This document shows, piece by piece, positions 1 through 64,000 of a stretch of 64,000 nt of DNA. The translations under genes were made by a program, and so were the position numbers. Location of the stretch: the NCBI GenBank assembly GCA_014871385.1, contig CM026426.1, positions 32,385,386 to 32,449,385 of the forward strand. Direction: 5' to 3'. Source of the stretch: Ceratodon purpureus (lineage: Eukaryota > Streptophyta > Bryopsida > Pseudoditrichales > Ditrichaceae). Under the pieces are notes generated by a model. That model was given only the letters and a program-made list of their open reading frames with translations, was not told the DNA's origin and did no database searches. Within the stretch, counting starts at the first letter, position 1; every line of letters begins with the position of its first letter.

Positions 1-1246
1 GGAGCTGAAGCATTTGGTGAACAGTGGAGAAATGCGTGACTCCAGACCCTGCCAACGATGACAGTGAAGGAAAAAGATAAGTGTTTCTCAAAATGAAAGC
101 ACTATAACACAAGGATCGTGGCCCAAAAGCAATACATCTTCAATGCGAATGATACACAGAGCTCAAGGTCCTGGAAATACTAACATGAATCACTTGGAAT
201 CAAACACAACCTCGAGAGCACTAACCAAGCACACCACAACAAGAACAACAATGTTGCCAAGAACTCCAGCTCCTTTCCAAGAATCCAAAGAGAGAGACGA
301 CCACGGAATAATGGATGCCGACACCCAAAGTGTCGCATCCAATTATTTCTGCCACGGCTTGGACTGTCCATGGAACCGTACCTCCTTCTAGCCCAACATC
401 CAAGTGCAATGATTAGAACCAAATCCTAGGAATGAAGTGAAACCCAAAAACCAGCGATTCAAGTGCAAATGAAGTACAAATTAAATGTGAAAGTTTTGAA
501 AATCGGCTTCCATGTACCTGTCCACCATGGCATGCGGAATCTCTGGTAAGGTTTGTAAAACACACGGACCACGAGAAATCAGAAGTAGTGGCCTCCGAAG
601 TGATCCCATGGTACCAAACTCACACAAACACCTATTCCTTGGGGCTTGATGCCTAACTGTAATCTTTAGAAAACTCACACGAACAGTTTGAATCTAGCAA
701 ACAATTTGCACAACAAACCCACAAACCTCTCTCACAATTAGCTAAAACACTTAGAGAATCTAGTGCGCCCGAAACCCAACAAAGACTCTGAGAAACAACT
801 AAACAAAACCCTAGGGAGAGAGAACGGCGTGTACAAGGAACCCTACTGCGTGGAATCCAGGGAAACCAATTGGGGGGGGAGACGAACCGGGTATTACCCA
901 GGTGTTGTCTAAGTACTAGGATGGTACCGGCAGAGTATATTCCGGGTATCACGTGGACATGGACGTTGTAGTGAGGCTGGTGCGCCAAAAAAAACGCGGG
1001 AACAGAGTGGGACCATCTGATTGGCCCACGAGTACGCGGGAGATACAGGTGGCAGTTCCTAATTAGAGGGACGACATGGCGGAAAATTTAGGAAAAGAAA
1101 TAAATATTCCCAAAGGTTAAAAAAACATAGATAAATATGTAATAATTTGATTGGCCAGGAAATAAAATACTATTTTAATTACAAATATAAATTGTAAGTA
1201 TATATATATATTTTACGCAAAGAATGACACCAAATTCCCAATTACT
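1..1246. other. No firm gene; possible 5' end of a minus-strand gene
   Basis: I see no recognisable protein here. On the minus strand the stretch around 840-780 reads like a plant 5' leader (a CCTAGGGTTTTG-type run). An ATG at 609-607 in a good context (ACCATGG) opens a 42-residue frame ending at 481. Possible splice signals exist further left, but I could not join them in phase. A minus-strand gene leaving the window on the left is possible but unproven. Confidence 0.2.
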
Positions 1247-1250
1247 TTGC

Positions 1251-1900
1251 AAAAGACACATGTGAAAATATTATATTGGCTATAAAATAGAATATACTTT
1301 CGTATATTATATTCCTTTAAACAGTAATGTAGGTGGACAATAGAAGACAAATATAGAGCGCCAACAATGACATCATACCTTGCAATGTCTTCACAAAAAA
1401 TAAACAATGATGACATCATACCCTCGGAAGCATAAATTAAAATAAAATAAAATAAAAATAAAAAAGACACATGTAATAATTAGATTGGCTATAAAATAAA
1501 ATATACTTTCGTATATTATATTCCTTTAAATAGTAATATAGGTGGACAATAGAAGACGAATATAGAGCGCCAACGATGACATCATACCCCGCAATGTCTT
1601 CACGAAAAATAAACAATGATGACATCATACCCTCGGAAGCATAAATAAAAATAAAATAAAATAAGAATAAAAAAGACACATGTGATAATTAGATTGGCTT
1701 TAGATAGAATATATTCTTATTGAGTAATTTAGGTGGACAATACACTAAGAATATATAGAGTTAATAATGAAATCATATTCTCCTTGTTATATAAGAAAAA
1801 AAAAACAAACTGAGGTGGCAAAATTATACTGGCTCGTAATTAAAATATTCCTTCAAATAGTATCATAGGTAAATAACATAAAATTATTACCAAGTGTCGA
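1251..1900. repeat. Tandem repeat, about 209-bp unit, two good and two decayed copies
   Basis: Units begin with AAAAGACACATGT at 1251, 1462 and 1671, a period of about 209-211 bp. Each contains the same internal marks: AGATTGGCTATAAAATA, TAGGTGGACAATAGAAGAC, and TGACATCATACCCTCGGAAG followed by an AAATAAAATA run. The third unit is shortened and a fourth is barely recognisable near 1800-1900. The similar minus-strand frames over units 1 and 2 are products of the duplication, not genes. Confidence 0.85.
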
Positions 1901-3842
1901 GGTTGATAAACGACTGTATAAATAATTGTAAATTAGACAATATTGGTACATACGTCCATAATTAGAGTCACATAATTCTAGGTTTGTTCTTAGAAAGTAG
2001 TAAAGATATTTATAACTAAGAGAATTGAGAAGTCAAAAAGAGGAACAACATAATCCTGTTATGGATTCTTATGTTATTCTTAAGTTTTGTAAGGTCATTT
2101 TTTGTATACTGTGCAACAAATAAATACAATTTGGATTAATACATTAAGCAAATCTGAGTTCACTATTGGTCAGTGGTTTTACATTGAAAAGTTATCCACT
2201 CGAAATGATAGTTACATACACTGATTTCTCGAAATGTACCCACTGTCAATAATTTGATGTCATGGTAGACATCCAAGATAGTAAATCTGGGTTTCGGCAA
2301 AATCAGTATATCATTTCAAGGAACGAGCAGTAAAGAATCTACGACACGCATAGATTTGAACACACTATTGACTTTCTTCGATCCTACCTTAAACCAAGTT
2401 TAGATTGAACTTATGTCATATTGATTGCAAGGTAACCCAGCTGCGGTAATATAATGGATTTTTACTGTTACTCTCTTGTCAGTTGGCAACCGAGTCCTGG
2501 TTCAGAGTTGGGACGAGAGAAATCAAGTGGAGTGACGTACGTTGCCCCAGACTGTGCGGGGACCGGTTCCAACATGACACAATACAAAACTAAATAGGAG
2601 CCGGTTTCATGTCCGCGTGAGGACCATTTTTTAAAAATTATGTGCACTCCCTTTTCGCCTAAACAGACTCTTTTCCTAATTTGGTGACTTTTTATCTTTT
2701 ACACACATTTCCTAATTTCCTAAGTTGTAGAGTTTTTACCAATTTTACACTTATTTATGTTCAAAGGGGGGTCTTATTTCAATGTCCTAATCAGTCCATG
2801 ATCCCTTAAGTTGAATGTCCAACACTTTCATTTCTTTCTAATAATATTGAAGGCAGACCTTGATCCAATCTACAGATGAAGACCGTGATCCAATCTACGG
2901 AATAGTATTTTTTTCATTGATTCATGTCCATAATAATTATACAAGGCATGTGGCACTGGTGAATATGTCCACATACATCATATTGGATTAAAAATATTAA
3001 ATTTATAATCTTGATCGTTGCAAAAATATAACCAACAATAAAGTATCGTGGATGACAACCTTTTCATGAAAGTTTAAAAAAATGTTAAAAAATTATTCGT
3101 ACATTGGTTAGAAAGCGGAATATTCCCCAAAATAGTACTTTGCGAGGTAATGTAACCAGGAAAAAAATAGACCAGGATGACATCCTATCCCTTCACATGC
3201 TAGAAAGATATAATAAAAAACATGCATAAAAGAGGAAAATAATCAGGATTTAAAGTAGATTGGTTAAGAACGACAAACCTTTGTATTTACATTTGCAAAG
3301 GAAATAAGGTTTCCTGGTACCAAGGAAATCATCATGTATTGGACTCGTAGGAATGGAATTGTTTCATTCTTCTGGTAGTGTCAATATTCATTCGATTGAG
3401 CATAAATTCATCCAGAGAGGATGTACTTCATTAAAGTTGGATGTGTTTTGATTGTGTGCAATGCTGGCCTCTTATGGTTCATTTGTATGTGGATATGGTA
3501 TTGAAATTAGTCCCTGGTATGCGCTCTCCAAATTTCAGTACTCTATTCAAAAACAAGAATCCCCAAAACCATTGAAGTCATTTCATTCTGTTTAAATACC
3601 CACTACAATTGTACTGGAACTGATAGTAGCAAAATGCATTTTTTTAATTATTATTTACCATTACTATGATGCTACATACACAGCACTGTTGCAAATGACC
3701 GAAACAAACCACTCCAACCTAAAATTTAAACAAATCTAAGCCTCCTAAACTTCCACTGCATCATGGCAAGCTACTAAAACAACTGCTGGCCATAAACGTA
3801 TCATAAATCTCCTGGCCAGAGTACTATGTCTGAACTCCTTAG
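1901..3842. other. AT-rich stretch without a gene
   Basis: No convincing reading frame, RNA gene or clear element end was found. A few TTCCTAATTTCCTAA-type strings near 2700 and 3310 resemble the motif scattered through the transposase element to the right, so its left end may lie here. I could not identify a terminal inverted repeat by eye. Confidence 0.4.
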
Positions 3843-6800
3843 TCAACTACTAAGAGTTGAGAGTGGATATGATCTTGGGCCTCGGTGGTGAGTTTGTACC
3901 TGGGTACCTCCACGTCCTCCTTTCTGACGATGCGTGGCTGCTGGTAAGTCAAACTTCGTGGCCACTACCAAGTGAGAGTAAATGAAAGCGGGTCTGCGTG
4001 GGTCTTCCCTGATGTAAGATGTTCTGCTACTACCCCTTCGCTTATAATAAGTCCCAATCACAATTTGCTCCTCATGATACACTGTCTGACCCCAGGTATC
4101 TTCCATCTTATCCTCTTCGACGCCATGCAAGGGCTCTTGACACTGAAGTATCCAAAATTCAGGAACCCTGAATGCGTCATATGCTAGAACTGCAAAGTGA
4201 TCACCAACCTCCAACGTGGCAGCAAGTGATTCTCGAGCACTCATGCGGGGATGGAGTCTACTATCCTGAGCATCAAGACGCGCCCTATCACGCCTTGTTA
4301 GTGTCTCGGGCTCACAAGTCTCTAGCCTGATCAGAGTGAAAGGTTCAACAAACCCAGCACTATCGCATGGTCCATCGCCACTGTCCAAGCAGAACTTACA
4401 AAAGCAAGATAGTCGCCGGGTCTGCAATGATGTCCCCTCTAATCCAACACTTCTAACCTGGTGAAATGATCTGGTACCTTCTACAGTGCGAGCATTTGGA
4501 GCCTGGAATTGGTTCACGTCAGCCTCTTTTACATCATAGAAATGCCTGTGTACTGATCTTCGAGCACTGTGGTAACCAGCATATTCATGGTTCATTGCTT
4601 GAGGCAGGAAAGTTACCACATCACATGAGTTATGTAGTCGCACTCCATCAGGCTTCACTTGCTCCCTACGCAGGGCCTCCTTCACGTGAGCCCCTGCTCC
4701 ATCCCACTGGCCCTTACCATGACCAGTACCAAAATGATTGCATTGCATCACACAGCCGAGGGGTAACTCTCCCGATATTGTTAGAGAAGGATACCTGGCA
4801 ACGAAATACAGTGACTTCGCACACTTAAACTGCGAGGCACAGCCATCAGAGAAGACTATGTGCTCCACTGGGAAAAGAAACCCTTGTTCCTTCAAAAAAT
4901 CTCTATGAAGCCCAAAACAGTATTGAATAAAGTTGTTATCATGGGACTTCTCATCGCTGATATAAAAATGATACTGTGTGAGTATCTTATTCTCAGGATC
5001 CAACCCGTCCCATTCAGGATGAATTCGGAATGTAATATGAGCCAATATTGACACTTGAAAACTGAACCAATGCTGGGAGTGAACCTCATTCTGCCACTTA
5101 AATGCATAGTTTTCAGCGAAATCTACAACCGAAACAATTGCATCAGGACTTAAGTTGCCCATGCATACCTTGAACTGTTGATCCTGCCACTTTGCCTCAA
5201 AATTGTGGACCAAAAATTCTTCCAAGTGGGACCGCAAAGATGATACCAAGTCACACGGTGGGGTCAACTTGTGCTCCAGACGAAGTGCATGCCTGTCATT
5301 TCCGTCTTCTCCTCTCCCCACAAATACTATCTCAAACAGCTTCTAGGAAACGAGAGCATTCGTACATCCTGACAGTTCGTTGGGGCAAATCTTCAATTTC
5401 GTAGCCCCACACATTGTACAATCTCCCCGAATGCAACTGAGTGCATAGAACTCTTCTTCTTCGGGCTTTGGGCACATAACTTCTTCACAGAGTCTCGTAA
5501 CTGATTGAAAAGTCACCTCTGATGCTTTACATTCACCCTCTCCATCCTCTGGTCGACACACCTCACACTGGCAAGAGCAGTTCTTGTGCACTGTTCCACG
5601 GCGCATGAAGTTCAGTGCATCCTTCAATTCAGCCATTTGCACGTGGTACCTACGGCAGCAACTGTTGAACTCCCCCATCCTCCGTACAAACCAAGGTTTC
5701 AGTGACTCAAAAGATCGCATTCCAATTTCGACGCCACTGTGTGCTACTCTGTATCGCGTGTAGAAGGAAAGCTGAAGAGCCAAAATCCACAAGATTTGTT
5801 AGGAAAAAAGGTTAGAATGAATCTAGGAATTGAAATACATGACGACTACCCCCGCCCTGTCTCTCGCCCAATGAGGGCTTATAAACTGTTCTTTTGCAAT
5901 AGGATTTTCTTTTGCGGCAAAAATTAAAATTAAAAAAAATACATGACGACTTGAATTCCTAGGACTACATAGCTGTTCCTAGAATTAACGTTCCTAAACA
6001 TGAGGACTTCAATTCCTAGCTAGACATTACTGTTCCTTGCATTATTGTTCCTTGAGTTCCGGTTCCTTTAATTCCTAGACAAGACTGTTCCTATAACTCA
6101 TCGGCATTACTTTCCGTTTCTTATAGATCATGTCCAAGATGAAGTAACAGTGGCTGCCCTCACTGCATCGTCTCCTGATGAGCATAGTGAACATGATAGT
6201 ACTTTAGCATTACTTTTATTTCAATTGCTTGTAAAATGTTATGTTAATCAATTAACCCAATGAAATATCAAAATGAACCGAGGAACTGAAATGTAGAGAA
6301 ATTATCTGGAGATAAAACTAGAAACTAACGGAATGCAGTATTGTCTAAACGAATTAGACTAGAACAATACAACAATTTTTTTTCAAAAGACTACTACTCC
6401 TGGATTATAGCTCAGGGCCGAGACAAAGTAACATAGGCTGCATCGACCAGTCACTGTATCGACGTTATTTGCAGAGTTTTTATACTAGTACCTTGGACAT
6501 TATTCTACCATACACTGTGTCTAAACAAGGTGATCAATTAACTGACCTGAGATTCGGTGAGATGATGTGTGGGGTGCTAAATCCACTCCTTTACACCAAT
6601 ACGTTTTCTTGCGACGTCTTTTCTGTTGGGGCTGATTCGGGTGTTTGCTGTCCAGAAGTCTTCTACCAACTTCGTCACATGAGGAGGTAGACAATCAACT
6701 TGCCTTTGCCGTCCACAAACAGCCCAAAGACTTTTATCAGATTTTGACTCTAACGCTAGCCTCCTCACCAAACCCAACTTCAAGTTTCGTCTGTGAATTC

Positions 6801-8135
6801 CTGTCAACAAACTGGTCTGTCTAGCACTCATACCACCCGAACTTAGAAGCATGGGAATGATCACATTCCTGGCTTGTTGTTGGTCTCTCGAATGACCACC
6901 TTTAACATACTGCCATCCTTGTGAAATATTTGCCACTGTACTGTGAGCTACCTCTATGTTAGAGTAATTAGGGAGTACACTACGCCAAATATTGTGTTTG
7001 AGAATCTTTGGTAGCAAGGCTTGTTGATACTCTATTCCCCTGCTACTTGTCTCATCAAACCATCTCAGAGCTAAATTCTCTGCTGCACGAGTAGATGACC
7101 TTTGGATATTGACCACACTAACATGACTCTCTAAACTATCCTGACACACCCTCTGTAATATCTCCTTCCTCCTCTCTCGGCACTTCTTCTGTCTGAGAGC
7201 CGCTTTCTCCCTTTTCAAAACTAAGTTTTCCTGAAGAGCTAATTGGGCTCTGCTACCTTCTCCAAGTCGTCTATCATCTCTACGAGGAGCCATCCTAAAA
7301 ATTGTTAGAGAAGAACAGATATAACTAACGATCCTAATTGCTGAAATATCAATCGTAACGATGACAACCACAAGGCCTGTTCAAAGTCACTGGCTGCATA
7401 GGAAGTCGACCAACTCTACAAATTGATTTCAGCGATTGGAATGCAGTAGCTAGTTTATTAAAGAGAGTCAACGGTGGAGTATCTACCCCCAGCCACTCAT
7501 ATACTCGACATTAACGTTTTGACAACCTGTTTAAGATTATATAATGCTGCTCTATGTATGCATCACTTAGCAGGCACATTCATGAGCTCTAATCTACTTC
7601 GAACTTCTTCATACAGAAACCACCGTAAGCATACTTCCTTCCTGATTAGGTACCGAACCTTTTACCTGCAAAAAAGGAAGTCATGATTAGAGACTGCGAA
7701 TTTATTGAAAACAAAATGAAATGAAATATGACAAAAACCCATTAGGCATTCCAAAATATGAATTCGGCACTTACCTCACCACAGGCATTTACGCATCTGG
7801 GACTCAGCCTCCGAATCAAAACCGAAGTTCGGTCTTGCAACTCTATTTTCAGGGGTTTCGGAAAGATGAGTGCAATTTGAGTATCTCAAACTTAATTGTG
7901 AGATTGGGGTTTGTGGCTCTATGTCCAGGACGCTATGGAACTCTGAATCAGTGAAGCTACGCTCCGAAAGTGATTCACCGACTTCTACTGTTTCCTCCCT
8001 CTCCCTGTAGAAGTCAGTAATCAACGTCTGATAAAAAAACCACTCGTCAACCTCAGGTTCTGTCACTCTCTCTTGTTGAAAAAAATCAGTGATCAACGCT
8101 TGTGAAGCAGTTGAAGAACTTCCTCGTGAACCCAT
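3843..8135 (-). pseudogene. DDE/D-type transposase gene, copy 1 (three exons, one in-frame stop)
   Basis: Proposed CDS is complement(join(3843..5771, 6595..7294, 7780..8135)), 995 codons including the stop; all junctions are GT..AG and in phase. The ATG at 8135 is the first codon of exon 1. Exon 2 (residues about 119-352) starts with a basic, Arg/Lys/Glu-rich helix and may hold a helix-turn-helix. Exon 3 opens with clustered Cys pairs (about 385-480, zinc-binding type). A DDE/D-like core follows: Asp569 in DFAENY, Asp661 in FSDGCASQFK, Asp709 in HGKGQWDGAG. A short Cys cluster lies near 807-821, then a BAH-like segment (about 870-965) and a basic tail. A TAG at 5345-5343 (codon 495) replaces a Trp that copy 2 keeps. 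Cut-and-paste function is inferred from the acidic triad and the terminal repeats around copy 2; the superfamily was not recognised with certainty. Confidence 0.7.
5772..6594 (-). repeat. Motif-rich intron of transposase copy 1 (TTCCTAG repeats)
   Basis: The intron between exons 2 and 3 is packed with variants of AATTCCTAG and GTTCCTAG in both orientations, for example near 5821, 5953, 5975, 6017 and 6075. The same motif recurs at 8300-8345, 8430, 8680, 8880-8900, 10065, 10389 and 10600 and is scarce elsewhere in the window. Such dispersed short motifs are typical transposase-binding sites of large DNA transposons; that role is inferred. Confidence 0.5.
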
Positions 8136-8894
8136 ACTTACAAAATTTCCTATAACTCAACTGCGTAGGGACTCACGCAGCCGCGGACAGTGTTGACAAG
8201 GGAAACCCAGGTGAGAGAGACGACGGTATCCCAACCGTGGTGTCGTCACATGCAGTTGGATTACAATCTAACGGCGCAGATTTAAAGTGGCCAAGGAACT
8301 AAGGGTCCTAGGAATGAACGACTTTACTGGAATTCAACCGTTTCCTTTTCCTATTTCCTGATTCTTTATGGTCGTTAAGTTCTAGAGAACATAGGTCGGA
8401 GGCAATCAGCAATTGCAAACCGTTAGAGGAGTGAAAATTCTAGGTGCCAAAACTGGAATAATACAAATCAGAGTCGAATTTCCTTTCCTTACTCCCAACC
8501 CCCTCATAATTCCATGATGCGGCCATTTCGAAAATTCCCCCAAAAAATAGTTTCTGGCCTATTGCAAAATAAAAAACAAAATCAAGTAGCATAACGTTGT
8601 ACGCCCCAACCCAATCAATGCATCTCAAAAAATAACACACCGTGTACTTATAACAAGTTCCTGACTGTATGACTTCTCATTGTGACATTCCTGAATTTTT
8701 ATAGCAAAGTAAACTCATAGGAATACGAAACACCAATCATTTCTAATTAGCTCTTCATACTATGCAAAAACAATGAGTGCTGGAACTTGCTGGAATACAA
8801 TGATAAAAAAAAATCATTTTTCCTAAACCCAATCACATGGTCAAAAATCTCTAATTCAGAGGAAATGATAGTGTGACGTTCCTACCTAGACATC
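8136..8894. other. Spacer upstream of transposase copy 1, no gene
   Basis: This stretch separates the transposase ATG from the end of the accessory gene, both on the minus strand. It contains several TTCCTAGG-type motifs and a short G/C-rich patch near 8170-8290. I see no open frame with protein-like composition. It probably holds the transposase promoter, but no TATA element stands out. Confidence 0.4.
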
Positions 8895-9943
8895 CTAGGA
8901 TGCTTCCTCCCTATTCTCTTGCTTAGCTTTCTTCAAGGCGGCCTCAGCTGTGTCGCATGTGACTTTGGTCGAGTGAGAATCTGCGATGGCCATGGTGAAT
9001 GGTCCACTCTCTCCTTTGAGTAACGGTATCGTCTCGCGCACGTCCATCAATCCTTCCTGTACAACAACGAGCTGAACGGTCAGCGCCCGCACCACCTCCA
9101 CTTGGGCCTTGTACTCAGTTGCCGTCCTTGCGCGGAAAAGTCGCTGCTGCTCCACCAATGTTGGTACGCTCCGTGCTTCCAAATCAAAGACCTCGTCATC
9201 TGTGCACCTGCTCAGCACAGCCAGTGCGTCTGCACGTTGACCTTCTAACACTCGCTGGGCCTCAATGGCGGTATCAAGGCAGATTGTGCCGCATCGCGTG
9301 CCTTCTTGCGAGGATTTTTTGATGTTGTTGCAAGGTGCCGACTACGACCCGGTTCACATCCTTGAGCTTCGGCGACCCAGTTCACATCCAAGCTCTACAC
9401 AAAAGTTGTGTAAGCGGCCTTCAGGAAACGCATCGAGTAGTAAGCATAGTCGGGGCAGTGACCGTAGACCCGATAGTTATGCGTAGAAAAGAGTCGTGCC
9501 TGCTCTCTATTGGTGCAGTTCAAGATCTCGTAGGGATTTGGTTGCATGCCTGGCCTCCAAACCTCCTTCATATCCGCCTCCAGGATGTGGAGATACACTG
9601 TGCTACCTTCGTCTACTATTGGCCTCAAGTCACATAAGCCCACCTTGTTGTGGAAGAAGTCGTCATCGTACCCCGCATTGCGGCCTGCAAGAGTCGGAGT
9701 TGTGGCAAACATGGAGTCTTGTAGAGGGCCAGGGATTTCTGACAGGTCAAATGGCTCAAGCCACTCAAACTTTCCAACCTCGTGCGCCAACGCAACTTCC
9801 GCCATCTCCGCATCTTGCATTTGAGAAGATAAACCCGATTGCTCTCCTTCTTCGTCGATGCAGTCTGATTCAGCGCCTCCAGATCGACGTCGCTGCTTCG
9901 ATGGTGTGCTACCGCCACGGGACTTTCGCTTCTTAAACACCAT
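8895..9943 (-). pseudogene. Accessory protein gene of element 1 (globular plus coiled coil)
   Basis: The ATG at 9943 starts a 182-residue frame to 9395. It has a basic nuclear-signal-like N-terminus (KKRKSRGG, KQRRR), an acidic stretch, and a globular region rich in Tyr/Trp/Pro. A second exon (about 9330-8895) is Ala/Glu/Gln/Arg-rich and predicted coiled coil, ending in AKQENREEAS. Near 9290 the coiled-coil reading breaks: KARDAAQSAL runs in one frame and continues as DTAIEAQRVLEG in the next, so one base seems lost. I do not recognise the family. Its globular-then-coiled-coil plan and its place beside the transposase resemble the genes at 15.4 kb and 40 kb, so a TnpA-like DNA-binding or capping role is a guess. 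Confidence 0.45.
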
Positions 9944-11900
9944 TTTGCCCTATACCAGAGAAGCAGATGAAGCACATTAGTTAGGATGAGAACTAGGACC
10001 ATAAAAAAACCAATGACATATGAACTGAATGGAATTACACATTGCTACAAGGGATTGTAGGAATTACCGGCACAGAGAGTCTTAGCTGAAGCAAATTGGG
10101 AGCTGTTGCAACAGACGAAGACGAAGACGAAGACGATGGATACCTCAATGCGCAGCCATTGCGCCTAGTCATGAAGTCTAATCTTGGGACGAGAAAGTCA
10201 TGGAATGGCAATGACTAGGTAGAATAATGAGTTTATAGGGATGTTCAGGCTGATTACCTTTAGTTTTAGTAGCGGTACTGATTTCAGAGTTTACGTTTTG
10301 ATCAAGCCGCCTTCTACATGCATAGATGTCTATCCTTCCATTTGATTCAGAGTGGATGTGCATGGTTGAGCTAGCCTAGTTCTTAAGTACTTAATTCCTA
10401 CAATGTCACCCAAAGTAGTAATGCGGTTTGTGCTAGAGTATGATGCAAGGACTCGTAGAGCAGTATATTGTTTAACCAGGGGGGTCTCCTCGTGGGAATT
10501 GAGTGACCCAAAATTAGTAGATTTGATATCCTGGAGCAAAGCATAATAATAAAAGTAACACCCGACTTAAATTAAATGCAAATGCTGAAAGGAAACTCTT
10601 TAATTGTAGGAATATTTGTAGATAGGATGAAACTCAAAAGACGGATGGAAGCCAGGTGACAATGGCACATCCGGTGGAAGCATGGATGAGAAATCTTTCG
10701 TGCTTTGGGCGTTGACTCAAACTGGGCATGGATGAATACAGTTAACGAAAATATGAAATATGGTTGCATGGATGATGGCGGGATGAAATCCGCCCATTGT
10801 CTAGAATACTAGCAAAATAAAAAGGACAGACGAACTTAGAATTAAGGAAGCATGCGTCTTCATAGGAACTGAGAGCGAGTAGATTTCATCAGCAGTACAC
10901 TATTTCTAAGGCGCACACTGTTTGTAGGATTTCAAGTTGCCACAACATCGGAATTCAAATTTCAAATGGTTCATTAACAATAAGTAACTAAAAATATTAT
11001 AAAGAAAAATAATTTACCTAGCGATCTTTTGCTTTAGGATGCGCCCGGCTCTACAAGAGCAATGCCGTATTCACTGTTGTTGTTATCTCCTGGGTCCGCA
11101 ACAACCCAAGCGATGCTTACCAACCCTGTCGTTTTGGGTGCCTCCGACCTAATATCCGGCGACAATACAGCGCCCTCTTCCAGTTCTCCTATTCCATCAG
11201 TCCCTACAGCATTGAACATATGAATCGCGGCAACATCTTCTCAATATCCATATGTAAGCATCTAAATTGCTCACTTTCCTATTTTTATCTCAAAATCTCT
11301 TATTTTAGTAGGAACTTGTATTTTTTAGATTAGAATTGACCTAAGTTAGATTAGTTAGACTCTTAAATATTAATTATTCTATTTTTACTAATTTCCTCTA
11401 AAACCCCTAGTCTTCACTTCTCTATTTTCTATTTTCTATTTTTTTATTTTCCTTTATCTCTTAATTTTCTTCTTCCCTTAAATTCCAATTCTTCTTTTAA
11501 TTTTTATGTTTTCCTTTTTCCAATTTTCGTTAAGATCTTACTTCCGTTTTTCTTTTACTTCCTTTTATTGTTCTTATTTCTTTATTATCCCAATTTTTAT
11601 TTTTAATTCTCAAAAGTTAAAGAATTCAAGCGGCTGCATTTATGCAGCCGCCACGATTCATGGACGGGCGCGCAACCAAGATGAGCTATTGGGGAAGCAG
11701 GAAAACTAGTTAGGGAAACGGGATTTGACCCAATGAGGATCCTAGTTCTCCTAAACTAGAGAAGTCGGAGTCAAGAGGTACTCACACATACCCTGCGGCT
11801 ACAAGCAGCCACAGCATCTCCCCTAACCTAATCCCCTCTAACCTAACCTTTTTCCTCATCCACTAAGTCATCCTCAACTCCATCTTCCATCCATGCACAT
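9944..11900. other. Intergenic, TTCCTA motifs and a GAAGAC microsatellite
   Basis: No gene is supported. A GACGAAGACGAAGACGAAGAC run lies near 10117. ATTCCTACA or TGTAGGAAT motifs recur at about 10050, 10389, 10600 and 10925, which suggests element 1 extends to roughly 11 kb on this side. From 11280 to 11620 the sequence is strongly T-rich. An inverted GCGGCTGCAT/ATGCAGCCGC pair stands at about 11630-11652. Confidence 0.35.
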
Positions 11901-12749
11901 GCGCATGGCCTCAACTTCCCCTACCTAATCTATCTTTTCCACGCTCTCTCTTGCATTTTGGAGTGTTAATTTTTGAGTTAGAAGTTAGGTTTTGTGAGTG
12001 AGTTAGTTCTTCTGGCGTAGGTTAGGGGCTGTTGGTTGAGTGCATGCTACTTGCTGCTTGGTTAGTAGGTGAGTTTTTTTCTAAGCTAGTTATTGGAGTT
12101 AGTGGGTTAGGATAGGGACAGTCGGCTTAGAAGAAGCTCGTGGGGTTCAAGGAGTTGCTCGGTGTTGCTGTGTCGAAGGTGGGAATTAGTTGCTATAGTT
12201 CCGGTTGAGAAGAGGAAGGCAGCTTGAACGTCAAGGCAGTCAAAGCAGCCCGTGGAAGCTGTGACGGTGAAGGGCAGATTTTTTTAGAAAGGCTGCTGGT
12301 TTTGTGACGGAGATTTGGTGTGCAAGTTGCCGGTTGTGGAGACGAGCGGCGGTTCATTTGGTGGCCGGTTCATTTGGCATGAGCTTGCTGGAGGTGCCCT
12401 GGCCAAGAGGTTGCTGCAGACAAGGGCTGCTCGGAGCTTGGTTACTGAAGCAGTGATTTTGCTAGTTTGAAGGGGATTAGCTGCTGGCTTGGTCAAGAGG
12501 ACCGCTGCTGATTGGGAGAGAGAGAGCGGATTTGTTGTGGAAGTAGCCAAAGGGAAGTTCGGCATTGGAGGAGGAAGGTTTTGCTCGATTGGACCTTGGA
12601 AACTGTCGGAGTGAAAGGCTGTTCGGTGGTTTTTGCTGCGAGTGTTTTAATTTTTATCTTTGGGTGGTTTGTTTTGGGCTGGTTGGAAGTTGCGAGCTGA
12701 GAGCTCCGGCTTTGTCGGTTGAGGCGCTGCTTGCGGTGGAAGATTTTGC
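11901..12749. other. G/T-rich repeat-like flank, interrupted by the 14.4-kb element
   Basis: Rich in TTGGTTG, GCTGCTGG and GTTGTGG strings. The same composition resumes after 27202 and runs to about 28500, so the 14.4-kb element appears to have landed inside this sequence. It could be part of an LTR or of a long untranslated region; I recognise no protein in it. Apparent long frames here are low-complexity and have no protein-like signal. Confidence 0.4.
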
Positions 12750-12753
12750 TGGT
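12750..12753. repeat. Target-site duplication TGGT, left copy
   Basis: TGGT directly precedes the left terminal repeat and recurs directly after the right one (27199-27202). A four-base duplication is short, so by itself it is weak; with the inverted repeats it is consistent with transposition. Confidence 0.6.
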
Positions 12754-12776
12754 GGGTGTAAGTATGCCAGACCCTA
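12754..12776 (+). repeat. Left terminal inverted repeat of the 14.4-kb element
   Basis: Starts GGGTGTAAGTATGC, then one mismatch, then AGACCCTA; 22 of 23 positions match the reverse complement of 27176-27198. AGTACT-type motifs follow closely at about 12800, 12818 and 12829. Confidence 0.85.
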
Positions 12777-12839
12777 TATACTTGTGGCAAAATGGCGGAG
12801 TACTAAAACTACACAGAAGTACTCAAAGGTACTCAGTAT

Positions 12840-14880
12840 TGGCTCAGGGTTTTAATTTTGGCCACGGAGTTGAGATCGACGGTGGAAATTGGATCCGTGA
12901 ATCCTCCAATCGGGAAAGGGGTACCTTAGGCTCAGTGGCAGCGAAGGAATGTGTCTATATTCGGAGTAGGACACGGTACTTTTGGAGAATCCCATGGTCT
13001 GATATGGTACATGGTCACTAGACAGGGTGGACCAGCATGGTATCACGTTCTTATGGTCAGGCCACCTAACCCCGCGACCGTGGCAGCCATTTATACCTTG
13101 ACGCGTGTTGAACCAGGGCCAAGAATGGAAGCATTGAATCCTATGTGATTTATTTTCCTAGTTGGCATCCAAAGCCTGAATGGAACCCACCGAACTTTTA
13201 TTTGAAATGATCTAAGTCTCATCCAACTTTGTCAATCTAAATTATTTATAAGGCAATATGCTATGGTTTCGACAAGATGCATAATATTAATGTAGATGTT
13301 GCCTGGATGAGAGTTCATGTCCTACGTTTTTTGGAATGTATGGAATATTTGTCAACCCAATAGAAGTATTGTTTATTCTATTCGACCCAAATTCCATTGA
13401 ATATGATATTAAAATGACTAAGGAAGGGTATATATATTATTATCTCATTTTAATTTATTTGAACACGCATGTAATTCAAACAATAGTATATTCTAGTTGG
13501 ATCTATAATGTAATTAAATCAATATCTAGCATAGTTCATCGATGTATGTATATTATAATGACAGTTTCCAAAGTGATATTTTCAAAATCACCATGTATTG
13601 TGAACCGTTGATTGTTGTAGAGGGAAAATAATCATTTATGAAGGTTTGCTATAAATAATGTGGGTCACAATATATATTGATTCCAATGATGTACACTTGT
13701 ATTTTGTTCCTCGTAAATTATGCATGTATATATAATATACATATAATTAAATGGTTCCAAGTTTTAATAATTTTTTTACAATTTCATTGAATTCATTTTA
13801 TTGTCCCCCTCTATCTTCTTATATTTTATTATTTCATTATTCTTACATACAATCTCCCCAAGTTTCTTTTCTCCATTACTCTCCCATCCTATCTCCTTCT
13901 TAAATTTGTTTCTTTTCTCTTCTCCTCTACCTTCCTATATTTTTAATATTTCATTATTCTTCCATTCAATATTCCCATAATTTTTTCCCAATACTCTCCC
14001 ATTCTATCTTTTTTTGTATTTTTAACTATTCATCTTCCCCTCTATCTTCTTATGTTTTTATTATTTTATTATTCTTCCATTCAATCTCCCCCCCCCCCTT
14101 CTCTCCTCTCTCTTTTTCAAACCTACCCCCCCCCCATTCCCCCCCCCCCCCTTTATTTTCCTCCCTTTTCTTCCGCCCTTTATTTTCCCTTTAAATCTCC
14201 CACCATTTGCTTTTTCAGTTTTTATTTTTTTTATATTTCTTTCACTCTATCTCCTTATATTTTTATTTTGTCATTATTTTTTTAATTAATCTCCTCCTTC
14301 CTTTTTACTTTAATTTTTTTGAATACCTTTATATTATTTTTCTATTTAAATACCCACGTAAATAATATCACAAGGTGTATTCTAAGTAGGTTAGAATTAA
14401 TAAAAAATTATAATACAATTAGTGTAAGCATGTATTTAGAATTATCATTATTCTATAAGTGATTTCTTGGTATTATTAGATTGTAGAAACATTTAATACC
14501 CATATAAATGAAATCATATAATGTAATCTAAGAGGCTCATAGTGAATCAAAAATAGTATGAAGTATAGTGGGAGGATGTATTTCGTGTTTTCCTTATTCT
14601 TTTTTTACATTTATTAATACTCTAATATTGTGTATGTTATTACAATTGAGACATGGAACTAAAATAGAGGTTTAGGGTACATGGGTTCAAAAGGAATTTA
14701 AAATTGACAAGCATTCTTATAGATAATTAAAACACCATTTACACAATTATAATAGTTCTTCTTGGGTACAAGATAGTATAATGGTTTAACTTGATGGAGA
14801 ATTTGACATCTTGGGCTGTATGGAATTACTAGTTAATGTCTCATTGAATCGGTGATCAGAGGATAAGGTTTAGGATCGCA
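12840..14880. other. AT- and pyrimidine-rich left arm of the 14.4-kb element, no gene
   Basis: No protein-like frame. Between about 13800 and 14160 an imperfect unit of roughly 115-125 bp repeats three times, recognisable by CTCTATCTTCTTAT, TTATTATTTCATTATTCTTC and CATTCAATCTCCC. It ends in long C runs near 14090-14150. The remainder is AT-rich. Confidence 0.5.
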
Positions 14881-14886
14881 GTCTTT

Positions 14887-15040
14887 AGTAACCGGTGACC
14901 GAAGGTTGCGCAGCGTGAGCCACTGGTGACCGCCGGTGGAAGGCCCCGTCACCGGTGGTAGCAAGTTTGGGAGAGTTTTTCTTCGAGGATGACCAGTGAT
15001 CATCGTTTCCTCACCATCATCAACAGGTGATCACCGGTGG
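14887..15040. promoter_or_regulatory. Cluster of ACCGGTG/CACCGGT palindromes upstream of the accessory/SET gene
   Basis: At least five variants of ACCGGTGAC and TGATCACCGGTGG occur in about 150 bp, in both orientations, roughly 330 bp before the ATG at 15366. Clustered palindromes in this position could bind the element's own protein or a host factor. No match to a known site is claimed. Confidence 0.3.
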
Positions 15041-15365
15041 TCGTCTTCTTCCTCATTCCTCGGGGGTGTAGGGTGTCACCCCCAGTTGACAGAGAGTCGT
15101 TGAGGCGGTGGGAGGTGATGGTGTTGGTGGTGAGGAGATTGTGCGTGACGGCCTGAGGACGAGGCGTATGAGTTTCCTTCTTTTCATTCTAGGATTTAGG
15201 GTGGGGCGAATGGGTTTTCGTAGCGATGAGGGGGGTTCTGAGGGAGAGGCGTATTTTCCAATACATGTTGGAGGAGATCGGGATTGACTGTGTCAAGGAG
15301 CGACATATCGGTGGCTTCAGAGAAGGTGGAGATCGAAGGCAGGTTGCGAGAAGTGATTAAGGAGG

Positions 15366-18300
15366 ATGGAGGGGTCTGCTGGACGGCGTTCGGGGAGCAC
15401 ACACAGCGGGAGAAAGTCCCGACAGAGTGCACAAGCGGGGCTGGATGAGGAGATCGACATCTCTGAGGGTGTAGGCGTGAATCGAAGGCGTTTCGCGCCG
15501 AAGAAGACTCCAAAGCCGATGATAGAGCGGATCAACCAGGTGGACTTGGAGATTTCGAGGTTACGGCCGCCACCGCGAGCACTGACACGAGAAGATTTCA
15601 TGCGGGAGTACCCAACTCTTGCGAGCGATGGCGAGAACCCACATCGATTTTGGAAGGGACGGGTGTCTCCTGCTTTGTTGAAGGAATTATTTGAAGACCC
15701 ATACGGCGATGGGGGACGCCAAGGTTATGGGTGGGCAGGTTGCAAGGAGGCGTGGGTGGTGAAGAGGATTCAGTACCTTCACCCAATTCTCTACCAACAT
15801 CCAAGCAGTGAGATTCCTCCTTACCTAAAGATTCATTTTGCCGAGGGTGTTGCAGTCGAGTTTGATGAAGGGAAAGGGAAAGTAGATTGGTGTGCCTTTG
15901 GAGCTGACACTAATAAGAGGCAGGTTAATCGATATGAACAAAGTGTCCAGAAGTTGTTGGCTTTGAGGAAGACGCTGGAGGGGGATAAGCCTCCAGAGGT
16001 TTGTGGTAGAGAGTGGGCAAAAATTAAGGTAGAGCCAGGGGTGCGTGGGGAAAGTCCAGGATGGAGTTCAGAGGTTAGGAGGGAAGATGTAGGAGACAGA
16101 ACTTGGGAAGAGGGGAGGACGAAGTCGAGGCTGGGTGAAAGCGGCGGTATTTTCGAGTCTGGCATGGGATCAGGGGTGGATGTTGAAGGTGGTACACAGT
16201 ATGCACGCAGAGGAGGATCATGGACTCAAGGTAAACTGAATCTTTCCATCTCTACGTTTGTATATATAGTTTCTGTCTTGCTTCTAAGTTGCTCAAATAA
16301 TTGTGTTCAAATGGATTTGTCAATTGATGTGAGTTGTTGTTGACCTGTCCATTTCTTTAACATATGTGAATTTGTTGCATTGGTTGCTCTTGACCTGATG
16401 CGCAGAATCGGTGAAGGAGAGGGGCAGGGAGGTACAGGAGCTCGTCACTGTGTTGACTGTGGAGATGGAGGCGGACAGAGTGCGGGAGAAGGAGGCTCTC
16501 CAAAAGAGAGATCGGTGTAAAATGAAGGTGGAGCAGTCTGAATGTGTCTTGGAGAGCTACGAACACCAGAAGGTGGAGAAGGGGTTGAAGATCGATGCCA
16601 TGGTCAGTGAGGGAGTTGACGTTGATCGGGAGAAAATTAAAATGGAGCTCATAATGGAGCAATTATGTGTTGAACAGTCTCGGCTATTGGGTTGAAGAGA
16701 AGATCTAGAATCGGCAGAGGCAGAGGTGGCCAACATGGCACATGGAATCGAGGCTTTTCATTTACAGTTCAAAGCGCTGAAGGCGGAGTTGTTCGAGTTG
16801 CAGAAGGGAAAGGTTTTAGGTTCATTTTGGCCGCGGCCCATGGCTTACTCAGAGGAGAAGGGTGCACAGGTTTCAGATTGAAGTGGACTTCTGGAGATTT
16901 CTACTTGTTCACTGAGTCAATTTCCGTTTTCTAACAGTGACATTATTGTATCATCTTGTAGGCACTTGTATCATCCCTATTGTTCATGGATTGTTTTTGT
17001 GCATGGAGGTACATGTACTCCTAAGGGGTGCCAAAATTTATCACATCCGGATTGGCATAAGAGTTTTGGGTGGGGAGAGCCTAGTGCCAAGCTGCTTCAG
17101 ATGGCCGAGATGCTTGGATGTGCCGAGGAGCAAAGGAAAACCTTGCAACTGAGAATGGAGGAAGCAAGAGCAACTTGTCCAAATGCGGGTAAGTTTTCAA
17201 GCATAGAATCTATATATTCTTGCTAATTCGTTATTACCTAGGAGTATGGTTTAGCCTCTTATGAGTGAATCAGAATATACGATAAGTATGCTAGGTCTTT
17301 GTTTGGTAGTTTAATGGTGTGCTAACTATACATTTTTGTAGTGTGATTAGTTTGTAAACAGTGTTTGGCACAACATTTAAAGTACGTGCCACTCTAGAGT
17401 ACTAAGAAGTACATTCATCAACGTGATTTATGTTTTCCACTGCTACTGTTACGTATTCACAGTGTCTAGAGTACTAATGCATGAGCTGAATGGAAACCGC
17501 AATTTCAATGCAATATACTTATAGTACACTTATAGTTCAGCATATACTGACTAGGTTAAAGGGTATGTATTTGAGTGTACATTGACTCCCTACTTGAGAA
17601 GAAGTTGTAGTATACAATGTGATATTAGAAGTCCTTTTGTACATTAAGTGTACTTAGAATTAACTGTGCTAAATGTATGGAAGTATATAAGAGGACTTTA
17701 GAATACTTGATATATCTGGTTTCTGTATTGGAAGTACATTGGTATGATACATTAGATTACTTGTTATATATGTTGACTAATGCTTATGTACTTTTCTTCA
17801 TGTACTCCACGTGCATCTTATACTCGGGTTACAAACACTCTGCTTTTGTACGCATTGTATACTATGAGGTAAGATTTATTTTTGCTTATGTACGTATGGT
17901 ATTGTTCATGGGTGCATGCAGTATGACTTCTTAGTATTATCAGTACTAATGTCTGCACCCCCTAGTTGTACACTGTCGAGTAATAGAAGTACGCTTTTTT
18001 TAAGATGTGGTTCAAAATTATAAGTAACAATGATATATTTTGTGGGATTTCAGGCTTGTCGTATCCAAAAATCGCTCACCCTACTTGAAGGATTTCACCA
18101 CCTAATTTCACTGAGGGTGAAGCGAGTCAAGCCACCAGCTCTCTCGTTGGTGGCGCGGGAATCTCTCCTGCTGCGTTGCTAAACCCTTTGCAACGCACTG
18201 CGAAGGAAGTGACCCGCAAAGGAGGGGTTCAGAAAGTTAAAAGCAAGGTAAAAAAACTACAAAAGAAGGATGAGGTTGTCTATGAATGTTTGGAGACTGG

Positions 18301-19296
18301 TGCAGTGAGACGTAAGGGTAATGAGCCTAAACTCGACAATGAAGATGAGTCGTCCGAAGGTGATGAGCGGTTAAAGCAGTTGAAGTTGCCATCATCTTCT
18401 GGAACGACTGACTCAAGTGGGGAAAAAGAAGACTCTGACGGTGAGAAGTCTGTGGATTCCAAGGAGCGTGAAGATTCAGAAGATGAAGATGGGGAAGAAG
18501 AGGATGCTGCTAGGATGCCTACTCTAAAGTCGTATGACCCACAGTTTATAAGCCCACAGGAGCCGCTGAGGGTGAAGATTGCTGGAGATGAACATATTGT
18601 GGCTCCGATCGAAGAGATTGTAGCTTCAACGATAAAGATGCATGAACCTCTGAAGACGAATGTTGTGAGTGAAGAGCTGTTGAAGAAGACAGCAGCAGTG
18701 GAAGTTTCGAGTGCTTGATGGGGCGCAATACAAGGAAGAATGATGTGAAGACAGCTGTTGGAGCAGGAGAGCAGTTTCTAGAAGCACTGGAGGATGAGAC
18801 CTTCAAAACACCGGAGAAGATAGCATTGAAGACCTCGGAGAAGTCACCTGCAAAGAAAAAGATGAGGGCCGAGAAGAAGAAGTCCAAGGAGGTGCCAAAT
18901 ACGGAGGAGGTAGGCCTGGAGGTTGATAGAGTTGGAGGAGAGATGGCGCCTACGCAGGAGGAAGGCGAGCTACAGGGTGAAGAAGACGCACAGGTGGGGA
19001 ATGATGAGAGGGAAACGGGGAAGAATGGCCATACAAGTGGATCGTAGAAGCGGAAAAAGAAGATGGAACAAGAGAAGGATGAAGAACAGTTTCCGACTTC
19101 GATGGAGAATCTATACAATGCGAAGCATAGAACTCTTACTGCGCTCACCGATTTTGCAGCGAGGCAGGGTATTGTAGAGGGTAGTGAGGACGCTAAGGAT
19201 GACAGTGAGAGTCCTCAAGCCCCGGTAAAGTCTCCGGCTGGACTACGTAGAGTCATGACACGGTCACAAGAGAAGCAAGCACTGGCGCCTGCACAG
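15366..19296 (+). pseudogene. Accessory part of the element-2 gene (globular, coiled coil, acidic), several breaks
   Basis: Exon 1 15366-16230 opens with ATG and encodes a basic leader and a globular region. It joins in phase to exon 2 at 16406 (CAA G|AA TCG) with a Glu/Lys coiled coil to about 16869. Exon 3 is 16962-17188 (a Cys/His patch around YHPYCSW and CTPKGC, then more coil). Its junction with exon 4 at 18054 is in phase; the exon 2-3 junction I could not settle. Exon 4 runs through a very acidic Ser/Asp/Glu stretch and Lys-rich patches to a CAG|GTAAAG donor at 19297. Breaks: TGA at 16693 and 18086, a frame change near 18716, TAG at 19045. The donor is in phase with the SET exon at 19590, so this may be the N-terminal part of one protein. 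The alternative is a separate gene ending at 19323 (KKRKKRR, then TAA). Confidence 0.5.
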
Positions 19297-19589
19297 GTAA
19301 AGAAGAGGAAGAAGCGCCGTTAAGAAGTAGATTTTATATGTGGCTACGGAATGTAGCCACTGTGATGTATCTCCAACCTTGCAACGAGACTGCTGAACAA
19401 GGAACCGGGGGTATTTGCTCCCATTTTTGTTATTGTTTATTTCTGTATTTTTGGTGCAGCTTTGAGTTCATTTTTGCATGTGGGTGTATGTATCTACAAC
19501 ATGTTTTCAGCTATGGTAGAAAATCAGAATTCTTCTCAATGTTTAATTCTTGGCCCTTGACTGTTTTGGGGCTTTTTTTGGGGGGCTAG

Positions 19590-20677
19590 GACCCGTACCA
19601 GGCTATGCCCTGGTTTGATCCTGGAGATTTGTCGAGGTGGATGGAGGCTATAGCTATTCGAGTCTGTAATCCCTATGCTTATATGTCGCCATTCCGGTAC
19701 ATGTCCAACAGCAGGGTTCATGAGAAGGCCGCTCTAAATTTGAGCCTTTTCTCTCCGAAGTTTGGAAAATGTTGTAATTGTGGGCCTCGGGATTGTTTAA
19801 AATCTTTGTAGCCTTGTGAATGTGGAAAGGATTCAGGTGGAGAGATAGCCTACAAGGAGGGTGGCATCCTCAAGGATCGGTACCTTCAGCACGGTGGCAA
19901 CAATTCCCTTGGTTGTAAGAGGAAAAAAAAACTCTATTCGCATGGTGGCTCAGTGATTTATGTGGAGAGGAGGCTTAGTGCCTTGTGCGGTAATCGTGGA
20001 TCACGCAGATTCATTAGAGAATGTAGTGTTGGGTATGGCTGCCACAATGAATGTGGTAATCGTGTTGTTCAACAGGGGATGAAGTATCCAGTAGAGATTT
20101 TCCATACGGGCCATACTGGATGGGGGGTGAGGGCGAGTAGACCCCTTCCAAAAGGTGTGTTTCTCTTCGACTTGGCTGGAGAGGTTTTCAAAAATGCTGA
20201 GATGATTCTTAGAAATCTTGTAGCCTCACCTGGACCATCTTTTGCAATGCAATTGGATGCTGGTTGGGCCACCGAAGCCAAACTTGATGACAACTCTGCG
20301 CTCTGCTTGGATTCCCAAATTTTTGGTAACGTGGGAAGATTTGTAAACCACAGGTTTGTAATCCAGCCGGCTGATATGCATTACTGTAATGGTTCGAAGT
20401 CGTTTATTTATGTCTAATGAAAATGTGTGTTTCTTTTAGGTGTGAAGATGACAACTTGATCAAAGTTCAAGTGCAGATTGACGAATGGGACAAGAGCATT
20501 TACCACATTGCATTCTTCACAAATCGAGACATTTTGATTCATGAAGAGTTAACTTGGGACTATGGCTGCGACTTTAGCTACGAAGACCCTGATTTGCCTT
20601 CCTTTACATGCAAGTGTGGGAGTAGCTACTATAGGGACTGGCGTAGTACCTTTGTCGTATCTCGTAGATCACAATAA
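19590..20677 (+). pseudogene. SUVR-type SET histone H3 methyltransferase domain (pre-SET, SET, post-SET)
   Basis: Exon 19590-20353 follows an acceptor (GGGGGGCTAG) and joins exon 20440-20677 in phase inside the catalytic motif (NH[AG|G]C), a GT..AG intron of 86 bp. Visible: Cys-rich pre-SET (KCCNCGPRDC, PCECGKDSGGEIAY), CGNRVVQQG, GWGVRA, NVGRFVNHRCEDDN with the Asn-His pair, AFFTNRD, ELTWDYG with the catalytic Tyr, and post-SET CKCGSSYY. Order and wording match the plant SUVR group, which methylates histone H3, usually Lys9, at silenced DNA. Defects: a TAG at 19809-19811 inside the pre-SET; Tyr for an expected zinc Cys in ECSVGYGC; Tyr for the third post-SET Cys. Each can be explained by a single transition. 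A working enzyme is doubtful unless the stop is an assembly error. Possibly fused to the gene part upstream. Confidence 0.75.
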
Positions 20678-21074
20678 AAAATCTTTTCTAAATACTAAGT
20701 GACATGAATCTTGCGTTTAATTAATTGTAAACACTAAGTGCTACATTGAAGTACTTACAACAATTGACTGCAAAGATCCTTTGAATTCCGCATTTTTGTC
20801 TAACAAAGGACTTAAGTTATGAATTACAATGAAGGATCGATCCAGTTAAAGAATAAATGCTCATAGTAAATTAGAAAGTTAATACGAATAGTATCCAAAC
20901 TGTTACGAAGAGTACTCGAAATACCACAAAGAGCCATTCAAAAACTACAAACAGTACTCGAAAGTAGTTCATATTATACATTCCAATTTACATTAAAATA
21001 TACAAAGTACTAAAAAACACTAAGTTCTTGACAGTAAGAGTACTTGTAGTATCTAGAGATACTCAAAGTTGTAG
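20678..21074. other. Spacer between two convergent genes, AGTACT-rich
   Basis: Lies between the stop of the SET gene and the end of the transposase gene, so it must hold both 3' ends. It is AT-rich and full of AGTACT/AAGTAC strings (about 20741, 20912, 20953, 21007, 21041). No gene. Confidence 0.6.
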
Positions 21075-24000
21075 TTAACTACTCCTCATGGAATGCCCAC
21101 CAATCGCGCAAAGCATCTTCACATACTCTCATGGTCTCTTGGACATCTTGTATACTGGAGAGCCCTTGGCCCTATGGGAAGCAAGTACCATGGGGAATTT
21201 GCACGCTCTGACTAGATGTGCATCGACATACGCCTCCACAGCTTCATTGCAAAATAAATACGTTTTATCCCCACGTCCGTGCTTCTTGAAGTATTTTGCC
21301 CTAATAACTTCATCCCCAGCGGCAAAGACGCCCCCCCATGGACATTCTAGGGGCTCTTGTATCTCAAACTTAGATCTGGTGCACTGCAATATGTAGAAAT
21401 CCACGCCGTCTTCATTCTCCTCTTCTGCAGGTATCATGAAATTATCGCCAACCTCAACCAGGTCTCCTAAGACCAATGACACGCCATCATGCACCCAATT
21501 ACCTTCACCGTCCATTTCCTCCATCTGTGCCGCCACTGAAGAAGCGCTCTCCGGAACCAACCTAGCAACATTCCAGCCCTGCACATGAGATGAGTTCAAG
21601 CAATTAGCCCAATTGCCATCAACGCATGATATACAGAAACAAGATAAAGCACGTGTCCTGAGAAGAGTAGGGTCAGATTCGGAGAAGCCCATGATGGAAT
21701 AGAGTGATTTAGATCCTGGCAGAGTGTTGCAACGGATGCTCCTGTCACTATGGACGACCTCCTTCTCTCCAATGTCCCAAAATACACGAGAGAGGGGTGG
21801 AGCCGTGCTGATCTTTGTCCGCCTGTAGGAACTCTGAACCCGCTCATTATACTTCTCTTGTAGAAAGTCGACAACTTGTGCAGCATTCGCCAATGGCCTC
21901 AGAGGATTTTGGATTTGCTCGGCACTCAACGCCCTCTTCACGACCGCCCCGGCCCCTCCCACTCTCCCTTCCCATGAGCAGTCTCAAAATAGTTCCACCG
22001 CATCTTGCATCCCTTGGTGAGCATGGGATATCTAGCCACAAAGTACATAGCTGTTGCACATTTGAACTGAGCGCTACAGCCATCACTATACACCCAGTGT
22101 TCCTCCGGAATAAATCCTGAGTCCTCTAACCAGTTCCAATGCAAAAGCAAGCAATGTTGGACATAAGTAGAGTCGTGATCTTTGTCATCCGATATGTAAA
22201 AGTGCATCTGCTTCATTACGGTATCCCCTTCTTTCCACATTGTAATATGGACAAGGATGGTTGCGGACGTGCTGAAATAGTACAAACTTTGCACTTCATT
22301 CTGAATAGCAAAGCTATAATTTTCTGCAAAATCGATATGAGACACAAGTACTCCCTCCGGGACGTTCTTCATCATTAAATGACATTGCTCATCCTGCCAC
22401 CTCGCTCGGAAGTTGTGGGTGATGAACGTGGACACTGTTCTCTCCATGTACAACAAAAATTCTTTCACAGGAGTATCCCTGAAAGCCTCTCTGAGCCGCT
22501 TCTTGGGCTTTCCAGTCCTCTTATCAACGCCAACCTCATAGTATTCAAAACACTTCCACCTCACAAGAAAGGAGTCAGTACTAGACAACTCGAAAGGGCA
22601 AAGAGGAAATAAATGGAAGCCACAATCTAGACACTCTCCCATGAGACAATCAAGCTTGTGCCACACATCCAATTCTCCTTTCGGGCACACACAGGATTCC
22701 CACATCATTGTAATGCGCTTATAAATTGCCTCGTGTGCATGGCAAGCCCCTTCAGCCTCACACTTACATACTTGACATCCACAGTTGCACGTGACCCTTG
22801 AATGCAACCCCCTTAGTTGATCTCTGAGATGGCTCAATCCAACCTTCATGAAGTCCATCTCTACGTGGTATATACAGCAGCATGTGTTTCGTTCCTTCAA
22901 TTTCCGAACCCACCATGGTTTCAACCTCTCGAAGACTCTCTGGTGCACGTTGCACTCTAGGTGAGCCTCCATAAAACGCAAAAAGAATGTTGTCTGTCAA
23001 CCATGGAAACATTTTCCAAAAGTATTATACTTGTTGTATTGAAAGTAATAAACCTAGGTACAATATATTCTGAAATCAAGTACAAGTTATACAAAGGATT
23101 ATATTAAGTACACTATCCTTGGGTTTGTGTTTACATCCAGTACAAGAAATACAAGGGTACTTCGAACACACTAACCAAATGTACTGAGTATAGACGACTC
23201 CTACACTCGATGAGTACGACATATACACAAAGTATATTGGCGTTCGTACAATTAAGCTTAGCTGTACATCGCCGGTACAGAGGACTTATCACAAATATCA
23301 CCTACATACATCGTCAACTACATAAGTAGATGTAAAGAGTCCCAACTCAGTACTAAACAACAAGAAGCAGAGTATTTAATATACACAACTTCTTAACCAA
23401 GTTATACCACTTTGTATATTAGCAGTACTTGTTGCCCACATTAATACATTCGACCCTACGTTAGTAAGAAATCAAGTACATAGTGCTCTATATATTGGTA
23501 TGATACTGACGACCTTGTACACTATGGTTGAAAACGCAGAGAAAGAACACAATGAATGTACAACATGTATGTTTAGTGGAAGGTCTTACCTGTGTCTTAC
23601 AGAGGTAGTGCGTAGGATGAGGCTCCACCCACAGATTTCTGCCTACCTTGTGTTTAACAACGTCCTTTTTGTTTGGCAAAACCTTGGTCTGTCCATTCCA
23701 CCATATCTCAATCTATGATTTGACGTAATCTGACAAGCCTCCTCTCTTCTGTCAATTGAGGCGAAGCCGAGGCACTATCTCTTCAGGACTCAACCCATAC
23801 ACTCTTCTATTCATGGCTATATTGATGCTAGACGTAGAAGTATCCAATACACGTGACAGTGCTAACACGCCATCGACTCCCAAGCTTACTGCCGCATCTA
23901 ATAAAACACTCTTTCTTGCTAATCGCTCGTTCGAGTTTGCCACCTTCACCAACTGCAACTCGTTCTTGAAATTCTCTATTAAACTGTATGTGACCTTCGC

Positions 24001-24889
24001 CTCTTGAGGCCTAGGATAATATAGCGGTAATAGAGGCCAAAAAGCATTTTGCCTCATGACCCTCTCGACAGCATCTCTTCTACTAGAAGGACCGGGACAA
24101 CTCCTCAACTCTCCAACGATATACTTCACTATTCGCAAAGAGATCCGATTCAACTCCCTCACTGACATCTGATCAGGTGTGTCATCATGTAAAGGGTCTG
24201 AAGCAAGACCTCGTGTTTCCTCCTCTCTCTCTCTCTCACGTGCTCTTTGTAGAGCCTTACGTGCTCTTGCCGTCTCTCTAGATACGGCTCTCTGCTCTTC
24301 CTCCAACCTGTCTTTAGCAGCCCTGGCTGCAGGACCAGGTCGACTAACACCCCCTCGCACTCGTTGCCTCTTTGCAGTATTCCCCACAACTGACACCCTG
24401 AAATATGAACACATAAAAATGATGAGTACATAGAGGGTGCAAATTACAGCAATGAGCGTAGTACAATTTAAATGTGTCCACATGAAAATGTAAAAGAACT
24501 TACCAAACTGTAGTCGCCTGTCACCGCCTAAATGCAATGGACTCGCAGCTACTAGTGGGGGAACCTATGGAAAATTGTACATCAGATAGAGAAGGCAGGT
24601 ACTCGTAGCTACTATAGGAATCTACACTAACTGCGTTTGCAAATAGTGCACGCCTCGGGGACTCTTCAGACACGGTGTTGCATTTGGCTAGATAATAGTC
24701 AGGGTTCCCTTGTTTAGAGACAGGGGTTTCAGAAACGTAACAAGAGTCACTACTCTCACTATCCACTATGTAGAGAAGGGAGTCTATCTCCGTACTAGCG
24801 GAGAGCAAACCCGGAGGGAAGCCTTTTGGAGGGAAGTACAAAGTAATCAGTTTCTAGACAAAGAGGGACTGCTGCCTGGACTTAGACAT
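21075..24889 (-). pseudogene. DDE/D-type transposase gene, copy 2 (three exons, several breaks)
   Basis: Same family and exon plan as copy 1: exon A 24889-24525, exon B 24397-23647, exon C from 22993. Both copies have phase 2 after exon A and phase 0 after exon B. Exon B is Arg/Glu-rich; its end (PNKKDV) matches copy 1 (PNRKDV). Exon C has the Cys-rich region (TCNCGCQVCKC, CVCPKG, CLDCGF), then DFAENYSF, YSDGCSAQFK and AHGKGEWEG, a second Cys patch (LSCFCISC) and the BAH-like end (VGDNFMIP, FYILQC, KYFKKHG). Breaks: TAG at 24856-24854 (codon 12), TGA at 23754-23752, TAG at 23715-23713, and a lost base near 21960 exactly where copy 1 encodes its third Asp. A further in-frame TGA at 21131 may be the natural stop; otherwise the frame ends at 21075. 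Not functional as read. Confidence 0.7.
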
Positions 24890-25752
24890 CGTTTAGCGAA
24901 CAGTTCTGTAAATTGCATATTCTAGCAAGGAAACAAAACAAGAGCCATGCACAAACTGTAGTTTAATTCCAAGCGACATTGAGTAGACACAGAATACAGC
25001 AGAGCACAACGACTAGGCAGAGAAGAAGAGAGAATCCAGGGCGGCGCCGACGTGGAGGCCAAAGGGTTGCTAGTGGTGGCGGCATCTTAGACTCGGCGCC
25101 CCTAGAAAATAGAATCTTGATTATCCGTTACCAGAGAATGTACTCACTATATGTGGAAACTTAGTGTACTCATTGCATGTACACACTGCATGTACTCACG
25201 GCGTGTACACAGTGCACATAATAAAATTAACTGCATACCGTGTTGTTTGATAAGAGCCTCGAGTGTAAATATTTGGATTGGTTGTCATTTCCTTTGAATT
25301 GACCAGTGGACGTTGATATTGCGGATAAATATTGATCCTGTGGAGAATATTTATTAGTTTTTAAGCTCTGCGCTTTATAAATGAATCTTGTGGATTTCAC
25401 GCCAGCTAACGTAAATAAACATGAAGGCTGCCTTAAAATTACTGTTACAGAATGTGAATTTCTAAACGTTCAATAAGATGTAGAGGAATATATCTTTGTA
25501 ACAATGTGCATTTGCAGATCAATAAGCAGTGTAGTTGCAGTGACTTAGAGAAATGCGAGATCCTTCAACTTGATCAGAGTATACACCTGTTAAAAATGAA
25601 GAAAGACCCTTGACAGCTTGTGCGTTGTTGCCACAGGTACCACAAAAATATCCTAAAACTAATCAGAACCTCATTTACAAGGGGAGATTTTAGACACATG
25701 ATACATCTTGCATGTAATCATTGCGGCCGACAACAAGAAATCAACATAACCC
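24890..25752. other. Spacer behind transposase copy 2, no gene
   Basis: Contains the likely promoter side of transposase copy 2, then GTACTCAC/GTACACA strings near 25140-25210 and AT-rich sequence to 25750. No protein-like frame seen. Confidence 0.4.
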
Positions 25753-26052
25753 TTAACTCATATAAAAATGGAACAACATTGCAAAAACGCGGTTCCAGAT
25801 GTCTACATCTTGCGCAAGCTCCCGTTCATGATCCAAGCCGATGCGGATGAGGAGCAGAGTGGTTAAGACGTTGGCGTTCACCATAGCAACATGATTCTCG
25901 AAGGGCTTCTCGAATCCAAACACGTCTGCAAGGAATTGAAAATGCTCCTCCAACTCCCGCTTGTCCCACCATAGTTCCACGTGGTCGTCTTCAACAGATG
26001 TTGTTCTCAGCACGGCCTTCTGTATAGCACGAGGGCCGAACAGTTCGTCCAT
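25753..26052 (-). CDS. Small intact ORF inside the 14.4-kb element, function unknown
   Basis: The ATG at 26052-26050 starts a 99-residue frame without stops. It is rich in Leu, Phe, Glu and Asp, with regular heptad-like hydrophobics (LEEHFQFLADVFGF) and a hydrophobic patch (NVLTTLLLIRIGL). Upstream, CAG acceptors at about 26115 and 26220 suggest it may be the last exon of a spliced gene. I do not recognise it. It is one of the few unbroken frames in this element, on the same strand as the transposase. Confidence 0.4.
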   Translation of the reverse strand: MDELFGPRAIQKAVLRTTSVEDDHVELWWDKRELEEHFQFLADVFGFEKPFENHVAMVNANVLTTLLLIRIGLDHERELAQDVDIWNRVFAMLFHFYMS

Positions 26053-27175
26053 CTCCTCGAGTCTCGAGTCCTCTCAAAGTTCTTCAACTCCACTGTTACA
26101 TCGACTTCCCACCTGAACAAGTTGAACAACAATATAAGTATCTAGAAATCAAAACGTGGTGATTAAATATACAACTGCTAATGCCAAATGTGTGGTAGGG
26201 TTTTCCAAACCTGAAAAAGACGTCCTCGAGCCTCCTCTTCTTCTAATAGTCTGATACAAATTCCACCCCTTGAGCTCTCTCATTCTCTCTAAACAAAACC
26301 CCTACAATTGTATGAACCTAGAACCTAGTAGAAGATGAAGGTGCTAAGACAAGGGTATGTTCAGTGATTGAGGGAAGGCACTGGTGCGCACCCACTGCTG
26401 TGCATGCGCAAGGAGTGCAGAAGAAAGGCAAAGCAGAAGAAAGACGCACACCTGACTAGGTCTCCACGCTGGAATAGCTGTACTGAAAGTTGCAGGGAGA
26501 ACACAAGGCAGCCGTTGACGGCGCTTGGCGTCCTGAAATGTAGGATCTAGGGGCAAGAAATTGATGGTGGAGATGAGCGATGCTCACCACGGACGGTCAA
26601 GATCTACCGGAGTTCTGTACATTATATACTCTGAGTACCTTGTGTACAGATAGAACGCAGTCGCATGTATGAAATGAAATGACGGGGAAACTGGTTTTTC
26701 ATGTATTCTTTGATTAGCCATCTTAGAACAACCATTGGGTACCCAAAATCCGCGTTCGGATCCACAAAAATCTTAATTTTACATACACTTTCCCCCCGCC
26801 AACTGTATAGTACTAATTATGCAAAGCCACCCCAAATGTGTAATCTCGCTTCAAATGTTCTAACGGTTTTGAAAAGAACATTCCATTGCCTATCTCTTCC
26901 GAGAGAATGGACAAAATCCATGCAATTTCAAATAAATATTTCTGTACTTTTCCTTTTTTTTTGTACTTGGAACATATGAAGCGAACTCGTCATAAGTACA
27001 AAATTAACATGAGCAATTAAGTTTTACAACCCTTTCAACAATGGTAATATGATCTTCGACATCTTACCTATTCCTTTCTGAGATCAAAACCTGCAAAAAC
27101 ATTGAGGCTTCATGCTTTTTCAAAGTACAAAGCTAAGGTACTTTGCCATATATTGTACTGTGACTCAAAAAGTAC
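26053..27175. other. Right arm of the 14.4-kb element, no gene
   Basis: Mixed-composition sequence with AGTAC-type motifs increasing towards the end (26616-26640, 27126-27138, 27171). No gene supported. Confidence 0.4.
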
Positions 27176-27198
27176 TAGGGTCTAGCATACTTACACCC
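27176..27198 (-). repeat. Right terminal inverted repeat of the 14.4-kb element
   Basis: Reads TAGGGTCT, the mismatch base, then GCATACTTACACCC, the reverse complement of the left end except for one position. An AGTACT motif abuts it at 27171, and TGGT follows at 27199. Confidence 0.85.
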
Positions 27199-27202
27199 TG
27201 GT
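27199..27202. repeat. Target-site duplication TGGT, right copy
   Basis: Matches the four bases before the left inverted repeat. Beyond it the G/T-rich sequence seen before 12750 resumes. Confidence 0.6.
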
Positions 27203-28560
27203 TTGGTACTTGCTGGAAGGAAGGGCAGTGACGGATTTGGTGGAAGCACTGGTTGGCTCGAGGGAAGCTGTATGCTTGTGAAGGATTTGGCCGTGGTGCA
27301 GTCCGGGCGGATTGAGTTCCAGTGGGAGATTTTGGTGCGGTGATTGGAAGTTGCAGCAGGCGGAGCCTGCTCGGGCTGTGAGTTGGAAGCGTGGCTGTGG
27401 CGATTTGTGGCTTGGTTCGTGGCAATTCTCAGCTGCTGGCCGGAAATTGTTCCCGAGGTTGTGAAGCATTGGAAGTTGGGGCTATTGAGGGCTCGAAGTG
27501 TGGAGCTGCTGGTAACGAGAGGAGGCTCCACAATTGTAAGCGGGGCTTAGTGGAAGTGGCCGAGAGGGCTGCAGGCGGTGGAATTGAAGTCAAGTTTGGT
27601 GGTTGCTTGGGGGCTCGATAGAGAGGGTGCAGAAGGTTGCATGCAATTTGATCAAAGCTGACTGGAGGTGGCCGGTTGGCGGTTGTTTTAATTTTTTTTA
27701 TTTTTTTTTCATTTTTATTTGTAATTTTTGTTATTCTTCGGTTAAGCGTTGGTGCTTCCGGAGATTGGTGGTTCTGAGCGGCGGCATTGGCTCGGTGGAG
27801 GTTTGAAGTTGGTCCTTGCTGTGTTGTTGATTGATTTTTTTGTTGGCCGGAAGCTGCAATTGTAAGGTGTTGACTGATTGGGAGAAGGAAGCTGGTTGCT
27901 ACTCAAGGAGCAAGAGCCAAGGCAGCTCGGTGCTTAGTTATTTTTTTTATCTTCGGTGAAGGCAAGAAGCTGGTTATTGCTTATTTTTATTTTATTTCAT
28001 CTTTTGTTGTTACTCTTGAGTGCAGGTGATCCTGCCTTTAGGAATGTTATGTTTATGTTAATTGTGCATGTTTGCACAGATTAAAAGTTGAATTTTTATT
28101 TTGGAAGCCTTGGCAATTGTTGAATTTTGAATGACTTGAATTTTGTTGTGTGTATTTTTGTTTATGATATTTGGTTTTGGTGATTGTATTGTTGGTTGAA
28201 AGTTATTGGCCAAAATTAAGTTGTGGTTGTGATTTAAAGTGGTGTAGGGTTGGAGAGTGAGACCCTCACTCTCTATGCTTTATAGCCATTTGAGTTGCCT
28301 CTGCAGCTTGGTTGTGGTTTGTGGTTGTTGGTCATGGTCAAGGTTGTGTCTGTGACTTAGGGTCATGTGGGTTGGGGAGTGAGACCCTCGCTCTTTGTAT
28401 TCCATGCCACCTTAAATTGCTCTTACAACTTGGGTTGTGATTGTATGTGTTGTATTTTGTTTCGTAAGCCAAGGCCAACCTTAAGGTTGTGCTTTTTGGT
28501 TTTACACCATACGCTAAAAATTAAATTAAAGCAGTCATGTATGTCCACCACATAATTGGA
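27203..28560. other. G/T-rich flank, continuation of the interrupted sequence
   Basis: Composition and small strings (GCTGGTTG, TTGTGGTTG) match 11901-12749. It includes a local near-repeat of about 110 bp, seen at 28240-28285 and 28355-28400: GGGTTGGAGAGTGAGACCCTC and GGGTTGGGGAGTGAGACCCTC, each followed by CTCT and ATGCC/ATAGCC. No protein recognised. Confidence 0.4.
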
Positions 28561-28898
28561 TTATATTCAAAGGAAGATCTGCGTACATGTGTCATTCGCA
28601 CCTTCAACTCCTAGGTACTCTCCTTCTTCTCCATGGAAGTTCGGAAGGGAAAGGTGGTCCGATTGTGTCTAGGTACCAGACGTCAAGCAATGTCATCGTC
28701 TTCGGCATTTCGGTCAGAACCATGTACTATAGGAGAGTTAGGTGTCCTGCGGACGACGTCGGCTTCTCCGAACACATTCACCACCTCTGAGCCGTTATCA
28801 CCGTCGGCACTGTTACCTGTATGTAGGTGAAGAGCATGTGGTGAGGGCGTAATTGGCGTCTTGGGGCTGCCAAAACTAGGGGATACTAAACCAACAAC

Positions 28899-30669
28899 TT
28901 AGCTCCCATTTGAAGAACAGAGTTGCGGGTCTAACGAGAGGTTCTTTAACGAGCTCATAACGACGTCCAACAACCTCTTCATAATTTTCCCTTCAGCAAG
29001 CTTTGTCGAAACGAAGCCGTTCGTAATCACCCTGTCTTGCTCCAGTGCTTGAACCTTTGACTTGGTCTGCTATAATACGACCACCATGTCATTAATTTGT
29101 CGTCGGAGAGAATCATAGTATTTACGCAAATCATGTGCCTCACTTGAAAAGGGTTTTCGACTACCGTTCTGTAGGGACGTCGCGGGTGTACCCATTCGCT
29201 CAAACAGTAGAGTGGAGGGCACGCTTGGAGAATGACATCCGTTGCCTACGCCAACATGGGAGTCACCGAGGCCCTCTGTATTGTATTCTCTATAGGAAGC
29301 CACCAAAACGTCTTCAACTTCCACCTGCGTCGTCACCCAAATGTCATGTTCCGCCATTCCTAGGATAACGACAAATTTACACACTGAGTGTACATTGGGA
29401 TCATCAATAAGGCACACTCTCCTAGGATTCAGAGACGCAGTGAGCACGACTATTAAGAGTACAGATTATACTGACGTGTAAATGTTTCCTAAACATAACA
29501 TGGTGATTACTGCTCTATCCACTTGTTGTTATCGCGATACCTACCTCGACTTTGTCCACGCCGTTGTCTGGAGACCCCGCAGGAGGAGACTGGTTCGCAT
29601 ACGGAGTGGTTCTATCTCGCCTGACACCACGCCGTAGCCTCACTCTGGACATCCTCTCGCTCTCCAGTACTGCCGATTCAGATGACCACTGCGCTACAAG
29701 TGCTGGATACCTTTTGATGAGGCATGCGGGATGATGCTCCTTGTTCCTGATCTAGTGGCTTCTCCACTAGTATCTAGTCCAAGACAGCGCATCCTGCAAA
29801 TAGGTCTTTATGTACCTGTTCCGGAGGGGAGTTGGCTCAAATGCGAATTGACTATGAATGTCATGCTCTATCAATTGGAACGCCATGGGAGGGTGATGCA
29901 TAAATTCTATTATAATAACGTCCAATACCCTGCATGCTATTTCCCTTATAACTCTATTGAGCGGTGACCTTAATGCAATTTCGTTACCTTGGGCATCCAT
30001 GGCTACAACTGTCTTTGCGCCGCGTGCGTCCTTGTTACGCTGGTTTCTTAAGAACTCCGTTCTTTGACGCCGCATGAGGTTCCTTCGATGGTTTGGGCTC
30101 CCCTCCTCTCCCGTACCTATTGGGCCCAAAGCCCGGTTTACTATCTCTCTCAGTACTCCGTAGCTGTCTACGTCACCTGCTCGAGGTACTTCCCCTTCCA
30201 TGCGCACGTCGACGTTAGACGGTCCTGCTGACGTTGACGGTGCAATGGACGATGAAGTACTACCCAGTCAACCCCGTCTTTGCATACCATGCACACCCTG
30301 AAGCAGCATTGAAGACTGCCCAATGTTGGTCTCTGTGGGCCTTTGGTATGGTGGAATGTCATAGCTGGCCTGCGCGTTAGAAGTAGTATGTAAAAACTCG
30401 GGAGAGGCAAGGACAGGGGATGCGTTCACTGCAGGTGGCGTTCCACTAATTGGCGTGACATTAACGCCTGAAGTTCCTAACCCTACTCTGTTGGACATGC
30501 TCCGCAAGTGAGGAAGGTAAATCTTTATCATCTTGTTCATAAGAGGGTTGTTCATGAAGGTTGTGGTTGGAGTTGTGGGAGCAGTTTCCGACATCACAAT
30601 GTCGCTCTGAAGATGTGATCTGTTCGTTGGTAGCGCAACAGGGTCACTAGTTCCAGGTTGAGCCTCCAT
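28899..30669 (-). pseudogene. TnpA-like gene of the CACTA element (Transposase_24-like), nonsense-ridden
   Basis: The ATG at 30669 starts a Pro/Thr/Ser-rich region. After an in-frame TGA at 30268 the same frame runs on through a basic part and a region resembling the plant CACTA second protein (MDAQGNEIALRSP, VIREIACRVLD, FEPTPLRNRYIKTYL). It continues past further stops with a Trp/Ser piece (LVAQWSSESAVL). A later exon (from about 29360) includes ILGMAEHDIW and VEVEDVLVASYREY, then a coiled coil broken by TAG at 29072-29070, ending at TAA 28901-28899. Such proteins bind the subterminal repeats of CACTA elements. Several stops would revert with C in place of T. Confidence 0.5.
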
Positions 30670-32162
30670 ATGTGCCTATGATGTTTGCAAGAAGTTCCTC
30701 ACCTCCATGTCCTACAAAACATCCACGATAATGACATGCATTCCAAAATATGGCGTTAGCAGAGTTGCATTTCTCTCCACAAATTGTCGCTAGTTGTCCC
30801 TATATTACTTCAGATCTCCATAGTGGCCAATCTTTGACTACAGCAATTCATCCTCTTTTACCTCTACTTCCTGTGCATTTGCACTGGCACTTATTCTACA
30901 TATCCTAGCTCATATCCCTCAAAAAAATTAGTCAGCAATGCAATAGAACACTTACCTTGTCTCCTGCTGCCATTGTAGCCGAAGATGTACTTCGGCTGAG
31001 AGGACACTCTGCTGTACGAGATAACACGTCGACTACAAGAAGTGATATGCCACTTACTCAGAGTGGCCAATTCCAACTTAGTGTTATATGATGCACAGTA
31101 CCATGCAGTACCTAGGAGATTGTCATCATCGATGCGATCAGGTAGCCGCCCATAGTAGGGCTGAGCTGTCCACTTGACACTACTGTGCGGTGGGACGCAC
31201 GGTAGTGGGTCTTTGTCACGCCATTCCTACAACCGAGAGGTGCCCTACCCAGTGGACTTGCATATCCGATCACATGAAACCCCTGATTGGAGCACAACTT
31301 CCAGAAGATTCCTACGAAGCATGTACCTGCTTGGATGCGCCACTCGAGGCGGTTAGAATTGGAAAAAAAGTGGCATGCCAGCGGTGGACATAGGCGTACT
31401 CTTGTTTCTAAATCACGACATACTTGTGCCCAAAAGCAAGCACTTGTAATTTTAGGCTGATGCGCTCCCAACCCTCTTCAGGCACAATGTCGTCGTTATT
31501 GTTTTTTTGATAATTCGTTCTCGCGGCTGCGCTTCCTTACTCTGGCGGGGATTTGACCTCCACTTCTCAAGACTGTTGCCACTATGGCAACGTTTCTCCG
31601 GATTTTTTTGCACGGGCAGGAAGGCAACGAAAGGTACTCGGACTTCCTACTTACACTCTTCAATATGTTTAAGGAGTGAAGCGATAACATGTTCTTGTAG
31701 AAGTTGCACATATAGCATTTAGGTGTGCTGAAAGTAGGTCTATAGTCGCACTCTCGCATGGTACCTACGTCTACACAAGGTATGCTCATATTACCGTAGT
31801 CTCCTTCTTCTGGGCGCCTGTGTCATGCTCTGGCTATGGCGGCACATCGCTGTCTTGTATGATGTGTCATGTTTATCCCTGAATCTAATATGTGTCATAT
31901 AAGGGAGTCTTGTGTTATCCAAAGTCAATACACTATTTTCCACATGCTATCCTAGTTGGGTGGATACATAATTCCATTACATCATTTAGGTTTCTGTCTA
32001 TGTCAAGCCATTGACATGGCCGCCCACCTCTCTAATGCACTGTCTCAGAAGTTTGGCATGCATCTAATTACCTATATATAAGTCAGGTCTTGTGTTTTCT
32101 TGTTGAATTAGTTCATAGTGATATGCTGACACAATCGGTGGTGATATGGGCAGCCTGTTAAC
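30670..32162. promoter_or_regulatory. Spacer between divergent CACTA genes
   Basis: This 1.5-kb region lies between the ATGs of the TnpA-like (-) and TNP2-like (+) genes, so both promoters should be here. No gene is supported; short frames at 31110-31790 show no recognisable motif. Confidence 0.35.
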
Positions 32163-35100
32163 ATGCCAAGGGCGCGGCCAAACGGACGCCTACCTCTGCA
32201 GCATCTTGGCCGACAAAGTGCACGGGATACAAAATTACTTCGGCGAGAAACTGCTAGGGCACGGAATGCGGGGATACAACAAATGAGGTGTCCCAGTTGC
32301 ATTTGCAACAAAAGAATTCCGAACACTGTACTCTTTGAAAACAATAGCAAAACATGTCCGCAATTCCGGCTACCACCCCTGGCAACGTGGGAGTACGGAG
32401 GTAAGACCTTCGATAGATGCATTTCATTCTTATTGTGTTATGTTAATGCAATCCATAGCTCATTGACATATCTGGTAAAGGTCATTTTGGGTACCGCTAG
32501 CGTGAGTGCGTTGCTAATTGCTATACATATACGTATAAGGAGTTACTTCATCTCAGAATGTTGGCTTAGAGAAAGTAATTGACTGATGGGATTTTCTGGT
32601 CATAGTACTGGGCTACAATGCGGACCATTCCGACGTCAAGTGGGACGACCACATCTGAAGAGAGTACGGAGAGATTGCCGTGCGAGGAGAGGAGGTGTCC
32701 CAAGACCCCGCCAAGGCAAATGTCGACGTCATTGAATTGCTTCAGAATACATTCGGAACATGGGATGAAATCCAGAACCTAGCAGCCGACAAAGCAGATG
32801 CAAGAGAGGCAGAGCGACCTGAACAATCGGAGGAGAATAATTACGGAGCAGGCAATGGAGAACAGCCGTTTCACGAGCCTCCAGAGGATAATATGACGAG
32901 CACGGACGGTGATGATGGAAACGGGGATGACTGGGAAGGGGACGACATGAACTAGGGAGATCTTGATGTGGTGGACGCCAAAACAGTTGCAGAGCTGCAA
33001 AGGATACAGGAGGTTGCGAGGGTTCCTCTATATCAGGGTTCTCCTATCTCTAGTCTGGATGCGGTGATACTCATGCTCAACCACTATCGGGGAAATAATG
33101 CAACCAATGTGTTGATGGACCATGCATTTGCATTAGCTCATCTCGTTCTGTTGCCACAACCAAACACTTTGCCGGATTTGGAATACGTCGCATCCCAGAT
33201 GCTTAGGAAGTTGGGACTAGAGTACAGTTCCATCGAAGCATGCCTCAATAATTGTATTCTGTACCGACACGTATACGAGAATAACCAGGTCTGCCCTAGC
33301 TGAGGAAGAGGCGACATGGGAATTCCTGGGTTCCAAGGAAGGTTTTGCGACACTTCCCGCTAGTTCTTAGACTGAAACGTATGTTTAGAAGCTCAATATA
33401 TCCTACCTCAATGACGTGGATAGCTCGTCACAAAGTAAGTGATGGGAATGTCCGGCACGTATCGGAGTCCGAACACATGGAGGACATTAAATCAAAGCAC
33501 CCAGAGTTCTGCATTGATCCACGACGTCTCTTTCTGACGCTCGCAACTGATGGTATAAACTCGTTCTACGAGAAGAGGAGCGTCTACTCTACTTGGCCTA
33601 TTACGCTAATGAATTATAACATCCCTCCCTAGATGACTACTAAAAGGTATTGCATCATGTTATCTTTGCTCATTCCAGGACCGAAAGCCCCCTCCAGGGA
33701 TGACTTCGATACGCTTATTGAGCCGCTGGTGGAAGAGTTGGAGGCTCTGTGGTACGATGGCATCATGATGGAGGATGTTGCACGCTTCAGAGATGAACGT
33801 TTCTTTTTGATGAAATGATGCTTATTTTTTGCATCCCTGACTTTCCGGCCTATGGAATGGTGTCCGGTTGTGTGACGAAGTGGTACCTTGGGTGCTTCGT
33901 ATGTGGTCCCAACACAATCTCTCGGAGGTCCCAGTTCTTGAAAAAAAATATTTACGAAGACCAAGCGTAGGCACCTTCCAAACGACCATCCTATGAGGTC
34001 TAGGGCACGTGACTTTAGAGGTCGCGTGGAATTCAGGATTGCTCCAAGTAGAGTGACTGGTGCTGAAGTTGCAGCTTCAACTGATGTCCGTCAGCGGTGG
34101 CTTGACGAGGGTAACCAACCTAGGGCTCCCGAGGACCCAGTTTGGGTTACTCGTGTGAAGCGGAGGTCGATCCTCTTTAGGCTGCCTTACTGGGCGGTGA
34201 GTACCATATTCCTCACATTACATTTAATCCATATCGTTTACTTCACCTTGTAGTTTGTAGGGTTACGAAGGCACAAGACATTATTTTTAATTCCGTTGAT
34301 CTATGACTGCTGTTATAATGATGGACTGCAGTGCCTGGGTAATGTCGGTGACAATTTTCTGTCCCACCTCACATTGTCTTTGTATTGTTTCCCCCTCGTC
34401 TGTTCAGATTTGTTGCTTTTATGTTGATATGCATTAGCACAGAACGTGGCTTTACCTATATGGCATTGAAATTCACCCAGTAGCAGTAAGTGTCGTAGTG
34501 TACTCAGTATCCTCCAATTCCAGAGACATGTTTACGATACAGTTATTGGGATACCTGTCGTATGTACACATTTTGATCACTCGTTAACCGTATGCACAAG
34601 CATCGCCTCTGCTATACCTCAAATAAAAAATGTATGTTATCTACTGTCACCCTTGTAATTCTACAGCATTAGAGAATGTGATCACGCTGAGGCAAATTTA
34701 TCATATTCAGCCCTTTGGTTTGAGTAATTTTATGTCCCATGTCTTTCTATATGCACCGCAAAGGTCCACATGTTACCCTCTTTTCTGTGACAACATTATC
34801 GTTTATATGTTCGGCATAGCCCTTGCAATTATGGTTCTGGTTAGTACACCTTGTTAATCTTATGTTTTAGTTTTTGTTTGAAGAGACATGGCCATCAACG
34901 ACTCTGTAAAAGACCCCCTTCAATCATGCTTCGTAGTATTTTTTAATGCAATCATGCTTTTCTATTTTCTAAAGGTTTTTGTTTCTTAGTAGGGACTCCG
35001 CATCCGTCATACCATTGACGTGATGCACATCGAAAAAAATGTTACTGCGAGTGTTCTGGGATATCTTCTTGGTAACCAGGACACGGCTGCGGTTAGAAAG

Positions 35101-37057
35101 GACATGGAGGCGGTGGATATTAGAAGACCATGGCATCTTCAACCTCGACCAAGTGGTGGAACTTTCTTCAAGCCGCATGCCCCCTACTCCCTGAACTCTG
35201 CTGAATTGGCACAGTTCGTGAACTCTGTTCGAGCCATCAAAGTCCCTACCGGCTACAGCTCAAACACGAACAAGCACGTCGCTGACCACCATCTCCAGGG
35301 CTTAAAAAGCCATGACCATCATGTTCTTCTACAGGGTATTATCCCCGCTTGCATTTGCGGATTATTCCATCCAGGCGTTCGCAATGCCATCATCAGATTA
35401 GGCAATTGTTTTAAAAAAATATGTGCTAAAGCCTTGGATCCACGTAACATGGAGTCGCTGCACAAATATGTGGCCGAGACAATGTGCATACTTGACGTAT
35501 GGTGTACTCCGTCATTTTTTGACATTATGCCACATCTTGTATTCCACCAGGTAGACAAATTGGATTGGCTCCGACCAGTCCACTCACGATGGTGTTACAG
35601 AGCAGAGTGTTACCTCTACGTACTGAAGAAGTATGTACGGAACAGGGCAAAGCCTGAAGCTTCTATTGCCACTGGATATTTATACGCTCACGCCTTAGGC
35701 TTTGTAAGCGAGCACCTATCCACCTACCTAGGGCACCAAAAAATGTGGGATCCAGACGAAGCAGAGAACAACAACATTGAGGTCTTGGAGGGAGCCTTTG
35801 ATATGCGGGTGATGTCTGAGAATGAAGTTCGTGCTATTCACGAGTTCGTGATTTGTAACCTAAAAGCGAGAGAGACATTGAGAGAGTACGTTCCCGTTAC
35901 ACCTCCTTCTTGCAATCTCATAATGATAAGTGACTGTATTGAATTTGCAACTTCAAAGCTTACATGTGCATCTAATTTATCTCTAATCAGCTATCAGACT
36001 AATAGTTCAGCAACGCCATTTTATCCAGGCAGTACGAAAGGCTTGTTCGAAGGCATGTAACCGAAGAGTTACATCAAAACCGAAGAGTTGAACCATTCTC
36101 CACTTTGCTAGACAGAAAAGTGGATTCCATGAAAGAGGCTAGAGAGGAGGTCACCCCCAAGCTGCGACACCTACCACAGTTACCACTATCCACTGTTACG
36201 AAGCACAAGAGAATGTGGGCCTATGTGAACCACTACCGTACAGAGGATCCGGTAGTGGGGAACAAATACCTCACCTACGACTCCGGTGTTGCCTGCGTTG
36301 CCTCCACCGTGTGCCTCGCTTCATCCGCCAACACGAGACCTGTCCAAGCAGAATTGAAGTACGTTGGGGTTCTACGTATGATCTTACAAGTGAACTATGT
36401 CTACAAAAAGATAAATGTGATGGAATGCTCGTGGATTAAGCCAAATGTCTCTGGGAATCCAACTCTGAAAAAAGATTCCAATGGTTTTAGGGTGATCAAG
36501 AAGGGGGCATTCCAAGGACCAAGATTAGAGCCATACATTCTTTCCATGCACGTATCCTAGGTATGGCGGTCCACCTACAAGTCTTAATCATCATCATACT
36601 CTTCACATTAAGATTTTTGTAAAATACTTGCATTCTTTTTGGGATAATGCAGACAAAATATTAAGGACTAGGTTTCTCACCGCCTTCTATGAAGGTATTT
36701 TTTGCAAGTGACCCAGCGAATCCAGGCTGGCAGGTTGTGATACAGAAAGAGCCCAGGTCACGGCGTGCTGAAGTAGATTCCGATGAAGGATTTATTGGCG
36801 CAGGCGGATTACCTACACCAGTTACAAACGAGAACAAAACAGTGGTGGAGGATAGGACTAACGAAAGGGATGTCCATATTGGAGAAAACATTCCGTTAGA
36901 AGAGGTTGCAACGATAGTCAAAGATATGGAACTAGTAGACGCTACACAAGCATTCCAAGATGTAGAACACGAAGACGACGATGACTACGAAGACATTGCT
37001 CTAGAGCAAGAAGAACCCAAAGAGATCACTGCAGAAAACGTTGACGATGCTCTGTAG
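32163..37057 (+). pseudogene. CACTA TNP2-like transposase, decayed multi-exon gene
   Basis: Exon 1 32163-32400 starts with ATG and contains RCPSCICNKR. It joins exon 2 at 32606 in phase. The TNP2 order follows: YSSIEACLNNCILYRHVYEN, CPS, HFPLVLRLKRMF, STWPITLMNYNIPP, MLSLLIPGPKAPSRDD, PDFPAYGMVSGCVTKW. After a 797-bp intron (34198-34994) come VMHIEKNV and the DUF4218-like part (GLKSHDHHVLLQGIIPA, PSFFDIMPHLVFH). A DUF4216-like part (KYVGVLRMIL, VMECSWIKPN) and FFASDPANPGWQVV with an acidic tail to 37057 complete it. Breaks: TGA near 32656, TAG 32953, TGA 33301 with a shift, TAG about 33630 where Trp is usual, a shift near 33818, and others after 36057. It once catalysed cut-and-paste transposition; dead as read. 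Confidence 0.85.
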
Positions 37058-39993
37058 TACTACTGGACATTAGCAGGTTCCTCTTGGGAGAAGTTGACTG
37101 CAACAATACAAAGTCGTTAAGTGCCTTGCCAGGTACCAACCTTGTTCAGCATTGACTTTGAAGTTTTGTTTATCGTTGGTACATTAGGCAGCATTAGAGA
37201 AGATAGTTTTGTCATGCATTTACGGTCGGAATGTACAAGGCATGGTTGTTGTTGATCTCCTCAAATCCGACGCGAGCAGAGGAGACCATACTTGTTTTCA
37301 AATATAATATATGATAACGCTCATGGTTTTAACTCATACTAGCATGATGTCCTTAGTTGTTGTTGTAATTCTCGGTGCCTTCCAGTGGTGTTACATGTAT
37401 ACGAGTCGCAAAATTAAGGATTTATCTTTCTTGCTTGTTATAATTTATACGTGAATTTGTCCCCTACTTTTTTGCAATGATACTGCATTCTTTTCTGAGA
37501 TGGAGTAGAAGGTATCCCATAGCATGTACACGTGCTGACAATGTACGATACCTTATCCGCCAGTGGAAGGAGACACGTCGCCTCAATAGAAGTGGTAGGA
37601 AAAGATTGCGAATCTTCAATGCCGATCTATGTGGCGGTGGAGAATCTCCTCTGATTGAAGAAGGTTTTCAATGACTTGAAGCACCGGAATCGTGTCTGCT
37701 TCGAGGTAGTGCTGGTAGTATTCTGTTTGAAGTTGGAACTTATGATGGCCAACGGAGCATTTCCTTTAGACGACGGGAGTGTACCGCTTCCATATGGACA
37801 AAGTGGCCACATGAATCAGGACTGTTGGGTATTCCTCTCCTCACAATCTATAAGTATATATAATCCATTCCATTTTTCTTAGGATTTTTCTTCTTAGTAG
37901 GGCGCAAGGCTGCTTGACGGAGTACAATGACTACATATCCCTTCCTAATAACTATGTTTTATTTAGCCGACATGACATGGATCTGACTCTTTCACGACAT
38001 CAAAGCGATTTGATCTTAAGCAAATTTGCCACATTTTATGGAGCAATGTTGGAACGGGAAAATGCCGACATCCGTGTCGAAGATGGAAGTGTCACACTAG
38101 GCAGTGGGTAAGGAAACCACTATGCCGTTGTTGCCTCCCCTCTTTTGGGCAGGGGATGACATTAGACGCCCCTGTTCGCACTAGGAGGTTGAAGTGCATC
38201 CACGATCCTGGTCATCCGATTAAGATGCATCGAGGAATGTTCTTGCTTGGAAATATCCTGTAAGTGGAATACCGTATTTGACATGGCTACATTCCGGGTC
38301 GAGGGAAATGAGTGACTTCATATTATCTCAATAACTGCAATGTAAGAATTCCACAAGCAATTGTCTGCGAAGGTACCACTCTCATCTCCATCCTAATTAT
38401 CCCAGGCATATGTCCGATAGGGTATAGTGATTGGTACCTTGTGGAGGTTTGTGATTCCGGGAATGGTTTGTTTTTGAGACGTCATTATAAGTCAAGAAAC
38501 ATCGGCTTCTGGTTCTTTCTGTATTGATTCATACAAAATTTACAGAATAAAGTTCCTTCGAGCCTAGCCAAGTATTTTCTAGTAAACATGAGTGTACTCC
38601 GTGTTTTAATCTTTGTTTTTTCATTAGGACTTCTACATATCTCCGTCTTGATACCGTGATACCCCGGTTGATATTGTAGTCACTGTGATATCCTGGTTGA
38701 TACTATAGTCTGGGTGGTCACCATGATATCAAGGTTGAAACTATGGTCGGACTGGTTCCAGCCAACTGCGGTCATGTCAGCTGACATGTTAACATACGTC
38801 TTTTCTATAGGTAGCCTAAGTAATGAGTACCTTTTTGACTGTGGGGCATCATGTCCGCCGTGGCATTCATCATTTAGAATGGATGCCGGCCAGTGGGGGC
38901 TCGGGATATGACATGCCTGATGGTAGAAGCATTCAGAGATGGGATTTGCAGTAACCCCTGCAAGATAAATTGACATGTTGGAGTCGCTGATGATTCCCCA
39001 TCAGCAAGTGGGGTGACAGGTATACAAAAAGGTGGGTGTATTTATACAGATCTTCTATCGTATACCCCGGGATTCATCAGTTCACTCCTCCGCATCACCC
39101 CTACATATTGGGCAAATGCAACACTGGTTTTTGCAATGCCGTATGTTATCCATGTTTTTGACGGCGCTCTGGGTGTTATGGAACTTAGTTGTTTGAGCTT
39201 CGTAGCGCACCTGGTGAGTACTCATTGGGCTGTTCATTCCATAGTCCACTTGGCTTTTGTCTTTGCATGTATGGGTTTGATTGCAGCCGATTGATCTCGC
39301 AAAATTCGGAGGCTGAACACATGTCCATGTTTCCCCGCTATGTCTTTCTCGTCAAGTTCCGTGGTTGGTATGGGTCGTGACTGAGCGTCCTCTTCCTTGA
39401 GATGGGGAATGATGTACTTGCTTTACGCGTTCTTATTTGTTCCTACCTCGCCATGGCTTTGGTGCAACGGCGGCATTCTTTGCGGCAGTTCTATGTAATT
39501 TTTTGACGAGCCCACTAGGTGGTGGTAGGATTGGCGATGGTATGAAACTTATTTTGCGTTTGTGATAGCTTCCGGACAGGGACACTGAGATAGAACCAGC
39601 GACACCGCTCACCAAGTACCCGTGTAATCCTTCGTACTTGGCGTGCGGATACTCCTCACGGTTGCGCATCGGAAACAACAAATTCTTACGGGCGAAGGTG
39701 AACTCTCGGGTAATGTTCTGTCCCCTCAAATCTCATTACCGTGCATGCTTGTTAGTCTTGCATTTACATACCAAACGAGCAGAGGGGAATTAGGTTCATT
39801 TAGATTGTGCGCTTTGCTGTGACATATATTGCTTATGTATTAGAGGTATTAGCGAGATAGGATAAAAGCTTTTGTGGATACTATGTAGTTGCTATCACCG
39901 CCTATGCTCTGTAGTCTAATTTTTGGATCCTTTCAAACATTCCCTTCAACGTTTTCCGGCATTGTGCAGGTGCAAGGTAAGCCATTTCGGAAG
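37058..39993. other. Interior of the CACTA-like region without a gene
   Basis: No recognised protein. At about 38640-38765 three imperfect units of roughly 40 bp repeat (GTGATACCCCGGTTGATATT, GTGATATCCTGGTTGATACT, ATGATATCAAGGTTGAAACT), each followed by AGTC or TGGTC-type ends. A minus-strand frame at 39433-39729 shows nothing identifiable. Confidence 0.35.
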
Positions 39994-41982
39994 ATGGTGA
40001 CCTCGAGAGGTATGTTTGCAACGAAGCCAAAGCTACCGCCGAGTTCAGCAGCGAGCGAAGAGGACTGAAGACCAGGTTCAATATGGTGGTTTGAGGAACA
40101 AGGATTGAATGCCTTTGGGTTCATACCGGGGACAAATCTCGGGAAGGATGTTTGTTCCAAACAAGATTACGAAGCGTTTTGGGGGAAAAAAAACTACAAC
40201 AACGGAGGGCGGTACAAAGGGAAGGTTTCCCCGCGCATGGTTAGGAGAATTTGCTACTTGTACCAGCGGGTTTCCAAAGGCCGATTGGAACCGCCGATGC
40301 CCTACCGTACCATTTTGGACGCAGCCTTCTAGCGGAGAGAAACGGCTATCCCATCAATTGGGCTGCGTACGCTTGGAAGATGACGCATAGGGGGACTGGT
40401 AACACCGTCCACTTGGGGGGATCGAGTCAGCATCTGCAGGACCTCACAAAGATGGGGGAGATTTTTGAATTCATTTTGCTGAAGGATCTCAGGAAGAGGA
40501 CGCCCGCAGGAATGTGGCCAAAGAATGAGGCGGCCGAGGAATCAGATGGAGAGGAGGGTAGGGACGATGATTGGGATGTGAATGTGCACTTCCCAGAAGA
40601 TGTTTTAAGCGATGGACAATTCAAGCCAGCGTCGAAGTACAAAATGCCAGCACCACCTCTGCGGAGATTTGTGTCGCTACGACTCACTATACCTACAAGT
40701 TTGTACTCTACCGGACCAGTTCATAGTTAGATGCGGGGATGTAATTGCTGTGGATGTCTATAATGTAACGTCATTCTGGATTCTGTACGCAACTTCATGA
40801 CTCACATTGCAAGCATGTACATGGCATTTGATAACGAGGAGAGAGTGATATTGTGCTTGGGAAGAGGACCTGCGACGATGCTGCACCTGCTCTATGTGGG
40901 GGACCGAGTGGACTCCAGGAAGCTCGGCTTGTGAAAGGAAGGATGGGATTTGGAGGTTGCGGCAAAGTAGACGACGGACCACGGGAGTTCATGTTCGAAA
41001 GAAACTTTCCACGCCGGGCCAGCCTTGGCTTCATGGTGAGAAGGACTCAAAGTTCGGAGGTTAATATCAAAACAATGTTGGTTTTTTTGCGGGCTCTACT
41101 ATTACATTGTGTGTGTCTACGGAATTTGTCAAAGGAGGTTGGAAATTCCCAGCCATGCATTGCTTTCGACCACTACGCATAATAGCATTCCCGGGAATTT
41201 CAATGTTGTTAGGATTGCGGTGGGTGTTTTGCACAGGGATACTGGTGAAACTGGAGGCCGAAGATGTGGAGGAGAAACCACAGCTTCTAGATGCGGGGAG
41301 ATGTTCCGGCAAATGTAAGGGTCCAGCGGTCGTAGGTAACAATGAAGTCAACCTCTTCAATATATTCCTCACATCATTTTCCACATGTCGATTACTAATG
41401 ACTCCAGCAAGTAGACTGAATTCAGTCACCCTTGTCTAACACATAAATGTTGTTGAATTCGCAGACCAGCCAATCGACAGTGAAGTGAAGGCTTTGACAG
41501 TGGAAGCCTGTCGAGAGTTCGTGCACCAGAAAGTGAAGAGGGAAAGAGTAGTGCTTGAAGAGAGAAAAGAAGAAACAGAACTCCTGCTCAAAGATTTTAA
41601 GAGAGAAGCAGGGGTGCTGCAATTGCTAGAGCACCAAGCATAGTACCTTCGGAGGCAGTACGAGCTTGACCTTGTAGTGCTGATAGAGAGGAAAGGGAGG
41701 CATGACAAGGTGGCCGGTACCGAGGTTGAGTTGGAAGCGGAAGAGCTGCAGGCGTTAGTGAAGAAGGTCAAGGCAGAAGACGCTTGCTACTATGCGTGGA
41801 AGGACACGAGGGCCCTAGGGGATAAATTAGCGGAAGCGAAGGACAAGATGATGCATCTTGCAAACATCTCCGCCGGATGGGAAGTTGAAATCGATCAAAT
41901 TTCAACCTCGTTGTTTCAGGAGTTGATGCGAGGGGACATATCAGAGGAGGAGGCAATTAAAAATGCAGGCGTGGAGTGCTGA
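39994..41982 (+). pseudogene. Globular plus coiled-coil accessory gene in the CACTA-like region
   Basis: ATG at 39994. A TGA near 40065 interrupts an otherwise continuous frame (SEED, stop, RPGSIWWFEEQG). A +1 shift near 40330 joins DAAF to LAERNGYPINWAAYAWKM, followed by an acidic stretch (ESDGEEGRDDDWD). A later exon begins after GAATTCGCAG at 41463 and is a long Glu/Lys/Leu coiled coil broken by TAG at 41641, ending with TGA at 41980. Family not recognised. The segment around VSPRMVRRI and INWAAYAWKM is loosely like VSPALLKEL and VDWCAFGAD in the gene at 15366, which suggests a shared accessory protein type; this needs a profile comparison. Confidence 0.45.
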
Positions 41983-44635
41983 TGCAACATCGTAGACTGT
42001 GACTATCCATACAAGGTAGACAATACGCACAAAAGTATGTGAGGATGTGCCCGAAGTCAAATTCAGAGGACGTCCGTATCAATGGCACCTCAGCCCGTAG
42101 CGCCGAGTACTCTACAGCGGTGGAAGTCTTGAATGGAGGCAATCTAGGACTAGATTGCGGGACATACACAAATATAGTAAATGGTCGTTGTTCATTGAGT
42201 TTTTTGTACATTTCCTTCTAGGGTCCATGTTAGGATGTTGAATTTTGTAGAAGGATTCGGGTGTAAATGTAGGGGTATTCATAGGGAATAGCATCACAGT
42301 TTTTTAAATGACATAGACTTGATGCCATCATCAAATAGACAACAATCGACTAGACTCAGTCAGAACTTTGTGTTGGCCAGAGTGTTAAGCAAAATAATAT
42401 CAAGGAGTATTCAGAGTTAAACAGTTATGGAGTACTATCCTTCATGATTGTATATTGCATTGTTTGGATGAGTTGGCGAGTAAATAATACCAAGCGTTAC
42501 CTGGACCCCAGATGTATGCATGTCCTCAAGGAGAACCTACATAGATGAAACAGAGAATATCTTGGAGTCGTTGGTCGATGGAGGGTGCGAACACTCGAGC
42601 ACGCCAACCCCTAGTTTCAAAGTCCTGGAAAAAAATAAATAAATAAATGAGAGAAAAAGGTTAGAAATCCATTAAAAAAAAAGTGAAGAAGTAAGACTTG
42701 GAAGTAGAGTATGAACCGGAACCCATCCCCGCATTTCCAGTGAAGAATGAACCCACAAGACATACCATTTTCACATCGACTAAAACTTACCATGGAGCCC
42801 GGCCGGAATTAACACTGAATACCGATGGCATTACGAGATTAGAGTAGTGGTCAATATACATTTTAGGACTCCGTTTTAACATCCCCTTGGTAGCAACATT
42901 TGCGATCGGAAAAGGACAAAATCGTATGAAGTCTCGACGTTGACTTGGTCCGACTTACGAGCACATTTGGATTGTATAGGTCATTCAATACCGCGAGTGG
43001 AAGATTTTTGGAAAGTGACCATCCCGCTCGAGAGATAAAACCCGTTATTGTGGTAGTGCTTATTATTTTTTATGACATTATTTTTGCTATAATTTTCCAT
43101 CAATCGGACTAACAAACTCGAGGCCATTGATAGGGAGTACAATTCTCTGAAAGAGAGCCGGAATTTAGAGTGTCAAGCGTACAGAGTCCAATTTCAACAT
43201 AGACACCTTGGGCGGCCCGTTCCTACCTCAAACACCAAGTTATAATATGGGCAAGTTGTATCGTGGGCACCTCCGCACCGGCATTTGGACAGGCCCCCAT
43301 TGACAGTCCATTTGATCACATCGATCGTAGTGCAATTGACACTAACATCGAGCGCAACGGCGAAGAGGAGGACCAGCCCCGATAAGTGGCGGTTACTCGC
43401 GTCCACGAGTTTGAGGCTAATCTGCCCAGGCCAAAAGATGATGCACATAACGACGACAACGAATTTGAAGATGACCCCGAATTAGACCTTCGCGATATCT
43501 AGCTCACGAACTACCATGCTTGGACTAGAGACGTAGATGTAACAACGACATACGTGAACAATATATGCACATATATCCGTTGCATCACTGCATGCCTTCC
43601 GAATTCAAAGAGAGCCAGGGTTGTTCATGGAACATAAGGACCGGACCGTCCGTCCGGTCCGCTCGACCGTCCGTAAAGGGTCATGTCCGGTCCATAAGAG
43701 AATATTCGAGCATATTCGAGCATATTTGAGAAAAAATTATGAATATTCATAGAATATGTCCGATTTTCACCCCGGACCGACCGGTCCGTCCGTGTCTGGA
43801 AATTTTGCCCATGTCCGTCCGTTATGACAACCCTGAAGAGAGCAGTATCGACCACCACATGTGGGTCAATTGCAATTGCGACGACTGCACCGATTATCGA
43901 ACTTTGGCTTCTACACCGACAACAATAAGCAGAAGCCGCTCTGAATTTTAATGCGTGCATATCTTTACAGATTAGAAACTGTCCTACACGTTGACTTCGG
44001 AATTTCTATCCCACGTCAAAATTTACAACGTTTTCTTTACACACATCGTGGGCCAGCAATGATTGAGTCAGATGTGAGATTTTAAAGACCGCGATTGGCT
44101 GAACAGAAGTTGGTTCATGACGTACCCTAGACCCAGCGGCGCGACTCTCTAGTCGCCCTGGACACGTCTCGACTAGTGATTACTGCAATCGGATCAAAGA
44201 CAACTGAGAGTTACATCGTATGCGCTTAATTCCTAAACAACATAACATGTCTCTGTACAAATTAAAATATGGTGTATTTTGGTTGTATTTGAATGAATCC
44301 ATGTCTCAAATGGATTTGAGATCAAATCTATAATTGGAACTTAGATCAAAGTGGCTCTAGTGAGCCGTTGGAATTTCAATTTAGATATTCTTCAATGTTG
44401 TCAATCTAAAGTATGCTAAATATTCTGCACCGTAACTTCTACCCTAAAGGCACTTACACTGCAAGGAAATGAGTCGTTTTCCATTCGATAAAGCAGTGAA
44501 ACTACGCCATGTTGAGAAAAATCAGTCAATTCGGTCATAACAGACAATTTTGGGGCCCCTCTTCTCTGCGATGATTGATTGTGTACTCACTCAACCGCAT
44601 TCTCATGAATGAGAAACAACGGGTTTGCTGCTAGT
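41983..44635. other. Intergenic; includes a CGGTCCG-rich patch
   Basis: No gene supported. From 43640 to 43825 the sequence repeats CGGTCCG, CCGTCCG and GGACCG in both orientations around an AT-rich centre with ATATTCGAGC duplicated at about 43710. The rest is ordinary AT-rich sequence. Confidence 0.4.
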
Positions 44636-44822
44636 GTTAAACCGAGTGTCCGGATATATAAGGCCGGGACAAACTCTGCACCATTTGGAACCCTACTCCT
44701 GTGAAGTCTCTCCACCTCTCTCGGAGCTCTCAAGGAATCAGAGCAATAGTTCAAGCTATTTTCACTCCGAAGTTAGAAGGGGGAGGTAACCTCGGGAGTG
44801 AGTGGGGGAGTACCGGTTTAAA
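44636..44822 (+). repeat. 187-bp TATA-containing repeat, left copy
   Basis: Begins GTTAAACCGAG and has TATATAA at 44655, then CCATTTGGAACCCTA, TCTCTCCACCTCTCTCGG and GGGAGGTAACCTCGG, ending ACCGGTTTA. It matches 51767-51953 in the same orientation over exactly the same length, roughly three-quarters identical by eye. TATA followed by a leader-like region suggests LTR U3/R or a mobile promoter fragment. Confidence 0.75.
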
Positions 44823-47396
44823 GGGATTTAAATAGCGGCAAATCCCTTGACATTGATGCGGCTTTAAATCAAACTTTGTTTTATCAAGTCTTCCTTCACT
44901 CCTCCCTGCGCAGGACGTGCATTCCTCAACGCTTCCTCAACGCTTGAACATGAATTTCGTTTGATACAAAACTCATGAAAAGCCCAAGCATCAAATCACT
45001 CCCCCAAGAGCTCAGCTTCCTTCTCTGACCATGCATACCCCGCGACAAAGTCAATGACACCCCGCCATATCTGAAACAGACAATTGCCCTCCGTCACTTT
45101 GTACTTTCTTCGTTCGCCTCCTTCGCGTTTCTCCCATCCCCTGTCGTCGTCGTCGAAGCTGCCAATTCCGTCGACGAAGGTATCAACATTCTTCGTCGAT
45201 ATGGGTACTCAGAGCCAAAATCGTTACCAGTTCCATTACCTGCAAAAAAATTCGGTAATACGAATCTAAAACGTACCCCACGCCAGTGATAGAAAAGTAA
45301 ACGATTTTGAGTATACATCCCTACAGTTCAGTAGACAACAGGATCGATGACTTCTACAAGACGTACGCGGAAAACTGTCTCTTCCCACAGTATCAACACT
45401 TTCCGTAGACTCCAAAGACCAAAATCTACGCTTTTCTCGATAATTCCGATTTTGAGGTCGTCGCAGTCGTCGCAATCGCCATCGCCATCGCCGAAGTCGC
45501 TCTTTTTCGCTCAGCTTTCGCTATGATGATGTTGACCGTCATCATCATCACTGTCTCTGTCTAACGGGAACACAAGCTTCTCACACTTCTGTTCAGTCTC
45601 CACTCCATCTTTCCACAAACATTACCTCATGAGTCATCACCCACCTCATACTTACGAGCTCACTCATGATCGGCGTACCCTTTCATCTTTGACGCCGTCT
45701 CACTTGGCGGTACCATCTATTAATTTTCAGAGGTATCGGTTTTCCAGTCGGGAAGGAGGTTATCCATATCGAGAATTTTTTCTTTCGTTTTCCGTATTTT
45801 TGTGAATTTTTCTAATTCTTGAGATTTAATTATTTCATTTCGTTTTCCATATCTTTGTGAATTTTTCTAATTCTTGAGATTTTCGAGGTTTTTGAGATTT
45901 TTGGATATTTTTTTATTTAAAACTTTTTTGGGGTTTGGCGAGAGTCTTGTAGCACGGTGCGCAGAGGTTGGTGAGGAGAGTTTTCGGAATTGTGGAGGGT
46001 AGGCTACTGTTAGTCTAGAACTGGACTCGAGTATTGGCGTCTCGCTGCATTGTACTTTGTGTGGTGTGTTAGACTGCCCTTCTTTTTTTGGTTCCCTGGC
46101 AGTTCTCGAGTGATCGTTTCATGTCGAGGGTGTCGCTTCTTTGACGGGGTGTATCAGATAGACGCCTTGTTCGGTGTCATGTCTGTGTGTGTCTGTCAAC
46201 GGAGTATAGTATCGTGTCACCTTGTTGACATTGTGGCAGGTTGTCCGAGTCTGGGAAGGTACATCGATTCTTCACACATTGAGTCATGTGACTTATATCG
46301 ACGCATTGCTTTCGAAAAGCAGAAGTGAACCTGAGCCTTTGTTCCTTAATCCCCCGAAAGCCCACCTCCCTCACTCATTTAGTCGGCATCTATCTACTGT
46401 TAGTGGGTTTATCGTCTGCTTTTTCTCGTTCTCTTTACCTATTTGGTTTCTTCTTCCGACTCCTTCTGAACAACCCATCGACAGGCAGTTTCAATGATTT
46501 GAGGTGTGGTAAATGTTCTTCTGTTGATTGCTGGTGCTCTCTCTCGCGCTCTATCAAAGCCAATGCTCGGCATTCGTTACACACAATCAACAACTTAGTG
46601 ACCGATTTGAATCACTCAACAACAGTTCGGGACTCTGCTCCTGTCGGTGGTCGATCCAAGCACCCCCAGGCCTTATCAAACTTGGGGTTTTCGGGATTTT
46701 CCTCTCACAAGGCGGGCGAGTTCTATTACATTGAAGCTGGCCTAATTTACTGTTCGCTTTGTCACAGTGTTTGCGTTGTCAATGCGACTCGGATCTCACC
46801 CCACTGCGTCCAAATTTAGAACCTGTTGCGTCCAGAATATCCGCGTTCAACAGTAGTAGAGTTTATCTAATTGAGGGAAGGTTAGCGATATTCCTTCGTC
46901 GATGCTTTTTGTCTTTCATCGACATTGGGTTCAACATGGGGGTTTGTGGTGGTTTCTTTGGTTAGGGTTGAGTTGATATTGCAGCTGGTGCTTCTCGTGC
47001 TCGTTGTTTGGCTGACTAGAAGATCTTTAAATTCCATCTCTTTGCAGGAAGTGGAACTCAACAAAAAGAGCATCTTGTTTACAATGTCAAATGCCACTAG
47101 CTTAAGTAAGAAGCCCGCTTTCCCCAGTACACCCACTGGTTCATTGGATTTCTTAAAGGTGCTAGAATCCCGAGCGTAACAGACTTACGCACTGTTATTA
47201 TGTGGAGGTTTGGTCTCGTCAAAGAGGCACTAAATGTAGCAATCTCTCTGAGATTTAGTCGGCGACTTGGACTATCCTCCAAGTTAGGCCGGAGCTTTGA
47301 AATGTATCCTGCACAGTTGCAATGATAGCGATAGCCTTGGACTTGAAACCTAAACGGCTTGATATGGCCTTTTGTTTGATTCTTTCAGACAGAGGA
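44823..47396. other. Upstream region of the SGS3-like gene
   Basis: Contains short GTCGTC/ATCGCC microsatellite runs near 45145 and 45455-45490, and T-rich sequence at 45780-45925. A CAG acceptor at 47388, eight bases before the proposed ATG, implies at least one upstream 5'-UTR exon. TTTGCAG at 47047 and an AAG|GTGC donor at 47158 may bound another. The reading frames at 46050-47180 have no protein-like features. Confidence 0.4.
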
Positions 47397-50300
47397 ATGA
47401 GTTACAGTCCAGGTTTGTCAGAGTCGAGTTGGAACGTGGATCCAGGTATTGGAAACTAGTTTCAATTCAATTCAGTTTTTGGATGGAATTAGAATGGACA
47501 ATGGATCACAAGACAAATAATCAGGTTAACCATCGGTTTGTGAAGTTGCTGCAGGGCCATCGCAACCGTTGAACGGATGGGACGACCCGGTGGATGGATG
47601 GGAGCTCCAGCCTTCCTACAACAGTGGCTACGGCGAGTACAACAACAACGGCAAGGCGCCCTTCGACACGGCCTCCAACGGCTCCAGCTCGTTCACAAAG
47701 GTAAAATCGCGCAAGGGGGGTATGAACCGGCAGGAGTATTCGACACCGCCCCACCCCGGTGGACGAGGAGGACGAGGAGGACGAGGAGCAGGTCGAGGAG
47801 GGGGAACGGCTAACCGAGGAGGGCGAGGAGGCCGAGGCGGGACTTTCATCGGCGGGCGAGGAGGGGCGAAGTCGCAACTGCAGGGCGCTTGGGGCCAGAG
47901 CAACAACAATTTTAGGCAGTACGAGGATTACGGCGGTGGTGCGCGGGGATGGGAGGCGAATGGTGGGGGATGCCAAGCGCCGTCGTGGAGTCCTGAGAAC
48001 GGATGGCAACAAGTGGGTGGGAACAACGGAGGTTTGTCCGAGAGCTCATCTCGAAGTGCACCGAGCAAGGGATCTAACAACGCTTGGCATCAGGGCTCTA
48101 GGGCATCGTCGACGGGCAGCAATCTTGGGCAGCAAGCTGGGGACACGGGGGGTGGCAACGTTGAGGTGTATGACTACCCAGCGAGCCCTTTCTCGGACAG
48201 CCAGTGCTCGGATCTGGATCATGTGGAGGATGATAGTGATGATGCGTTCTTCAGCGACGATTCGTATATACAGGAGAGTCATGAGGATCAGAAAAAAATT
48301 AAGTGGTTCCGCGACTTCTTCCAGGATCTTGATAGCATGAACAATGACCAGCTGAATGAGCACGACCGGCAGTGGCACTGCCCGGCCTGCAAGGGCGGTC
48401 CGGGGGCCATTGACTGGTTCCGAGGACTAGCTCCTCTCGCCACCCACGCGCGCACCATGAGGTCGCGGAGAGTGAAGCTCCACCGAAAGTTTGCGGAGGT
48501 TTTGGAGGAGGAGTTGCGTACTCGGCGCTCGGGAGCGCCTTGCGTGGAGAGCGTTCAAGGCGTGTTCGGAAAGTGGAAGGGAGTAAACGACGAGAGGGAT
48601 TCCCGACAGCAGCTCGTCATCTGGCCTCCCATTTTGGTCATTCAGAATACGCAGCTCGATCAAGACGACGAAGGCAAAGTATGTGCATCTCAGAACATGA
48701 TTTTATTCCTTTCTTCACCCGTCCATAGTAGAAATTGTCTCAAATATATGTGTACTGCTGAATTACCATGATTATCTTGTTTAAGACATTTGAAGTAAGC
48801 AGCTGGACAGAGATTTTGGATGCTTTTTGTGTCAGTTTTTGCTGTGAATGAGAGTCTAGGGCTTTGATGTTGATAGAAGTGGTCGACATGTTCTCTTCTT
48901 GCAGTGGATTGGGATGGGTAACAAGGAGCTGCTGGACATGTTTAAGGATTACAACCCATTGAAGCCTCGTCATGCTTACGGTCCGCTGGGTCACCGAGGA
49001 ATGAGCCTGCTCATATTTTCGGATTCGCCAGCTGGTTATCACGATGCAGTTCGTTTGAGCAATCATTTCATCAACTTGCGGAGAGGACGAGACGACTGGC
49101 ACCGCCCGAGTAAGCTCATATTTCGTCCTGGCGGTAACCGAATTCTCTACGGCTACTTGGCTGTGAAAGAAGACCTGGATATTTTCAACCGACACAGCAA
49201 AGGTACGGGATTCATCGGCCTCCAATTGATCATGCATTGATACTTCCATTGAAATTCCTTGAATGGACTGCTTAGGTTTCGAACGGAAGTGTCTTGAATT
49301 TATGAAGTACAGTTTGCAATTCTGAAACTCAAACCTTGTCAGACTTCTAACCGAAATTAGTCAGACCTTACATATTTGGATGTATTTATTTTTAATGAAA
49401 AATACTAGTTCTAGACCTGATCTGGAATATGAACTCGTAATCTACATGATTTTGGGCTAGTTAAAAGAAGGGTGTTTCTTCACAAGGTTGAACTATTGCT
49501 AAAGTTGCCATTACTACTATTTTCACTTGTTTTTTCAAATTTGTCTTGGCTGCGACTGCTGGCTGACGTTAATGTGGCGATGAGCAGGGAAGACGCTGGT
49601 GAAGTACGAAGTGCGGAAGCTGCAGGAGGTAGTAGTGGAGCCAATGCAGCGGATGGAGCAAGAGAATCAGCAGATGCAGTCTCTACAGAACGAGCACAAC
49701 ACTCTCAAGAAGACTGTCTCCGAGACCTCCAGAATTCTAGAGCTTCGTGGGGAGGAGCTTCAAATCCTGCGAGATCGGGCTGAGAAGCAGCACGCTGAAA
49801 ACAAGCGGCAGGTAAATTATCTGCGAGTGTTTACTGGTATGGCAACATTTTGATCAAGTGAATAATGAGAATGTAACACACTTTTTCTGTTGTCTTGTTT
49901 TCTTTCTTCAGCTAGCTGATATGGAGGAGTTTTATCAACAAGAAAGTGCTCAGTGGGCGGATGATCTTGCGACTAAGAACAGTGAAATGCAGAAGTTCAG
50001 AGACGACTTTGACAAGATATATTCCAGTCGGTGCCAAGAGCTGGAAGCCCAGCGTTCTAGTCTTCCGAATAACCAGGAACAGCAAACTTTGTAAGATTTG
50101 GCAACTTACACGTTTACAAGCCTTGACCTTTTTTTTTTACCTTTGAAAATGGTCTTTTAGCCATGTCACATGATTCGCGAATCTTGTCTTAGGATAAAAT
50201 TTTGGCCACTGGGTGCAATGGTTGACAAATATGAGCAATTACAATCGAGATTATTTTTGATACCTCAGAAGGTTTGGGTTTATGGTTTGACAAGCTTTTT

Positions 50301-50612
50301 TGGGAATGCAAAACTCTGTTCTTGGGACCCATCTCAGCTCTTTTAAGGGAGTTTAATGAAGGTATCAAGTTTTAATATGGGCCTTTGTTGCGCAGAATGA
50401 CAGACAGTATCTTGCAAAAGACAAAAGAAGTAGAAGGTAGTTTGCTGGAGGCTCAAGACTTTGAAAATAAGCTTAAGGAGCTGGAACAACAGCACCATGA
50501 GCGCCGTGTACAGTTTCAAAAGCAGCAACATGAGACTGCCCTTGCATTTGAACAGCAGATCAAGACAGAGAGGACGAAGTTTCTGCACAGCTTTGAAAAG
50601 CAAATGCTTTAG
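47397..50612 (+). CDS. SGS3: SGS3-like RNA-silencing protein (zf-XS and XS domains, coiled coil)
   Basis: Proposed CDS join(47397..47412, 47555..48678, 48905..49202, 49588..49811, 49912..50090, 50396..50612): 686 codons, every junction GT..AG and in phase, no internal stop. The first exon is a 16-bp coding piece (MSYSP, one base over) fitting a phase-1 acceptor at 47555. The protein has a Gly/Arg-rich (RGG-type) region at about 74-105, an acidic stretch, a zf-XS domain at about 279-325 (WHCPACKGGPGAIDWF, then HART..RRVKLHR) and an XS domain at about 360-480 (WIGMGNKELLDMF, SYGP-like AYGPLGHRGMSLLIF, LYGYLAVKEDLDIFN). Coiled coil follows to 685. In Arabidopsis SGS3 binds RNA and works with RDR6 in cytoplasmic bodies to make trans-acting and antiviral siRNAs. 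Length is close to the 625 residues of the Arabidopsis protein. A paralogous XS/FDM protein is the alternative, but the full order fits SGS3 best. Confidence 0.93.
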
Positions 50613-53600
50613 TAAGGACGTTTTCTTACTGCTGGAAGCTGAATTCACCTCTTAGTGTGGGTTTTGAGAGAATTTGGCGCCCCTTGCCCACGTTAGTACT
50701 GTAGTGCTGTGCTTACCAATTTACACATATGTATGAAGCCCTTTGCCGAAGTTTTGTCTAGGGATTCTGTTGGCCATTGGGCTGGCACTTTCATCTGGAA
50801 AATGAGGACACAAGTTTGCATTTGCACTGAAATGGTAAGAAATCTTACATTATATACTTAACCCCTTATTACCAAAAACACTAAAAAAACTGTCATTTCT
50901 AAAGCAAGAGTGAACCAACCAAAACGAAAACCTTATTTGAAATTCCAACCGTAGGATCTGACTAAGAACTTTGAGAAGATCATGCACAAAAAATTTCAAT
51001 AGATTTGACCGTGTGGATTAAAATATAATAGAGTTTGAAGTAAGAAACATTGTTTTTTTTGGTTCTTCCAAAGCAGGATCAGCAGACTTTGACCTCACTT
51101 TGTGTAAATGTTTTGCACTATGAAACTTGGGGGTTTTGAATTAATACAATGTACATGATGTTAGTTATTTGTGCAAAAAAAATTAGATTTCAAAAAAAGC
51201 TGGAGCATTGTGAAAAAAGTTGTATAAGGAATAAGGTTTCATGTTATTGCTAATACTAATTTTATTTTTCAGATAAACCTTTTTTTGTTAAAATACAAAT
51301 CCATGCGGTCAAAACAAAGGTTTATGTCTATTATAGAGGTAGAAAAAAAGAAGAGAGAGAAAGAACAAAATCTCTATCTTTTATGTGATAAAGAATTTTA
51401 TTTTTTTCAGCTTGACCGGAAAAGTTGAGAGAACTTTGGCACCTTACAGAATAATAAACTTTCACAATATAACATTTTTTTTTATATAATCTCAAAGATA
51501 ATCATATAATTTACTTGCATAAAAAACCCCGAAGGTAGTTGAAGGGTGTATCAAAATTTTGGAGCTGCCCAAGAAGTAGGAAAAACGCTTCGGGCACCAT
51601 AAATATTTTTTTCAATGTCTAGTGCAAAAAAAAATTATACTCCCACGAAGCTCTTGTAATTCCCTACGTCTACAAAACAAATTCAAAAACTTTCATCCAA
51701 AATTGACATCGTAGGAACCAACCCGAAATCTAAAAACGCCCATTCTAGGACAATGGCCGTTTAGGGGTTAAACCGGGAGACTGGGTATATAAAGTGAGGA
51801 TAGACTCTATACCATTTGGAACCCTAATCTTGTGAGGTCTCTCCACCTCTCTCGGAGCTCTAAACAAATCACAGCAATAGTCAAAATCCTTTGACTCCGA
51901 ATTTGGAAACAAGGGAGGTAACCTCGGCATTGATGCGGGGACTACCGATTTAATGACTAAAAGGCTCCTGTTGTAATTTATTCAGATGTTTTCTTTGGCA
52001 ATTTTCACTACATTGACATCGCCATTACTGTAGGTGGGTGAATAATGGGTTTAGAACTATTGCTATTATGTTATGGTTGTGAATAACATGGCTTTGAAGG
52101 CTGTAGTTCTTTTGACAAAAATTATGATTGAGGTTTATTTTATTCATAAGTGTTTTTGTCGTGCTTGGTATATTTTTCTTAGGCTTCAACAACTTTAGGC
52201 CTTTGGAGCGCAGCTGACTACTATGGTGTGTTAAAAATGCAAGTAATAGAAAATTTGGAAGGACTTGGATTTTGATTTTTGATGTCCAAAGTTGGAGACT
52301 TATAATAAACAACTTCTAGAAAAATTAATTTTCAAATTTGAATTGTGCAACTATCAAGAATTTTATTAGGAAAGTTGAAGAATTTTGTAAATGTTTGAAA
52401 ATATAGAAAATACTTACAAATACAATACATGTGGTACTGCATGTAGTACTACATATGGTACAATGTATTTTCTATTTTTTTTTCTAAATTTATTGTTTTT
52501 TGTTTTCCGATTTGTGTTTTTTGTTTATTTTCTATAGGTTTGTGTATTCAATCTTGTTCACCGTGCCAATTCTTTTTACTTTTTGAGGCATGAATTTTTG
52601 TCCCAAACTACGTATTGATAAGTCACTCCCACTTTTAAAATTTACAAAAATTATGTATAAAATTTATTCTTAATTTGGAAAATTGCAACATAGACATGTT
52701 GATGTAGGTCATAATTAAACCTCATCAATTTCATTTATAAAAATTTAACCAAAACTTTGTTTAACTTTTAAGTCACACACCCTAATTATCAAGGTTTAAC
52801 ACACACTTGTTTGATTGACGTATATTTACATTTTTACAATCAAATATTATATGTAAGATTACTCATTTAAACAGAGAGTTTTAAGAAAATTTTCACATCA
52901 AAACTACAATTTCTTTCTAACCAAATTAGACTCTAAAGAACAAGGTCCTAATGCTTTTGAAACTCATAAAGTATTATTATTTGAGATAAATTTTAGCTCC
53001 ATTATTTTTGAAAAATTAAGAAATACTAAGACTTATAGTAAATATTGTATTATGTAATAAATGGTGATTTTAGTATAATGTCATTTTTGCATAGTAAGCT
53101 TTATTTGTCTAATTCTTGTTTAAAGAGCATTACATGGTTCTTATTATGGTTTGGATTAAATTGCCTATATAAGATTTGATAAGAATTTCAAATATAAAAA
53201 AAAAAAAACTAATTCATAAATATCTTAGATGAATGCAAGTTCATGTTGCATAAGGCCCTTTATAGTCTTGACTTTCAAAAACTTCAAACTACTCTAAATA
53301 AATTTCTTCTATTCATATGGTGAGACATCAAATGAATATATAGAAGTTTTTTTTATCACTATAGGTCACTTGGTTAGTATCAACAAAATATACTATCAAT
53401 GGAACCTTCATTTGATTTGAGCCCAAAAAAGTCTATTCGAAAAGTGTTGGGAAAAATCGTGGAATTAGTTGTTCACCACATATCCAACCAGTCTCTCCTT
53501 GATTATTTCATCCAATAGAACAAACAATTTTGTTTGACAATCCATAATGTTCATCCATTTCCAATGAATGACTTTTGTTAACAAACTTGGATAATTTCCG

Positions 53601-53949
53601 GCAATTGATTTGGATGAACAAAGGCGGCAAGGGTTAGTTCAGCGCAATTTCAGCGAGGATTAAGAGGCAAGAATCCCATTCCTGCAGGTCATTCTACACT
53701 ATAATAAGTAGAGTTAGAGGGTTTTCAAAATTATTATGAGAGACTGTACCATATTTTTGGGCTGTTTTGCCTAGTTTTATGCAATTTTTGGCGTCTTTCG
53801 ACTTGTATTTGTACCTTTTCTGTACTCTGTGAGTGGTTTGAAGTATCTAGTTTAATTGGGTTGTGTTTGCTTTGTAAAGGATTCAAATTTAGGGATTACA
53901 TCCTTCTTTTACCATTAATTACAAAAGAACACAGAGAGAGAGAGAAACT
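50613..53949. other. AT-rich intergenic sequence downstream of SGS3
   Basis: Apart from the 187-bp repeat at 51767 I see no gene. The stretch is strongly A/T-rich, with poly-A/T runs near 51050, 51480 and 53200, and GTACTACATATGGTAC-like palindromes near 52430-52465. Confidence 0.5.
51767..51953 (+). repeat. 187-bp TATA-containing repeat, right copy
   Basis: Direct repeat of 44636-44822 with TATATAAA at 51786 and the shared marks CCATTTGGAACCCTA, TCTCTCCACCTCTCTCGG and GGGAGGTAACCTCGG. The start-to-start distance is 7,131 bp, and the SGS3-like gene lies between. Confidence 0.75.
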
Positions 53950-53972
53950 TCGGTCTCCAGTATGGAGACCGA
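53950..53972. repeat. Perfect 10-bp-stem hairpin
   Basis: TCGGTCTCCA, three-base loop GTA, TGGAGACCGA. It follows a GA-dinucleotide run (53933-53945). No T-run follows, so it is not a Pol III terminator; its role is unknown. Confidence 0.6.
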
Positions 53973-54114
53973 CGTGAATTAAGTGTCTGTTCGATCTACC
54001 CCCAATCCAATGTCCTCAGAACAAAGGTATGGAAGTAAAAATCTACTCCCCCCTTTCAAGAGTAGACACTTTAGTCACAAGTAACCAGTAACAAAAACTA
54101 GTAAAACGGGCGTA

Positions 54115-54365
54115 AAGGTAGTTTGCAGTGGTAGTTTGAACGCCAAGCCACGAGCTCACTGTTGGTTGGAAGTGAGCGTTTGTCTCATATAGCTGAGCTA
54201 GGTTCGAACCCTGATGGACTTATTTAAGCAGATGTGGGTGATGAAGTGGCTTGGTATTGCTAAGTGAGAATTTGCAGGCAGAAAATGTGTTGTGCCAATC
54301 AAGAGCCCATCCAGTGACAAGAGACTTTGCACCTGTGTGCTAACATATAAATAAAGTGGCTCTAG
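54115..54365 (+). repeat. Possible tRNA-derived SINE remnant at the LINE 3' end
   Basis: TAGTTTGCAGTGGTAG at about 54118 resembles a Pol III A box and GGTTCGAACCC at about 54211 is a good B box. Their spacing (about 85 bp) is too long for an ordinary tRNA gene and no cloverleaf folds out. A run of AAAAAATTTT follows near 54371. Only two short motifs support this. Confidence 0.25.
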
Positions 54366-54395
54366 CTACTAAAAAATTTTGTTCTATAATTTGGG

Positions 54396-55075
54396 CTAGG
54401 GCGGATCCAATGTCTCGGGTAATGGTTGGTGGTTTATTATTCCTCTTTTGTGAAGAAGGATAGACATGGCATATTGTATGGCAATTGTATTAATATTTTT
54501 AAAGGTGTTTTTGATGGTAGGCATGGAAATTTTGAATCGATCTTTTAGTAGTTTCATTGATGGGATGTGTGTGGTGGCTCTAGCGCCAGCTGTGATAACT
54601 ATGAGGGGGTCAACTTTCCAACCTTTAGCAATGATACTGGCAATTAATGGATTGTATTTGTTGGTTTTGGTTTCTAGTGTTTCTGGGGAGAATCGATCAT
54701 TGCAATATGTAAATTCGATGAATTGTATGGTGAGATTGGGGTCAATTTCTGTAGGGGGGTCGCTTTGGTATGTTAAGCCTTTGACGCAAAGAATATCTGG
54801 TCTAAATCGAGAGTTACAATGGCATCTTTGTGTGCCACACGTACAAGGTAGTAGCCAATTAGAGACGGTATTTTCTGGGGGTTTATCGTTGAAGTTGCCA
54901 GCATTCATAAGGATAAAGCTTTGAGATTTTTAAGATGAGACAAGTAGTTTTCTAATTTCCTAGACTGCTTTTGACTCGGAGTGGGTGAATGTGTTGTTGT
55001 TGGCATGTGAGTAGAACGTGTAACCATGTGTCTGGTTCAGGAGAGTTACAAATTGGGCATGAGATAGACGGGAAT
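54396..55075 (-). pseudogene. CCHC finger and PD-(D/E)xK-like endonuclease end of the LINE
   Basis: CPICNSPEPDTWLHVLLTC at 55059-55003 has the spacing C-x2-C-x9-H-x4-C, close to the finger before the nuclease of R2-type LINEs. After a frame change a 170-residue frame (54908-54396) carries PCTCGTQRCHCNSRFRPDI with Arg-Pro-Asp at 54803-54795, then IQFIEFTYCNDRF with Glu at 54716, and a downstream KTNKYNPLI Lys/Tyr pair. This Asp..Glu-x-Thr..Lys layout is that of restriction-like nucleases. The family role is nicking target DNA to prime reverse transcription. The assignment rests on motif order and needs a profile search. Confidence 0.6.
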
Positions 55076-55429
55076 CTATCCTTGCCAAAGGACATCTATT
55101 TTCTAGCTTGGCCCATGTAAGTTCCGGTACGGAATTTGATGAGGCATGATTTTTGTTTGTATGTAATAAGTGGAATATTCCAAAATTCATTGGAGAGTTC
55201 ATTGTCTATATCTTCATTTTCTGTCCATTTGCAAATGTTAAGGGTTTGCATGGCCATTATTCTAAATTGTTTTCTCTATCATATTTCTTGATTTGTTTTT
55301 CTAGGGTTCAAACGGGGCCTTTGTCTGGAACAGAGATCATGGATGGCCAATCGTCTTTTTGGAAGTAGTAGGGAGTTGCATGGGCAAATTCGTGTGCGTA
55401 TTCAGCCTTTCTATGAGCTTTGCGTGTCT

Positions 55430-55850
55430 CTAGTTTTGATAGTTTGTCTGCTTCTTCGTTGCCATCAATATCTACGTGTGCTCTGACTTTATATATTGTA
55501 GTTGGTTGTGTTCTTTATTGTAGTAGTTCTACCATGGAGGCAAGTGTGACTTGATCTAGATGACTGTTGTGTAATGTGGGGTGTTTTATTTGTGTGTTAA
55601 GTAAGTATAATACATTTAGGCAATCGGTAAATATACATGATGGCTCGTTAGGGAATTGTGTATTGAGAATTCTTAGTGTTTTGTGAATTGCCATCATTTC
55701 AGCGCGTAGTATATTTTGGTGGCCATGTAATCTTTTGGGGATATTGAGGCCTTTGGGGCTGTAAATACCGAATCCAGCTTTTTCTCTCATCTTTTCGCCT
55801 GGGCCAATTTCTCTTGGGGGTATAAAGGAGCCATCGGTGTAGTAGCTGAA
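55430..55850 (-). pseudogene. RNase H domain of the LINE
   Basis: HFSYYTDGSFIPP (Asp codon 55835-55833), ILRAEMMAIHKTL (Glu codon 55700-55698), CIFTDCLNVLYLL (Asp codon 55625-55623) and HVDIDGNEEADKLSK (last Asp 55448-55446) supply all four acidic residues of RNase H1. The domain removes RNA from the RNA:DNA hybrid. A TAA after LVELLQ-type sequence (55517-55515) interrupts the frame; a C in its first position would restore Gln. Confidence 0.75.
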
Positions 55851-57760
55851 GTGTGGGTGGAATTTTTAAGGTAAATTTGTTTGGTAATTTGGAATTTGTG
55901 GAATGGATATATGGTCATTGGTGGGGTGTTTGAATAATATAGTTTAGGCCATTTATTGCTAGGTTTAACAGGGGTATTTAGGGGGGTAGGAGGGGCAATT
56001 TTTGTGTAGATTTGAGGGAATCTGAGGTTGTTTGCTATATGGTTGAGTTCGTTCAATTGTTCGTGGTAGCCAATGCTATTATTTTGGTGATGGATGCAAA
56101 GTATTTGGAGCGTAGAGAGTTCTTTTCTTTCAAGGTTGAGTTCTGGGGGTATTGTGGGCTCTTCGTAAGTAATGGTGTCCGCGGCAAAGTGAGCGACGAT
56201 GTGTGTGTCTAGAAATGGGCCAGTATATGGATTAAAGTTTTGTTACGAGTTGTTATCGGGGGATATGATTATGGTTATTGTGTTAGAGTCATGTATGGCC
56301 GCTAGTCGGGCCCAGTGGATTGTTTGTTGTAAATGTGTAGCATTGTGGAGATGGGCGTATCCAATTCCGTTCCATTTATGGTCAAAAGCTGTCCCAAGGG
56401 AGCCAAATATTTTATCTCTTGAAAATGGGGAATAGAATTGAGTGAATTGTGTAGGGCATGAAACTGGAGATGAGAAGTAAGACTTGGTTATGTTAAATGT
56501 TGTTATTAGAAAGTCTAGTATATGAGTTGGTATCGTGTATTGTACGCATTTAAGTGGGTCGTTTTTTGGGATACGATATTTATACCTTTGATATAACCAA
56601 ACAATTTCGGTTTCAAATGATTGTGTTGGTGGTTCAAGGCCATGTGGAGTGTTACTAGCATGTTGGTATAGCTTCCAAAGCCATCTTAGTCTATTTTGTG
56701 GGATTTTGATGAGGTGTCTACCATTATCTTCGTATATATGTGCAACATCAAATTGTGTTTAGATAGTATTGTTATTTGTTTCAATATTGTTTTCTGGATT
56801 GCATTCATTAATATAAATATGTGCAAGTGGTATTGTTGTGGGAGGAATGACGTATCTAGTGTCTTTTGGTTGTTCGGTAGAAAAGTAAGCTTGTATTAAA
56901 TTAGAGGAATATTTGTATTGGTTATTGGTGTAATATTGGGTGAGTATTTCTATGTTGTGGTTGCAAATGGTGTCATTGCTCCAAGAAAATAAGTCTCTTT
57001 GTGGAAGCCATTTGTTGTAAGTATTGTTATCTTGTGTGATCCATTGGCATAAGTATGTGGTATCTTTTTTCTTAATTCCATTCGGTTCGTTGAATTGTCT
57101 ATCTTTGTGATCAAGTATTGTTTGGATAGGGAATTGTCCAAGATTTTTAAGTATACTGGTGGGGGGAGGTGGTTGGAATCAGATAGGTGGGTTTGGAGGG
57201 TGTATGGAAAGAATTGGTTGTGGAGGTGATATGTTATGATTTAGTATTATGTAAACGTCTTTGAGGGTTTGTGGGGGGCAATGATAGTAGCAAGGAAAAT
57301 GGCATCTTGGACGGCAAGGTGGATGGCAAAACAAGTATTTGACAAAGTTTAATGTGCTAATGATGAGTTTAAAGGGTGTTGAATAGTATCTTTTAAAATC
57401 ATTTGGGGTCATAAGGGTGGTGCCATTGGGTAGAGTTAATTGTTCAAGTGTTGTAATGTTGTAAGTTAGTAGTTTTTGTAGTAGTTTAAGTAATGTGTTG
57501 GGATTTAAGCCATGTAAGTTTTGGGATTTTGTCATCCATGCAGTTTCGAGTGGGGACGTATTTAGTAGAAAGGTGTTGATTGTGCGTTTTAGGTGAACTC
57601 CAGCATGATGTTTGAGTAAAAACAGTGTTCTTGTGATAGGTGATCGTACACAGTGGTGGTATTTGATGCGAGGTATTTCTTCTGATCCACCAAATTTTGC
57701 AAGTATATACTGTACTGAGCCGTAGTAAATTTTTCCAAGTCTACCTTTATCGTTGACGGC
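55851..57760 (-). pseudogene. Unidentified LINE coding region between RT and RNase H
   Basis: Fragmented frames that join end to end in the order expected of one long protein. A Cys patch (LFCHPPCRPRCHFPC) lies near 57340-57290. Further on are a Trp/Tyr-rich part (IKIPQNRLRWLWKLYQHA), a segment reading WARLAAIHDSNTITIIISPDN followed by PDTHIVAHFAADTITYEEP-like sequence (about 56320-56150), and a Leu/His part before the RNase H. I recognise no domain. The length, about 600 residues, is unusual between RT and RNase H of a LINE. Confidence 0.45.
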
Positions 57761-57769
57761 GTTTTGTAA

Positions 57770-59770
57770 TTATTCCCCAATACATCTCAGGTAGGCATTT
57801 TGTGGTGAGAATGCTTCAATACCAAATAGGTCATGAAGAAGTTGTGTAGCATTATTGGATGTACATTTTGGTATTCTGTATATTGTTTTATGTAGAGCTA
57901 TAATCTTTTTGTCAAGTTTCTTAATAGCCAATATAGAATAAGGTACAGTATAAAAATTGTAAGTAATGCCTGCATGGATAATTATATCTACCATATTGAT
58001 TTTTGGTTTCATAGTGGCTGGACAAGTTGCAAGGGCTTGGCATTGTTTGATGACTTTGGCCGTGGTGGTAGTTATTTCTGTTTTCCATTTAAGTGATGGT
58101 GCAAGGTTTATTCCAAGGTATGTGTATGGCTCATGTTGGTCTAGTACGGGAATTGGTTGATTTCTATAGTTTATATTAGTAGCTAGTATCTGGGCTTTAA
58201 ACGCTATAGGATTCATTTTGGACTTGTTTGGGTAGCCAGTTACTGCACAATTGGGGATACCAAGGTCGATTCCAGTCCATTCACAAAATTTATCTAATTT
58301 ATTTAGTTGGATTTGTAGCGATGCTAGTTTGTTGGCAATGGCTGCTAAATTATATGCGTAGGCTGCGAAAGATATTGTTACCTTGGATGTACCAAAAGTG
58401 TAGCCATTGTCACCTTGTTGTAGCCATCTAAGGAGAGGTTCAAGGAATATGATGAATAGATAAGGGCTAAGAGTATCTCCTTGAATTGTGCCTCTTTGTA
58501 TTGGGATTGGTTGAGTTTTCCCAAAATGTTCTCCGGAGAAGATGGTGGTAGATTGTGAGTAGATATTTCCGATAAGATTTATGGCATCCGTAGGATATCC
58601 AAGGTCTTTCATTATCGCTGGTAGTCTAGCGTGGTCGATTGAACCAAAAGCATTTTTGAAGTCAATGTAGAAAATGTAAATATTTTGATTTGTAAATTGG
58701 GCGTCTTCTAGTGCAGCTATGAGGAGTTGTAATTGTCTAGATGTTCCTCTTTCTGCTCTAAATCCTTCTTGGCTATCGTGTAATATTTGGTGTTTTTCAC
58801 CGTAAGCCGAGAGGATGGAGGTTAGCGTACTTGTATAGAGTTTGTATATAATATTAGCTAATGCAATTAGTCTATGGTTTGTTAGTTGTGATGGGTCGCC
58901 TTTTTTGTAGACTAAAACCGTCAGGCTAGTTTTCCATGAAGCAGGAATTTGTTTTTGTTTGTAACAGTGTTTAAAGAATAGAAAAAGTAGTTTGTAGAAT
59001 CGTGGAGGCATATTTTTTAGAATTGAGTTGGGGATTTTGTCTGGGCCTAGGGCTTTGTTGTTTCCTAGATTTTTAAGGCAGAGATCATAAGTTTCTTGGT
59101 CGAAGTATGTGTGTAAGGGGATTTGTGGTTCTCCGCGTTTGTCAATTGTAAATCCGTCTAGATCATGCCATAGGTATTGTTTGACGCTGCATGTACAGTG
59201 TGGTGGGTGTTTATTTTGATGGTGGCATGTAGGAAATGTTGGACGCTTACTGATAGATTGTTGAATGTGTATTTTTTGGGCAATATCATCTGGGTTGGTT
59301 AGTATTTTATTGTGTATGTCAATGATGGAGTCTAGAGGTGAGGTCTCGGAGTTTTTGTAGACTTTTCTATTTATTTTCTTGGAGCTTTTTTCATAGAACT
59401 GTCGGTATTTTGAGATTGCTTTATGAATACAATCTTTAGTGTATTTTGTCGTGATATTTCTAGCTTCTTTGTTAGCAGTTTTGGAAATGGTTGCTATTGT
59501 ATCGATCCATTCACTTGGGACATTGTTTGTTACTGGTGGATGGGGAATTCGCACAAACTGATGATTGCGTATTTCGTTTAGTATAGGGTGTGTTTGCCAT
59601 TGAGAATCATTCTTTGCGATGTATATGGTTTTTTCAATGAGATGGTATGTGGAAAGGTGTTTTTTCCATTCTTTAGCTAATTTTCGGGGTAGAAAACCAC
59701 CTTGTTGTGTTGTTCTATTTGTGAGATTTGGTAATGGAGGTGCTTTACATTTTCTTTCTATCGTCTCCAA
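57770..59770 (-). pseudogene. LINE reverse transcriptase domain, inactive active site
   Basis: A 666-residue open frame whose first codon (TTG) lies inside a longer frame interrupted upstream by TAA at about 59854. RT motifs in order: NNKALGPDKIPNSIL, VLVYKKGDPSQLTNHRLIAL, GFRAERGTSRQLQLLI, IFYIDFKNAFGSIDH, IQRGTIQGDTLSPYLF. The catalytic box reads AAYAYNLAA where YADD-L is expected, so both Asp are lost. Thumb-like sequence follows (YTYLGINLAPSLKWK) and the frame stops after YLRCIGE. The domain copies the element RNA at a nicked target in working relatives. Confidence 0.85.
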
Positions 59771-59999
59771 TATTTTTTCTACAATTTTGTCAAGTGCTAT
59801 ACAAGCTATTTCCCATTGTTCAGGGGAAAGATGGTCATGGTTTTCTAATAATTAAGTAAGTTCATTTATTCTAATAGATTTTCCTTCAAAGAATTCTATA
59901 TTAAATTTTTCTAAGTTTTTTGCTGGTATTTGATTTAAAATTCTAATTTGTGGAGTTGTAATAGGGGGTGTAATTCTTGCAAGAAGTGTATTCTGGAGG

Positions 60000-60775
60000 A
60001 TGTGGAGAATTACTAGATAGTGGTCTAAATTTAAGTTCATGTTGATATTTGTTATAGAAGAGTATCTGTTGTTATTTGTGGAGTTGATGTAAAAGCCATC
60101 TATTAAGCTAGTTGATGTATAGTTGTATCCGCCTTGTCTAGAGAATGTTGTATTTGTTGGTATGTATTCAAGGTTTAAAGATACGGTAAAGTTTTTCTAT
60201 TGGATGTCTTTGTCTTGTGGTGGTGTATTTGTGTAGTTGTTTTGCCTACCATGCAATGATATATTGCTGTTAAAGTCTCCACGTAGTATGTATGTGTGAT
60301 TTGGATGTGCTAAAATTTGATTGATGATGGTGGATTTCATGTGGGGAATGAGAGGAGTGTCTTCTACATGTGTGGGCATGTACATATGCATGACAAGCCA
60401 TGACTGTAATGGTTGATTATTTATTCGTATTATTTGGAGGTCTGGTGAAATGTTAGCTGGGGTGGGAATTTTAGTAATGTTTCTTGAGAAAGCGTATTTG
60501 TTGTGTATTAGAGTGAGTAATCCGCTTTTGCCGGGTGTATAAGACATTCTTTCTTGGATATATCTTGTAAGTGCGTTGGTATTGTTAAAAATAAGTTTAT
60601 AATCAGGAAACAAGTTTTGTATGTTTCTTGTAGATTTAGTTGCTGTGAGTTTGGTTTTATGGATGTGAATAATTGCTGTGTTTAGTGATGAGTTAGCTAT
60701 GAGGCTTTGTAGGTTTGGCAATGCCGTATTTAGAGATGATGCATTCCATGTGATTATGTTTGTTTCATGGTAAGT
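60000..60775 (-). pseudogene. AP-endonuclease (exonuclease III-like) domain of the LINE
   Basis: Starts NIITWNASSLNTA (the WN box). HIHKTKL stands where the family has E-T-K-L, so the catalytic Glu has become Lys. GDFNSN is present, as are SLIDGFYINS (the S-x-I-D box) and NLNLDHYLVILHI (Asp-His of the S-D-H box). A TAG at about 60198 splits the frame and would be Gln as CAG. This type of nuclease nicks target DNA in most LINEs. Confidence 0.75.
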
Positions 60776-60779
60776 ATTG

Positions 60780-61713
60780 TTATTTACTCTTAGTAGTGGG
60801 GCGAGGATGTTTGGAAGTTGAGAGGGGGGGGAGATGTGAGTATTCGTTTAGGCTTTTAAGGCATCTAGGGGATTCGGTAAGAAGTTTATGTGGGAGAAAT
60901 GAAAATTTTCTTTGAAGTTTTATTATGGTTGGTGGTGTGTCTTGTTTATGGATGTAGTTATAGATTTCAGTATGTATTGTGTTTTTAGGGTGTATAAGAT
61001 CTTGGTAGTTTTTAAGAAATTTTGTATATGGGTGTTTTGTAAAAATGTGCCGCTCGGGGGGGTTGCAAAGGTTGGCTAGTCATATTAGTATTGTGTTAGT
61101 CCATATGTCATTAAAGTCATGGAGTTGGGGTTGAGCAAAATTATCATTACAAATGTTTATTGATGCATTGATAGTAACAATTAGAGCATAGATTATGTGA
61201 GAAGGTGGGGACTGATTTTGAGTTTGAATGTATTGGTATAAATGTGGATGCATATTAATTGTTTGGAGGTGAAGTGGGTGATTTTGTTTTAGTATAAGGG
61301 AGAATTTTTTTGCAATGTGTTGGTATTCAGGTTGGAATTTTATTGTATTAGGGATATAGTATGTTTTGGCTCTTTTCTTGTGTATGGCGAGGTAAGTACG
61401 TAGGATATTTGGCATTGGTCTGGGGTTTAATTCAATGTCTCCTCATTGTAATATAGTTAATGTGTTAATAAAAAGGTAGCCATAGTATTTGAGGCTTTTA
61501 GGTTTTTTCTTATTTAGCTTCATATTTTGTGAAGGTGTAGGTAGTTGTGGTAAATAGGTTGGGTAAGGCGGGTATTGTATTTTCTAGTTGTAGAGTTGGA
61601 AAGTGTGGGTTTGAGTTCATATTTATTGATATATGGTTTGTTGTAGTCTTGGGTGTTGAATTATTTATAATTTGATATTTGTATTTTGTATTTTGGCGAG
61701 GCCGGTAGGCCAA
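60780..61713 (-). pseudogene. N-terminal or ORF1-like region of the LINE, unidentified
   Basis: Two frames (61713-61510 and 61415-61080) and a third fragment to about 60850 have the same Ile/Asn/His/Thr-rich composition as the rest of the element and lie directly upstream of the endonuclease. No nucleic-acid-binding finger or coiled coil is visible. They may be the start of the polyprotein or a separate ORF1. Confidence 0.35.
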
Positions 61714-61837
61714 GGCCGTTGTATGGTTGGTGTAAAGGGGGGCTTGGACATACTATTTAATGTTAGGGATGAGACTATATTGTGTAGGAGATCGTAATGT
61801 TAAGTTCAGTATAATTTTGGAGAGAAGTTGGATTTTT

Positions 61838-62080
61838 GAGTGAATTTTAAGGTTTGGATGAATTCTATGAAATCTGAATTTTAGATGAGATCTAAATTTT
61901 GGATGAGATCTGTATTTTGGTTGAGACCTAAATTTTGGATGAGATATGAATTTTGGATGGAATCTAAGTTTTGGATGAAATATGTATTTGAGATGAAATT
62001 GTAAATTAGGATGAGATCTGAATTGTGGATGAAATTGTAAATCTGGATGAAATTCAAATTTTGGATGAAAGTATGTTTTT
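61838..62080. repeat. 18-bp minisatellite, about 12 units
   Basis: Consensus TTTTGGATGAGATCTGAA, with neighbouring units differing at one to five bases. It lies just 5' of the LINE coding region (minus strand), so it may be the LINE's own promoter repeats. Confidence 0.8.
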
Positions 62081-62164
62081 TAATGTAGATAGTAATTTGG
62101 TAGTACAGACAAACTACGATAAGTGTTAACGGTTGGGAGCATACTTTTTGTTAACAATTGAGGA

Positions 62165-62285
62165 ATAGTAACACTTATCTTTTACTTTATGAACATACCT
62201 TTTACTTTATGGACTTATCTTTTACTTTATCTTTTACTTTATGAACTTAAAATATATGATCTTTTACTTTATGATCTTAAAAATA
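62165..62285. repeat. Short tandem TCTTTTACTTTATGAAC repeats
   Basis: CTTTTACTTTATG occurs four times, with one further shortened copy, in about 110 bp, with irregular spacing (16-30 bp). Followed by AT-rich sequence to 62740 without a gene. Confidence 0.7.
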
Positions 62286-62743
62286 CATGTACCAATCTAT
62301 TTGTTTCTAAAATGAAACTAGAAACTGTTGCTTGACCTCAAAGTTATCTCTTTTCAAACTATGGTTCTTACAAAAGTCATTTTTTAGAAAGTTATCATTT
62401 ATCGAGGTAAAATTAACAAAGTCGGGAGGACAACATTACATAACATTTAACACATAACACCTACTAGTCTTAATTTTAAGGGAGCGGAAATCTCCATGAC
62501 ACATATAGAGTTTTAAAACTTATCAAGGTAACAGTTATGGAGGTTCGACTGTATATTGTATTTCTACAAGTATAAAGTATAGTAATTATATTTGTATTCC
62601 AAAAAGTTTTTAAAACATTATAAAGTACTATTTCTATTACAGGAAAAACTCCATATTTACCCTAGTATATTCTATATGTATAATACTATATCTAAAAAAT
62701 ACATAGTATTGTAGTAAATATTTTTTACCTCGGCAGTTTGTGG

Positions 62744-63825
62744 TTAATCCACATTTGACTCGTCTTGTAGTAAAAGTCCTCTAGTAAATTGTTGCATTCT
62801 GATAAGTGCCAAAGTCAAAGTTGATTGAATATCCAACACTTGCTTCTTCAATCTCTCATTAATATCATCAACGTAAACATGTGCCTCCTTGATGATGTCT
62901 TCCTTCAATTCTTTCATCTCCTTTTGTAACTCTACCTTTAATTTCTTCTTACCTTCTTCAATGGCATCCTTCATAATGGTAAAAACTTCTCCCTTGGTTG
63001 CACTCCCTTGTCCTTGTGTTTGGTTTTGCAAAGCTTCCATAGTATTGACCAAACACACATTAGTGTCATCAAAATTAAACCTTGCTAGCATTTCCTTGGA
63101 AGGTTTTTCACTCCCCTCAATACTTCTGCGATAGCGAGTGAATTCAACATGGTAAGAACCAATTTTTTCTTCCTTACCTAGGAATTTTCTATAGACAAAG
63201 GGGTTAAGGCACTCCACATTGGCACTACCATTGTGCGTTGATCTATCGTGTCTATGAAACCAAATAGAGATAACATTGCTAGCCTCCATAAATTTATAAA
63301 TTGCAATGCTAGTAACATCTACATGCATTAAAATAGGGAGATTGTAGAGAGTGAGGGTGAGTGCCTCCTTCCTTGCCTTTTGGTCTTGAGTAAGGAAAGG
63401 GCCCTTCTTTCCTTGCCCTTCTAGAAATAGGTGATGGGTTGTTACTTGATGACTTGATATTATTAGCCTAGACGGGAGAGGGAGCAACAATGTATGCATG
63501 GTTACTACAGACGCTCTTTTGTATCTCTACAATTACAAAATCATGCCCCTTTCTAAAGCTAATCTCAAGCACATCAAGGAAAATATATGATGTCATTCTA
63601 ATCAAGGTTTCACTAGTTATCCAGATGGAGAGATTGATGTGTCTAGAAAATGAGTGGTATGATTTACATACCTTGCCAATTGTTCCCACGCTTGGATGAG
63701 GCTCAAGATTGAAGATAAAGGGTCTTACACCTTTAAGGAGAGCAACTCCATCAACTTCGGGATGAAGGAGATACAGCTTAATACTCCCGGCATACACCTT
63801 TTTCACCACCTCTATTGATACTCAT
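62744..63825 (-). CDS. Unrecognised gag-like protein with C-terminal coiled coil, frame change near 63480
   Basis: Frame 1 (about 63825-63468) opens after a stop, without a clear ATG, and contains YAGSIKLYLLHPEVDGVALL and FRKGHDFVIVEI. It overlaps frame 2 (63499-62744), which reads on with GQGKKGPFLTQDQKARKEAL, YNLPILMHVDVT, GSYHVEFTRYRRS and a long Glu/Lys coiled coil (EEGKKKLKVELQKEMKEL) to TAG at 62744. A missing intron or a one-base change near 63480 would join them. The plan (globular, then coiled coil) recalls retroelement gag proteins, but I do not recognise a family. The gene may begin beyond 63825. Confidence 0.4.
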
Positions 63826-64000
63826 GCACAAAACTGAAATTGGCTCAAGATTCTGCCTAAAAGAATTTTCATAGTACTCATCCTATCCTTGACAAGTTGC
63901 TTCACATGGTTATGGAAAAGGAGGGTGTTAGGGAGTTGGAAGTGAATAGCTACATGGAAATCAAGTGACAAATGAGAAAAAGGATCAATCTCAATTTCAA

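Follow-up and report, generated by a model that had tools for sequence, protein, structure and literature searches.

We describe a 14.4-kb element in the moss Ceratodon purpureus (contig CM026426.1) which we interpret, with a probability of about 0.7, as a cut-and-paste DNA transposon that makes target duplications (TSDs) of 4 bp and has a SUVR4-type SET histone methyltransferase gene of its own. As a rule, transposons are what histone methylation acts on. In this moss, elements bear an enzyme of the silencing type themselves; it is kept under selection and occurs in several families of one genome, and why a parasite should own such an enzyme is now a directly testable question in a plant group. 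A practical consequence is that transposon copies may inflate the number of SET genes counted in moss genomes.

Structure of the element

The element spans positions 12754–27198 of the window (the whole 64,000-nucleotide stretch of DNA that was analysed). Its features, in window positions, are:

12750..12753, no strand: TSD TGGT, left copy, flush
12754..12776, plus strand: left inverted end (TIR), 23 nt, pairing with the right TIR (22/23 identical)
15357..19320, plus strand: accessory region ORF1, fast-evolving plus-strand ORFs
19539..20353, plus strand: SET exon 1, pre-SET and the greater part of SET; start uncertain, TAG in frame at 19587 and 19809
20354–20439, plus strand: SET intron, GT..AG, after the NHR codons
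20440..20677, plus strand: SET exon 2, rest of SET plus post-SET; the window copy lacks one Cys
20678..21079, no strand: gap between SET and transposase, dense in AGTAC/GTACT (10 sites per 402 bp)
21080..22996, minus strand: transposase core with DFAENY, SDG and HGKG..DGAGA motifs; frame broken in the window copy
23752..24853, minus strand: ORFs upstream of the transposase, either its 5' exons or a separate gene
27176..27198, minus strand: right TIR, 23 nt, pairing with the left TIR (one mismatch)
27199..27202, no strand: TSD TGGT, right copy, flush

The inverted ends and flush duplications are as the preliminary description had given them. It had also suggested looking for an empty site, and one was found: the window flanks, joined with a single TGGT, align over 147/147 bp at 97% identity to a place on another contig (C2) that lacks the element. 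The left 301 bp of the element have 39 matches in the genome, and the four other copies with both ends read are flanked by AACA, TATT and CCTT (exact) and by CAAA/CAAG (one mismatch). Because the same ends occur with different 4-bp duplications in other copies and an empty site exists, the structure is real, far beyond chance. TIRs, a TSD, a transposase of its own, multiple copies and an empty site, i.e., the marks of a cut-and-paste TIR transposon, are all present.

The transposase-like ORFs and the SET exons are convergent, as first proposed. In the window the transposase consists of overlapping split frames, and two sibling copies (C6_28.1 and C6_18.5m) have a 639-aa open frame. The transposase matched no Pfam family, and viral contigs searched with its alignment gave 89 pattern matches and zero relatives. 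ORF1 contains a charged stretch that looks helical (judged by eye), a basic C-terminus and a weak RING-like finger which scores under the Pfam cut-off.

The SET gene and its product

By homology, the element's SET protein is a putative H3K9-type methyltransferase: its relatives (EHMT2, Clr4, SUV39H2, SUVH6 and plant SUVR4) belong to that class, and the closest named protein is plant SUVR4, at 37–43% identity in most matches. Intact copies match the Pfam SET (2.8e-17) and pre-SET (1.5e-11) domains, and they hold the full SUVR4-type set of pre-SET, SET, post-SET and catalytic motifs. The window copy does not, so the complete module once ascribed to it must be withdrawn: its pre-SET is broken by an in-frame TAG (19809–19811), a Trp codon of its leader is TAG (19587–19589, likewise in two siblings), and its final post-SET Cys has become Tyr (as in one sibling). 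With both the SET and transposase frames disrupted, the window copy is dead. Among siblings that read open, several have lost a Cys or have an altered motif residue.

The start of the SET gene could be ATG 19605, ATG 19539 or an exon further upstream. A start at 19539 is disfavoured because this ATG is missing from C6_35.0 and from all seven older-subfamily copies aligned there, and because several copies carry interruptions in the leader. A splice donor-like site near 19298 led us to consider a single long fusion gene covering 15.3–20.7 kb. However, a short W.PYQ leader precedes the pre-SET in several relatives, which favours SET as a separate gene. In the other families read, the intron sits at the same place.

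No WIYLD domain (PF10440) was found with the elements, in a search that could miss a domain split by introns. Across the genome it gave one hit (from two candidates), at C1:10504721-10504801 (10.5 Mb). This lies apart from the listed element matches and is a candidate host SUVR on another contig. Loss of WIYLD could alter substrate or partner. Arabidopsis SUVR4 used as a query mostly recovered the same SET loci again (best 89 of 1015 candidates).

The SET gene travels with the element

Whether copies elsewhere share the SET gene was a check put forward at the outset, and they do. The two ends enclose SET in the window copy and in four other copies. Ten other copies were read, and SET was found in all seven close copies readable there plus one diverged copy; the remaining two give no answer, as one read stops short and the other is the left 0.75 kb only. 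In 15 slices of an older subfamily, SET is present in seven (some partial or interrupted), its first 51 residues are present in L033, and it is absent from seven. Comparison by eye places a same-strand SET match of the close family 14–25 kb from the left end in L029, L033, L035, L041 and L042, a pattern that fits nested insertions. Three slices (L030, L039 and L043) have neither SET nor a family match nearby among the matches listed.

Related families, which are linked to this one by adjacency of SET and transposase (ends and TSDs were read in the window family), tell the same story on a larger scale. A convergent SET match lies within 25 kb at 43 of the 69 scored transposase loci (the best of 1556 candidates), and in 42 of these the first SET exon is at most 1.4 kb away. 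When SET places were randomly shifted 500 times, the mean was 0.04 pairs within 1.5 kb and the maximum was 1. The SET search scored the best 122 of 1070 candidates and gave 179 matches, part of which were listed; 119 of the listed matches were used for pairing, and second-exon pieces and the second halves of split copies were left out. SET sequence was also present at five of five unpaired transposase loci sampled; since these are five of 26, family members without SET may exist. On contig C9, a relative has SET and transposase both open. SET families diverge to 42–50% identity, and those read retain the catalytic motifs, save that in L046 the Cys following NHR is replaced by Trp. Spacing between SET and transposase differs by family, and gene order is constant. 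The SET gene thus belongs to the element.

Selection on the SET gene

Changes private to single copies look neutral in both genes, whereas those fixed between subfamilies are skewed towards silent. For SET, the ratio of silent to replacement changes is 11:7 for fixed and 32:98 for private differences (Fisher p=0.0026), a contrast which rests on few fixed differences (n=18). In a jackknife its p-value ranged from 0.0002 to 0.015, and dropping both L038 and L040 gave 0.018. For the transposase, the ratios are 12:4 and 42:136 (p=5.7e-5), the private count being 42:136 or 42:138 depending on the coverage threshold. An earlier, looser count, with only two old copies, gave 19:16 for fixed changes; for private ones it gave 12:29 across the seven young copies and 4:19 for the window copy.

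Identity between young and old subfamilies is highest in the SET and transposase bins (92.9–96.0%, compared with 74.8–91.5% in the rest of the compared part); in ORF1 it is 77.5–91.5% across 250-bp bins. The dN/dS ratio is 0.20–0.24 in 8 of 10 pairs (the computable ones), with dS near saturation between families.

The silent bias of fixed changes against neutral-looking private ones shows that purifying selection kept the SET protein during the spread of the element. Because related elements retain SET and selection has preserved it, the elements seem to make use of their own chromatin enzyme, and the preliminary description, which had proposed such use, gains support to that extent.

What the enzyme may do

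We propose that the SET enzyme would be produced together with the transposase, that an element protein reading the AGTAC-rich noncoding stretches would recruit it, and that it would methylate histone H3, probably at K9, on the element's own chromatin. We infer the direction of its effect, i.e., loosening versus tightening of silencing, and rank anti-silencing first, a mild repressive state next and guidance of integration otherwise. The likeliest effect, though we put it somewhat below even odds, is that the enzyme disturbs the host loop between H3K9me2 and DNA methylation. A fuller version is more tentative: a clade of moss transposons may hold a plant H3K9-type methyltransferase as a stable gene of their own, within an AGTAC-directed anti-silencing system that shifts H3K9 methylation away from the form which the host's DNA-methylation loop requires.

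Alternatively, the enzyme could place repressive H3K9 methylation on the element's own copies, limiting copy number and host damage. The homology of SET to H3K9 methyltransferases agrees with such self-restraint, which we nevertheless consider less likely than anti-silencing: SET is retained in elements that have grown numerous (1070 first-look candidates, the best 122 scored), and, on general reasoning, selection among copies within one genome seldom favours self-silencing.

Less probable still is that insertions are guided to particular chromatin by the enzyme itself or by its mark, with an excess on the presumed sex chromosome as the sign. Among best-scoring matches, to which these counts are confined, C6 (the presumed sex chromosome, 30.5% of the genome) holds 84 of 119 SET loci and 35 of 69 transposase loci, and 32 of the 39 matches to the left end also lie there. 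However, non-recombining U and V chromosomes generally accumulate repeats (PMC11062472), so accumulation after insertion explains this bias equally well.

The broken window copy and the neutral look of private changes are what one would expect if SET had been captured once and carried unused. We strongly disfavour this reading, as the silent bias of subfamily-fixed changes, the catalytic motifs kept in families at 42–50% SET identity (with the one L046 exception) and the family-specific spacing in constant order all speak against it. Finally, a host SUVR gene with two unrelated transposon ends around it by accident, a reading for which no supporting evidence turned up, is ruled out for this family by several copies at different sites with the same content and different duplications, by the empty site, and by the sole WIYLD hit being on another contig.

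Comparison with known systems

SETMAR also joins a SET domain with a DNA transposon, but it is one domesticated primate host fusion gene and not a gene of a mobile element. Plant SUVR4 has the same order of pre-SET, SET and post-SET, and family A shares its NHRCEDAN and ELTWDY motifs; the moss proteins differ in that no WIYLD was found with the elements and in the W.PYQ leader before the pre-SET, which families A and B share with several metagenome relatives. Sola2 transposons have a 4-bp TSD (PMC3627910), a length that the moss element shares.

Our literature search found no published case of a SET-bearing transposon in plants, so for plants the claim that no such TIR element had been described stands within the literature searched. 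SET-bearing transposons are not new as a kind, however, because HarbingerS and MuDR elements of Phytophthora are described as DNA transposons that acquired a SET histone methyltransferase gene (Repbase Reports 2014, cited in PMC12730594). Those have oomycete hosts and, by name, belong to other superfamilies, a comparison made from that description; the moss element, by contrast, has 4-bp TSDs, a transposase without a Pfam match and a SET nearest to plant SUVR4. Fungal transposons bearing TET/JBP likewise retain a captured chromatin-modifying enzyme, proposed to counter silencing, and they differ in that the enzyme acts on methylated DNA, in their fungal hosts and in the many superfamilies involved (PMC12730594).

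VANDAL elements are plant elements with a silencing-related protein of their own, VANC; this protein leads to loss of DNA methylation, and the account consulted does not call it a methyltransferase (PMC5735166). The short VANDAL motif and the moss AGTAC motif both occur in introns, intergenic parts and terminal noncoding parts, whereas the reader of the moss motif is putative. If AGTAC-directed anti-silencing is true, it would amount to a counterpart of VANC that works through histones.

Element ends and empty site

The element (window 12754-27198) has the structure of a DNA transposon and has moved in the past. Its ends are 23-nt inverted repeats with one mismatch and it is flanked on both sides by TGGT, both as the preliminary description had stated. 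Among ten other copies examined, four were read with both ends included, and their target duplications are AACA, TATT and CCTT (all exact) and CAAA/CAAG (one mismatch). The same description proposed looking for a site without the element, and one exists at C2:26613068-26613214 (contig C2): the joined flanks (74 nt from the left including TGGT, 73 nt from the right) align there over 147/147 bases at 97% identity. This site is a similar copy of the flank sequence at another place, not the window locus itself, and a genome search with the joined flanks gave three matches in all, i.e., the C2 site and each half separately at the window.

The SET gene in other copies

The SET gene, whose occurrence in copies elsewhere was a proposed check, is present in the seven other close copies readable there, four of which were read to both ends. 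It is also present, with a broken frame, in the more diverged copy C6_35.0 and in 7 of 15 slices of an older subfamily, including a locus on contig C12 (L036) where it is complete and open. Searching the genome with the SET protein, we scored the best 122 of 1070 first-look candidates; the 119 used fall into identity classes of at least 85% (30 loci), 53-59% (24) and 42-50% (65). With the transposase (window 21080-22996, minus strand), the best 69 of 1556 candidates were scored: they share 74-100% identity, nearly all span the 639-aa query and 38 have no internal stop (counted by eye).

The two genes are linked. A convergent SET match lies beside 43 of the 69 scored transposase loci, at 513-1375 bp from transposase to first SET exon in 42 pairs (the gap size being family-specific) and 17.4 kb in one. 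When SET places were moved by random distances of 0.1-3 Mb in 500 trials, pairs within 1.5 kb averaged 0.04, with a maximum of 1. The remaining 26 transposase loci had no listed SET match, and all five that we sampled contain SET sequence, three of them over both exons and the other two over no more than part of the slice. Among these sampled loci, L046 has Trp for the Cys of NHRC. A relative on contig C9 (L049) has both genes open. Given its presence in close copies, the older subfamily, and both paired and sampled unpaired transposase loci, the SET gene is a standard constituent of this element group within this genome. It diverges faster than the transposase, paired loci showing 53-59% (SET) vs 78-82% (transposase) identity, or 45-50% vs 74-77%. 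Related families are known here by SET and transposase sequence, and the data on inverted ends and duplications come from close family copies.

State and conservation of the gene

The gene has a single GT-AG intron, directly after NHR. The SET module had been called complete, which does not hold for the window copy: it has a TAG in the pre-SET region, another in the leader, and lacks a post-SET Cys. Of eight close copies in the alignment, counting that of the window, six keep both exons open from the ATG at 19605, and only the window copy and C6_28.1 have stops downstream. The leader 5' of this ATG is interrupted by TAG in C6_28.1, C6_85.7 and the window copy, and C6_85.7 also has a one-base deletion. 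An open frame is not always intact, since C6_90.9m lacks post-SET Cys residues, C6_110.3m lacks one pre-SET Cys and C6_84.3m has NHK instead of NHR. An intact copy exceeds the Pfam cut-off for SET (2.8e-17) and pre-SET (1.5e-11).

Both genes are conserved: in bins along the element, with the comparison reaching about 23.2 kb, SET and transposase are highest at 92.9-96.0%, with 74.8-91.5% elsewhere. Selection is seen in the contrast between strictly fixed coding changes separating the young and old subfamilies and changes private to single copies. In SET, fixed changes are 11 silent and 7 replacement, whereas private ones comprise 32 silent changes and 98 that replace a residue or create a stop (Fisher p=0.0026; p=0.0002-0.015 when dropping one copy at a time, p=0.018 without both L038 and L040). 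In the transposase (400 codons compared), silent:replacement counts are 12:4 fixed and 42:136 private (p=5.7e-5). Of 10 pairs among sequences of families A, B, C and D, 8 give dN/dS values of 0.20-0.24, with between-family dS near saturation, and dS is saturated in the other two. Inserted copies decay freely, but lineages which kept spreading retained a working SET protein.

Relatives and superfamily

The nearest named relatives of the SET protein are plant SUVR4 (best about 41-43% identity), and those with solved structures include EHMT2, Clr4, SUV39H2 and SUVH6. In a midpoint-rooted tree of 44 SET proteins, the two element sequences cluster with unnamed metagenome proteins, several of which share a W.PYQ leader, and this cluster of 22 rows is separate from the flowering-plant SUVR4 rows. 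A second search, using an alignment of four element families, gave 155 matches; names among the 120 listed are SUVR4, SET-domain or uncharacterised, from flowering plants and the alga Closterium, and none of the 120 is named as a transposon protein. In the literature searched, which includes few subscription papers, no SET gene is described for a plant transposon.

The transposase matched none of the Pfam families searched and has 88 relatives, mostly unnamed, with two carrying organism names (Cryptomeria and Klebsormidium). Because Sola2 is stated to have four-base target duplications (PMC3627910), Sola is a candidate superfamily for the element, short of membership.

Genome setting

The assembly comprises 362.5 Mb in 151 contigs. 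Contig C6, which carries the window (C6:32385386-32449385), is 110.5 Mb, presumably fitting the V chromosome. According to a review (PMC8000587), C. purpureus has U and V sex chromosomes, each >100 Mb and about 30% of a 360-Mb genome, and C6 is probably a sex chromosome. Among the best-scored or listed loci, C6 (30.5% of the genome) holds 84/119 SET loci, 35/69 transposase loci and 32/39 left-end matches, an excess that probably reflects accumulation on a sex chromosome. Other features are:

Window 34993-36057, plus strand: ORF with DUF4218, which is frequent in CACTA-type elements
Window 47530-48768, plus strand: 413-aa ORF with an XS zinc finger (Pfam, barely above cut-off), a domain that occurs in plant RNA-directed DNA methylation proteins
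Window 57773-59851, minus strand: 693-aa ORF encoding a reverse transcriptase domain, inside a strong GC-skew stretch (54-62 kb)
C1:10504721-10504801 (contig C1), minus strand: sole WIYLD match of the genome, a candidate host SUVR gene
Window 16882-17226 region and siblings: RING-like Cys/His pattern in ORF1, the plus-strand accessory gene region (best Pfam matches below cut-off in a sibling copy)

Proposed mechanism

For the element SET protein, we infer an enzyme activity, histone target, targeting and effect. Arabidopsis SUVR4 reportedly converts H3K9me1 to me3 on transposon chromatin, aided by ubiquitin bound via WIYLD, and in plants CHG DNA methylation is sustained by the H3K9me2 form. 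If a SUVR4-like preference were kept, the element enzyme could draw chromatin out of the silencing loop and, having no WIYLD, would also escape ubiquitin control. Self-restraint by the enzyme and targeting by it are possible alternatives. The weak RING-like finger of ORF1 is of interest beside the ubiquitin link, yet it is below the Pfam cut-off and provides no evidence.

A noncoding motif

AGTAC/GTACT is dense across the noncoding parts of the element, reaching 24.9 per kb in the window's SET-transposase gap. For five other loci the density in that gap, or in as much of it as was read, is 4.9-10.8 per kb, with the minimum based on three sites. SET exon 1 has none, the transposase has 3.75 per kb in the window and none in family B, and the window outside the element has 2.06 per kb. 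One sibling copy of 14.4 kb contains 71 sites, against 8 in about 5.5 kb of its flanks; for another, of 14.5 kb, the counts are 73 inside and 15 in about 5.5 kb of flank. In several families (the window element and L045-L049), the motif clusters towards the ends, within introns and between genes. Arabidopsis VANC reads a short motif (PMC5735166); the VANC motif and AGTAC lie in like kinds of places, the reader of AGTAC being putative.
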